In this document: positions 1-40,139 of the stretch, piece after piece | Numbering within the stretch: the stretch's first letter is position 1 | How the letters are laid out: every line of letters begins with the position of its first letter | Virus record (IMG/VR): IMGVR_UViG_3300027969_000196 | Span: 1-40,139 of that record | Reading direction: 5' to 3' (one strand) | From: a virus | DNA length: 40,139 nt | The notes under the pieces: model-generated | Database searches by the model: none | Told to the model about the DNA's origin: nothing | The model's input: the letters and a program-made list of their open reading frames with translations, nothing else | Program-made: the position numbers and the translations under genes

Positions 1-1618
1 CTCCCAATTCTAAGTCGCTGTCAATGCCAGCAGCACTTATCCCAACACTACGCAACTCACCACTTGCATCAGTACCAGTAATGCTAGCAGTACCCTTCTC
101 TTCTTTCCAAAGACGTTCGTTTTCAGCCATTTCTTCATCTGTAATTCCTAAGAATCGTTTCATTGCAAAGCGTTTACTAATGTAAGGCACTGCTTGAATT
201 GTGTTAAATGTATTAATTCGTTGTCCATCCACTTCTGCTTGTCTATATGCGGCAAAGTTTTGCGGTGGTTGAAATTTAATTTCAAACAAACTTGAGTCAA
301 CATTCACGCCGCGTTTGTATAGATAGCGTTTAAATTCTTGATCAAATACACCAGTAATTAAACTTTGTAAACGCATACAGTAGTTGTTGAAGCGCAATTC
401 TTGGATGTAAGCTGTACCTACACGACCATCATTGTATTGTGCTTGTGAATCATCTGCTCCAGTTGGCAAATAGCTACTTGGAATACGTAATGCACGGAAT
501 AACTTGTTGGTAAAGTACTTCAAGTCATCAATTTCACCTAAGTTTGTACCGCCAGGTAGTGTATCTACTTTACTTCCACGACCGCCTTCTGTTTGTGGGA
601 AGAAATAATCTTCGTTAATACTTAAAGGGTTGTACGCTGAGTCAATAACATTTGCGCCGCCACCAGTTTGACTTGGGATTCTACGTTGATGGATCTCGTT
701 CTTTACACGTTCCACAAAACTCATGGCCATGTGGCTTGGCATATTGCCCACGTCAATATAGAAAATACGTCTTTCTGGAGCACGTTGTATACGATAGATT
801 AGAATAGCATCTTCTAATAGTTCTTTTTGCTTGTATACTTTGAACACTTGTTCTAATAAACTGTTACCAAATGGGAAATTGTTATCTAAACCTTCACTTA
901 GACTTAAATGTACCACGTGAGCTGCATCCACTGCTAGTTCATTTTCGCCAACGCTGAATCTGTCACCAGTTTGTTGTGGGAAAGCACCAGTTGCTCCTCG
1001 GCCCATTGCTCCGCCGCCGGACCAATTGGTTCCACGATTGTTTGTTTGCATACTGTTGGGTGTGATCTGTGTCATTACCAAATTTTGAAAGTTTGGTGCT
1101 AGATCTTTAATAATATATTGTTCAGGCTTCTTACCTTCGCTTTCGTTAACAATAATTTTTACAACTTTGCTTGGATCAACGTAAAACCACTTTTGTGTTT
1201 CTGGATCACGTACAAAAAATGCATCACCATACTTAAATGTGTTGCGAATAATACGGAAAAAGCGTGTGTCAAATATGTTTAACTTGCTCCATTGTTGCAA
1301 ATATTCTCTTAAAACACGAATTTCAGTACTAGTTGCCTTACTTTTAAATGCAAGACTAAAACTTGTTGAGTTTTCTTTGTTCTTTTGTGTGCAAAACTCT
1401 GCTAAAATATCTAAAGCAGCATTAATTTCTGGATCCATATCCATTGTGTCGTATTGCATATAGCGTTCAACACGATTTGGACTACCAGTATACACATCTG
1501 GCAAGTAACTTGAATAGTTTGTACGGGCAGGGCCAGCTTTTGTCGCATTAGACAACGGACTAACGTTACTTGGGTTAGTATTAACTGGGACGGGCGTGAA
1601 GTACTTTTTCCAACTCAT
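1..1618 (-). CDS. 20: Portal vertex protein, gp20-like (C-terminus outside the window)
   Basis: This reading frame is open from an ATG at 1618 to the left edge, giving about 539 residues, so it is almost complete (T4 gp20 is about 524 residues). The family forms the dodecameric ring at the head-tail vertex through which DNA is packaged and ejected, and it nucleates prohead assembly. Family hallmarks are visible: an N-terminal MSWKKYF start, the segment MDPEINAALDILAEFC near residue 60, and the highly conserved core ILIYRIQRAPERRIFYIDVG near residue 310, followed by NYCMRLQSLI near residue 420. The C-terminal part is rich in charged residues and Gly. It starts 2 bases after the stop of the tape-measure-like gene on the same strand, and I see no Shine-Dalgarno sequence, so its translation is probably coupled to that gene. 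Identification is firm; only the extreme C-terminus is missing. Confidence 0.95.
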   Translation of the reverse strand, partial: MSWKKYFTPVPVNTNPSNVSPLSNATKAGPARTNYSSYLPDVYTGSPNRVERYMQYDTMDMDPEINAALDILAEFCTQKNKENSTSFSLAFKSKATSTEIRVLREYLQQWSKLNIFDTRFFRIIRNTFKYGDAFFVRDPETQKWFYVDPSKVVKIIVNESEGKKPEQYIIKDLAPNFQNLVMTQITPNSMQTNNRGTNWSGGGAMGRGATGAFPQQTGDRFSVGENELAVDAAHVVHLSLSEGLDNNFPFGNSLLEQVFKVYKQKELLEDAILIYRIQRAPERRIFYIDVGNMPSHMAMSFVERVKNEIHQRRIPSQTGGGANVIDSAYNPLSINEDYFFPQTEGGRGSKVDTLPGGTNLGEIDDLKYFTNKLFRALRIPSSYLPTGADDSQAQYNDGRVGTAYIQELRFNNYCMRLQSLITGVFDQEFKRYLYKRGVNVDSSLFEIKFQPPQNFAAYRQAEVDGQRINTFNTIQAVPYISKRFAMKRFLGITDEEMAENERLWKEEKGTASITGTDASGELRSVGISAAGIDSDLELG

Positions 1619-1620
1619 AA

Positions 1621-4041
1621 TTATGTTTTATCATGAACGTTGCCGCTCATAGCCTTGGTTGCTCTAACTTGATTAGCAGCTAATCGATTTGTTTCCATTG
1701 CAGACTCACTTAGTTTGCTCATAGTAGTATTTAAGCTAGAAAGTAATTTAGCCACGTCGTCTAGAGTAGCAACTTTTTGGCCAGCTGGTGCTGGCGCTGG
1801 TGCTGGCGCTGGAGTTTCTGTAGGTTTACCAGCTGCAATTCCTCGTTTAGCATCTTCATTTTGTTGATTAGCAGTTTTTTTATCTACTGCTGTTGGAACT
1901 GTTTGTGCTTGGGGTTTAGCTGTTATTTTGGGCATCCCATCCGCACCAATAGAGATTTGATCAAACGATGGCATTTTAAATCCAGCTCGATCAAACGCGG
2001 CACCGGCTCCAGCAGGCATTTTTGGTGCTGTTGCTCCTACTGAACCGCTAGGTGTTCTTCCTAATGCTCTATCAAAGTCAGCTTTTAATTTTTCAGTATT
2101 GGCTAAATTTCCTTGGGCAGCGTATTGTTGTGCGTATTCACGTTCTCCAGGCCTGTGTGCTTTACCGCCATCATCAATATTTGGATCAAACCCACCAGTC
2201 TGAATTGATTTACCAGTATTGTTCCCTGGCATGCCAGGAAAATTAGACGGTATTAAATTCTTAACCATACCCATCATGTCTTCTGGTTTAGACATTGCTG
2301 AAGTATTAATTTTAATATTTTTTGCCATGGCGGCAACATCTATCTTAGGCATTGATTTAGACATTTCTTGAACAGCATTTGCCATGCCGTCCATTTTTGC
2401 ACCTGCCATAAACTTTTGTGCTTGTTCTGGTGTTAATACCATCTCACCTTTTTGCACTTTACCAATAAAATCTGCTGGCTCAAAAGGTTGGCCAGTTTTT
2501 CCCATTGTTCCCTCGTCTCTATTTGGAAGTTTTGCATTAAAGTTCATTACATTCAAAACTTCTGCACCAAAGTTGACTACTTTATTTGCTACATTTAGTC
2601 CGCCTTCTACTAGCCCGCCAGCTACTTTGTCTGCTACTTTTACAATAGGTGCTGCTAGTGGGGCAGCTAGTCTTTCTGCATTGGCTCGAGTACCAGCTGC
2701 TGCCGGTCCTCCGTTAAGGGCGACATTATTAGCTGCTGCTTGGGCATACTGACTAGCAGTTTGTTGAGCAGTATCTCTTGCTCCAACTCCTTGACTAGTT
2801 TCGTTATTAAGTCTTAATAGACCTTGATTTAAACTACCCGGATCTGTTCCACTATTAAGTGGTTTAGCAAACGTATTCATTCCAGCAGCTTTTAAATCTT
2901 GAAGTCTTGCTGTCCCACTAATTAATGCTGCCGTTGCTCCGTGACGTGCTGTTTGTTCATCTTCAATTGCTTTTTTCTGTCCGCCTAAAACTTTTGTAAC
3001 ATCGCTCATTGCAACACCCATAGCTGCGGCAGTTTTTACTGCTCCGTGGTATGCTGCATCGTTTGACTCAATGTTCTTCTTCATTACATCAGCTGCGGCA
3101 CCTGTGCCTGTTGCTGCTACTATTAGTAATGATTCGTTTTTCTGATTGGCCATATTACCAATCTTAGCAGTTTCCATAGATGCTTGACTAGCTTCAATGT
3201 TTCCTTTACTCAATGCTTTGGCAGATTCAGCAGTTCCTCGAGCAGCATCACCAAGTAATCCCATTTGCATTGCTGCTTCTTGGCTACGTACGGTTCCAGT
3301 TGCAAACATTTCTTTGAATACTTGTCCAGTACCCATTGCTTCTGCTTGTGCTAATTGTTTTGCAAATCCTTCTCGAGCAACTTTCTCAGCTTCGGCTCCT
3401 TGTTGCAAGCCAATTAAACGCATTTTAGCTTCAATTTGACCATCAGCTTTGGCTTTTTCTAAACTTGCTTCTTGTTCTTTGCGTGTCTTACCAGTTTGCT
3501 TGGCAATTAAGTCCATCTCAGTTGCTAGTTCAGCAGCTGCCTGGCTTGTTCTAATTTGACCAGCTACACTGGTATCAGTTGTAGACTTTTGGAATCCAAT
3601 CTGAGTCGCAAGAACTTCATTCAAGTCTTTACTAGTATAACCCATCTGACGTAGATTTTCAGTAAGTCCACTGTCAAAGAATGTTTTACTGAACTCTGTG
3701 AAGGCCATCCCGCCTTTGGCAACACTGCCGCCAAGGCCTGCAAAGTCTTTAGCACTCTTAGATTGTACCGCAGCAAATTCTTCAAAACTCATGCGACTAT
3801 TTGCGGCCGCAATACGCATTCCTACAATGTCGTTGTTAAAAGCATTACCAGTATTGCTTAAACTTTGGAATACCTTTTCGCCGTTAGCAACGTAGTCGTA
3901 TAGTCCGCCAATAGCACTTTTAAGTTTGTCCATTGGACCAGTCAAGTTTGAAAAGGGATCTTTAACATCGCCGCCGGCAGGATTTCTTGATCCTATCAAC
4001 TCTCTGAGTTGTTCTTGGGTAAGCGTAACTGGTGCGTTCAT
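1621..4041 (-). CDS. Probable tail tape-measure protein (806 aa)
   Basis: An 806-residue protein rich in Ala, Gly, Met and Lys, mostly predicted helical by eye, with long heptad-like Ala/Glu/Gln stretches between about residues 90 and 300. Around residues 510-552 it carries a GKTGQPFEPADFIGKVQKGE segment followed by MVLTPEQAQKF; this kind of segment (an FxPADxIxxVxKGE pattern) recurs, as I recall, in tape-measure and other tail-internal proteins. A Pro-Ala linker (PAPAPAPA) near residue 745 precedes a C-terminal helix. Tape-measure proteins set tail length and sit inside the tube; at roughly 0.15 nm per residue, 806 residues would suit a tail of about 120 nm. It lies divergent to the gp26/gp51-like genes, matching the chaperone-next-to-ruler arrangement of other tailed phages. 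AGGA at 4050-4053 supports the ATG at 4041. I see no clear similarity to T4 gp29, so the function is inferred; another long internal structural protein is the main alternative. Confidence 0.65.
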   Translation of the reverse strand: MNAPVTLTQEQLRELIGSRNPAGGDVKDPFSNLTGPMDKLKSAIGGLYDYVANGEKVFQSLSNTGNAFNNDIVGMRIAAANSRMSFEEFAAVQSKSAKDFAGLGGSVAKGGMAFTEFSKTFFDSGLTENLRQMGYTSKDLNEVLATQIGFQKSTTDTSVAGQIRTSQAAAELATEMDLIAKQTGKTRKEQEASLEKAKADGQIEAKMRLIGLQQGAEAEKVAREGFAKQLAQAEAMGTGQVFKEMFATGTVRSQEAAMQMGLLGDAARGTAESAKALSKGNIEASQASMETAKIGNMANQKNESLLIVAATGTGAAADVMKKNIESNDAAYHGAVKTAAAMGVAMSDVTKVLGGQKKAIEDEQTARHGATAALISGTARLQDLKAAGMNTFAKPLNSGTDPGSLNQGLLRLNNETSQGVGARDTAQQTASQYAQAAANNVALNGGPAAAGTRANAERLAAPLAAPIVKVADKVAGGLVEGGLNVANKVVNFGAEVLNVMNFNAKLPNRDEGTMGKTGQPFEPADFIGKVQKGEMVLTPEQAQKFMAGAKMDGMANAVQEMSKSMPKIDVAAMAKNIKINTSAMSKPEDMMGMVKNLIPSNFPGMPGNNTGKSIQTGGFDPNIDDGGKAHRPGEREYAQQYAAQGNLANTEKLKADFDRALGRTPSGSVGATAPKMPAGAGAAFDRAGFKMPSFDQISIGADGMPKITAKPQAQTVPTAVDKKTANQQNEDAKRGIAAGKPTETPAPAPAPAPAGQKVATLDDVAKLLSSLNTTMSKLSESAMETNRLAANQVRATKAMSGNVHDKT

Positions 4042-4065
4042 TATTTTTTCCTAGAAAACTGCGTA

Positions 4066-4073
4066 CATAAATA
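4066..4073 (+). promoter_or_regulatory. T4-type late promoter for the gp26-like gene
   Basis: CATAAATA matches the T4 late promoter TATAAATA at 7 of 8 positions. It lies 25 bases before the ATG at 4099, leaving a leader of about 20 bases that contains the GGAG ribosome site at 4089-4092. Confidence 0.7.
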
Positions 4074-4080
4074 CTCAATA

Positions 4081-4088
4081 TATTTATC
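4081..4088 (-). promoter_or_regulatory. T4-type late promoter for the tape-measure/portal unit
   Basis: On the minus strand this reads GATAAATA, followed by TATTGAG. It sits 39 bases upstream of the ATG at 4041 and would drive the tape-measure and portal genes. It lies inside the leader of the oppositely oriented late promoter at 4066-4073, so the two units overlap head-on at their 5' ends. Confidence 0.6.
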
Positions 4089-4098
4089 GGAGTATCAA

Positions 4099-4938
4099 AT
4101 GACGGCTAATAACCCTTTACAGAAGTATTATAGACAACCTAAAATTTACATGACACTACCTAGCAAGGGATTGTTCTACCCACCAGGTTCTCTTTTAGGT
4201 GATTATAACAATGTTCCAATCTTTGGAATGACCGGGATGGATGAAATCATTATGAAAACTCCAGATGCATTGTTTAACGGTGAAGCAACTACTAAAGTGA
4301 TTGAAAGTTGTTGCCCTTATATTCCTGATGCCACTGTGATTCCCAGTACAGATGTAGATGCATTACTAGTAGGTATTAGAATTGCCACTTACGGTGGAGA
4401 AATGGAATTGACACATAATTGCCCATCGTGTAAAGCTGAGAATGAATTTGTAGTTGATCTACAAAGAATACTTGATTACTACAGTAGTGTTAATTTTGAT
4501 GGTAAAATAGCAATTGATGATTTATCTATCACCATTAGACCGTTATCTTATGCAGAAGTCACAGCATTTAACATGGAAAATTTTAAATTACAAAAAATGC
4601 TTTACCAATTAAGCAAAGCAGAAGCGGCTGAAGATGAAACTAAAACACAAGAAGTAAACGATTCTATATACAAACGTATTAGCGAAATGCAAGTAGAATT
4701 ATTTTTAATTAGCATTGATAATATTCAAGTCAGTGGAGAAACTGTTACTGACGGTGACACTATTGCTGAGTGGTTGCAAAACAGTGACCGTAAATTCTTC
4801 CAGGTGATCAAAGAGAAACTTGAAAGAAACAAAGAAATGTGGAATATGCCCAAGCAACACGTAACATGTTCTGCTTGCAGTCACGAAACTGATGTTGAAG
4901 TAACATTAGACCAAGCAAATTTTTTCGCCAGAAGCTAA
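4099..4938 (+). CDS. 26: Baseplate hub protein, gp26-like, with two CxxC motifs
   Basis: A 279-residue protein starting MTANNPLQKYY. The segment PKIYMTLPSKGLFYPPG near residues 15-31 and the two metal-binding-type pairs CPSC (C108, C111) and CSAC (C257, C260) resemble the gp26-type baseplate hub proteins of aquatic T4-like phages, which I recall as having a paired-cysteine, zinc-ribbon-like layout. T4 gp26 is smaller (about 208 residues) and acts in assembly of the central hub. The ATG at 4099 is chosen because GGAG at 4089-4092 sits 6 bases upstream; an in-frame ATG at 4009 is rejected because it lies inside the divergent tape-measure gene and upstream of the late promoter. The last codons contain the slippery heptamer AAATTTT (4917-4923), so a second, frameshifted product is likely. 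Alternative reading: the first half of a tail assembly chaperone pair. Confidence 0.7.
   Translation: MTANNPLQKYYRQPKIYMTLPSKGLFYPPGSLLGDYNNVPIFGMTGMDEIIMKTPDALFNGEATTKVIESCCPYIPDATVIPSTDVDALLVGIRIATYGGEMELTHNCPSCKAENEFVVDLQRILDYYSSVNFDGKIAIDDLSITIRPLSYAEVTAFNMENFKLQKMLYQLSKAEAAEDETKTQEVNDSIYKRISEMQVELFLISIDNIQVSGETVTDGDTIAEWLQNSDRKFFQVIKEKLERNKEMWNMPKQHVTCSACSHETDVEVTLDQANFFARS
4917..4923 (+). promoter_or_regulatory. Candidate -1 programmed frameshift site (A AAT TTT)
   Basis: In the reading frame of the gp26-like gene the bases split as A AAT TTT, which fits the X XXY YYZ rule for simultaneous -1 slippage. The zero-frame stop follows at 4936-4938. After slippage, translation would resume at 4923 and continue to 5159. 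I do not see a strong stem or pseudoknot in the next 30 bases, so the stimulator, if any, is not obvious. Confidence 0.65.
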
Positions 4939-5159
4939 TTTATATCCCGGACTCTGAGCTAGAAGATTTTCTCAAGGGTCATGATAGATACGTCCATGGT
5001 ATAAAAGACGAAATTTATCGAATTAGCTGGTTTATGCGTGGCGGGGTTTCAGTAAGTGAACTAATGTTCAGTCTTTCTAGAGAAGATCGTTTAATTATGA
5101 ACGAAATTATTAAAGAAAATATTGAACTAACTAAGAACAGTGGCTTGCCACTGATGTAA
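4923..5159 (+). CDS. gp51-like C-terminal extension, read in the -1 frame after gp26
   Basis: This frame is open from 4899 (in-frame TGA codons lie at 4890 and 4896) to the TAA at 5157-5159. It contains no ATG, GTG or TTG until the ATG at 5034, which would cut off half of the domain. Read from the slippery site it adds 78 residues to residue 275 of the gp26-like protein, giving a 353-residue fusion. The sequence contains ISWFMRGGVSVSELMFSLSR and ends in KNSGLPLM; the W-x-M-R-G-G...L-S-x-x-D/E-R pattern resembles small hub-assembly or tail-chaperone proteins next to gp26 in other T4-like phages (gp51-like, from memory). It is therefore a real coding segment that probably depends on frameshifting. 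Its stop codon directly abuts the stop of the convergent gene at 5160. A non-standard ATT start is the alternative. Confidence 0.7.
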   Translation, partial: FRQKLIYIPDSELEDFLKGHDRYVHGIKDEIYRISWFMRGGVSVSELMFSLSREDRLIMNEIIKENIELTKNSGLPLM

Positions 5160-6113
5160 TCACTTGCCGCCGCGGCCAGTTCCTTTGAATGGGTCAACAT
5201 AGTTACCGTTGCCGCCGCCGCCCATCATGTCACCAACTTTGTTCATAACACTTGCGGGATCGTTTAGATCAATTTCATCGCTAGGTTTGTAGCCACTTGG
5301 TAAATTTCCAGAGGCTACTTGAACAGCAGCTTTGGTTACATCATAAACTTTACCAATTAATTCTGGTGCTGATCCTACTCCAGTGATTAAGAAACCAAAT
5401 GTATTTTTTAACCATTCTTTTCCATCACCTACGCCAAACCAAGCAATAAGAGCTGCTTCGGTTCCACGCTTACTTAAATGTTTCATAATTTCAGCAGCGT
5501 TAGGACTGCCGCTGATTTTTGTTAGCCATGGAATTACTTTTAAAGGAAATGCCAGTTTACTAATTCCCCATGCTCCAACTTTTGGGGCAATGACTGATAC
5601 TATCAATTCTCCACGAAGCTGTCTAATAGCATCTATTTTCTGTTCGTCAGTTAGACTAGGGTCATTTTCAATTTCAGTTGATTTGACCCAATATACTGTT
5701 GCTTCTTTAATCATATCTACTGCGTATAGCGTTCTAACAATAGTATCAGCTTTACTAGCAAGTACTGTTGATTTTAAAGCACCTGCTGCTAATGCATCTG
5801 CTTTGGCGCTGCCTTTTGCGGCAATTTTTGCAGCTTCTGTTTCCCACCAGCTTGCAGTCTTAGCCACGTCAACTTGAGCAGCACCTTTTGTAGTAGAGGT
5901 AGTGGCTTTTGCAGCATCAATTGCTGCCTTAGAAGGTTTACCAGCAGCAGCTAAATCTTTAATAGCTTGAGCTTTCTTTGCGGCCGCAGTAGCAGCCTTC
6001 TGAGCAGCAGTAGCAGCCGCAGGAACAGCAGACCTAGCAGCCTTATATGCGTTCCAACCAGTCTTAATTGCTGAAATAGGATCAGCTTCAGAAACAATTT
6101 GATGAATTTTCAT
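5160..6113 (-). CDS. Ala-rich protein with capsid-targeting-type N-terminus; candidate internal head protein
   Basis: A 317-residue protein that I do not recognise as a named family. Its N-terminus, MKIHQIVSEAD, has the layout of the T4 capsid-targeting sequence (MKTYQEFIAE, cut after the Glu by the prohead protease in T4 internal proteins), with the likely cut after Glu9. Residues 20-115 are dominated by Ala and Lys with little aromatic content (AAATAAQKAA type helices). Residues 155-260 are more globular, with hydrophobic segments such as LIVSVIAPKVGAWGISKLAF and WFGVGDG. The C-terminus is Gly-rich (GDMMGGGGNGNY) and ends GTGRGGK. There is no signal peptide. From known T4 biology I infer packaging in the head and possible ejection into the host; a DNA-binding or structural role is possible. 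It is convergent with, and abuts, the gp51-like frame. A late-type promoter lies very close to its ATG. Confidence 0.6.
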   Translation of the reverse strand: MKIHQIVSEADPISAIKTGWNAYKAARSAVPAAATAAQKAATAAAKKAQAIKDLAAAGKPSKAAIDAAKATTSTTKGAAQVDVAKTASWWETEAAKIAAKGSAKADALAAGALKSTVLASKADTIVRTLYAVDMIKEATVYWVKSTEIENDPSLTDEQKIDAIRQLRGELIVSVIAPKVGAWGISKLAFPLKVIPWLTKISGSPNAAEIMKHLSKRGTEAALIAWFGVGDGKEWLKNTFGFLITGVGSAPELIGKVYDVTKAAVQVASGNLPSGYKPSDEIDLNDPASVMNKVGDMMGGGGNGNYVDPFKGTGRGGK

Positions 6114-6120
6114 AGTATTG

Positions 6121-6128
6121 TATTTATT
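6121..6128 (-). promoter_or_regulatory. Possible late promoter for the Ala-rich gene
   Basis: On the minus strand this reads AATAAATA, followed by CAATACT and then the ATG at 6113. If it works like a T4 late promoter, transcription would begin about 2 bases before the start codon, giving a nearly leaderless message. I see no Shine-Dalgarno sequence for this gene, which fits that idea, but the match could be chance in AT-rich DNA. Confidence 0.4.
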
Positions 6129-6146
6129 ATCTTAGTGGTATGTTCT

Positions 6147-6209
6147 TTGTGAGCTCACGCTCACAAGTGTTTTATGCTTCGCTTTGCTACGCATAAACAC
6201 CTTTTCTTT
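6147..6209 (+). terminator. Tandem hairpins with a T-rich tail
   Basis: The first hairpin is a perfect 8-bp stem (TTGTGAGC / GCTCACAA, 6147-6154 with 6159-6166, loop TCAC). It is followed directly by a second, GTGTTT(T)ATGC with GCATAAACAC (6167-6177 with 6191-6200, one bulged T), and then CTTTTCTTT. The T-rich side is on the plus strand, although no plus-strand gene ends just upstream. The pair may instead insulate the operon ending at 6629 from the late gene at 6113, or form the edge of the structured region next to it. Confidence 0.45.
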
Positions 6210-6230
6210 AACTTAATATTTAATAGAATT

Positions 6231-6245
6231 AACTGCGAAGCAGTT
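6231..6245. terminator. Short hairpin AACTGC-GAA-GCAGTT
   Basis: A perfect 6-bp stem with a three-base loop. Its core GCGAAGC is the known, exceptionally stable GCGAAGC mini-hairpin; the same heptamer occurs on the opposite strand at 6176-6182 within the neighbouring stem-loop. On the minus strand the stem is followed by AATTCTATTAAATATT, so it could serve as a weak terminator for the operon ending at 6629. Confidence 0.4.
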
Positions 6246-6249
6246 TAAA

Positions 6250-6628
6250 TATTATCTAGATTGTTTAGTCACACTTGGCCCTGGCGGGCCAAAGTTTTGA
6301 ACATTATCTGAGTTGCATAGTTCACTTAGCGTTGTGGCGATTGCAGAGGCGGTCATCCTGTACCTCGAGCCACGTCTTTATATGACGGCGGTCTGTGTAG
6401 TATACGCTAACATACACACAAACGTAGGGAATACTATCCCTTCATTTAGCCTTGTAAATTTGTTTTTAAACAGCAAAATCAGTTTATGGAAGGCATATCC
6501 GATCATCGTCCTGTTAAGGATAGTTGCTGAGTACTCTTGGCGGCAAGAGATTTCCGTCCGGGCGTAGTTAAACCCCTTGTCCTGGGCACTTGATGTTAGC
6601 TAGTGCTTGCTTAATACCGCTGGAGAGC
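6250..6628. ncRNA. Candidate structured noncoding RNA region
   Basis: About 380 bases with no convincing gene on either strand, unusual in a window where spacers are mostly 0-60 bases. Stems visible directly: TTGGCCC/GGGCCAA (6275-6281 with 6286-6292, loop TGGC); GTGGC/GCCAC (6334-6338 with 6369-6373) enclosing GAGG/CCTC (6346-6349 with 6363-6366); CGTC/GACG (6373-6376 with 6384-6387); TGTGTAGTAT/ATACACACA with one bulge (6394-6403 with 6412-6420); GGGA/TCCC (6427-6430 with 6437-6440); CAGCAA/TTGCTG (6471-6476 with 6524-6529) enclosing a TATG/CATA hairpin and an ATCC/GGAT stem; CTCTTG/CAAGAG (6534-6539 with 6544-6549, loop GCGG); GCACT/AGTGC (6586-6590 with 6602-6606). It also looks richer in GC than the flanks. 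I cannot match it to tRNA, tmRNA, RNase P RNA or a group I intron core. The coding strand is undecided: it may be the 3' part of the minus-strand early operon transcript or an independent RNA. Confidence 0.5.
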
Positions 6629-7054
6629 CTAAGATTTTAATATATGTGAGCCGTGTACGCGGACTTGAATATGTCCGTTATACCAGTCATCTGATTCTAA
6701 TACTTTATTGAGGAATTGTTCTCTGGCCTCGATGTAAGAGCATTGCGCCTTTGATGTACAGTAGTATAAAATTTCGCGTTTGAAATTTTCTTTGCCTAAG
6801 AGTTCTATGTCTTTAGATAGATTAGGCGAGCTACCGTAGTAGTCCCTCCAGTCACTATCAATTTTGCTTCTAATTTTCTTCTTTTTCTTGCTGCCATTCT
6901 TTAGCTTGACTACTTTGTAGGTAGTTTTTGCAAATTTTGCAAGTTTCTTGCCTATGTACTTTTTGCCAGAGATTGTATTGGTTATCAAATATACGAAGCC
7001 TACGCAGTCTTCTGGTAGTTCTTCTATTTGCGTATCTTGATAAGTCCAATGCAT
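6629..7054 (-). CDS. GIY-YIG family nuclease
   Basis: A 141-residue protein with the GIY-YIG nuclease layout: GFVYLI at residues 19-24 and YIGKK at 33-37, about 10 residues apart, then candidate catalytic Arg70 (DSDWRDYYGS), Glu109/Glu112 (SYIEAREQF) and Asn126 (DWYNGHI). A Lys-rich stretch (KNGSKKKKKIRSK, about 52-64) between them may bind DNA. Stand-alone proteins of this kind are common in aquatic T4-like phages and resemble the Seg endonucleases of T4, which cut DNA and can drive marker exchange. It is the last gene of the gp55-gp47-gp46 operon, starting 3 bases after the preceding stop, which argues for a resident repair or recombination function rather than a recent insertion. Its substrate is unknown. 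Confidence 0.85.
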   Translation of the reverse strand: MHWTYQDTQIEELPEDCVGFVYLITNTISGKKYIGKKLAKFAKTTYKVVKLKNGSKKKKKIRSKIDSDWRDYYGSSPNLSKDIELLGKENFKREILYYCTSKAQCSYIEAREQFLNKVLESDDWYNGHIQVRVHGSHILKS

Positions 7055-7057
7055 CCA

Positions 7058-7312
7058 TTATGTATCGGATGCTGATGGCGTGCCTTGTTGTTTTTGGATT
7101 TGTTTCTTTTCTGCTTTAATTTGATCCAGTTCGTGACGCCACTCTTGTATATGAATTCGCCTTAAACTGCATATTCGCCTAATTTCGCTGAGCCAGTATC
7201 TTGTTGCAATACCGCTACGCCGTGTGCCTTTTGAAATCCATTTCTGGTTTTCTTTAAAATAATTGTTGAAAGCAGTCATGAGCTGACCATGCAACTCTTC
7301 ATCGCGTTTCAC
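7058..7312 (-). CDS. Small conserved-type protein of unknown function (84 aa)
   Basis: An 84-residue, strongly basic and helical protein. The central part (FNNYFKENQKWISKGTRRSG, about residues 15-34, followed by ATRYWLSEIRRICSLRR) has the spacing of Arg/Lys with Trp/Leu/Ile expected of amphipathic helices. The tail is rich in Lys and Gln (KAEKKQIQKQQ). Small proteins with a similar 'KG-x(4)-G-x(3)-R-x-x-L-x-x-I-x(6)-RR' pattern occur in aquatic T4-like phages and remind me loosely of histone-H1-like Hc1 proteins; that is a guess from pattern only. The start overlaps the preceding stop by 4 bases (ATGA), so it is translationally coupled in the recombination operon. Nucleic-acid binding is plausible but not shown. 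Confidence 0.75.
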   Translation of the reverse strand: MKRDEELHGQLMTAFNNYFKENQKWISKGTRRSGIATRYWLSEIRRICSLRRIHIQEWRHELDQIKAEKKQIQKQQGTPSASDT

Positions 7313-7500
7313 TTTTTGGCCTTTTTAATAATGTCGTTAGTTGCATCATTAATTTTTGAATCTTGAATAGATCTAAGGTGCAAACGTTCTGCACAGTTCC
7401 TAATGTCATCGTGCAGATTTAAGTCGCCCGTTTCTTCTAGCGTTAACTTTGCAATTTCATGAAGTGCTATAACTGCATCTACAAGTATCATATTTCTCAT
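7309..7500 (-). CDS. Small protein of unknown function (63 aa) coupled to gp46
   Basis: A 63-residue acidic-to-neutral helical protein beginning MRNMILVDAVIALHEIAKLT and containing DDIRNCAERLHLR before a Lys-rich end. It has no membrane segment or signal. The start codon overlaps the gp46 stop in an ATGA (7497-7500), and the following gene overlaps its own stop the same way. This tight coupling and its sensible composition support a real gene despite its size. I do not recognise the family. Its position right after gp46 suggests an accessory role in end processing or recombination, but that is inference from context only. Confidence 0.7.
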   Translation of the reverse strand: MRNMILVDAVIALHEIAKLTLEETGDLNLHDDIRNCAERLHLRSIQDSKINDATNDIIKKAKK

Positions 7501-9275
7501 TCAGTGACCTCCAAGTCATTTGCATAACTTGTGTAACCGTTTTCTTTTATGACTCTTAACACATTGTTAACACGACCAATCAGTTCATCTTTGTGACTGA
7601 TCAAATAAATGTTTTTATTACGTTCTCGAGCCATCTTTTTAAGTACGCTTAGTGCGCCTTCAACGCCACTGGCATCTAATCCGTTGTCGATCAACTCGTC
7701 AATAAACAACAAATTGATATTCTGATACAAACTTTCCCATACATCACGGAATGCCCATGATAATGATAAGATTAAACGATTACGTTCTCCACGACTCAAG
7801 TTGTCAAAGTCTAAATCTTGACCAAGTTGTGTAATCTCCACAGATAGGTCGTTTTGAAACAGCACAGTGTGAGGTAATCCCATTCTATCAAGATAATATG
7901 TAAGTCTATTATTCAAATATGCCAAATTTTGATCAATGATCTTCTTACGGATAAAGCTATCCTTGCTGGTTAACAATTTTAATAGAAAATCTTGATGATC
8001 CCTAATACTTGCTAGTTCATTTACATGATCCCAACTGACTTCTTGTATTGCAGTATTTTTTAATTCGTCGATTTGTTCTTGATAAGGGTCAATTTCATCA
8101 GCCCGCCTAACTAACTGTTCTTCTAAAGTAGTTAAATTATTTTGATGTTTGAGTGCTTGCTCAACAGAGTCATAATATGTATTAGGTCGTCCGTTGATAT
8201 CACCTATAATTGTTAGCTCTTCTTTAACTTTGTTGCAATCTGCTGTTACTTTATCAAGATACTTTTGGGCATCTGTTATATTTTTAGTAGCAGTTGTGGT
8301 AAGTTCTTCGTGTTTATGATCATGCAATGCTTGTTCGCAAGCATGACATGTTTTGTTTGCTAGACTTTCCAGTTCTCGTGTATATTTTGCTACACTTTTT
8401 TCTGCTTGTCCAATTGCAGACTCTAATGTTGCTTTTTCTTTAGTTAAACTTTTTACTTTTTGCGAAACTTCCTCATATACTTTTAATTTTGCGTGTTGTT
8501 CTAATTCTTGTTCAATATCAACACTTAGAAGTTCTTGAATTGCCTTACTGATTTTATCTAAATCTGTAGTTTGTTGAGTGTACCAAGCAGTTTGTCTAGT
8601 AACTAAACTGTCAATACTAAACTGAATCTTTTCATTGGACTTTTTTGTAGCTTCTATTTCAGCACTTTCTTGTATGATTTGATCCTTGGTGTTTTTTGAC
8701 AATTCTTTAAGGGCTTCTGCTTTCTCGCTAAGGATAGTAATACCTAATAGCTGTTCAATAATCATGCGTTGTTCATTGGCCCGCATACTTAAGAACGGCT
8801 CCGTATAAGTGTTTAACGCAACAATGTGTTTGAACATGTCGTGACTCATGCCTAGTAAATCATCCAAGTCTTTCTGCGTTTCACGCATGTCACCTTGTGC
8901 GTCATCGCTTTCTTCAGTATCTTGTTCTTGTCCGTTAACATAAAACTTAAGAATATTAGGTCGGCGACCACGCTCAACACGGTATTCAACACCGTCTTTT
9001 TCAAAATGTAGTGTTACTAACATGTTTTTAGCATTGATTTTATTAATCAAGTTATCTTTTTTAATGTTAGTAAGAGCGTTTCCGTATAAGGCAAAACTTA
9101 ATGCATTAACAATAGTAGTTTTTCCAGTACCGTTACGGGATCCGCTATCGTCACCGCCCTGATCTAAATTTTCACCTAGCACTAGTGTTAGTTGTTCTCG
9201 GCCGAAGTCTACAGCCTGGGTTTGATTGCCCACGCTCATGAAGTTTTTAACTGTTAAATCTTTTATCTTGATCAT
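7497..9275 (-). CDS. 46: Recombination endonuclease subunit gp46 (SbcC/Rad50-type ATPase)
   Basis: A 592-residue SMC-like ATPase that, with gp47, forms the phage Mre11-Rad50 equivalent, resecting DNA ends for recombination-dependent replication. Visible motifs: Walker A ending NGTGKTT (N48 to T54); two coiled-coil arms, about residues 175-300 and 320-400, flanking a zinc-hook CHAC (C310, C313); ABC signature LSRGE near 493-497; Walker B LLFIDE near 522-527; and the H-loop His in LISHKDE near 561. T4 gp46 is about 560 residues, so length fits. The Walker A loop is odd: about ten residues rich in Asp and Gly separate the GEN from the RNGTGKTT, an expansion I recall from cyanophage gp46. The start overlaps the gp47 stop (ATGA), and the downstream small gene overlaps its stop, so the genes are translated as a coupled set. 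Confidence 0.95.
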   Translation of the reverse strand: MIKIKDLTVKNFMSVGNQTQAVDFGREQLTLVLGENLDQGGDDSGSRNGTGKTTIVNALSFALYGNALTNIKKDNLINKINAKNMLVTLHFEKDGVEYRVERGRRPNILKFYVNGQEQDTEESDDAQGDMRETQKDLDDLLGMSHDMFKHIVALNTYTEPFLSMRANEQRMIIEQLLGITILSEKAEALKELSKNTKDQIIQESAEIEATKKSNEKIQFSIDSLVTRQTAWYTQQTTDLDKISKAIQELLSVDIEQELEQHAKLKVYEEVSQKVKSLTKEKATLESAIGQAEKSVAKYTRELESLANKTCHACEQALHDHKHEELTTTATKNITDAQKYLDKVTADCNKVKEELTIIGDINGRPNTYYDSVEQALKHQNNLTTLEEQLVRRADEIDPYQEQIDELKNTAIQEVSWDHVNELASIRDHQDFLLKLLTSKDSFIRKKIIDQNLAYLNNRLTYYLDRMGLPHTVLFQNDLSVEITQLGQDLDFDNLSRGERNRLILSLSWAFRDVWESLYQNINLLFIDELIDNGLDASGVEGALSVLKKMARERNKNIYLISHKDELIGRVNNVLRVIKENGYTSYANDLEVTE

Positions 9276-10285
9276 AGGCTATTATAAATTGCCAATAAAG
9301 TCTTGGCGCTGTAAGTGTCACTTTCAATGCTGACAAGCTGATTACTGACAATGGTGTCAACACTTTCAAATGCTTGAATATCAATGTCTGTATTAATTTC
9401 TACATCCTTTTTCTCGGCAATCAATGTCAATTCTCGAATACTATAATCGCCTAAGAATTTTTCTTTAATAAAACTAGCTTCTTCATAGCTAATGTCAATG
9501 TCTAGTGTAACACGAAGATGTTGTTTGGGCAAGATCAATGTGCTCGCTTCGTCAATTAACCGGCTTAATGTAACAGTTCTAAATGTGGGCTGATTTGGCC
9601 AGTTGTAATATTCTGGTTCCTTGCCCCATTCCATAATCATCATGCCACGGTCGTCGTCCCATGCATCTGCATAGTTGTGCGGAAACGCATTACCAATATA
9701 ATGCATATTTTTACGAACTTGACGTTTATGAAAGTGTCCGCTGAATCCCAATTCGTAATTTGCAAATTGATCCAACTGTAGTTCACCGTGATCCGGCATC
9801 TGTACCATTGCGTTCATAAAGAAGCTGGGCAACTCGAAGTGTCCAAATATATACTTGCCACCTTTCTTGCCTATCTTTTTCCATTCTTCACCCACGAGCC
9901 ACGGACATAAAGTAACGTCGCCGATAGTAGTAGGTTCATGAACAACAGTAATACCAGGAATATATTTTCCAAACTCAACTGAGTGAATATCCCGCTTGTC
10001 TTTGTAATACAAATCATGATTACCAGGGAAAAAGTAAAATGTATTGAACGCCGCACCCAACTTTTCCAAGGCCCGCAAACTATAGTCCATAGTAGTGATG
10101 TTGAGGCTATTCCGATTGTGATGCCAATCACCCATAAAAATTCCAGTATCACAACCTTCCTCCTTTGCTTTAGCAATGTACCAATCTACAAAATCTTCGC
10201 AGTCTTTATTATGTACACTGCTATTTGACTTTAATCCAAAATGAATATCTGTAAAGCAGGCAACTTTTTTAAATAAATTACTCAC
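9272..10285 (-). CDS. 47: Recombination endonuclease subunit gp47 (SbcD/Mre11-type nuclease)
   Basis: A metallophosphoesterase-type nuclease of about 337 residues (T4 gp47 is about 339) that pairs with gp46. The five metal-binding motifs are all present in order: TDIHFG, MGDWHHN, GNHDLYY, FGHFELP and FSGHFHKRQ. I choose the GTG at 10285 because AAGGA lies 7 bases upstream (10292-10296) and because it gives a family-like N-terminus, VSNLFKKVACFTDIHFG. An in-frame ATG at 10300 would add five residues but has no ribosome site. With the GTG start the gene overlaps the gp55 stop by 8 bases (GTGAGTAA). The stop overlaps the gp46 start. The C-terminal 90 residues are the less conserved capping region. 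Confidence 0.93.
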   Translation of the reverse strand: MSNLFKKVACFTDIHFGLKSNSSVHNKDCEDFVDWYIAKAKEEGCDTGIFMGDWHHNRNSLNITTMDYSLRALEKLGAAFNTFYFFPGNHDLYYKDKRDIHSVEFGKYIPGITVVHEPTTIGDVTLCPWLVGEEWKKIGKKGGKYIFGHFELPSFFMNAMVQMPDHGELQLDQFANYELGFSGHFHKRQVRKNMHYIGNAFPHNYADAWDDDRGMMIMEWGKEPEYYNWPNQPTFRTVTLSRLIDEASTLILPKQHLRVTLDIDISYEEASFIKEKFLGDYSIRELTLIAEKKDVEINTDIDIQAFESVDTIVSNQLVSIESDTYSAKTLLAIYNSL

Positions 10286-11123
10286 TAGGCGTTCCTTCAT
10301 TAAATCGTTTTTGTGCGGCAGCGTGTTCGCCTGCTCCAGTTCTACTGTAACTAGGATTCATGCCATTCATTTCTAACATGTCATCTCTAATATTTTGATT
10401 GCGTTTTTCAATGTTAATAATACGTACAAAACTGTTAGTCACCGCCGCAGTAAAATAGGCAAACGGGTTATTACTTTTTGCTTCGTTGAACTGCAACCCA
10501 ATCTGAGTTAGCTGTAATATGGCCTGTGCTCGCATCTCATCGTTGTAGGTATAGCCACGCACATTACCACGAGTGGCATACCGTTCGCATAGTTTAATGT
10601 ACATACGAGCTAGTGTATTAGTAATTTGCCCATGATCTTTGTCAAACTTGCCCTTTTCCAAATCACCTTTCCAGTGACTTTTTCCAACGCACACCAGTTC
10701 GTCTTTGTCATCAAATTTCCAATGTTGGAAAGGTGGAAAGTTAACTTTGTCTCTATGATCTGCTAGACTTTTAGGATTTTTCTTACGAGTATTATTAAGC
10801 GGAATATGATCAAATGTCATGATTCTAAAGACCAAATCTATCTTTTGAATCTTTTTGTAGTCAATTTCACAGTCGGCTTGTTTGACTTTTTCCCCGGCAC
10901 GTTTGCGAGTTTGGTAATCCAAATCGCCTATTCTTTTAGCTTGATTCCTTTTAGCTTCAGCAACTGTGCGTATGTTTATTTTGTCCAAACTAGGCAAAAT
11001 AATATCATATTGGTGATATTCAGGCTTTGCATAGCTTGAATATGTATTTTTGGACTTGTGTATTTCTTCTAGTAAGTCTTTGTTGTTTAAGTAATTTACT
11101 TTCGTTGGTGTTATTATTGTCAT
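10278..11123 (-). CDS. 55: Late-transcription sigma factor gp55, enlarged
   Basis: A 281-residue homologue of T4 gp55, which binds the host RNA polymerase core and directs it to TATAAATA late promoters. The N-terminal VNYLNNKDLL (residues 9-18) matches the T4 NYVNNKELL segment. The C-terminal half, NNPFAYFTAAVTNSFVRII (218-236) followed by the basic NIEKRNQN, matches the T4 NPHAYITQACFNAFVQRI sigma region-2-like segment. T4 gp55 is about 185 residues; here roughly 95 extra residues lie between these blocks (about 40-165), rich in charged and aromatic residues. I see no equivalent of the T4 C-terminal sliding-clamp-binding tail (SLDFLYE type); the protein ends RFNEGTPSE. AGGA at 11132-11135 sits 8 bases before the ATG. 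It is the first gene of the operon behind the sigma-70 promoter at 11146-11174. Confidence 0.9.
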   Translation of the reverse strand: MTIITPTKVNYLNNKDLLEEIHKSKNTYSSYAKPEYHQYDIILPSLDKINIRTVAEAKRNQAKRIGDLDYQTRKRAGEKVKQADCEIDYKKIQKIDLVFRIMTFDHIPLNNTRKKNPKSLADHRDKVNFPPFQHWKFDDKDELVCVGKSHWKGDLEKGKFDKDHGQITNTLARMYIKLCERYATRGNVRGYTYNDEMRAQAILQLTQIGLQFNEAKSNNPFAYFTAAVTNSFVRIINIEKRNQNIRDDMLEMNGMNPSYSRTGAGEHAAAQKRFNEGTPSE

Positions 11124-11145
11124 TAAATGGGTCCTATATAACAGT

Positions 11146-11174
11146 ATTATAAACTACATACATTAAAAAGTCAA
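11146..11174 (-). promoter_or_regulatory. Sigma-70 promoter of the gp55-gp47-gp46 operon
   Basis: On the minus strand: TTGACT (11174-11169), a 17-base spacer, and TATAAT (11151-11146). This is a perfect -10 with a 5/6 -35 at optimal spacing, about 23 bases before the gp55 start. It marks this operon as transcribed by unmodified host polymerase, that is early or middle in infection. Confidence 0.85.
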
Positions 11175-11181
11175 CTAAATA
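11174..11181 (+). promoter_or_regulatory. Late promoter of the baseplate operon
   Basis: ACTAAATA followed by TTAG, 19 bases before the ATG at 11201; six of eight bases match TATAAATA, including the TAAATA core. The ribosome site GAGGG (11189-11193) lies 7 bases before the ATG. The element shares its first base with the -35 box of the divergent sigma-70 promoter, so the two probably cannot be occupied at once. Confidence 0.7.
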
Positions 11182-11200
11182 TTAGCCAGAGGGAACAATT

Positions 11201-12199
11201 ATGGCATTCGATTTAGCAAGTGGGTTATCAAGCGTTTCAAGTGTAGCGCAGACAGCAAATTCTGTATTGCAGACGGGCGCAGGTGTGTTGCGTACAGCGG
11301 CCAATTTAGGTTCGGCACTGAATAATTTATCAAATCCCAGCCAGCTACTCAGTGCAATTCGAAGTATAAATCTTCCATTAGGCGGTGAGGCAATTGGTTC
11401 AATAGTCAACGCAGCAGCCGCATTTGGCGGAACAGATGCTACTAATGATTGGAGAGCAAGACTCAGTATGCCTAGGGGCAGTTTCTTTGATTCAAGCCCA
11501 ATTTTACAACCATTAACTGCCGCAGGCGGACTAGTGTTTCCATACACTCCTACAATTACAATTAGTCACGCTGCAACTTACAATGAAGTTTCAGTAACTC
11601 ATCAAAATTATCAATACATGGCATATCAGAGCAGTAGAGCAAATGCTATTCAAATTACAGGTGAGTTTAATGTTGAAGATTCTGTTCAAGCCAAGTATTG
11701 GATCGCAGCAGTTCACTTCTTACGTTCGGTAACAAAAATGTTCACTGGAGAAGGTGCGTTCGCTGGCAACCCTCCGCCAATTTTAAATTTTAGTGCATAC
11801 GGTGACCACGTGTTTAGAAACGTTCCTTGCGTTGTCACTAGTTTTAGTATGACGCTGCCAAAAGATGTTCAGTATATCAGTACAACTGTAGCAGCCGGAA
11901 GCAGTTTGGGTGAAATTTCTTCACTAGCATCCACGCTGGCCGGCGCTAATTTGGGATCAGTCAGTTCAGCTGCAAGTGTGGTAGCAAAAGCAGGTTCTGC
12001 TTTGAATGCCATCTCAAACATTAAAGATGCTATTGGCGGCGGCATTGCTGGAGGCATGGGAGTTCCAAGAGATAGTCATGTTCCAGTTAAAAGTGATTTA
12101 ACAATTACATTACAACCAGTCTACAGCAAAGAAGCAGTAAGACAATTTAGTTTGCGCAATTTTGTTAATGGCGCTTATGTAAGCAAAGGATACATTTAA
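11201..12199 (+). CDS. Baseplate tail-tube initiator/cap protein, gp48/gp54-like
   Basis: A 332-residue protein of the size of T4 gp54 (about 320) and gp48 (about 364), the two proteins that cap the baseplate and start polymerisation of the tail tube. The N-terminal 75 residues are helical, Ala/Ser/Leu-rich. Residues 85-235 resemble a tail-tube-type beta fold (FPYTPTITISHAATY, then YMAYQSSRANAIQITGEFNV and AVHFLRSVTKMF), with a second Ala/Ser-rich low-complexity insertion around 235-290. The C-terminal block (VPVKSDLTITLQPVYSKEAV, ending NFVNGAYVSKGYI) closes the fold. It opens the rightward late operon, and its stop overlaps the next start (TAATG). I cannot decide between gp48 and gp54; only one such gene is in the window. 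Confidence 0.7.
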   Translation: MAFDLASGLSSVSSVAQTANSVLQTGAGVLRTAANLGSALNNLSNPSQLLSAIRSINLPLGGEAIGSIVNAAAAFGGTDATNDWRARLSMPRGSFFDSSPILQPLTAAGGLVFPYTPTITISHAATYNEVSVTHQNYQYMAYQSSRANAIQITGEFNVEDSVQAKYWIAAVHFLRSVTKMFTGEGAFAGNPPPILNFSAYGDHVFRNVPCVVTSFSMTLPKDVQYISTTVAAGSSLGEISSLASTLAGANLGSVSSAASVVAKAGSALNAISNIKDAIGGGIAGGMGVPRDSHVPVKSDLTITLQPVYSKEAVRQFSLRNFVNGAYVSKGYI

Positions 12200-12498
12200 T
12201 GGCAAAATACACAAATCTAAGTCCTTGGTTTAGAACAACAATTTCAAGAAATACTCTGGATGTATTAACAATCAGACCAGTTAGTTCTGAGGCAGATGAT
12301 TTTCTCTATACTATTGAACCACAATATACATATAGGCCTGATCTGCTAGCGCATGACTTATATGGCGAATCAGCACTATGGTGGGTTTTTATTCAACGCA
12401 ATTTAGATATATTACAAGATCCTATATTTGACTTTATTCCTGGAACTCAAATTTTTATTCCTAAAAATTCAAGTCTTAGAGAAGTTTTAGGAAACTAA
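12199..12498 (+). CDS. 53: Baseplate wedge protein, gp53-like (LysM-type)
   Basis: A 99-residue protein. The segment YRPDLLAHDLYGESALWWVF (about residues 46-65) and the following DPIFDFIPGTQIFIPK match the gp53/LysM-like pattern, in which a short alpha-beta module is followed by a hydrophobic 'xPGTxIxIP' strand. T4 gp53 (about 196 residues) joins the six wedges around the hub; this one is half the size, which I believe is common in aquatic relatives. It overlaps the preceding stop by one base (TAATG), with AAAGGA 9 bases upstream, and it is followed one base after its stop by the next gene. The tight coupling fits stoichiometric baseplate production. Confidence 0.75.
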   Translation: MAKYTNLSPWFRTTISRNTLDVLTIRPVSSEADDFLYTIEPQYTYRPDLLAHDLYGESALWWVFIQRNLDILQDPIFDFIPGTQIFIPKNSSLREVLGN

Positions 12499-12499
12499 T

Positions 12500-14899
12500 A
12501 TGGCGTTTGATATACAATCAGCAGCTACCAACGCAACAAGCACGGTAACAAAGGCATTGGAAGGCTCTGGAGTTGTTGCCGGATTACAAAGTGCAGGCAA
12601 TGCAATCAACGGTGCAAAAAACGCCATAGCTAACGGCGTATCTAATATTACTAACTCTATAACAAATGCAATTCCTGGGCAAGTAAAATCTTTAATAGAA
12701 GCAGTTCCTAAGATTGCAGATTTAAATATTGAGGCTTTATTAAACGCAGCCAAAACTGTTGTTAATATTCCTGGCACGCCACCTTTTCCAAACGTACTGC
12801 ATAATTTTGCTAGTTATAACTATGTTTGGACATTGTCGGTGTTGAGCCCACAAGATTTAAATTTTCCAGATGAAAGTTATCGAAAGGGAAAATTAGGCCC
12901 AATTATTCTTAAAAGCGGCAGCGGCAGCCCCAATGACCGAGTGTCTACAACATACAGATCATTTAGTAATCCTACTGGTAAATTTGACTTCAACATTGAA
13001 GATATTAGAATTAGTGGGATGATGGGTATGGACAAAACTACTGGCAACACAAACGCCACTGGAATCACATTCAATATCATTGAACCCTACAGTATGGGAA
13101 TATTTTTTGAATCGTTGCAGATTGCCGCCCTAGAAGCCAAGTACATCAATTATTTAGAATGTCCTCTTTTACTTCGATTAGAATTTAAAGGACACATTGA
13201 TGCTTTAAGACAAAACGTAACAATACCTGGAACTACAAAATATTTTCCATTAAAAATTAGAAATATCACAATGCGTGTTAGTGGCAACGGCAGCGTGTAT
13301 ACCTGCGAAGCAATTCCTTGGAATGAAAAAGCTCATAATACAACATACAGTCAAGTTAAAACAGAAGTAAATGCTTCTGGATCCACAGTCCAAGAAATGA
13401 TCCAGACAGGTGCAAAGAGCGTACAAAAAGTTATTAACGATAGATATCAAGAAGCTGTAAAACGCAAAGACGTTACAGTACCAGATCAAGTTTTAATTTT
13501 ATTTCCTAGCGATTTAAAAACTAGCGACTCTACCAATGTGGACTCTGATAGCCAATCTGCACCAACAGCAACAGTTGATCCTAAGAAAGAAACTGGAGCT
13601 AACGGTGATGTGTTTGTTCGACTGGGAGTTGTCAGAGGAACTGACGGATTTAACCTAGTCCAAGACTCAAACATAAATCCTATTGGTATGGCTAGTATGG
13701 GATTTAACGAATATAGAAAAGGTGATGCAGCATTTGGCAAGGACAATGAAGCATATGACTCAGCTACTGGAACTTACAAACGTGGAAATATCTCCGTAAG
13801 TAAAACATCCAGTGAAGCTCGATTTGCGCAAGGTACTGACATCCCAAGTATTATAAATCAAGTTATATTAGCAAGCGATTACGGCAGACAGGCTCTTGAC
13901 CCTGATAAAATTAGTGACGATGGATTCATCAACTGGTGGAAAATTGAAACGCAAATGTATATTATGGACACTGATGCTGATTTAAACACCACTGGACGAA
14001 AACCCAATTTAGTAGTTTATAGAGTAATACCACACAGAGTCCATCATAGCAAATTCATGCAACCAAATGAAGCAGCTAAAGGAGTTGAAAAACTTAAATT
14101 ACAAGCAATCAAAGAATACAATTACTTGTATACGGCAAAGAATTTAGATATTATTAATTTTAATATTGAATTTAATGCGGCTTTTTATACTGCGCTTAAT
14201 GCAGACGGTGGCAAAAATAATATTGACGTTAATAGAGCAGGAGAAACTGGTAATGCTGCCTCTAAAAATGCACCTCCAGAAGCTGACGCTAATAGAGAAG
14301 CACCGTCCTCTGGCACAAAAGTTGAGTTAGGTACTGTTCCAACTTCGGCGATTAAAGATAAAGTTGGAACTCGAACAGGACGTAAAGGTGGCCCAGGTGG
14401 TGACGACCCGGCAACTATGGCAGCTAGGCAGTTTCATGACGCAATTACAGAAGGCGCTGACATGATTCAATTAGATATGGAAATCATAGGAGATCCTTAT
14501 TTTCTTGGTGACAGCGGCATGGGAAATTACTCTGCCCAAGCAACCAATTTAAAAGGTATTAATGCAGACGGCGGCATTAATAGTCAAGACGGACAAACTT
14601 ATATAAATGTAAGATTTAGGAATCCTGTTGATATCAACAGCCAAACTGGTAGATATGATTTTCCTGGAGGCAGTCTAGTTCCACAGTTTAGTGGACTTTA
14701 CATGGTCACTAAAGTTGAAAATATGTTCAATAAGGGACAGTTTAAACAGACACTATCTTTAAATAGAATGGTTGGACAAGATGTTAAAGATGACGGCAGT
14801 TCAGGAAAAACCCTAGTGTCTAAAATTGTTGACAAATTTAATCCAAACGATCCAAAATCTTATCAAGCTAACGATGTTAGCGGAAACGAAGGCGCATAA
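12500..14899 (+). CDS. Baseplate hub structural protein (799 aa), possibly gp27-like
   Basis: A 799-residue protein lying between gp53 and gp5. The first 85 residues are Ala/Asn-rich and helical. Residues 95-290 form a beta-rich region (NVLHNFASYNYVWTLSVLSP; GITFNIIEPYSMGIFFESLQ). A polar low-complexity stretch (about 335-395) and another (about 575-640, rich in Gly, Asp, Ala) separate domains. The last 100 residues (GDPYFLGDSGMGNY; PQFSGLYMVTKVENMFNKGQ; FKQTLSLNRMV) look like the closing hub module seen in gp27 and other hub proteins. Its neighbours make a hub role, joining the spike to the tube, the best inference. It is twice the length of T4 gp27 (about 391), so it may combine hub and another function. 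AGGA lies 8 bases before the ATG. Confidence 0.55.
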   Translation: MAFDIQSAATNATSTVTKALEGSGVVAGLQSAGNAINGAKNAIANGVSNITNSITNAIPGQVKSLIEAVPKIADLNIEALLNAAKTVVNIPGTPPFPNVLHNFASYNYVWTLSVLSPQDLNFPDESYRKGKLGPIILKSGSGSPNDRVSTTYRSFSNPTGKFDFNIEDIRISGMMGMDKTTGNTNATGITFNIIEPYSMGIFFESLQIAALEAKYINYLECPLLLRLEFKGHIDALRQNVTIPGTTKYFPLKIRNITMRVSGNGSVYTCEAIPWNEKAHNTTYSQVKTEVNASGSTVQEMIQTGAKSVQKVINDRYQEAVKRKDVTVPDQVLILFPSDLKTSDSTNVDSDSQSAPTATVDPKKETGANGDVFVRLGVVRGTDGFNLVQDSNINPIGMASMGFNEYRKGDAAFGKDNEAYDSATGTYKRGNISVSKTSSEARFAQGTDIPSIINQVILASDYGRQALDPDKISDDGFINWWKIETQMYIMDTDADLNTTGRKPNLVVYRVIPHRVHHSKFMQPNEAAKGVEKLKLQAIKEYNYLYTAKNLDIINFNIEFNAAFYTALNADGGKNNIDVNRAGETGNAASKNAPPEADANREAPSSGTKVELGTVPTSAIKDKVGTRTGRKGGPGGDDPATMAARQFHDAITEGADMIQLDMEIIGDPYFLGDSGMGNYSAQATNLKGINADGGINSQDGQTYINVRFRNPVDINSQTGRYDFPGGSLVPQFSGLYMVTKVENMFNKGQFKQTLSLNRMVGQDVKDDGSSGKTLVSKIVDKFNPNDPKSYQANDVSGNEGA

Positions 14900-16389
14900 T
14901 GGCAGAAGAAACCAGAACTGGTATAGGTTCAGAAGGCAATAGCCCTGGACCGTTTTTAGCAAAAGTAATCAGTCACCTTGACCCTACATATATGGGTTCT
15001 TTAGAAGTGCAATTACTTCATGAAGTTGGTAATGATCCAGGATCAGAAGGACAAACTTCAGTAGTAAAATACATGAGCCCGTTTTTGGGTTCAACCAGTA
15101 TTGATTTTGTTGGTGAGGATGAAACATACGACAATGCACAAAAGTCTTATGGCATGTGGATGATACCTCCTGATCCAGGTTCTACCGTAATTGTATTTTT
15201 CATTGAAGGCGATCCACGTAAGGGCTATTGGTTAGGATGCGTTCAAGATGAAAATATGAACTTTATGATGCCAGGATTGGCAGCAACATCATATAATATA
15301 GACGGTGATGAGGAACGTGTGCCAGTCGCTGAATATAATAAAACAGCAATCACATCTGGGCACAACGACAGTACTAAAAATAGAAAGGCGCAGCACCCTT
15401 TTACTAAAATATTATCCAGTCAAGGATTGTTAAAAGACGATATTAGGGGCATAACAACTTCTAGTGCTCGTAGAGAAACACCAAGTATGGTATTTGGGAT
15501 TAGCACTCCCGGACCAATTGACAAGAAAGGTCCTAAAGGATCTATTGGTAAATCTGAAGATGAGATATCTGGAGCATTTGTCAGTCGTCTTGGCGGTAGC
15601 ACGTTTGTTATGGATGACGGTGACGACAAATTTACACGCAAGACCGCAGCAAGTGAAGGCCCGCCAGAATACGCCAGTGTTGAGCAAGATGAAACAGATG
15701 GCGATCCAGCAATTCCCCATAACGAATTAGTTCGTATTAGAACAAGGACTGGCCATCAAATTTTAATGCATAACAGTGAAGATTTGATTTACATTGGCAA
15801 TGCCTCTGGAACAACTTGGATTGAATTAACCAGTAATGGCAAAATAGATATTTTTGCAACAGATAGTATAAGCATTAGAACTAAAGCGGATTTGAATTTT
15901 TATGCCGATAGAGATATAAATTTTGAAGCTAAACGCAATGTTAATATAAAAGCTGGGGTAGAAATGCAACTTGAATCTGGAACAAATTACAATGTTATTG
16001 CTGGAACTAACGGAAAAATTACAATAGGCGGCACAATGGATTTGAATGTGACAGGTGCATATAAAGAAACAGCGGCCCGGATAGATATGAATGGTCCGGT
16101 GGCAACAAAAGCAGTTAGGATGAAAACACATAACTTACCAGATGTTGCTACACAAGGTGCAGATATGACTGAGATGATCTCAATAATGCGTAGAGTTCCC
16201 ACAGCAGAACCATATCCTCAACACGAAAACTTAGACCCAACTAAAGTTACCTCCGTAAAAACCAACAGAGATTCTGGTGGAAGAACCGGCGCAAGTGCTA
16301 CAACTGATATGAGTTTTTCAGGAACAAAATATAAAGAGTATACCACTGTTACTGATACCTTCAGTAAAATACAAGGTGCTGAGGAGTAA
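14899..16389 (+). CDS. 5: Central spike protein, gp5/VgrG-like, without lysozyme domain
   Basis: A 496-residue spike protein. An OB-fold-type N-terminal domain covers about residues 15-125 (GPFLAKVISHLDPTYMGSLE; MIPPDPGSTVIVFFIEGDPR; YWLGCVQDENM), as in gp5 and VgrG proteins. After a linker, TGHQILMHN (about 285) leads into short, regular valine/isoleucine-alternating repeats (GKIDIFATDSISIRTK; INFEAKRNVNIKAG; GKITIGGTMDLNVTG, about 305-390) typical of the triple-stranded beta-helix needle. T4 gp5 has a lysozyme domain between these parts; here none is visible, as in cyanophage gp5. The spike pierces the outer membrane; peptidoglycan digestion must be done by another protein. The start overlaps the preceding stop (TAATG), with GAAGG 7 bases upstream. 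Confidence 0.85.
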   Translation: MAEETRTGIGSEGNSPGPFLAKVISHLDPTYMGSLEVQLLHEVGNDPGSEGQTSVVKYMSPFLGSTSIDFVGEDETYDNAQKSYGMWMIPPDPGSTVIVFFIEGDPRKGYWLGCVQDENMNFMMPGLAATSYNIDGDEERVPVAEYNKTAITSGHNDSTKNRKAQHPFTKILSSQGLLKDDIRGITTSSARRETPSMVFGISTPGPIDKKGPKGSIGKSEDEISGAFVSRLGGSTFVMDDGDDKFTRKTAASEGPPEYASVEQDETDGDPAIPHNELVRIRTRTGHQILMHNSEDLIYIGNASGTTWIELTSNGKIDIFATDSISIRTKADLNFYADRDINFEAKRNVNIKAGVEMQLESGTNYNVIAGTNGKITIGGTMDLNVTGAYKETAARIDMNGPVATKAVRMKTHNLPDVATQGADMTEMISIMRRVPTAEPYPQHENLDPTKVTSVKTNRDSGGRTGASATTDMSFSGTKYKEYTTVTDTFSKIQGAEE

Positions 16390-16397
16390 ATACTACT

Positions 16398-16841
16398 ATG
16401 ACATCAAGCTCACGTTTGTATAATAAAATAACTGTGCCAGGCAAAGACCCTAGGCGTGCTGCGCCTATCCCAAGAACGTATCGGGGATTTAGCACAATTA
16501 GTGCCGACAGTGAAAGCTATACACTGTTTGATTTAGCGTTAATTAAACAGGATATTATTAACCATTTTCATATTCGCCAAGGCGAGCGTTTAATGAATCC
16601 AGAGTTTGGCACAATCATATGGGACTTGCTTTTTGAGCCCTTGACTGAAGAACTAAAGTCTATCATTATTCAAAACGTGGAAACTATTATTAATTACGAT
16701 CCACGAGTACGTGCAGAAAACGTTATTGTAACTGCCTACGACAGCGGTTTACAAATTGAGTGTACACTGACTTACATGCCTTACAATATTTCAGAAACAT
16801 TGCAGTTTAAATTTGACCAAACAAACGGTCTTATTAATTAA
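16398..16841 (+). CDS. 25: Baseplate wedge protein gp25 (GPW/gp25 family)
   Basis: A 147-residue protein of the GPW/gp25 family, the conserved sheath-initiator/wedge component of contractile injection machines. The family core is clear: LALIKQDIINHFHIRQGERL (about 46-65), MNPEFGTIIWDLLFEPLTEE (66-85), and the strand pair VIVTAYDSGLQIECTLTY near 109-126. Its length is close to T4 gp25 (132). It starts 8 bases after the gp5 stop; GAGGAG at 16381-16386 is a strong ribosome site at a slightly long spacing of 11. It precedes gp6, as expected because gp25, gp6 and gp53 form the inner wedge. A TAAATA overlapping the gp5 stop is probably coincidental. Confidence 0.93.
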   Translation: MTSSSRLYNKITVPGKDPRRAAPIPRTYRGFSTISADSESYTLFDLALIKQDIINHFHIRQGERLMNPEFGTIIWDLLFEPLTEELKSIIIQNVETIINYDPRVRAENVIVTAYDSGLQIECTLTYMPYNISETLQFKFDQTNGLIN

Positions 16842-16890
16842 AACCCCATAAAATAAAAACCGCTAAATATACTTGATATAGGAAGCGGAT
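16842..16890 (+). promoter_or_regulatory. Spacer with late promoter before gp6
   Basis: GCTAAATA at 16862-16869, followed by TAC, lies 21 bases before the gp6 ATG. The core TAAATA is intact. AGGAAG at 16880-16885 is the ribosome site. Confidence 0.65.
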
Positions 16891-19800
16891 ATGTCCTCAA
16901 CTGATAGACAAAATAGATTACTAGTAGCAGAAGATTGGAAGCGAGTATACCAGAGCTTCCGAAATGCAGACTTCCAAAGTTACGACTTTGAGAATCTGCG
17001 CCGAGTAATGATTAGTTACTTGCGCGAAAATTACCCAGAAGATTATAACGATTATATCGAGTCAAGCGAGTATCTTGCTTTAATTGACATGATTGCTTTC
17101 TTGGGGCAAAGTATAGCTTTCCGAGTTGATTTGAACGCTCGTGAAAACTTCTTAGAACTTGCAGAACGTCGAGAAAGTGTATTAAGACTAGCAAGGCTTT
17201 TAAGTTATAATGCCAAGAGAAACATTCCTGCCAGCGGACTTCTTAAATTTCAAAGCGTAAGCACAACTCAAACAGTCATTGACAGTAATGGTAGAAATCT
17301 TGCTGGGCAAGTTGTTGTGTGGAATGATCCAGCAAATACAAACTGGTATGATCAATTTATTAAAGTAATAAATTCTGCAACTCCAGCATCTAGCCAGTTT
17401 GGCACCCCAGATGATAAATCAATCGTCTATGGGATTCCAACAGAACAGTATCGATTTCAAACTTATAGTGCTGGTGTACCAGTTTTTGGATTTACAAAAA
17501 CAGTTGATGGCAGAAATATGAATTTTGAAATTGTTAGTACAATTATTGATTCAGGAACTACAATCATTGAGGATGCCCCTCAAGCTGGAAAGACACTATC
17601 TTTCCTATATCGAGATGATGGTAAAGGATCAGCAAGTCCAACGTCTGGGTTCTTCTTACATTTCAAACAAGGTAATCTAAACACTGGAACATTTACTATC
17701 ACGCAACCTAGTACTAATGAAATCATTGACATTGATGCAACTAATGTAAATGACAGTGATGTGTGGTTATATAAGTTAGGTTCAACTGGTGTTGAAAGCG
17801 AGCTATGGGCAAAGGTTCCTAGTTTTGAAGGCAACAATGTTATCTATAACAGTTTGAATAAAAATATCCGTAATATTTACGGAGTAGTTACTCGCAATAA
17901 TGATAGAGTAAGTTTAACATTTAGTGATGGAACATTTGGAACATTACCCCTTGGCACCTTTAGAACTTATTATAGGATTAGTAACGGATTACAATATACA
18001 ATAAATCCTAAAGATATTAGGAACGTTAGCATTGATATTCCATATATTTCAAATGTAGGACAAGCAGAAGTATTAACAATTACACTTGCATTACAAAGTT
18101 CTATTACAAATAGCTCTGCAACTGAATCAAATGCTAGTATTAAACAAAATGCGCCAGCAACATACTATACACAAAATCGTATGATTACTGGCGAGGACTA
18201 TAATATTAGCCCTCTTAGCGTCAGTCAAGAAGTAGTTAAAATTAAAGCGGTTAATCGTACATCAAGCGGCATTAGTCGATATTTTGATTTAGTTGACCCA
18301 ACTGGAAAATATTCAAGTACAAACTTATTTGGCGATGACGGGATTGTATACAAAGAATTGTTTGATGATAGTTTTAGATTTAGCTACTCATCAAGAACAG
18401 ACATTGAAGCAATAATTTATAATCAAATTATTGACGTTCTTTCAGAAACTTCTTTACGTAATTTTTATTATTCAAACTTTAGTAAAATTGCTACAGACAG
18501 TTTAAGTATTTCGTGGTTCCAGAAAACATCTGACACAAGTGAAAGCACTGGCTATGTTGGCGATACAGTTGATTCAGAGCCCTATCGAACTGGTGTTTTT
18601 GCAGCAACTGATTTGCAATATTTTGAACCAGGGGCATTAGTTAAGTTTGTAGCTCCAGCAGGAACTTATTTTTTAAAATCTGAAAACAATAAGATAGTGT
18701 ATGGTGCCGCCACAGTGCCTAACTCTTCAACTGTGCTATGGGCCAAAGTTGTTGGCGTTATTGGCGACGGGACCAATAACGGTACTGGTGTATTATCTGA
18801 TGGTTCTGGACCAGTGACTCTCAATGTAAATATTCCGCAAACTGCAATTGTTTCTCAAATTATTCCTAAATGGCGCACCACTATTGATGCTAACACTATT
18901 AGCTCAATGATAGAATTAATTTATGCTAACAAACCTTTTGGGTTAAGATATGATACAATTTCAAAAACTTGGAAAATTGTATTTGAAGGAAATTTAAATA
19001 TTAAAGATGAATTTAGTTTGGGCAAACAAGGCAATAATACCAATCAACAATTAGATTCAAGTTGGTTGCTATTGTTTACTACTGACACTGAATTTTATAC
19101 AGTAAAAAGTAGACGACTACGTTACATATTTGAAAGTAAACAACAAATTAGATTTTATTATGATTCTTCAAATAAAATATTTGACAGTAGATCTAATTCA
19201 ATCGTCAAAGACAAAATTAAAGTATTGAATGTCAATACTAAACCAGATGTTACATCGGCATTTACATACGACTTAGTATGGGAAATTAACAAAGAATTTG
19301 TTGGTCTTGATGGCTACGTTGATACTAAGAAAATTGAACTATCATTTAGTGACAGCAATGACGATGGAATTGTTGACGACCCAGAGTTGTTTGAAGTGAT
19401 TGTAGATACAGCAACATCGCCACTGACAAAATACATAGTTTTAGAAAGATACGATATTGCAGCTGGACAACAAGATTATAGATATATCAGCAATGATTCT
19501 GATCTTGTGTTAATTTTAACTACTGAGGGAACCGTAGGATCATTTGCTCCGTATGTTAACGGTCAATATTTTTATTTTATTGACACTAGAACAGTTAAAA
19601 AATTAGACAAAGTAGTTGGAAAGTTAACACCGTCATTGGATTATAAAGTTTTTTCTGGTCGAGACGGTTTAAAATTCCAGTACGTGCATAGTGCAGATTA
19701 TGAAACACGTATTGATCCAGGACTGAGCAACATCGTTGACTTGTTTATCCTAACAAGAGAATATGATACAAAATTTAGACAATGGATTTTAGGAAATCTA

Positions 19801-20346
19801 ACTACAGAACCACTACCATCCAGTACTGACCAGTTATCACTGTCGTTATCCCCGTCTTTAAACACAATTAAATCAATTAGTGATGAGATTGTTTATCACC
19901 CAGTGAGGTATAAAGTGTTATTTGGATCTAAAGCATCTGCTGATGTTAGAGCAGCATTTAAAATTATTAAAAATGCAGAGCAAACAATTAGTGATAACGA
20001 AATTAAAGCCAACGTATTAACAGCAATTAATGAATTTTTTGCTTTAGAAAATTGGGACTTTGGTGATAGTTTTTACTTCTCTGAATTATCAGCGTATGTC
20101 ATGAATCGAACTTCTCCGTATCTAGTAAATTTTGTTATTGTTCCTAGACAAACAAATTTAAGTTTTGGTAGCTTGTTTGAAATTAAATCAGAAAGTGACC
20201 AACTCTTTATTAACGGAGCAACAACTGACGATATTGAAATTATTTCAGGCATAACGTCGAGTGTCATTTCAGCTTCAGGAAATCTTGCATCTAGCTCAAA
20301 TGTTACATCACAACAAACTATTACAAGTAAAAGCGGGAGTTATTAA
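16891..20346 (+). CDS. 6: Baseplate wedge protein gp6
   Basis: A 1151-residue wedge protein. The N-terminus is diagnostic for gp6 of T4-like phages: FRNADFQSYDFENLRRVMIS, LRENYPEDYNDYIESSEYLA, then LIDMIAFLGQSIAFRVDLNA and LARLLSYNAKRN (residues 25-110). A large beta-rich middle section follows, and the C-terminal 150 residues again resemble gp6 (FKIIKNAEQTISDNEIKANV, ENWDFGDSFYFSELSAYVMN), the part that forms the inner ring with gp25 and gp53. T4 gp6 is about 660 residues, so this homologue is almost twice as long, with the extra sequence in the middle. In T4 two copies per wedge drive baseplate opening. Its stop overlaps the next start (TAATG). Confidence 0.93.
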   Translation: MSSTDRQNRLLVAEDWKRVYQSFRNADFQSYDFENLRRVMISYLRENYPEDYNDYIESSEYLALIDMIAFLGQSIAFRVDLNARENFLELAERRESVLRLARLLSYNAKRNIPASGLLKFQSVSTTQTVIDSNGRNLAGQVVVWNDPANTNWYDQFIKVINSATPASSQFGTPDDKSIVYGIPTEQYRFQTYSAGVPVFGFTKTVDGRNMNFEIVSTIIDSGTTIIEDAPQAGKTLSFLYRDDGKGSASPTSGFFLHFKQGNLNTGTFTITQPSTNEIIDIDATNVNDSDVWLYKLGSTGVESELWAKVPSFEGNNVIYNSLNKNIRNIYGVVTRNNDRVSLTFSDGTFGTLPLGTFRTYYRISNGLQYTINPKDIRNVSIDIPYISNVGQAEVLTITLALQSSITNSSATESNASIKQNAPATYYTQNRMITGEDYNISPLSVSQEVVKIKAVNRTSSGISRYFDLVDPTGKYSSTNLFGDDGIVYKELFDDSFRFSYSSRTDIEAIIYNQIIDVLSETSLRNFYYSNFSKIATDSLSISWFQKTSDTSESTGYVGDTVDSEPYRTGVFAATDLQYFEPGALVKFVAPAGTYFLKSENNKIVYGAATVPNSSTVLWAKVVGVIGDGTNNGTGVLSDGSGPVTLNVNIPQTAIVSQIIPKWRTTIDANTISSMIELIYANKPFGLRYDTISKTWKIVFEGNLNIKDEFSLGKQGNNTNQQLDSSWLLLFTTDTEFYTVKSRRLRYIFESKQQIRFYYDSSNKIFDSRSNSIVKDKIKVLNVNTKPDVTSAFTYDLVWEINKEFVGLDGYVDTKKIELSFSDSNDDGIVDDPELFEVIVDTATSPLTKYIVLERYDIAAGQQDYRYISNDSDLVLILTTEGTVGSFAPYVNGQYFYFIDTRTVKKLDKVVGKLTPSLDYKVFSGRDGLKFQYVHSADYETRIDPGLSNIVDLFILTREYDTKFRQWILGNLTTEPLPSSTDQLSLSLSPSLNTIKSISDEIVYHPVRYKVLFGSKASADVRAAFKIIKNAEQTISDNEIKANVLTAINEFFALENWDFGDSFYFSELSAYVMNRTSPYLVNFVIVPRQTNLSFGSLFEIKSESDQLFINGATTDDIEIISGITSSVISASGNLASSSNVTSQQTITSKSGSY

Positions 20347-23300
20347 TGGCTGAACAACAAAACGAATACGGACTTCCTATTGGCAAGGGCGAAAAACGCC
20401 GCACTGCAAAATTGTTGCCAAGATTTTATAGAACAGAATCTAACAAGAAGTTTATTCAAGCCACCATTGATCAGTTAACACAGTCTGGTACAGTAAAAAA
20501 GTTAAACGGTTTTATTGGCAGACAAAATGCCAAAGCTGTTACAACTAATGATGTTTTTATTGAAGAACCAACGTTAGACAGACAGCACTATCAACTAGAG
20601 CCTGCGGCAGTAGTTAAAGATACACTGGGAAATATTACATTTTTTAAAGATTATATTGACTATGTCAATACTGTTGATGTATTGGGCGGCATAACTAAAA
20701 ACCATCAAAAATTAAATAAACAAGAATTTTATTCTTGGAATCCACATATAAATTGGGATAAATTTGTCAACTTCCAACAATATTATTGGATGCCATATGG
20801 CCCAGCAGTTATTAAAGTACTTGGCCAACAACAACAAGTTACAAGCACGTACACTGTGCAACTATCTGACGAAGGAGACAACAGGGCATACTTGTTCACA
20901 CCAGATGCGTTGACTAGAAATCCCACGTTAACTTTGTATAGAGGTCAAACATATAAATTTGAAATCACTGCCCCTGGAGAACCTTTTAGTATTAAGACTC
21001 AGCGCCAAGCAGGTGAGTTGTATAGATATACAGATGGTGTTGATTTGTCTGCGGTTGAATCTGGAACAATTACATTTACAGTTCCGGTAGATGCTCCTAA
21101 TGTTCTATATTATGTCAGTGAAAACTCGCCAGATACTGGCGGTGTTTGGGAAATATACGACATTGATGAAAATACTGTAATTGACGTTGCATCTGAAATC
21201 ATAGGTAAAAAAACGTACACGTTATCAACTGGTGTTGAATTAAGCAACGGTATGAAATTGACTTTTGGTGGAAATGTAAGTCCTGCATTATATGCAACTG
21301 GGTCTTTTTATGTAGAAGGTGTAGGCGAACAAATAAAATTAGTTCCAGAATCTAAATTAGAAATTGTATCTGCATATTCAGCAGCGAGTCAAGTTTTATT
21401 TGATGATGCTGGTTTTGATTCAATGCCATTCAGCGATGCAACATCATTTGCTGGACAGAAAGATTACATTACAATTAACCGTTCAAATTCTGACGGAAAC
21501 CCTTGGAGCAGATATAATCGTTGGTTCCATCAAGATGTTATATCTAAAAGCGCAGAAGCTGCTGGGATACCAATTGAACTAGATCAAACTAGACGTGCAA
21601 CACGACCAATTATTGAATTTGAATCAAATCTTAAATTGTTCAACTTTGGCTACGCATCTAAGAATGATGTTGATTTAATTGACACATTCACAACAGATGT
21701 ATTTTCGACAATTGAAGGATCTTTGGGATACAACGTTGATAGCGTTCCGTTAGCCCAAGGGCAGAGAATCTTATTCACAGCAGATTCTGATTCATTAGTC
21801 AACAACAAGATTTTTAAAGTGACATTTATCACAGTTACACCTGTGGGTGGTGCTGGACCAGTTAGACAAATTCACCTAGTTGACGAGTCTGATACAGACG
21901 CCCTATATGGCGAATCTGTTGTTATTAGAAGTGGTAGATTAAATCAAGGAAAAATGTATTGGTTCAATGGAAGCACATGGAAATTATCACAACAAAAAAC
22001 AACAGTTAATCAAAAGCCATTATTTGATTTGTTTGACAGTGACGGTGTATCTATTTCTAATAATACAATCTATCCAGGGTCTACGTTTTTAGGTAACACT
22101 ATCTTTTCATATAAAGAAGGTTCAGGAGTTACTGATGCAGTGTTAGGAATTCCGTTGTCCTATAGGAATATTAGTAACATTGGTGATATTGTTTTTACCT
22201 TTGATTTATTACAAAATACATTTTCCTATAAAGACGGTGTTGATGTTGTAACAAAGAATACTGATTCTGCTTTCCTTAAAATCATTACGGGATTAGATGC
22301 CGGAGAATATGTTAACGGTTGGATCACTAATCAATTAGAGAATACCCAGCCCATTGTTAGAATATTTAAAAATAGCGGGCTTATCAACAACTTCCCAATT
22401 GATGTTTATGATGACATTGGGAATCTAAGTGATTTAGAAGTGAGAGTGTATGTTAACGGTAAAAGGATTGACAAGTCTTTCTGGTCAATCGTTGATGCAG
22501 TACGATATAAAAAAGTCGTAATAAATTCAAATCTTATTAACATCACGTCTGACGATGTAATTACTTTACGTTGCTTCTCATCACAAGATAAAAATGCTAA
22601 CGGTCATTATGAATTGCCAATAAACTTTCAAAATAACCCGCTAAACAACAACGTTAATACTTTTACATTAGGAGAAGTTATTGACCACGTTGATTCAATT
22701 GTTGATAATCTTCCAACGTTTAATGGAACATATCCGGGCAATAATAATCTTAGAGATCAAGGATTCTTATCTACATTTGGAACAAAATTTGTACAGCATA
22801 GTGGACCAGTTAACTTTGGATTATATCATTTAACATCAAAAAATTCTAATATTGTTAAAGCATTGAATCAAACCAGAGACGATTATGGTAGATTCAAAAG
22901 AAATTTTATTAGTGTTGCAACAAGTATTTCAGATGACTTGCCTACTAAAGAAATCGTTGATAAAATTATTTTAGAAATTAATAAAGATAAACCAAAAACG
23001 TTTCCATATTATTTTAGTGATATGGCAGGAACTGGTGCTGCAACTAAAAATGATTATAAAGTTGTTGATTTTAGAATTAAAACATATCCATTGTCTTCAG
23101 CATTTTCGTTAAACACATTATCAAATAAAGCAGTTAACATTTATGTAAACGGCGTTCAATTGATTTACTCAAAAGATTACTCTTTTGATGACACTGGATT
23201 TGTTATTATATCAGATACTTTTAATTTAGTAGACAATGATATAATTACCATTTATGAGTATGAAAGTACGGATGGTTGCTTTATTCCACCAACGCCAACA

Positions 23301-26300
23301 TCTTTTGGAATCTGGCCTAAATTTGAACCTAAAAAATATTTAGATACAACCTTAGTAACACCACAATATGTTATTCAAGGGCATGACGGTAGTATTGTTG
23401 TTGCATACAACGACTATAGGGATAACTTAATTTTAGAAATAGAAAAACGCATTTTTAATAATATTAAAGTTGCATATGACTCAACTATTTTTGATATATT
23501 TGATTTTATTCCAGGTTACAATAGAAGAACAGATTACAGCTTACAAGAATTTAATGAAGTATTAGCCCCTAGTTTTTATCAGTGGGCAACGCTAGTTGAC
23601 GGTGATTTTACTAAACCAATAAGCTATACTAATAGTAATCCATTTACATACAATTATTCAAAGAACACATCTCCTGATGGGACTGCATTGCCTGGATACT
23701 GGAGAGGAATATACAAACATATATTTGACACTGACCGAATTCACTTGTGTCCTTGGGAGTCTTTAGGGTTTAACATTGAACCAACTTGGTGGCAAGATGT
23801 ATATGGACCAGCACCATATACAAGTGATAATTTAATATTATGGAATGACTTAAAAGATGGTATTACTAGAGAACCTGGTAAGCCGCTAACAAGAAATATT
23901 AAGTTTTCAAGACCTACATTGGCAATTATGCCGCCTGTTGATGAAATGGGCGAATTACTAGACCCAATAGCAGCAAATATTGTTCAAGGTAACATTAAAC
24001 CTCAAATGTCAGATGCTTTCAAATTTGGAGATTACAGCCCAATTGAATCAGCATGGAGAAGAAGTTCGTTCTTCCCATTTAGTTTTGTGCTAGCATCAGT
24101 TTTAATGCAACCAAATAATACATTGGGTTTATGTATAGACAGAAGTAGAATTATTCGAAACAATACTGGCCAGTTAATTTATAAAGACACTGGATTAAGA
24201 TTAAGATTAACAGATTTAACTTTACCATCAACTACATCTGATAGTGAACGTGTGTTGACTGCCGGCTTAGTAAATTATATTGTTGACTATATTCTTAGTG
24301 ATAATTTAAAATCATTATCACAATATAAGGTTGATTTAACAACTATGACAAACTATCTAAGTCATAGATTAGGTGGGTTTACCAGCAAAGAAAAGTTTAA
24401 ATTAATTTTAGATAGTAAAAGTCCAACGGCAAATGCAGGAGTATTTGTTCCTCAAGAAAACTATACAATCTTTTTAAATACTTCCAGTCCAGTTAAAAAG
24501 CTAACATACAGCGGCGTAATTGTCACTAAGATTTTAACATCAACGGGTGAAGGATATGAGGTAAAAGGGTACAATCAAAAGACACCGTTCTTCTATTATT
24601 ATCCGTGGACACAAACTGGTAATGTTATTAATGTTGGCGGTATTAGTGAATCTTATATTGAGTGGGTGCCTGGCCAACAATATATTGTTGGAAACGTTGT
24701 TCGATACAATAATGCTTATTACAGAGCCACACAAAATCATACATCTCAAGATAATTTTAGTTCCACTGAATTTCAAAAATTAGCCAAGTTACCTATCATT
24801 GGTGGACGAGACGCATCCCTGAGAAAATTGTGGGATAGAACTCCAACGATTGTTAATTACGGAACTGTGTATGATACAGTTCAAGAAGTAGTTGATTTTT
24901 TACAAGGTTATGGTGAATATTTAAAAGATCAAGGATTTGTTTTTGACGATTATAATACAAATTTAAAATCTGTAGCCTCATGGGAAACTTCTGTTAAAGA
25001 ATTTATGTTCTGGACAACTCAGAACTGGAGTGCTGGAGAAGATAAGTTTGTTGACTGGTTACCTAATAGGACTTACAAAGCTGGCGTTATTGTAAAATAC
25101 AACGGTGATTACTTTTCTTCTAAAATTGATCATACAACTAGTACAATATTTCAAACAGAATTGTACAATAAATTAGCCAGTTTATCTCAAGATGGTGCTA
25201 GTGTTATTGCACTGAGCCCTTCCGCACTTGGTTTATCAATGAGATTAACTTATGCTGTGATTGATGATATTAGAGATCAGTTTAATGAATATGAAATCTT
25301 AAAAGCAGATGGCGCAAAATTTGATCAAAACTTTTTAAACCACACTCGAGAAGATAACGAATTTTCTTTTAGCCCACGTATTGATGGGATAGGAATTTAT
25401 GGTGCTGGCTTTTATCTAGTACAAAAAGAACATGTACTAATTATTGATAATATAACACAGTTTAATGATACAATTTACAATTTAGAAGCTGGATATAAAC
25501 AAGATAGGATTAAAGTTTCTGGTTATCGTACAGTTGGTTGGTATGGCGGATTTGATATTCCTGGATTTGTATTTGATCAAGCTGATATTACAGAATGGAA
25601 TTCTTGGACTGATTACAATCTAGGCGACATAGTAAAATATAAAGAATTTTATTATAGTGCAGAAAACTTCCTTCCAGGAGTTGAAACATTTAATCCTAGC
25701 AGCTGGATTCGATTAGAAAACAAACCAACTTCTGCGCTACTTCCTAACTGGGATTATAAGGCAGAGCAGTTTACTGACTTTTATGATTTAGAATCTGATA
25801 ATTTTGATGCTGGGCAACAGCGTGTTGCTCAACACTTAGTTGGATACCAAAAAAGACAATACTTAGAAAACATTATTAAAAATGATGTAAGCGAATATAA
25901 ATTTTATCAAGGTATGATTCCTGAAAAAGGTTCTGCTAACTCATTGAATAAATTATTTGATGTACTAAGTGCTGAAGGCCAAGAAAGTATTGATTTTAAT
26001 GAAGAATGGGCTGTACGTGTTGGACAATACGGCGGTTCAGAAGCATTTGACGAAATTGAAATTTCTTTAGATGAGTCACTGTTTAAAACTAATCCACAAG
26101 CATTTGAATTAACAAACAGCATTGATCCTTCTGTAGTGGATTTTGTAATTCGTCAGACGCCAAATGATTTATATTTAAAACCGTCTGGATATAACAACAA
26201 CCCTTGGCCGTCAATAACAAATTATAAGCCGTATCTAAGAACTCCAGGCCACGTTAGGTATGATCAAGTTGCACTTAACGTTGACTCGTTGACTGACATT

Positions 26301-29300
26301 GTATCTGAGGATATCAATGTATTAAAAGAAGGTGATTATGTTTGGACAGCATTTGAAGGTACCAGTTGGAACGTTTATAGATTTACTAAAGCTGACTTTG
26401 TTATAAGAACTGTTGAATACGCTAATTCTGTTATTACTTTAGAATGTGAATCTATCCCATCAGTAAATGCGGGTGACGTAATTGGTATCGCCAACGCTGG
26501 GGTGCTTTCTGGATTTCATATAGTTAGTAGTGTTAATTTAGATTTGATTACTATAGATAAAACTATATCAGGTTGGCAAGATCCGTTTGCTGATAGTTCT
26601 CAAATTTTAATCTATAAATTTAACAGTCACCGTATAGGCAGCATCAATGAGGCAGTACAGTTACCGTTGCAATTAAAAGCAAACGAATTGTTGTGGTCTG
26701 GTATAGACGGTGGCGGACAAAATACTGTATGGCAAAATAATCCAGTATTTTCAAGAAAAACATTGACAGCCTCTACGCAAACTATAAATGAAGAGTTTGG
26801 AAGAACGGTAGCAGTAGATGCTACTGCAACGGTGTTAGCAACTTCAACTAATGCAGATAATGTTGCCTTGTACGTTAAATCAAATAGTACTACAGGCTGG
26901 ACAAAAAAACAAACAATTGAAATGCCACCAGCTTATGCTCCGCTACTAGGGTTTGGAAAAGAGTTAGCATTTTCACCTGACGGAGTTTGGCTTGCAATCG
27001 GAGCCCCAGACGCAACTAGTGGACAAGGTCGTGTGCTAATGTATCAAGTTGATACTAACGGCGAGTATCAATTTGTTACCAACTTAGCAAGTGGAAATAC
27101 TGCAAATCAGCTGTTTGGATCTAAAATTAAACTAGCAAAATTAAGTGTTGGTTATAGAATGGCTGTAGTTAAGACGTTCCCTGGACTTGATCAAAATCGT
27201 GTTATGATTTTTAGCAACATGGGTTCTTGGGTTAGCGAAGGAGAAGTTGAAACAACAACCACCAATGGTGATAACTTTGGTTATGATATAGACATGACTG
27301 CAGACGGTTCAACTCTCGTTATAACAGCTCCAACTACAAACTTTGGAGCCGGATCAGTCTTCATTTACAACTATACAACTTCGCTATATGAACTAGATCA
27401 AACAATAACAGCAAGTCAATTTACCATTGATCCAGAGCGATTTGGAGAAAGCGTATCAATAACTCCTGATGGGAGTGTGATGGCAGTGGGGTCTATCCTT
27501 TCAGATGATACCAAAGCTGATCAAGGAGTTGTGAGAATTTTTGATCTTGACTCGTTGGGATATGCTGCACGACAAACAATTACAAATAGAAATCCAGAAA
27601 TATCTGAAAAGTTTGGAGCAAAAGTAAAACTTATCAACGGCGGAAAAACATTAGCAGTTTTTAGCGCAATGGGCGATAGTAAAACTGTTTACTCAATTGA
27701 TAACGGGTCAACAATATTTGATAACGGGTCAACACAAATCGTAGACTTTAATAAAGATGCTGGCCGTATTGACATTTACGATGAATATGATGTTGCTTTT
27801 ATCTATGGCGAATCTCTATTAGTTGACAATGCAATGAATGACAAATACGGTTATTCACTTGCTGCTGGAGATAATACTATAGTTGTATCAGCTCCAAAAA
27901 CAGATAGTCAAGTTTCAAATTCTGGTGTTGTTTATACATATTACAAAGTTCGTTCAGCATTTAGCTGGACCGTTTTACAATCAGAAAAAAATAAAGTTGA
28001 TGTAACAAAAATTAAAAAATTATTTTTATACAACAAGAAAACTAGCAATCTTGTAACATATTTGGATATTATTGATCCAATGCAAGGTAAAATTGCTGGA
28101 ATTGCAGAGCAAGAAATCAAATACAAAACATATTATGATCCAGCAACATATTCTGTTGGAACAGATGCAGTAAACGTTGATGACGGGATGGCTTGGTTAG
28201 GACAACAAGTTGGAACTTTATGGTGGAACTTGGATAGAGCTAAATTTTTAGATAGCTATACTGGTAACGTTGTTTATAGAAATTCTACTTGGAATACACT
28301 ATATGAAACTGGCAGTATTGATGTTTACGAGTGGGTTGAAACAAAATATACTCCGTCCGAGTGGGACAAACTAGCTGATACTGAAGCAGGTTTAACATCT
28401 GGTATAAGCGGAACAAGTTTATATGGCAATACCACATACAGTGTTAAGAAACGTTATGACAACGTTGCAAAAACTTTTAAAAATACTTATTATTTCTGGG
28501 TTAAAAATAAAACAACGGTACCTAATGCTCCTGATAGACTAATATCTGCCTTCAACGTTGCAACACTAATAGCAGATCCAAAGAGTCAAGGCTATAAATT
28601 TGTTGAATTTACTGGAACAGATAGTTTTAGTCTAGTAAACGTTCAAAATTTACTGGTTAGTTCTGATATCGTATTGGCTGCGCAGTATTGGCTAGTAGAT
28701 CAAGATGACTTGAATATTCACACTGATTGGAAAATTATCAGTGAACATCCTAACACATCAATACCTACTGCAATTGAAACTAAATGGATTGACAGTTTAG
28801 TGGGTAACGATCTCAATAATAGGCAAGTTCCAGATATCAACTTGCCCCCTAAGTTAAAATACGGGGTGCAATTTAGACCAAGACAAAGCATGTTTATCAA
28901 TAGAATTGAAGCACTAAAGCAATATATTGAGCGTTTAAATTCTGCACTAATATCTGAACTAATAGTTGATTCAACAGATTTAACAGACTTTAAAAAGTAC
29001 GATGCTTATCCAGACTATGTAACACAAGCTGATGGAACACGCATTCTTCCTAGCGGTCTTTATGATTCTGTTGTTGATACTGATGCAGAACTGCGATTAA
29101 TTAATACTGGGGCTTTCACTATGCCTTCTTTACTACCAGTAATTGAAGATGGCAGAATTACAGATGTTATTATTACAAAAGCTGGCTCAGGATATATTAA
29201 TGCACCTTATATAACAGTTAATGGCCTTGGCAAAGATGCTAAACTTAAAACAGTTTTAGACGCTAACGGCGGAATTGCCAGCGTAATAATAAACAATGCT

Positions 29301-32300
29301 GGCCAAGGGTACACTAATAGCACTACTTTATCAATTAGATCGCTAGCAGTATTGGTCATTAGCGATGAACAGGCCTTAGGAAGGTGGTCTATATACGCAT
29401 TTAATATTGGTACATCTAGTTGGATTCGAACTAAATCTCAAAGCTACAATGTTTTAGCATTTTGGAATTATGTTGATTGGTATGCACCTGGTTATAATTT
29501 ATTCACAAAAATTGATTACTCAGTTGATGGAACAAATCAGTTATACACACTATTGGCAGATATTGGACAAACAGTTAAAGTTAAAACTGTTGGCTCAGCC
29601 GGCTGGATGTTACTAGAAAAGTTTGCTGATGTGTCTTCTGTAGACTATACACAGAGTTACAAAGTAATTGGCAGACAAAATGGAACAATTCAAATATCCA
29701 ATAAGTTCTATCAATTTGTAGCAACCAATTTAGGATTTGATGGACCATTATACGATACTGATGTTTTTGATAATTCAGGTTCAGTTGAACTTAGAATTAT
29801 TTTAACAGCTATTAAAGACAAGGTTCTTATTGATGAATTGAGGACTGTGTACTTAAAACTTTTCTTTGCAAGTCTTAGATATGCATTAAGTGAACAATCA
29901 TATGTTGATTGGGCATTTAAAACTAGTTTTGTTAAAGCAATGCACAACGTAGGAAATTTAAAACAGAAAGTTACATACAACAATGACAACTTAGCTGATT
30001 TTGAAAGCTATATTGCTGAAGTAAAACCATACAGAACTAAAATTAGAGAATATGTAAGTTCTTATACTAGTATTGATAATACCCAGTCTGTTGTCACTGA
30101 TTTTGATCTACCACCAGTTACCATTGGTAATCAATCTGTTCCAGTAGTAGTATCAGTTGGTGACACAAACGAAATTGTTATTAACAACGATGAATTGTTG
30201 TCTTATCCTTGGAAACATTGGCTTGATAATGCTGGATTTTATGTGTCAGAAATTGTGTTAGTTGACGGTGGTTCTGGATATATTACAAATCCAGAAGTTA
30301 TTATAACTGGAGCAAATACAACCCAAGCAACGGCTAAAGCATACATTTCAAACGGCAAAGTTACTAAAATTCAAATAGTAACTAGTGGTGAAGGATACTT
30401 TTCTGCCCCGACAGTTGAATTGAACGGCGGATTATCTACTATTGGTGTTCCAGCTCGTGCGGTTGCATTTATTAAAAATGATCTAGTTCGAAGCTCTTTA
30501 ATTAAAATTAAATTTGATAGAATTACTAGCAAGTATTACATTACATCGTTAGCTGTGACTGAAGAATTTATTGGAACTGGATCTCGATTACAATTCCCAT
30601 TGAAATGGAGTCCAGATTTAAAAACTGGCAAGACGACTGTTGTTATTAAAACAAACTCAACAGATACTAACGGCCAAGAAGCACTGCGAGATACATTCTC
30701 AGTAACTAGTAAAACAAGCACTACTAGAGGACATACAAGTTATTCTGGGGTGTTAACATTTAACTCTGCTCCAGCAAATGGTGAAGTAATTGTAATTAAT
30801 TACGTTAAGGATTTTAATTATCTATCCGCAGCAGATAGAATTCAATACTACTACGATCCGATCAGTGGACAATTAGGTAAGGATTTAACACAGTTAATGA
30901 CTGGTGTTGATTACGGCGGCGTTAACATTGTTGGATTGAATTTTAAATCCAGCGCAGGTTGGGACGATTTACCTTGGTTCGCAGACGTATGGGACGGGTA
31001 TGATCCTGTATTTGATGATTATATTGTAACTGTTGGAGACAGCACCTACACTTATACATTGCCTTACATTCCAGCAGTAGGTCAAGAAATCAACATATAC
31101 GTCAACGGTACCAGGATTGATGATCCGTATTTTGACATTTATGACGGATCAACTGTACAACCTAATGGGCGATTAATTGCTCCAGCTGGCGCAGTGATGA
31201 ATACATTTGTAGGTGACGGTGTAACTGATACTATTACATTGCCCAATTTAGGATCTACACCAAGTTTAGATATCAATGCTGGTGATAAAGTGATTTTCCG
31301 TAAGAGCACAAGTGATGGAGCAATTACACCTTCTTCACTAGACTACGATACTACCTTAAGTGGTGGCAATCTAGCATATTCTACTGCTACTGGTTTAGCC
31401 GCAGAAGATATATTAGTTGATGGTGATGGATTTGTAACAACTACTTCAAGCCCAGCTCCTGAAGAAGTAGTGCCAGGACAAATAACTGATGCAGTTGCAG
31501 TTAAAGTGTTTCATAGATCAGCAAGCGGCTCAGCTAGGTTAGCAACTAATAATTATGTTGGCAACAATGTGAGAGATACTTTTGATATAGGACAATATCC
31601 AAATACTCAATATGCTGTTACGGTAACAGTGGATGGAATTTTCTTATCACTTGGCACTGACTTTACAATTAACTATGACACAAAAACTGTAACACTGTCA
31701 ACAATGCCATCTCAAGGAGAAATTGTTTCAGTATCAAGTTTTGGATTTAACGGACAAGATATCTTAGATTTAGATTACTTTGTGGGTAACGGTGTTGATA
31801 TTGAATTTATAACTAGGTCACCTTGGGTTGATGGAGCATCTTCGTTAGTAATTGTTTCTGGAATCAATCAAAGCTATATCTTGTTTAGAACAGATGCAAC
31901 ATATGACGCACCAGATAGGATTGGCATTAAATTTGGTTCTGCTCCGGCTGTTGGAGCAATTATTAATTATCTAATTTCTAGTTCTTCAGATAGCTCATAT
32001 AGTTTAGCAACAAGCGAAATTTTAGTAGGAGACGGATCTAGCAATAACTTTACACTAACTAATAGAGTTGGTCAAACATTGCCATTAGAATCTAATGTGA
32101 TAGTTAAATCTGGTCAACAAATTCTTACTGGTCCTAATTGCACATACTATACATTATCAAATAATCAATTAATATATAAAATACCAGCGCATAAATTTCA
32201 AACTGAAATTTTTAATATTGATGATTTTGAAATTTATGTTGCTGGCGTAAAAATGAGATTAATGTTAGATTACACTGTTGATTTATTAGCTGGAGCCATT

Positions 32301-33659
32301 GTATTAAAAGCTGGAGCATATATCAACAATTCAACTCTAGTAATAAGCATTATAACAACTGCTGAATACTTTATAACATCAGAAACTGACATTGTGTTTG
32401 TAACACCACCGTTGTCAGGCGAAGAAATTGAAATTATTTCTTATTATAATCACAATATACTAGACATTCAGCGATCTGAAGTTGAAATTAATCCTACAAT
32501 TTCTTTAACGCAAGATTCAGTTGAATATCTTACGTACAATAAAATTATTGGTGGAATTCTTGATTTAGGCAGAGACGTATTGAGTGATGATTATGTATGG
32601 GTTATTAAAAATGGAACGCTATTAACACACAGTGTTGATTATCGATTAACACCAAATAAAAATGCAGTTAAATTAACGTCCACCACTTCAGAAAATGATG
32701 TATATTCAATTATCACATTTACAAAGAACGTTGTTAGACAAACAATGGGATACATGCAGTTTAAAGATATGTTGAACAGAGATCACTATAAAAGGTTATC
32801 TGCTAACAAGAAGACATCATTGGCTCTAGATCTAAACTTTTACGACTCAACTATTACTGTGGTTGACAGCTCAGTTTTAAACGCAGGAAACAAACTTCGA
32901 AATTTACCAGGAATCATTTATGTTGGGGGAGAAAGAATTGAATTCTTTACTATTAACGGAAACATACTTGGACAGTTACGTAGAGGAACACTGGGAACAG
33001 GAACACCAGCAACACATGCTGCTGGTGAATTAGTTATTGACATTGGAATAAGTGAGACAATTCCTTATAACGATGACTATATTATTGATACATATATTCA
33101 TGACGGAACAACTAATATAATCCCATTGCAATATATTCCTAAACGTTATCCAATCAGGGACTCCGTAACTCATGCAGTAGTAAGCACCGTGCCAGCTGAC
33201 ATTGAAATATTTGTCGGCGGTTACAACATAGTGCCTTGGACTGAACTAACTGACTATTCAGTTGGTGAAATTGTATTATACGGAAGCTCTACATTTAGAT
33301 GTGTAATAGCACACCAGAGCTCCAGCAGTTTTACAGATGACCGAATAAATTGGGAATTCTTTATAGGAAATCAGCGTCTTAAGAAACACCCTTATTCAAT
33401 GCACAACGTAGAAACTCATTGGGAAAGTACGGACGGCGATGTAACATTTGCTGCTGATTTCTCAGTAGACGAAATAACTGCAGGTGTTACACTGTTGAAT
33501 GACTTAAACATTGGAACAAAGGTGATTATTATTAAGAAAGTTGGCAAAGTTTGGTATGATCCAGGCACTGCGTTAGTTGATTCAAACAATAAAGTCGCCA
33601 ACTTTATCAAAGCAACAGAAGGAATCCCGCTAGCATCTAAAAATCCTAGCACAACTTAA
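20346..33659 (+). CDS. Giant baseplate wedge-type structural protein (4437 aa) in the gp7 position
   Basis: One uninterrupted frame of 13.3 kb. GGGAG at 20335-20339 supports the start, which overlaps the gp6 stop. The first 150 residues (LLPRFYRTESNKKFIQATID; LDRQHYQLEPAAVVKD; WDKFVNFQQYYWMPYGP) look like a conserved anchoring domain, and the position after gp6 is that of gp7 in T4 (about 1032 residues), so a giant wedge protein is inferred. Modules seen: three Trp/Tyr-rich CBM5/12-like units near residues 1438-1482, 1570-1615 and 1748-1794 and a fourth near 4296-4342; a seven-blade FG-GAP-type beta-propeller at about 2151-2535; GSGY-type beta repeats near 2946-2997 and 3307-3362; several repeats of a beta module starting V/I-G-x-G (for example near 3408, 3620, 3737, 3812, 3894); and LRRGTLGTGT near 4210. 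There is no signal peptide or membrane segment. The propeller and CBM-like units suggest surface or glycan contact at the baseplate rim. I cannot assign an exact T4 equivalent. Confidence 0.7.
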   Translation: MAEQQNEYGLPIGKGEKRRTAKLLPRFYRTESNKKFIQATIDQLTQSGTVKKLNGFIGRQNAKAVTTNDVFIEEPTLDRQHYQLEPAAVVKDTLGNITFFKDYIDYVNTVDVLGGITKNHQKLNKQEFYSWNPHINWDKFVNFQQYYWMPYGPAVIKVLGQQQQVTSTYTVQLSDEGDNRAYLFTPDALTRNPTLTLYRGQTYKFEITAPGEPFSIKTQRQAGELYRYTDGVDLSAVESGTITFTVPVDAPNVLYYVSENSPDTGGVWEIYDIDENTVIDVASEIIGKKTYTLSTGVELSNGMKLTFGGNVSPALYATGSFYVEGVGEQIKLVPESKLEIVSAYSAASQVLFDDAGFDSMPFSDATSFAGQKDYITINRSNSDGNPWSRYNRWFHQDVISKSAEAAGIPIELDQTRRATRPIIEFESNLKLFNFGYASKNDVDLIDTFTTDVFSTIEGSLGYNVDSVPLAQGQRILFTADSDSLVNNKIFKVTFITVTPVGGAGPVRQIHLVDESDTDALYGESVVIRSGRLNQGKMYWFNGSTWKLSQQKTTVNQKPLFDLFDSDGVSISNNTIYPGSTFLGNTIFSYKEGSGVTDAVLGIPLSYRNISNIGDIVFTFDLLQNTFSYKDGVDVVTKNTDSAFLKIITGLDAGEYVNGWITNQLENTQPIVRIFKNSGLINNFPIDVYDDIGNLSDLEVRVYVNGKRIDKSFWSIVDAVRYKKVVINSNLINITSDDVITLRCFSSQDKNANGHYELPINFQNNPLNNNVNTFTLGEVIDHVDSIVDNLPTFNGTYPGNNNLRDQGFLSTFGTKFVQHSGPVNFGLYHLTSKNSNIVKALNQTRDDYGRFKRNFISVATSISDDLPTKEIVDKIILEINKDKPKTFPYYFSDMAGTGAATKNDYKVVDFRIKTYPLSSAFSLNTLSNKAVNIYVNGVQLIYSKDYSFDDTGFVIISDTFNLVDNDIITIYEYESTDGCFIPPTPTSFGIWPKFEPKKYLDTTLVTPQYVIQGHDGSIVVAYNDYRDNLILEIEKRIFNNIKVAYDSTIFDIFDFIPGYNRRTDYSLQEFNEVLAPSFYQWATLVDGDFTKPISYTNSNPFTYNYSKNTSPDGTALPGYWRGIYKHIFDTDRIHLCPWESLGFNIEPTWWQDVYGPAPYTSDNLILWNDLKDGITREPGKPLTRNIKFSRPTLAIMPPVDEMGELLDPIAANIVQGNIKPQMSDAFKFGDYSPIESAWRRSSFFPFSFVLASVLMQPNNTLGLCIDRSRIIRNNTGQLIYKDTGLRLRLTDLTLPSTTSDSERVLTAGLVNYIVDYILSDNLKSLSQYKVDLTTMTNYLSHRLGGFTSKEKFKLILDSKSPTANAGVFVPQENYTIFLNTSSPVKKLTYSGVIVTKILTSTGEGYEVKGYNQKTPFFYYYPWTQTGNVINVGGISESYIEWVPGQQYIVGNVVRYNNAYYRATQNHTSQDNFSSTEFQKLAKLPIIGGRDASLRKLWDRTPTIVNYGTVYDTVQEVVDFLQGYGEYLKDQGFVFDDYNTNLKSVASWETSVKEFMFWTTQNWSAGEDKFVDWLPNRTYKAGVIVKYNGDYFSSKIDHTTSTIFQTELYNKLASLSQDGASVIALSPSALGLSMRLTYAVIDDIRDQFNEYEILKADGAKFDQNFLNHTREDNEFSFSPRIDGIGIYGAGFYLVQKEHVLIIDNITQFNDTIYNLEAGYKQDRIKVSGYRTVGWYGGFDIPGFVFDQADITEWNSWTDYNLGDIVKYKEFYYSAENFLPGVETFNPSSWIRLENKPTSALLPNWDYKAEQFTDFYDLESDNFDAGQQRVAQHLVGYQKRQYLENIIKNDVSEYKFYQGMIPEKGSANSLNKLFDVLSAEGQESIDFNEEWAVRVGQYGGSEAFDEIEISLDESLFKTNPQAFELTNSIDPSVVDFVIRQTPNDLYLKPSGYNNNPWPSITNYKPYLRTPGHVRYDQVALNVDSLTDIVSEDINVLKEGDYVWTAFEGTSWNVYRFTKADFVIRTVEYANSVITLECESIPSVNAGDVIGIANAGVLSGFHIVSSVNLDLITIDKTISGWQDPFADSSQILIYKFNSHRIGSINEAVQLPLQLKANELLWSGIDGGGQNTVWQNNPVFSRKTLTASTQTINEEFGRTVAVDATATVLATSTNADNVALYVKSNSTTGWTKKQTIEMPPAYAPLLGFGKELAFSPDGVWLAIGAPDATSGQGRVLMYQVDTNGEYQFVTNLASGNTANQLFGSKIKLAKLSVGYRMAVVKTFPGLDQNRVMIFSNMGSWVSEGEVETTTTNGDNFGYDIDMTADGSTLVITAPTTNFGAGSVFIYNYTTSLYELDQTITASQFTIDPERFGESVSITPDGSVMAVGSILSDDTKADQGVVRIFDLDSLGYAARQTITNRNPEISEKFGAKVKLINGGKTLAVFSAMGDSKTVYSIDNGSTIFDNGSTQIVDFNKDAGRIDIYDEYDVAFIYGESLLVDNAMNDKYGYSLAAGDNTIVVSAPKTDSQVSNSGVVYTYYKVRSAFSWTVLQSEKNKVDVTKIKKLFLYNKKTSNLVTYLDIIDPMQGKIAGIAEQEIKYKTYYDPATYSVGTDAVNVDDGMAWLGQQVGTLWWNLDRAKFLDSYTGNVVYRNSTWNTLYETGSIDVYEWVETKYTPSEWDKLADTEAGLTSGISGTSLYGNTTYSVKKRYDNVAKTFKNTYYFWVKNKTTVPNAPDRLISAFNVATLIADPKSQGYKFVEFTGTDSFSLVNVQNLLVSSDIVLAAQYWLVDQDDLNIHTDWKIISEHPNTSIPTAIETKWIDSLVGNDLNNRQVPDINLPPKLKYGVQFRPRQSMFINRIEALKQYIERLNSALISELIVDSTDLTDFKKYDAYPDYVTQADGTRILPSGLYDSVVDTDAELRLINTGAFTMPSLLPVIEDGRITDVIITKAGSGYINAPYITVNGLGKDAKLKTVLDANGGIASVIINNAGQGYTNSTTLSIRSLAVLVISDEQALGRWSIYAFNIGTSSWIRTKSQSYNVLAFWNYVDWYAPGYNLFTKIDYSVDGTNQLYTLLADIGQTVKVKTVGSAGWMLLEKFADVSSVDYTQSYKVIGRQNGTIQISNKFYQFVATNLGFDGPLYDTDVFDNSGSVELRIILTAIKDKVLIDELRTVYLKLFFASLRYALSEQSYVDWAFKTSFVKAMHNVGNLKQKVTYNNDNLADFESYIAEVKPYRTKIREYVSSYTSIDNTQSVVTDFDLPPVTIGNQSVPVVVSVGDTNEIVINNDELLSYPWKHWLDNAGFYVSEIVLVDGGSGYITNPEVIITGANTTQATAKAYISNGKVTKIQIVTSGEGYFSAPTVELNGGLSTIGVPARAVAFIKNDLVRSSLIKIKFDRITSKYYITSLAVTEEFIGTGSRLQFPLKWSPDLKTGKTTVVIKTNSTDTNGQEALRDTFSVTSKTSTTRGHTSYSGVLTFNSAPANGEVIVINYVKDFNYLSAADRIQYYYDPISGQLGKDLTQLMTGVDYGGVNIVGLNFKSSAGWDDLPWFADVWDGYDPVFDDYIVTVGDSTYTYTLPYIPAVGQEINIYVNGTRIDDPYFDIYDGSTVQPNGRLIAPAGAVMNTFVGDGVTDTITLPNLGSTPSLDINAGDKVIFRKSTSDGAITPSSLDYDTTLSGGNLAYSTATGLAAEDILVDGDGFVTTTSSPAPEEVVPGQITDAVAVKVFHRSASGSARLATNNYVGNNVRDTFDIGQYPNTQYAVTVTVDGIFLSLGTDFTINYDTKTVTLSTMPSQGEIVSVSSFGFNGQDILDLDYFVGNGVDIEFITRSPWVDGASSLVIVSGINQSYILFRTDATYDAPDRIGIKFGSAPAVGAIINYLISSSSDSSYSLATSEILVGDGSSNNFTLTNRVGQTLPLESNVIVKSGQQILTGPNCTYYTLSNNQLIYKIPAHKFQTEIFNIDDFEIYVAGVKMRLMLDYTVDLLAGAIVLKAGAYINNSTLVISIITTAEYFITSETDIVFVTPPLSGEEIEIISYYNHNILDIQRSEVEINPTISLTQDSVEYLTYNKIIGGILDLGRDVLSDDYVWVIKNGTLLTHSVDYRLTPNKNAVKLTSTTSENDVYSIITFTKNVVRQTMGYMQFKDMLNRDHYKRLSANKKTSLALDLNFYDSTITVVDSSVLNAGNKLRNLPGIIYVGGERIEFFTINGNILGQLRRGTLGTGTPATHAAGELVIDIGISETIPYNDDYIIDTYIHDGTTNIIPLQYIPKRYPIRDSVTHAVVSTVPADIEIFVGGYNIVPWTELTDYSVGEIVLYGSSTFRCVIAHQSSSSFTDDRINWEFFIGNQRLKKHPYSMHNVETHWESTDGDVTFAADFSVDEITAGVTLLNDLNIGTKVIIIKKVGKVWYDPGTALVDSNNKVANFIKATEGIPLASKNPSTT
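24657..24791 (+). other. CBM5/12-like module 1 in the giant protein
   Basis: The pattern W-x-x-G-x-x-Y-x-x-G-x-x-V-x-Y-x-x-x-Y-Y (WVPGQQYIVGNVVRYNNAYY) with a downstream polar segment resembles chitin-binding type 3 / CBM5/12 domains. The key aromatic residues are the Trp, the Tyr before the Gly, and the YY pair. Confidence 0.5.
25053..25190 (+). other. CBM5/12-like module 2 in the giant protein
   Basis: WLPNRTYKAGVIVKYNGDYF followed by SSKIDHTT shows the same W...Y-x-x-G-x-x-V-x-Y-x-x-x-Y/F spacing as module 1. Confidence 0.5.
25587..25727 (+). other. CBM5/12-like module 3 in the giant protein
   Basis: WNSWTDYNLGDIVKYKEFYY, then NPSSWIRL. The closing Trp seen in many CBM5/12 units (here SSW) is present, making this the best of the four matches. 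Confidence 0.55.
26796..27950 (+). repeat. Seven-blade FG-GAP-type beta-propeller in the giant protein
   Basis: Seven successive units each begin F/Y-G-x-x-(V/I/L) and continue with D/G-rich turns and a short hydrophobic strand: FGRTVAVDA, FGKELAFSPDG, FGSKIKLAK, FGYDIDMTADG, FGESVSITPDG, FGAKVKLINGG and YGYSLAAGDN, spaced about 50-65 residues apart. Blades 2, 4 and 5 contain the DG followed by a LxIxxP/LxVxxP-type strand, as in integrin-alpha-like propellers. Confidence 0.7.
27697..27734 (+). repeat. 21-base tandem duplication inside the propeller
   Basis: The 17-base string TTGATAACGGGTCAACA occurs at 27697-27713 and again at 27718-27734, exactly 21 bases apart. It encodes a repeated DNGST segment, so the insertion keeps the frame. 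This looks like a recent slippage duplication lengthening a loop between blades 6 and 7. Confidence 0.85.
33231..33371 (+). other. CBM5/12-like module 4 near the C-terminus of the giant protein
   Basis: WTELTDYSVGEIVLYGSSTF followed by RCVIAHQS and a closing INWEF shows the same aromatic spacing as modules 1-3, placed about 2500 residues downstream of module 3. Confidence 0.5.
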
Positions 33660-33679
33660 AGTAGCAGTTATTAATACTG

Positions 33680-33687
33680 AATAAATA
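33680..33687 (+). promoter_or_regulatory. T4-type late promoter before the 203-aa gene
   Basis: AATAAATA followed by TAC, 19 bases before the ATG at 33707. It gives the gene after the giant its own transcript. The ribosome site is weak (GAGAG at 33696-33700). Confidence 0.7.
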
Positions 33688-33706
33688 TACTGATTGAGAG
33701 AAAAAT

Positions 33707-34318
33707 ATGCAAAGTAAAGACTTAACAGGAATACACGTAGAAGGTCATATCAAGATCTGGAATCCAGAATCTAATGAAATTTTCGTGAATAAACGTAATG
33801 CAATCCATTATGAAAATATCAGCGTCGCCTTGGCGCAGAGTATAGCTAACTCAGGGCAAGGCTTCATATATGAAATGGCGTTTGGCAACGGCGGAACTGC
33901 TGTTGATCCAACAGGCATTATTACATATTTGACTCCAAATAGCACTGGCACAAACGCTAGTTTATACAATCAAACATACAGCAAAGTAGTTGATGACCGA
34001 AGCGTTTCCAACGTTGATCCAGTTAGAAACTACATTGAAACCCGTCACGTAACTGGTACTAACTACACTGATGTGTTTATTACTTGTTTACTAGATTACG
34101 GTGAAAACATTAGTGGACAGTTGGCTTTTGACAATACAACTGACTCAGAAAGTCCTGCAGTTTTTGATGAATTAGGTTTAAAGAGCTACAGCTCAACTGG
34201 ATCTAGTTTGTTATTGACTCATGTAATTTTCCACCCAGTACAAAAATCATTGAATAGATTAATCCAAATTGATTATACAGTTAGAATACAAAGTTTAACT
34301 GGCATAGCCGGAGCATAA
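33707..34318 (+). CDS. Virion structural protein of unknown role (203 aa)
   Basis: A 203-residue, beta-rich protein starting MQSKDLTGIHVEGHIKIWNP, with NEIFVNKRNAIHYENISVAL and the Gly-rich GFIYEMAFGNGGTAVDPTG (about residues 57-75). I recall this N-terminal pattern, a strand, then 'x-x-KxNAIHxxN', then 'xxFGNGGT', from baseplate or tail proteins of other myoviruses, but I cannot name the family. It occupies the place of gp8 in the T4 order, although it is shorter than T4 gp8 (about 334). It is led by its own late promoter and followed one base after its stop by the first fibre gene. A wedge or fibre-attachment role is inferred from position only. Confidence 0.55.
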   Translation: MQSKDLTGIHVEGHIKIWNPESNEIFVNKRNAIHYENISVALAQSIANSGQGFIYEMAFGNGGTAVDPTGIITYLTPNSTGTNASLYNQTYSKVVDDRSVSNVDPVRNYIETRHVTGTNYTDVFITCLLDYGENISGQLAFDNTTDSESPAVFDELGLKSYSSTGSSLLLTHVIFHPVQKSLNRLIQIDYTVRIQSLTGIAGA

Positions 34319-34319
34319 G

Positions 34320-36401
34320 ATGAGTTATCAAGTAAATTTTACAGATACAACTAAAACTCCTATTACCGTAGAAGACCAAACATTAAACTCTGAAAAAAGT
34401 GTACAGTTTGTTGGTAAAAACTATGCAGGTTATTCGCAAGTAATTGCTGAAAACTTTTTACATCTACTAGAAAATTTTGCCAAACCGTCTGCTCCATCTA
34501 ATCCAGTTGCTGGCCAATTATGGTACGATACACGAGTTGGTATTAATAATCAATTAAAAATTTGGGATAATACTAACTGGGTTGCAGCCGGTTCTGTTAA
34601 GAAAGATGCGTCAGCACCAACTACTAGTGTCATTGGTGATCTTTGGGTCAACACTACAACTCAACAACTTCATCTTTATAATGGTTCAAGTTGGGTATTA
34701 GTTGGCCCAGAATATAGTGCTGGTCAAGCAACTGGAGCAAAAGTTGAACTAATCACATCAACAGCTGATATTCAAGTTCCAGTGTTGACATTATTTGTAA
34801 ATGGTACTAGGGTCGTAATTATTAGCGATACTGAATTTACCCCAAAAGCGTCAACGGTTGGGTTCCCATTAATTAGACAGGGTACAAATTTATCAACAAC
34901 TAATTTCAAAGCATCTGCGACTGGTACCAAAGTTTGGGGGATATCAGAAAAAGCTGAAGCACTAATTATTGGTTCTGCTACTGTAGCAGCCACAAACTTT
35001 TTAAGAAAAGATGAAGCAAGTACAACTAATTTTGGATTTAGTGTAAGAAATAATGCAGGTATTAGTATTGGCGGAGATTCTGCACTGTCAATATCAATTG
35101 AAAACAATGCAGCAATAATTTATAATAAAGTTTCAGGTTCTAGTATTGACTTTAAAATTAAAAGCGGAACAACCTCTCCCACTGTTCTTAGAATTGACGG
35201 CAGCTCCAAAGTAGGAATTAACAAGACAAACCCTGATGAAGCTTTAGATGTTGAAGGTAGTATCAAAGCAAGTAATCAATTGTTATTAACCAACGTTACT
35301 GATTCCACTAGTTTATCAACGGGTAGTATTATTACCGCCGGCGGTTTGAGCGTGGCAAAGTTAATTAGAGCTGGTGGTGGATCAAACATCAGTGGTACTA
35401 GTGTTGTAGATAATGTTATTCCAAGAACTGATAGCATTTATGATCTTGGAACAACTATTAATAGATGGAGTAACATCTATGCAGACAACATTAATGCAGC
35501 AACAATTAGCGGAGGGTTTACTGGCTTCTTAAACGGCAGCATTTCTGGGGCTGCTGCAACGTTGACAAGTACAACTGCATTTAGTTTAGGAGACAAATTA
35601 ACTCCACTAGGTGCAGTAGAGCAAGCAAGTGATGTTGTAAGTTCTGAAATTAATTATAACGGATCCACTCCGTCAGGAAAAGTGGTATTGACGGCAGTTA
35701 TCAGTAGTAGTTTTATTACTAATAAAACATTGACCACCGACTCTTTCCCCACTGATGAATTCTTAATTAACAGAGCTGGATCGTTAAGAAGATTATCTAA
35801 ACAATCTTTAATTTCAAATATTCCATTAGTGCCAACTGGTGTAATTATGCCATTTGCTGGTACTGTAGTACCTTTGGGATACTTGTTATGTGACGGTAGT
35901 GAGCAAACAATTTCTACGTATCCTGAATTATTTGCAATTATAAAATATAATTATAAATCAATAAGTTTATTGACCGGAACTGGCACATTTGCACTCCCTG
36001 ACCTTCGAGGAAGATTTCCGTTAGGCAGAGATGACATGTCCAACGGTGGAGGAAGTATTCCAGCAGATAGGATTACTGAAGTTGCAGCAGATCAGATTGG
36101 CGGCACAGGCGGGGCCAGTTCAGTATCATTAACTCGCAATAATTTACCAGAACACGTTCATGATATGAAAGGTAATGCTGGCGCACAGTACTATGCGTTT
36201 GCCCCTAGGGCTGGATCACCAACGGACTCAAATGCTGAAGCATCCAATGGTTTAGTTGCTACAGGACAGGGTCAATTAATGACTGACAGCGGCGGCATTT
36301 TTACAGACGATTTAGTATCAGAGACTCTAAATGTCCCAGTTGATATTGTTAATCATTATCAAACAATCAATTACATTATATTTACTGGGAAGGTAGCATA
36401 A
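34320..36401 (+). CDS. Short tail fibre-type adhesin with phage collar domain, gp12-like
   Basis: A 693-residue fibre. The N-terminal module (about 1-145: VQFVGKNYAGYSQVIAENFL; LLENFAKPSAPSNPVAGQLW; IGDLWVNTTTQQLHLYNG) is shared with the next two proteins and is likely the baseplate attachment part. A repeat-type shaft follows, including SIYDLGTTINRWSNIYADNI (about 378-397). A phage tail collar domain lies near residues 504-565 (GVIMPFAGTVVPLGYLLCDG; FALPDLRGRFPLGRDD). The C-terminal head contains NNLPEHVHDM (about 606-615), an HxH pair like the zinc-binding histidines of T4 gp12, the short tail fibre that locks onto the host surface. Host-binding is therefore the likely role. Its stop overlaps the following start (TAATG). 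Confidence 0.8.
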   Translation: MSYQVNFTDTTKTPITVEDQTLNSEKSVQFVGKNYAGYSQVIAENFLHLLENFAKPSAPSNPVAGQLWYDTRVGINNQLKIWDNTNWVAAGSVKKDASAPTTSVIGDLWVNTTTQQLHLYNGSSWVLVGPEYSAGQATGAKVELITSTADIQVPVLTLFVNGTRVVIISDTEFTPKASTVGFPLIRQGTNLSTTNFKASATGTKVWGISEKAEALIIGSATVAATNFLRKDEASTTNFGFSVRNNAGISIGGDSALSISIENNAAIIYNKVSGSSIDFKIKSGTTSPTVLRIDGSSKVGINKTNPDEALDVEGSIKASNQLLLTNVTDSTSLSTGSIITAGGLSVAKLIRAGGGSNISGTSVVDNVIPRTDSIYDLGTTINRWSNIYADNINAATISGGFTGFLNGSISGAAATLTSTTAFSLGDKLTPLGAVEQASDVVSSEINYNGSTPSGKVVLTAVISSSFITNKTLTTDSFPTDEFLINRAGSLRRLSKQSLISNIPLVPTGVIMPFAGTVVPLGYLLCDGSEQTISTYPELFAIIKYNYKSISLLTGTGTFALPDLRGRFPLGRDDMSNGGGSIPADRITEVAADQIGGTGGASSVSLTRNNLPEHVHDMKGNAGAQYYAFAPRAGSPTDSNAEASNGLVATGQGQLMTDSGGIFTDDLVSETLNVPVDIVNHYQTINYIIFTGKVA

Positions 36402-37702
36402 TGACTTACATTATTAATAAAACAAACGGATCTATTCTTACTGAATTAGGCGATAGCACTATTGATCAAATTAGTACTGATCTTACACTTATTGGTAAAA
36501 ATTCTTCCAACTACGGTGAAGTGTTTAATGAAAACTTAATAAAACTTTTAGAAAATTTCGCCAACACTAGTCAGCCTACATATCCTATAACTGGTCAAAT
36601 TTGGTTTGATACTGGTGATAATAGACTAAAAGTTTACACAGGTACTGAATTTAGAACAAGCGGCGGTCCTATCGTATCGTCTGATGCAAATACTCCCTTA
36701 ACTTTAATACAGGGAGATTTATGGATTAATAATTTAACTAACCAACTTTGGTTTTACGATGGAACTGAAACTGTCTTAGCTGGCCCGCTGTATACCGCAG
36801 AGCAAGGAATTTCAGGACATGAAGTGGTTAGCTTGTTAGATGTTGCAGGAAATTTAAAAACAGTTGTTAAGATGTGGGCAAGTCAAGTATTGTTGGGAAT
36901 TTATAGTAAAGAAGAATTTACTCCTAACGCTGCGGCAGCAACCCAGTTGACCAATGACGGATACGCCGGCATTATTAAGGTTGGGTTTAACGCTTCTACA
37001 TTGGCAAACATGAAATTTCATGTAACTGCTAGCAAAGCTGATGCTCTAGTTGATCCATCTGGCGCAATTAAGACCACTACCAGTTTTGTGGCTACTGATG
37101 CAAGTTCTAGCATTTCTGGTCAATTGACCATTCAGAATCCAGTTCCGTTAATTCTTGGTAATCAAGATAGTGAACTTAGAGTTAGTGGATCATCATTTCA
37201 AATAGTTAGCAATAGATCAGGGCAGAGTTTCGTAGTTAAAATTAAATCTGGAGCAGGGTCTCTTGTAGATGCAATTAGTGTCAATGCAGTAAGTCAATAT
37301 GTTGGATTATTTAATTCAACACCTGCTGCAACACTTGATGTTGGAGGTTCTGCAATAATTGACGGAGATTTATCTGTTACTGGAAATATCACATCAAGCT
37401 GGCAAGTAATTAGCTCTGCGTACACAGCAGTAAATGGTGATAAAATTATTGCAGATACCACTCTAGCACCTTTTAGCATTGCATTACCGGCAACACCACA
37501 AATTGGTTGGCAAGTTTCTTTTATAGACGGCTCCACCCTAGGATGGGATACAAATCATTTGACAATAACCAGAGACACGTTTTCAAGAAAAATCAATGGA
37601 GCAACGTCAAATTTAGAAGCAAACAAGGAAGGTGGGGCATTTACACTAGTCTACACTGGGATTAACAGAGGCTGGGTCTACGATCAAGTAGCACCAGTTT
37701 AA
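36401..37702 (+). CDS. Tail fibre-type protein, paralogue 2
   Basis: A 433-residue protein whose first 145 residues are clearly paralogous to those of its neighbours: LTLIGKNSSNYGEVFNENLI, KLLENFANTSQPTYPITGQI then WFDT, and QGDLWINNLTNQLWFYDG. A middle shaft-like region (NASTLANMKFHVTASKADAL; GNQDSELRVSGSSFQIVS) follows. The C-terminal 90 residues (WQVISSAYTAVNGDKIIADT; FSIALPATPQIGWQVSFIDG; LVYTGINRGWVYD) form a compact beta domain that I also associate with phage fibre tips. There is no collar domain or HxH pair, unlike the upstream protein. GGAAGG lies about 7 bases before the ATG, which overlaps the previous stop. It may assemble with the first fibre or recognise a different ligand. Confidence 0.7.
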   Translation: MTYIINKTNGSILTELGDSTIDQISTDLTLIGKNSSNYGEVFNENLIKLLENFANTSQPTYPITGQIWFDTGDNRLKVYTGTEFRTSGGPIVSSDANTPLTLIQGDLWINNLTNQLWFYDGTETVLAGPLYTAEQGISGHEVVSLLDVAGNLKTVVKMWASQVLLGIYSKEEFTPNAAAATQLTNDGYAGIIKVGFNASTLANMKFHVTASKADALVDPSGAIKTTTSFVATDASSSISGQLTIQNPVPLILGNQDSELRVSGSSFQIVSNRSGQSFVVKIKSGAGSLVDAISVNAVSQYVGLFNSTPAATLDVGGSAIIDGDLSVTGNITSSWQVISSAYTAVNGDKIIADTTLAPFSIALPATPQIGWQVSFIDGSTLGWDTNHLTITRDTFSRKINGATSNLEANKEGGAFTLVYTGINRGWVYDQVAPV

Positions 37703-37710
37703 CATAAATA
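37703..37710 (+). promoter_or_regulatory. T4-type late promoter before fibre paralogue 3
   Basis: CATAAATA starts immediately after the preceding stop codon and is followed by TAC, 17 bases before the ATG at 37728. AAGGGG (37716-37721) and GAGG (37723-37726) provide the ribosome site. This is the same CATAAATA element as at 4066-4073. Confidence 0.75.
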
Positions 37711-37727
37711 TACAAAAGGGGTGAGGA

Positions 37728-39209
37728 ATGCCTTACAATATTAACAAATACAATCAAGATTTAGCAGCTACCGTTGAAGACGGTACTGTAGACAGCAGTT
37801 TAGACATTAAACTTGTTGGTAAAAACTACGCTGGTTACGGGGAAATTCAGAACGAAAACTTTGTTTTTTTGCTGGAAAACTTTGCGGGAGATAACCCTCC
37901 TCCTAAGAAAATTACTGGTCAAATATGGTTTGATGCTACTTCTAGTAAGTTAAAATTCTTTGACGGAACACAATTTCGTACAACTGGCGGCGCTGAAATA
38001 GGGGTCGCTGAACCAACTGGTTTAACTACTGGTGATTTCTGGTTTAACACAAATACTAATCAATTGTTTGCTTGGAACGAAGCCGATGACCAATTTTCAT
38101 TAATTGGACCGCAAGCAGTAGCAGATGCAGACACTACTCAATTAAGATCACGTAGTGTTACAGATACTACTGATGGATTACATGCCATCATTGAAGCAGT
38201 CGTAGATGGTGCAACTGTTTATATTATTTCTCCTACTGAATTTACCCTTAAAAATTCTGTAAATGCAATCGCTGGGTTTAGCGTGATTAAGAAAGGATTA
38301 ACTTTAATTAACACCCCAAACGTAACTGCCGGTGCTGATGCTCGAGGTGTTACTGGATCTGATTATAGATTCTGGGGAACAGCTTCTAACTCAGAAAGAT
38401 TGGGTGGTGTAGCAGCTTCAAGTTTTGTAAGAAATGATGTTTCTACACTACCGTCAGTTGCCATTAGATTTAGTGATTTAGGCTATACTGTTGGTAACGA
38501 TGATGATATTGCGGTTTACATTGAAGGCACTACGCCAGTATTTGAAAATCAATTAAGCAGTACAATTGAATTTAGAACTACCTCTGGCGCAACATACACC
38601 CCTATGAAATTAGTTGGACCTAACGTATTACCTGGTACAGATAATACGTCAGACATTGGATCATCAACTTCAAGATTTTCCTCAGTATATGCAGTATCGT
38701 TTGAAGGTACTGCTACTACAGCAGATGCAGTTAATGTTGGTGGCAATGCTAGAGCAGCGTCAACATCAGACACTGGCAATACCATTGCGGCAAGAACAGT
38801 GGACGGTGATTTAGCGGCAAGATTATTTACTGGAACAGCTACTGAGGCATACTATGCTGACTTGGCAGAAAAATACTTGGCCGATTTAGAATATGACATT
38901 GGCACTGTTGTAATGATTGGCGGCTCCGCAGAAATTACTGCTAGTAAATTGGGTAAACGTGCAATTGGTGCAGTGTCTGCACACCCGGCATTTTTAATGA
39001 ACAAAAGTCTTGAAGGCGGCACTACCGTTGCACTTAAAGGTAGAGTTCCAGTTAAAGTAATTGGTGCTATTAAAAAGGGAGACGAATTAATTGCTTCTGA
39101 TAATGGCTGCGCAGTAGTAGCAGAGCCACAGTCAAGTGGGGTTTTTGCTATTGCATTACAATCTAGTGATGACGTTGGTGTCAAAATAGTTGAAGCATTA
39201 ATTTTATAA
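37728..39209 (+). CDS. Tail fibre-type protein, paralogue 3, with YADLAEKY C-terminal domain
   Basis: A 493-residue protein. Residues 1-145 repeat the module of the two upstream proteins (IKLVGKNYAGYGEIQNENFV; FLLENFAGDNPPPKKITGQI; TGDFWFNTNTNQLFAWNE). A fibre-type unit (NTSDIGSSTSRFSSVYAVSF, about 304-323) precedes GTATTADAVNVGG. The last 125 residues, from EAYYADLAEKYLADLEYDIG and including VVMIGGSAEIT, RAIGAVSAHPAFLMN and LKGRVPVKVIGAIKKGDELI, form a domain I recall from many cyanophage fibre proteins, where it resembles the autoproteolytic or intramolecular-chaperone ends of phage tail spikes. Whether this one is cleaved cannot be told. It is preceded by its own late promoter. Confidence 0.75.
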   Translation: MPYNINKYNQDLAATVEDGTVDSSLDIKLVGKNYAGYGEIQNENFVFLLENFAGDNPPPKKITGQIWFDATSSKLKFFDGTQFRTTGGAEIGVAEPTGLTTGDFWFNTNTNQLFAWNEADDQFSLIGPQAVADADTTQLRSRSVTDTTDGLHAIIEAVVDGATVYIISPTEFTLKNSVNAIAGFSVIKKGLTLINTPNVTAGADARGVTGSDYRFWGTASNSERLGGVAASSFVRNDVSTLPSVAIRFSDLGYTVGNDDDIAVYIEGTTPVFENQLSSTIEFRTTSGATYTPMKLVGPNVLPGTDNTSDIGSSTSRFSSVYAVSFEGTATTADAVNVGGNARAASTSDTGNTIAARTVDGDLAARLFTGTATEAYYADLAEKYLADLEYDIGTVVMIGGSAEITASKLGKRAIGAVSAHPAFLMNKSLEGGTTVALKGRVPVKVIGAIKKGDELIASDNGCAVVAEPQSSGVFAIALQSSDDVGVKIVEALIL

Positions 39210-39217
39210 TATAAATA
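39210..39217 (+). promoter_or_regulatory. Perfect T4 late promoter TATAAATA
   Basis: An exact 8/8 match to the T4 late consensus, overlapping nothing but the base after the preceding stop, 23 bases before the ATG at 39241. AAGAGA (39228-39233) serves as ribosome site. Confidence 0.85.
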
Positions 39218-39240
39218 TCACAGAATAAAGAGACTTACTT

Positions 39241-40139
39241 ATGCCAATCGGATCACCAGGGATATTCCCAAAAGTAGCTGGAAATGTAATTTACGCTGCT
39301 GACTTTAATAACATTCAAAGTACAACTGAGTTCCTACTTGGAGCTGGACTTTCTGATTCTGGCTACGGTCAAGTAGTTAGTAGCGCACAAGTTGCAGCAG
39401 ATATCAAAGTAAGCGTTAGTCAATGGAATACACTAAGAACTGATTTGCTTAAAGTTCGTCAGCATCAAACGGGATTAGATGAAAGTGCAAGTTTAACTTT
39501 GCCTACAACTAATGATTTAATTGATGATGCATTTGCCAATCAATATAAAGATTTAGCTGCTCTCTGTAGTACAAATCGACTTACTGTAGCTGCTACTGAA
39601 GCACCAGCTGTCAACTTGTATGATCCAACACTTTCTAGAAGAACAAGTCCATGGAATGGTAAGTTAACACATACTGTCACAATAACTTTTGCATCTGGCG
39701 ATGCCGGAAGACATTTCTTTAACTCTGGTGGGTCATTTCAATTCTCTGCAACAATTTCTGGATACACGGGCGGAACTAATGATAAAGGTGGACGTTGGGA
39801 TCAAATGCTAACAGCAATGGCAACAATCAAATTTGCAGCCCATGGAACTACCTATACTGGTACTGACGCCTCAGGCGGATATCCCAAAACTTCAATAGGT
39901 TGGTACGAATTAACTACAACTGATCAGTTTGTGTTTATTAAACCAACTACGCCAGGCGTCTATTTGGAAAATGAATATAGAATTAAAGCCAGAAAAGACG
40001 TTGCAAATAACACTGCTACAATATTAACATTTACCATTGAATTTGATGATGCCGACTTGGGCGACCAACGTGCTGGATATAAACCTGGACCTGGGGTTGA
40101 TGAACAAGTTACAGGTACATTAACAAGTATTGTAAAAAT
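39241..40139 (+). CDS. Large virion structural protein (N-terminal part, cut by window edge)
   Basis: The frame is open from the ATG at 39241 to the right edge (299 codons). The N-terminal region (VIYAADFNNIQSTTEFLLGA; SDSGYGQVVSSAQVAAD; WNTLRTDLLKVRQHQTG, about residues 16-82) matches a pattern I know from large structural proteins of marine T4-like phages: 'I-x-A-x-D-[FY]-N', 'LGxGxxDxGYGQ' and 'NxLRxDLxKVxxHQTG'. The rest is beta-rich with Gly/Thr/Asn (FNSGGSFQFSATISGY; NEYRIKARKDVANNTATILT), typical of extended virion surface proteins. The function is unknown; an adhesin or decorating fibre component is likely from position downstream of three fibre genes and a perfect late promoter. Confidence 0.75.
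   Translation, partial: MPIGSPGIFPKVAGNVIYAADFNNIQSTTEFLLGAGLSDSGYGQVVSSAQVAADIKVSVSQWNTLRTDLLKVRQHQTGLDESASLTLPTTNDLIDDAFANQYKDLAALCSTNRLTVAATEAPAVNLYDPTLSRRTSPWNGKLTHTVTITFASGDAGRHFFNSGGSFQFSATISGYTGGTNDKGGRWDQMLTAMATIKFAAHGTTYTGTDASGGYPKTSIGWYELTTTDQFVFIKPTTPGVYLENEYRIKARKDVANNTATILTFTIEFDDADLGDQRAGYKPGPGVDEQVTGTLTSIVK

Follow-up and report, generated by a model that had tools for sequence, protein, structure and literature searches.

Genes 26 and 51 of phage T4 are reportedly described as TAC-N and TAC-NC (TAC, tail assembly chaperone) in the abstract of the 2022 study by Vladimirov and co-workers, and the same abstract is said to state that frameshifting is retained in several T4-like groups. 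A 2016 review described the G-T frameshift as widely conserved "except T4" (PMC5009743). According to passages in two papers, the TAC genes of T4-like phages were identified by Vladimirov, Gautam & Davidson (2022, Virology 566:9-15; PMC10885494, PMC12846349). One of these passages mentions that some T4-like phages carry separate short and long TAC genes (PMC10885494), and the other refers to poly-T slips as already known within the TAC-N genes of such phages (PMC12846349). An earlier note on the DNA analyzed here had proposed that a -1 frameshift near the end of a gp26-like gene fuses its product to a gp51-like domain, as the T4-lineage counterpart of the lambda G/GT pair, and its author knew of no report of this. 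Since T4-like TAC genes are already attributed to Vladimirov et al. 2022 in these passages (PMC10885494, PMC12846349), the idea of a gp26/gp51 frameshift is not new; in our literature search, no report of it was recognized beyond that TAC work. The tail-chaperone frameshift is a very old device of tailed phages, and what is added here is a giant-phage lineage and a near-invariant slip site.

The window, that is, the whole stretch of 40,139 nucleotides that was analyzed (IMG/VR record IMGVR_UViG_3300027969_000196), contains a gp26-like ORF of 279 amino acids on the plus strand (4099-4938), the proposed TAC-N. The ORF matches the family PF12322 (T4_baseplate) with 63.3 bits against a curated cut-off of 24.5 (E 3.4e-17), and phrog_150 with an E-value of 8.7e-19. 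No second copy of PF12322 was found in the window's own record, which consists of the 40 kb window alone. The 3′ end of the ORF reads GCA AAT TTT TTC GCC AGA AGC TAA and contains two overlapping heptamers in phase, A_AAT_TTT (4917-4923, plus strand) and T_TTT_TTC (4920-4926, plus strand), and a slip at either of them leads to an identical 353-residue fusion. The zero-frame stop TAA (4936-4938, plus strand) lies 9 nt past T_TTT_TTC. Among 19 ORFs of the window that were checked, the gp26-like ORF is the one with an XXXYYYZ heptamer in phase within its last 60 nt, and given this count the heptamer at its end is not a product of chance. The -1 frame is open from stop to stop at 4899-5159 (plus strand), and its first ATG, GTG or TTG occurs at 5034. 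From the slip site onward (4920-5159, plus strand), this frame encodes the proposed TAC-C, a C-terminal domain of 79 residues (FFR...WFMRGGV...) with an all-helical predicted model (pLDDT 80). The coordinates given in the earlier note for A_AAT_TTT and the -1 frame were reproduced, as were the phase of A_AAT_TTT, its spacing to the zero-frame stop, the 353-residue length of the fusion and the lack of a start codon before the middle of the domain.

We propose that most ribosomes would stop at 4936 and produce the short form, TAC-N, of 279 amino acids. A minority would slip back by one base at T_TTT_TTC (4920-4926), with tRNA-Phe re-pairing on TTT TTT, and would continue in the -1 frame to 5159, producing the long form, TAC-NC, of 353 residues. 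By analogy with lambda G/GT, coating of the tape-measure protein would fall to the part shared by both forms, and recruitment of tail-tube subunits to the additional helical domain of the long form.

Relatives were chosen from IMG/VR regardless of the site, 80 of them via the gp26 of the window and 80 via a cyanophage gp26. Nine of these 160 are truncated by a contig edge, which leaves 151 complete relatives, and TTTTTTC is present in phase in every one of them (151/151). A wider tally of 175 loci adds to these 151 the window itself plus 23 annotated loci, hand-picked after inspection, of which 21 carry TTTTTTC and two (CM1 and XacN1) TTTTTTT; LIS04, SP-15, LR756508, LR756511, Marshall and T4 were left out of this tally for want of the site. 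When the 175 loci, including the hand-picked ones, are clustered at 70% identity, 59 of the 61 clusters carry TTTTTTC and the other two TTTTTTT. The codon preceding the run is AGT, AAT, GAT, TCT, CAT, ACT, CGT, TAT or GCT across the 61 clusters, encoding eight amino acids. A_AAT_TTT is not a conserved element because this codon varies, and we rejected it as the working slip site. The earlier note, which had named A_AAT_TTT and suggested checking its conservation across relatives, was right to expect an in-phase -1 slippery heptamer, but the heptamer that is kept is T_TTT_TTC (151/151), and some distant relatives lack it. Outside the run, phenylalanine in these genes is encoded by TTT in 449 cases and by TTC in 182, and the distance from the slip to the zero-frame stop ranges from 0 to 33 nt across the set.

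The site is absent from the distant relatives LIS04, SP-15, LR756508, LR756511 and Marshall, and also from T4. In LIS04 and SP-15, a small ORF lies between gp26 and a long tail gene in the +1/-2 frame at TTT TTT, possibly reflecting a frameshift of another kind. Ackermannviridae-type gp26 loci have a related-looking -1 ORF after gp26 that is startless before +32. These loci lack T6C and keep GA[AG] ATT TTC AT[TC] TAA in its place, and entry into their -1 ORF would therefore need another route.

The -1 domain evolves as a protein. Its dN/dS is about 0.03-0.1 in close pairs of the window clade, and the third codon position is the most variable. Over the 29 codons that precede any start, pN/pS across all pairs is noisy, with a median of 0.8, and the two shifted frames give 1.09 and 1.53; for this reason, protein-like evolution was judged solely on closely related pairs and on a longer part of the frame.

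The domain could still be made as a separate small protein, through termination-reinitiation or an unusual start, with T6C kept merely since both frames read Phe-Phe. Several records do annotate it as a separate small CDS, and in 121Q, XbC2, EniLVp02 and others an ATG overlaps or adjoins the zero-frame stop of gp26, so that added re-initiation is possible in these phages, which keep the slip site too. This explanation fits poorly with the 20 of 61 clusters, the window among them, that have no ATG, GTG or TTG between the upstream -1 stop and 75 nt past the slip start. Similarly, 31 distinct window-clade sequences lack a start anywhere between the -1 stop upstream and codon 37 of the domain, and the whole -1 ORF of PA5oct and of Paride contains no ATG, GTG or TTG. 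The domain is conserved in an alignment of 30 window-clade representatives, and its residues F1, F2, R3 and L6 (numbering begins at the slip) do not vary there; they sit at the slip, upstream of any start codon in the window, which also argues against reinitiation. In six of the 61 clusters, the -1 stop abuts the heptamer, leaving entry to the heptamer or to a downstream start. The earlier note had named relatives with a normal start codon as evidence that would speak against its proposal, and this applies in part, to 121Q, XbC2, EniLVp02 and others, all of them with the slip site. Overall, we regard a separately started protein as improbable.

Transcriptional slippage, in which RNA polymerase would slip on the T run and an indel in part of the mRNA would join the two frames, seems marginally less probable still. 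The junction does contain a homopolymeric T run, but it consists of six T's, a length that is short for efficient bacterial polymerase slippage, and a longer run occurs in relatives just in the two T7 cases; both the phase and the following C are also kept. We give next to no credence to a chance ORF or to a single gene split by a sequencing error. The identical split, phase and site recur across many independent assemblies and sequenced isolates, which contradicts this explanation, and the comparison of loci provided no support for it.

Returning to the -1 frameshift, the slip-site conservation, the protein-like -1 domain, the missing starts and the contrast with T4 (see below) suggest that two forms of a tail assembly chaperone, TAC-N and TAC-NC, are very probably produced from this locus through slippage at T_TTT_TTC. 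The ribosomal shift, its rate and the tail-chaperone action of the products are what we infer from the sequences. Comparative evidence of this kind supports the core proposal of the earlier note, in which a -1 frameshift near the end of gp26 would be the T4-lineage counterpart of G/GT.

In T4, gp26 ends in TTC TTT, gene 25 comes next, and the slip site is absent. T4 gp51 matches phrog_150 over residues 3-248 (E 2.6e-84), which covers the gp26 profile almost completely, and its C-terminal part matches phrog_634 (E 1.2e-23). Judging from these matches, gp51 is a paralogue of gp26 to which a gp51-type domain has been joined in the same frame. Because the site is absent and gp51 is a paralogue of gp26 with an in-frame extra domain, T4 appears to hard-wire the short (gp26) and long (gp51) forms as two genes via duplication. 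We tentatively raise the possibility, to which we assign somewhat less than an even chance, that the T_TTT_TTC of gp26 represents a near-invariant recoding element inherited from an ancestor of T4-related phages, that it works without a conserved RNA stimulator and at a rate perhaps governed by how far away the zero-frame stop lies, and that in T4 a duplicated gene (gp26 and gp51) took its place.

No conserved RNA stimulator was found at the slip site: the consensus fold has an energy of -0.22 kcal/mol, and single folds are mostly unremarkable. Shine-Dalgarno-like 4-mers upstream of the slip show a mild excess, occurring in 15 of 61 clusters compared with 109 of 1220 random positions, and none was seen upstream of the slip in the window.

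The site and the frame are shared by RaK2, GAP32, 121Q, CBB, SCTP-2, Atu_ph07, Phosso, PA5oct, Vibrio 2.275, Munch and others, as well as by Aeh1 and BUCT608 and by a KVP40-like Vibrio phage. At cyanophage-type loci (80 distinct), TTT TTC is in phase at every locus listed, and the -1 domain of the loci that were scanned belongs to phrog_634, "baseplate hub assembly catalyst". A maximum-likelihood tree places the window clade close to the giant phages, as one group of 30 (support 100/99). This clade is uncultured, and its relatives include RaK2, PA5oct and Atu_ph07. The same tree groups T4 gp26 and gp51 with Aeh1 and EniLVp02, a placement to which a long-branch warning applies. In profile comparisons with hhalign, the window -1 domain matches the RaK2-group domain (97%, E 1.8e-10) and has no detectable similarity to the cyanophage gp51 domain (6.7%), and the PHROG search returned no phrog_634 match for it. 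We therefore rejected the identification of the window domain as gp51 by sequence; the label "gp51-like" used in the earlier note is apt for its position, frame and architecture.

Structure searches were carried out with the predicted models. The AlphaFold2 model of the gp26-like protein (pLDDT 86.6) had no Foldseek match in the PDB at E ≤ 0.001, so that a TAC fold is not confirmed, and its matches in BFVD are gp26-type baseplate proteins. The model of the -1 domain had no viral Foldseek match at E ≤ 0.001. Profile searches against the sequences of solved structures returned two chains of PHD finger protein 10 for gp26 (E about 0.9) and 11 weak matches for the -1 domain, the best being a ferritin (E 0.075); we do not consider these meaningful. 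The NCBIfam search returned nothing above the curated cut-off.

Upstream of the gp26-like ORF, a divergent gene on the minus strand (1621-4041) encodes a putative tape-measure-like protein of 806 amino acids. This gene has no Pfam or PHROG family and nothing above the cut-off in NCBIfam. Its N-terminus has weak blastp similarity to genes at the same position in RaK2-like phages, one of which is annotated "putative tape measure protein", and phmmer found none. A long divergent ORF is located upstream in 68 of the 71 relatives with enough upstream sequence. The tape-measure-like identity that the earlier note gave to the divergent gene is weakly supported by the sequence similarity. In SP-15 and EniLVp02, the order is tube genes upstream, then gp26, the small ORF and a long gene.

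A chaperone of the lambda G/GT type would be expected to be absent from the virion, and on this point the annotations conflict: the gp26 homologue of PA5oct has no ESI-MS/MS tag, although the two nearest genes to one side of it carry one, and the homologue in CBB is annotated as "structural protein". Elsewhere in the window, an Rfam RF01718 Polynucleobacter-1 RNA was found with 89 bits at 6468-6611 on the minus strand, between the ORFs at 5160-6113 and 6629-7054, and may hint at a freshwater host.

These results would extend the tail-chaperone frameshift to a giant-phage lineage in which annotations often miss the extra domain or call it a separate gene, and pin the slip site to one near-invariant heptamer. 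PA5oct, RaK2 and GAP32 are culturable and would allow a test of the fusion. Like lambda gpG/gpGT, the locus combines a short ORF upstream, a -1 slip close to the 3′ end of this ORF and a startless domain downstream, a likeness of layout, with no match in sequence or fold shown. It differs in that the putative tape-measure gene is oriented away from the window pair, which is not placed between the tube and tape-measure genes, and the slip sequence of lambda gpG/gpGT differs from T_TTT_TTC. With the T4-like TAC genes, the locus shares the proposed TAC pair and, going by a passage on some of these groups, a poly-T slip (PMC12846349), whereas the C-terminal domain in the window is without detectable similarity to cyanophage gp51. 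The TAC locus of Vandenendeviridae and Andersonviridae (phage Adele), compared here by slip motif alone, differs in its GTTTTT motif and, as described in a passage of the same paper, resembles the window in the conserved -1 poly-T frameshift that ends TAC-N (PMC12846349).

Follow-up and report, generated by a model that had tools for sequence, protein, structure and literature searches.

Predicted interleaving of divergent early and late promoters between a gp55-type sigma factor gene and a baseplate operon in a clade of giant T4-like phages

The DNA analyzed here, called the window, comprises the 40,139 bases of an IMG/VR virus record. Two ORFs, at 10278 to 11123 on the minus strand and 11201 to 12199 on the plus strand, diverge from a 77-nt spacer (11124 to 11200), and the features recognized in and around this spacer are collected in Table 1. 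Downstream of the leftward gene, which codes for a gp55-like late sigma factor, lie genes for gp47/SbcD-like and gp46/SbcC-like proteins that presumably belong to the same early operon, while the rightward gene opens a baseplate operon. The window also holds a single ORF of 4437 codons (20346 to 33659) in the baseplate/tail region and a small ORF (6629 to 7054) matching an NAD-synthetase-labelled PHROG and homing endonuclease PHROGs.

Table 1. Genes and predicted promoter elements of the gp55-baseplate region and related sites in the window
Feature	Coordinates	Strand	Basis or remark
SbcC/gp46-like nuclease subunit	7497..9275	-	PHROG_77 1.2e-102
SbcD/gp47-like nuclease subunit	9272..10300	-	PHROG_100 1.1e-68; same order in named jumbo phages
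gp55-like late sigma factor, 281 aa, T4-type sigma2 domain	10278..11123	-	PHROG_12791 1.9e-75, PHROG_234
Predicted early promoter, -10 TATAAT	11146..11151	-	ATTATA on the plus strand, 134/148 clade loci
Putative late upstream element TAAACTACATACATTA, pseudo-dyad TTAAMTACGYASTTAA	11150..11165	+	De novo motif of non-gp55 late promoters
Predicted early promoter, -35 TTGACT, 17 bp from -10	11169..11174	-	TTGAC kept in all but one of 104 aligned loci
Predicted late promoter, -10-like element CTAAATA	11175..11181	+	TAAATA class upstream of genes
AGAGGGA, Shine-Dalgarno-like, baseplate-side gene	11188..11194	+	Sequence inspection
Virion structural protein, baseplate operon gene 1	11201..12199	+	PHROG_12050 1.8e-46
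gp53-like baseplate wedge subunit	12199..12498	+	PHROG_7145 2.1e-27; PF11246 at cut-off
Weaker copy of the bipartite promoter before wedge gene 16891-20346	TTAAAACCCCATAAAA 16838-16853, TAAATA 16864-16869	+	Dyad score
Putative bipartite late promoter before ORF 33707-34318	TTAAAGTAGCAGTTAT 33656-33671, TAAATA 33682-33687	+	Score 12.2

The preliminary description had named the leftward gene gp55, an identification borne out by its match to a late-sigma PHROG (1.9e-75) and by its predicted fold. With phmmer, the protein aligned to T4 gp55 (7d7c_F) over residues 5 to 26 and 151 to 241, and an AF2 model superposed on the same chain over residues 10 to 267 with a Z score of 12.0. The modeled protein thus appears to be a gp55-type late sigma factor with a T4-like sigma2 fold, which would be expected to recognize late promoters. 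Compared with T4, the gp55 of the jumbo clade carries an insertion of ~125 residues (at about 27 to 150) that separates the N-terminal helix from the sigma2 core. A Foldseek search of the PDB with residues 27 to 152 returned nothing significant; the insertion may still adopt a known fold. A search for a gp45-type clamp (PF09116) in seven records found none, and gp33 and gp45 were likewise not found in phage CBB (PMC5259590).

In the 77-nt spacer, the preliminary description had placed a near-consensus promoter, TTGACT-17-TATAAT, directed toward gp55 and a late element directed toward the baseplate genes, and the sequence confirmed both. The former shares 11 of 12 bases with TTGACA/TATAAT and lies 22 bp before the gp55 ATG. 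Its hexamers are separated by a distance within the 16 to 18 bp of host sigma70-type promoters, and no other site in 20 kb scores above 10/12. In a 372-kb relative (G001), 50 of 78 sigma70-type sites fall within intergenic DNA, which makes up 7% of that genome. When spacers of the same composition were generated at random, a sigma70 site scoring at least 11/12 and [AC]TAAATA occurred together with p ~5e-5, and the abutting pair was obtained in none of 20,000 simulated spacers.

The assignment of the rightward element to a class of late promoters was also upheld, TAAATA being enriched upstream of genes on the sense strand. In the 372-kb relative, TAAATA occurred within 60 nt upstream of genes 97 times in sense and 34 times in antisense orientation, and the sense copies were concentrated 16 to 26 nt ahead of the start codon. 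At the locus, CTAAATA precedes the baseplate-side ATG by 19 nt, in keeping with a TATAAATA-like -10 element upstream of late genes. Other intergenic copies in the window precede, on the plus strand, the genes at 16891, 33707 and 37728 and the ORF that follows 39217, as the present one precedes that at 11201, and, on the minus strand, the genes whose starts are at 6113 and 4041. In 74 of 392 late sites from 20 clade records, the ATG comes only 4 or 5 nt after TAAATA, which would put the start codon at +1 or adjacent to it. A distance of 3 nt was seen at one of these sites and 6 nt at two. The leaderless-type families include a gp25-like wedge gene (window 16398; 16387 to 16398), the terminase large subunit, the tail tube and an HNH protein.

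According to the preliminary description, the two promoters touch by sharing the base at 11174. The contact itself stood: the elements abut at 11174/11175, and this junction is nearly invariant among relatives. The shared base did not. Although ACTAAATA can be read at 11174 to 11181 on the plus strand, the clade consensus is (A/C)TAAATA, preceded by a position with almost no information, so that the late core begins one base further on and the sharing is trivial. We also rejected the possibility that GTCAA, the plus-strand face of the -35 element, is part of the late motif. It is absent before every other intergenic TAAATA of the window, and among 125 late sites only those at gp55 have it immediately before NTAAATA, which assigns it to the early promoter. 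ATTATA and GTCAA are particular to gp55, and a sigma70-like gp55 promoter is still seen in several relatives whose promoters are separated, so that the early promoter is not an artifact of the late elements.

What the preliminary description missed is a late upstream element within the early promoter, which makes the predicted overlap deeper than a single base. The 17-bp early spacer was unexpectedly conserved, and a scan with it returned matches at loci distant from gp55, ahead of late TAAATA elements. We therefore rejected the idea of a middle-promoter class having the gp55 spacer in common, the spacer motif belonging to late promoters. An expectation-maximization (EM) motif search was run de novo on 20 records (2.1 Mb), taking the 35 nt upstream of each of 360 late sites and leaving out all gp55 sites. 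It yielded TTAA[AC]TACGCA[CG]TTAA, for the most part located at -26 or -25 relative to the T of TAAATA, with a log-likelihood of 259 compared with 69 to 77 in mononucleotide shuffles. As orthologues inflate this likelihood, the family counts matter: the 46 members of the motif fall in 15 gene families. Exact positional k-mer enrichment gave no clear signal for this degenerate dyad, where EM gave one.

The dyad was found at -26 in 65 of 392 late sites, whereas a control offset gave 2 of 392; among TAAATA not located before genes, 5 of 1764 had it. It reached a score of at least 5 at this offset in 73 of 78 gp55 spacers (13.0 in the window) and in all 20 orthologous sites of the baseplate wedge family (window 16891 to 20346), whose column profiles carry information mainly at the dyad and at TAAATA. 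It was also present in 18 of 19 members of the gp55-adjacent family, 7 of 7 of the tail-tube family and 10 of 19 of the family of ORF 33707-34318; column profiles of four other late families lacked such an upstream element. The motif correlates with its own reverse complement in register (r 0.80) and not when shifted (at most 0.2), and 10 bp separate its end from TAAATA in 39 of 58 measured distances. Because the dyad recurs ~10 bp upstream of other TAAATA elements, and T4 late promoters have no upstream or -35 element (PMC2988020), a subset of late promoters in this clade is predicted to be bipartite, and the late promoter in the gp55 spacer is a variant rather than of the plain T4 type. Genome-wide, the dyad showed no enrichment over a reversed control in RaK2, 121Q, PA5oct or Atu_ph07.

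At the gp55 locus, the 16-bp late upstream element lies inside the 17-bp early spacer and overlaps the early -10 by 2 bp. Read in the late orientation, the order is early -10 (reverse complement, 11146 to 11151), late dyad (11150 to 11165), early -35 (reverse complement, 11169 to 11174) and CTAAATA (11175 to 11181). The two promoters are thus interleaved on opposite strands within 36 bases, facing apart.

Conservation of the overlap in relatives, proposed as a check in the preliminary description, was strong across the clade, which is represented by uncultivated contigs. GTCAA[C/A]TAAATA was exact in 103 of 106 relatives with a gp55 at least 70% identical; one of the other three loci has ATCAAATAAATA, with a single change, and two have AGTCAATAAATA, in which the late element is one base closer (-1). 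The distance from the -10 to TAAATA was as expected in 145 of 148 loci, and the outer distances varied, from 15 to 26 nt between TAAATA and the baseplate ATG and mostly from 17 to 32 nt between the -10 and gp55. Likewise, 78 dereplicated spacers showed hardly any variation in the -10 block, the -35 or TAAATA, with flanks at ~0 bits. In 24 of 25 clade records (11/12, then 13/13), GTCAAMTAAATA occurred in exactly one copy, and we accordingly rejected a general early/late module repeated elsewhere in the genomes. A DNA-only scan of viral contigs returned at least 80 loci. Among the 80 matches listed, 63 are at gp55, the others being unrelated sequence or clipped by contig ends, and the dyad is present in 60.

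Relatives with well-separated elements, which the preliminary description had named as evidence against its proposed switch, do exist in the PA5oct clade, though neither in the window's own clade nor in the RaK2 clade. By tblastn, gp55 is 44% identical in PA5oct-type phages, 42% in Atu_ph07/Phosso and ~37% in 121Q/RaK2/GAP32-type phages. Most named relatives have the same divergent baseplate and gp55-gp47-gp46 order, Atu_ph07 and Phosso having an additional nucleotidyltransferase-type gene in between. On the gp55 tree, the gap between the elements is 0 in the window clade (-1 in one row), 2 to 4 bp in the RaK2 clade and 0 by sequence in Atu_ph07; in the PA5oct clade the elements are ~20 to 80 bp apart (22 bp in PA5oct) or no TAAATA was found. 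The tight overlap is thus, as far as these sequences indicate, specific to the clade, and interleaving is no general requirement for controlling gp55, since PA5oct-type phages separate the elements. The Atu_ph07 gp55 spacer (L084/L149) keeps the dyad and GTCAACTAAATA beside an inserted cytidyltransferase gene, without a good -10 at the matching distance, and is possibly a remnant of the interleaved promoter. In gp55 spacers of the PA5oct clade (e.g., L155, L159 and L173), TATAAAA-N6-GTTTAT precedes GATAAATA at about the distance of the dyad, which suggests a diverged upstream element.

The reading we favor, with a probability of about one half, is that the locus is an interleaved divergent early/late module whose polymerases exclude each other, so that late occupancy lowers gp55 transcription in a self-limiting switch. 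Early in infection, host sigma70 polymerase would read gp55-gp47-gp46 leftward. Once gp55 had accumulated, gp55-RNA polymerase, perhaps with a factor at the dyad, would open the late promoter and read the baseplate genes rightward, and its occupancy would reduce gp55 transcription, the factor limiting its own production.

Transcription is predicted to start near 11139 for the early promoter, from sigma70 spacing, and near 11187 for the late promoter, from T4 spacing with TAAATA at -11 to -6, i.e., ~48 bp apart. A sigma70 complex would presumably cover ~11119 to 11179, if it has the usual sigma70 footprint. A late complex would cover ~11148 to 11207, including the early -35, on the basis of T4, in which crosslinks of gp33 map to -39 and -36/-35 and a further 13 bp upstream are contributed by the clamp (PMC2988020). 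With T4 positions the two complexes would have ~30 bp of their footprints in common; the T4 values may not hold for these phages, since no gp45-type clamp was found in the seven records. Given the distance between the starts and the presence of each promoter's essential elements inside the other's footprint, the geometry makes it very likely, T4 footprints being assumed, that the two polymerases cannot occupy the site together. According to a passage of PMC4207663 citing other work, where two promoters overlap, RNA polymerase can occupy just one of them. With the 22-bp gap of PA5oct, overlap of the polymerases would be marginal. Negative feedback by late polymerase in infected cells is a further step that we infer from this arrangement, and one point against it is that the early promoters of T4-like phages may already have been shut down in some other way when the late period begins.

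A fuller version, which we put forward only tentatively, combines such a self-limiting toggle, contained in 36 bp at the sigma gene, with a bipartite T4-type late promoter whose dyad would be read by the gp55 holoenzyme, possibly through its inserted domain, or by a new activator. The notion that the insertion reads the dyad is weakened by RaK2-type gp55, which has the insertion in alignments although its adjacent late promoter has no dyad.

The location of the late upstream element inside the early spacer also led us to consider that a dimeric phage regulator bound to the 16-bp dyad represses gp55 and activates the baseplate genes in the manner of phi29 p4 at A2b/A3, polymerase exclusion being secondary. 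The dyad is placed for both roles, lying between the two early hexamers and, for the late promoter, at about -30; it is close to its own reverse complement, the copy at G006:5224 being a perfect palindrome (TTAACTACGTAGTTAA); and its preferred 10-bp distance to TAAATA is joined by similar sites near other promoters and start codons. A fixed distance would, however, equally fit direct contact with the holoenzyme, and the dyad is found in only a few late operons. We consider this regulator a serious rival, though less probable than the favored switch. Dyads also occur just downstream of TAAATA or near Shine-Dalgarno sequences of other genes (G016:13223, G013:72667 and G007:6151; e.g., GATAAATATATACGTAGTTAA), as if they were operators of a phage regulator. 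In addition, divergent late/late promoter pairs share or flank one dyad-like element at G002:141768/141801 and G017:21547/21565.

Alternatively, the arrangement might reflect genome compaction only, the early promoter being silenced otherwise before late times and the overlap having no regulatory effect. Intergenic DNA amounts to just 3 to 7% of clade contigs, the internal spacing that each promoter requires would keep an interleaved arrangement fixed after it had arisen, and PA5oct-type phages manage without one. Against this, of the strong sigma70 sites surveyed across seven records, that of gp55 alone abuts a late element exactly and recurrently, and the inner block is unchanged in loci with longer outer spacers; we regard pure compaction as a live though unlikely alternative. 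Coupling by supercoiling, in which negative supercoils from early transcription help the late promoter open, or a parked sigma70 polymerase at gp55 keeps it shut until replication, is very improbable even with both variants taken together, as it would not by itself require interleaving, despite the divergent predicted starts 48 bp apart and the preference of T4 basal late transcription for supercoiled templates (PMC2988020).

The favored switch resembles several known systems in part. With T4 it shares the TAAATA-type -10, the sigma2 fold of gp55 and the late structural genes, and it differs from T4 by the dyad in a subset of promoters, the ~125-residue gp55 insertion, the frequent C before TAAATA at gp55 and the gp45 clamp, which was not found in the seven records. 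Adjacent early and late promoters with regulator sites over the early elements are known from phi29 (A2c/A2b versus A3, with p4; PMC3100819), and the gp55 spacer shows a similar adjacency with candidate regulator sites between. However, the phi29 late promoter uses host polymerase and p4, whereas the late promoter here is expected to need the phage sigma factor encoded by the facing early gene, and we identified no p4 homologue or other dyad-binding protein. In pLS20, the divergent Pc and Pr promoters overlap and RNA polymerase has been proposed to occupy one at a time (PMC4207663), but that system serves plasmid conjugation rather than phage timing, with no alternative phage sigma factor and with the repressor/activator Rco and DNA looping. 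Closest are the CBB/GAP32/RaK2-type jumbo phages, which have the gene order and ATAAATA late motif of the window clade; a late class with ATAAATA and an RpoD-like promoter ahead of gp55 had already been predicted in CBB, and the available portion of that paper does not discuss an overlap of promoters (PMC5259590). These phages differ by an early -35 of another type, a gap of 2 to 4 bp rather than 0 and the lack of a dyad at the gp55 site. No description of interleaving with an upstream dyad was found in the literature searched, whose coverage was incomplete, and the upstream element is apparently undescribed. The conserved, sequence-defined module, which couples the gene for the late sigma factor to that factor's own predicted target promoter, offers a small and directly testable way into late-gene timing in giant T4-like phages without recognized gp33 and gp45.
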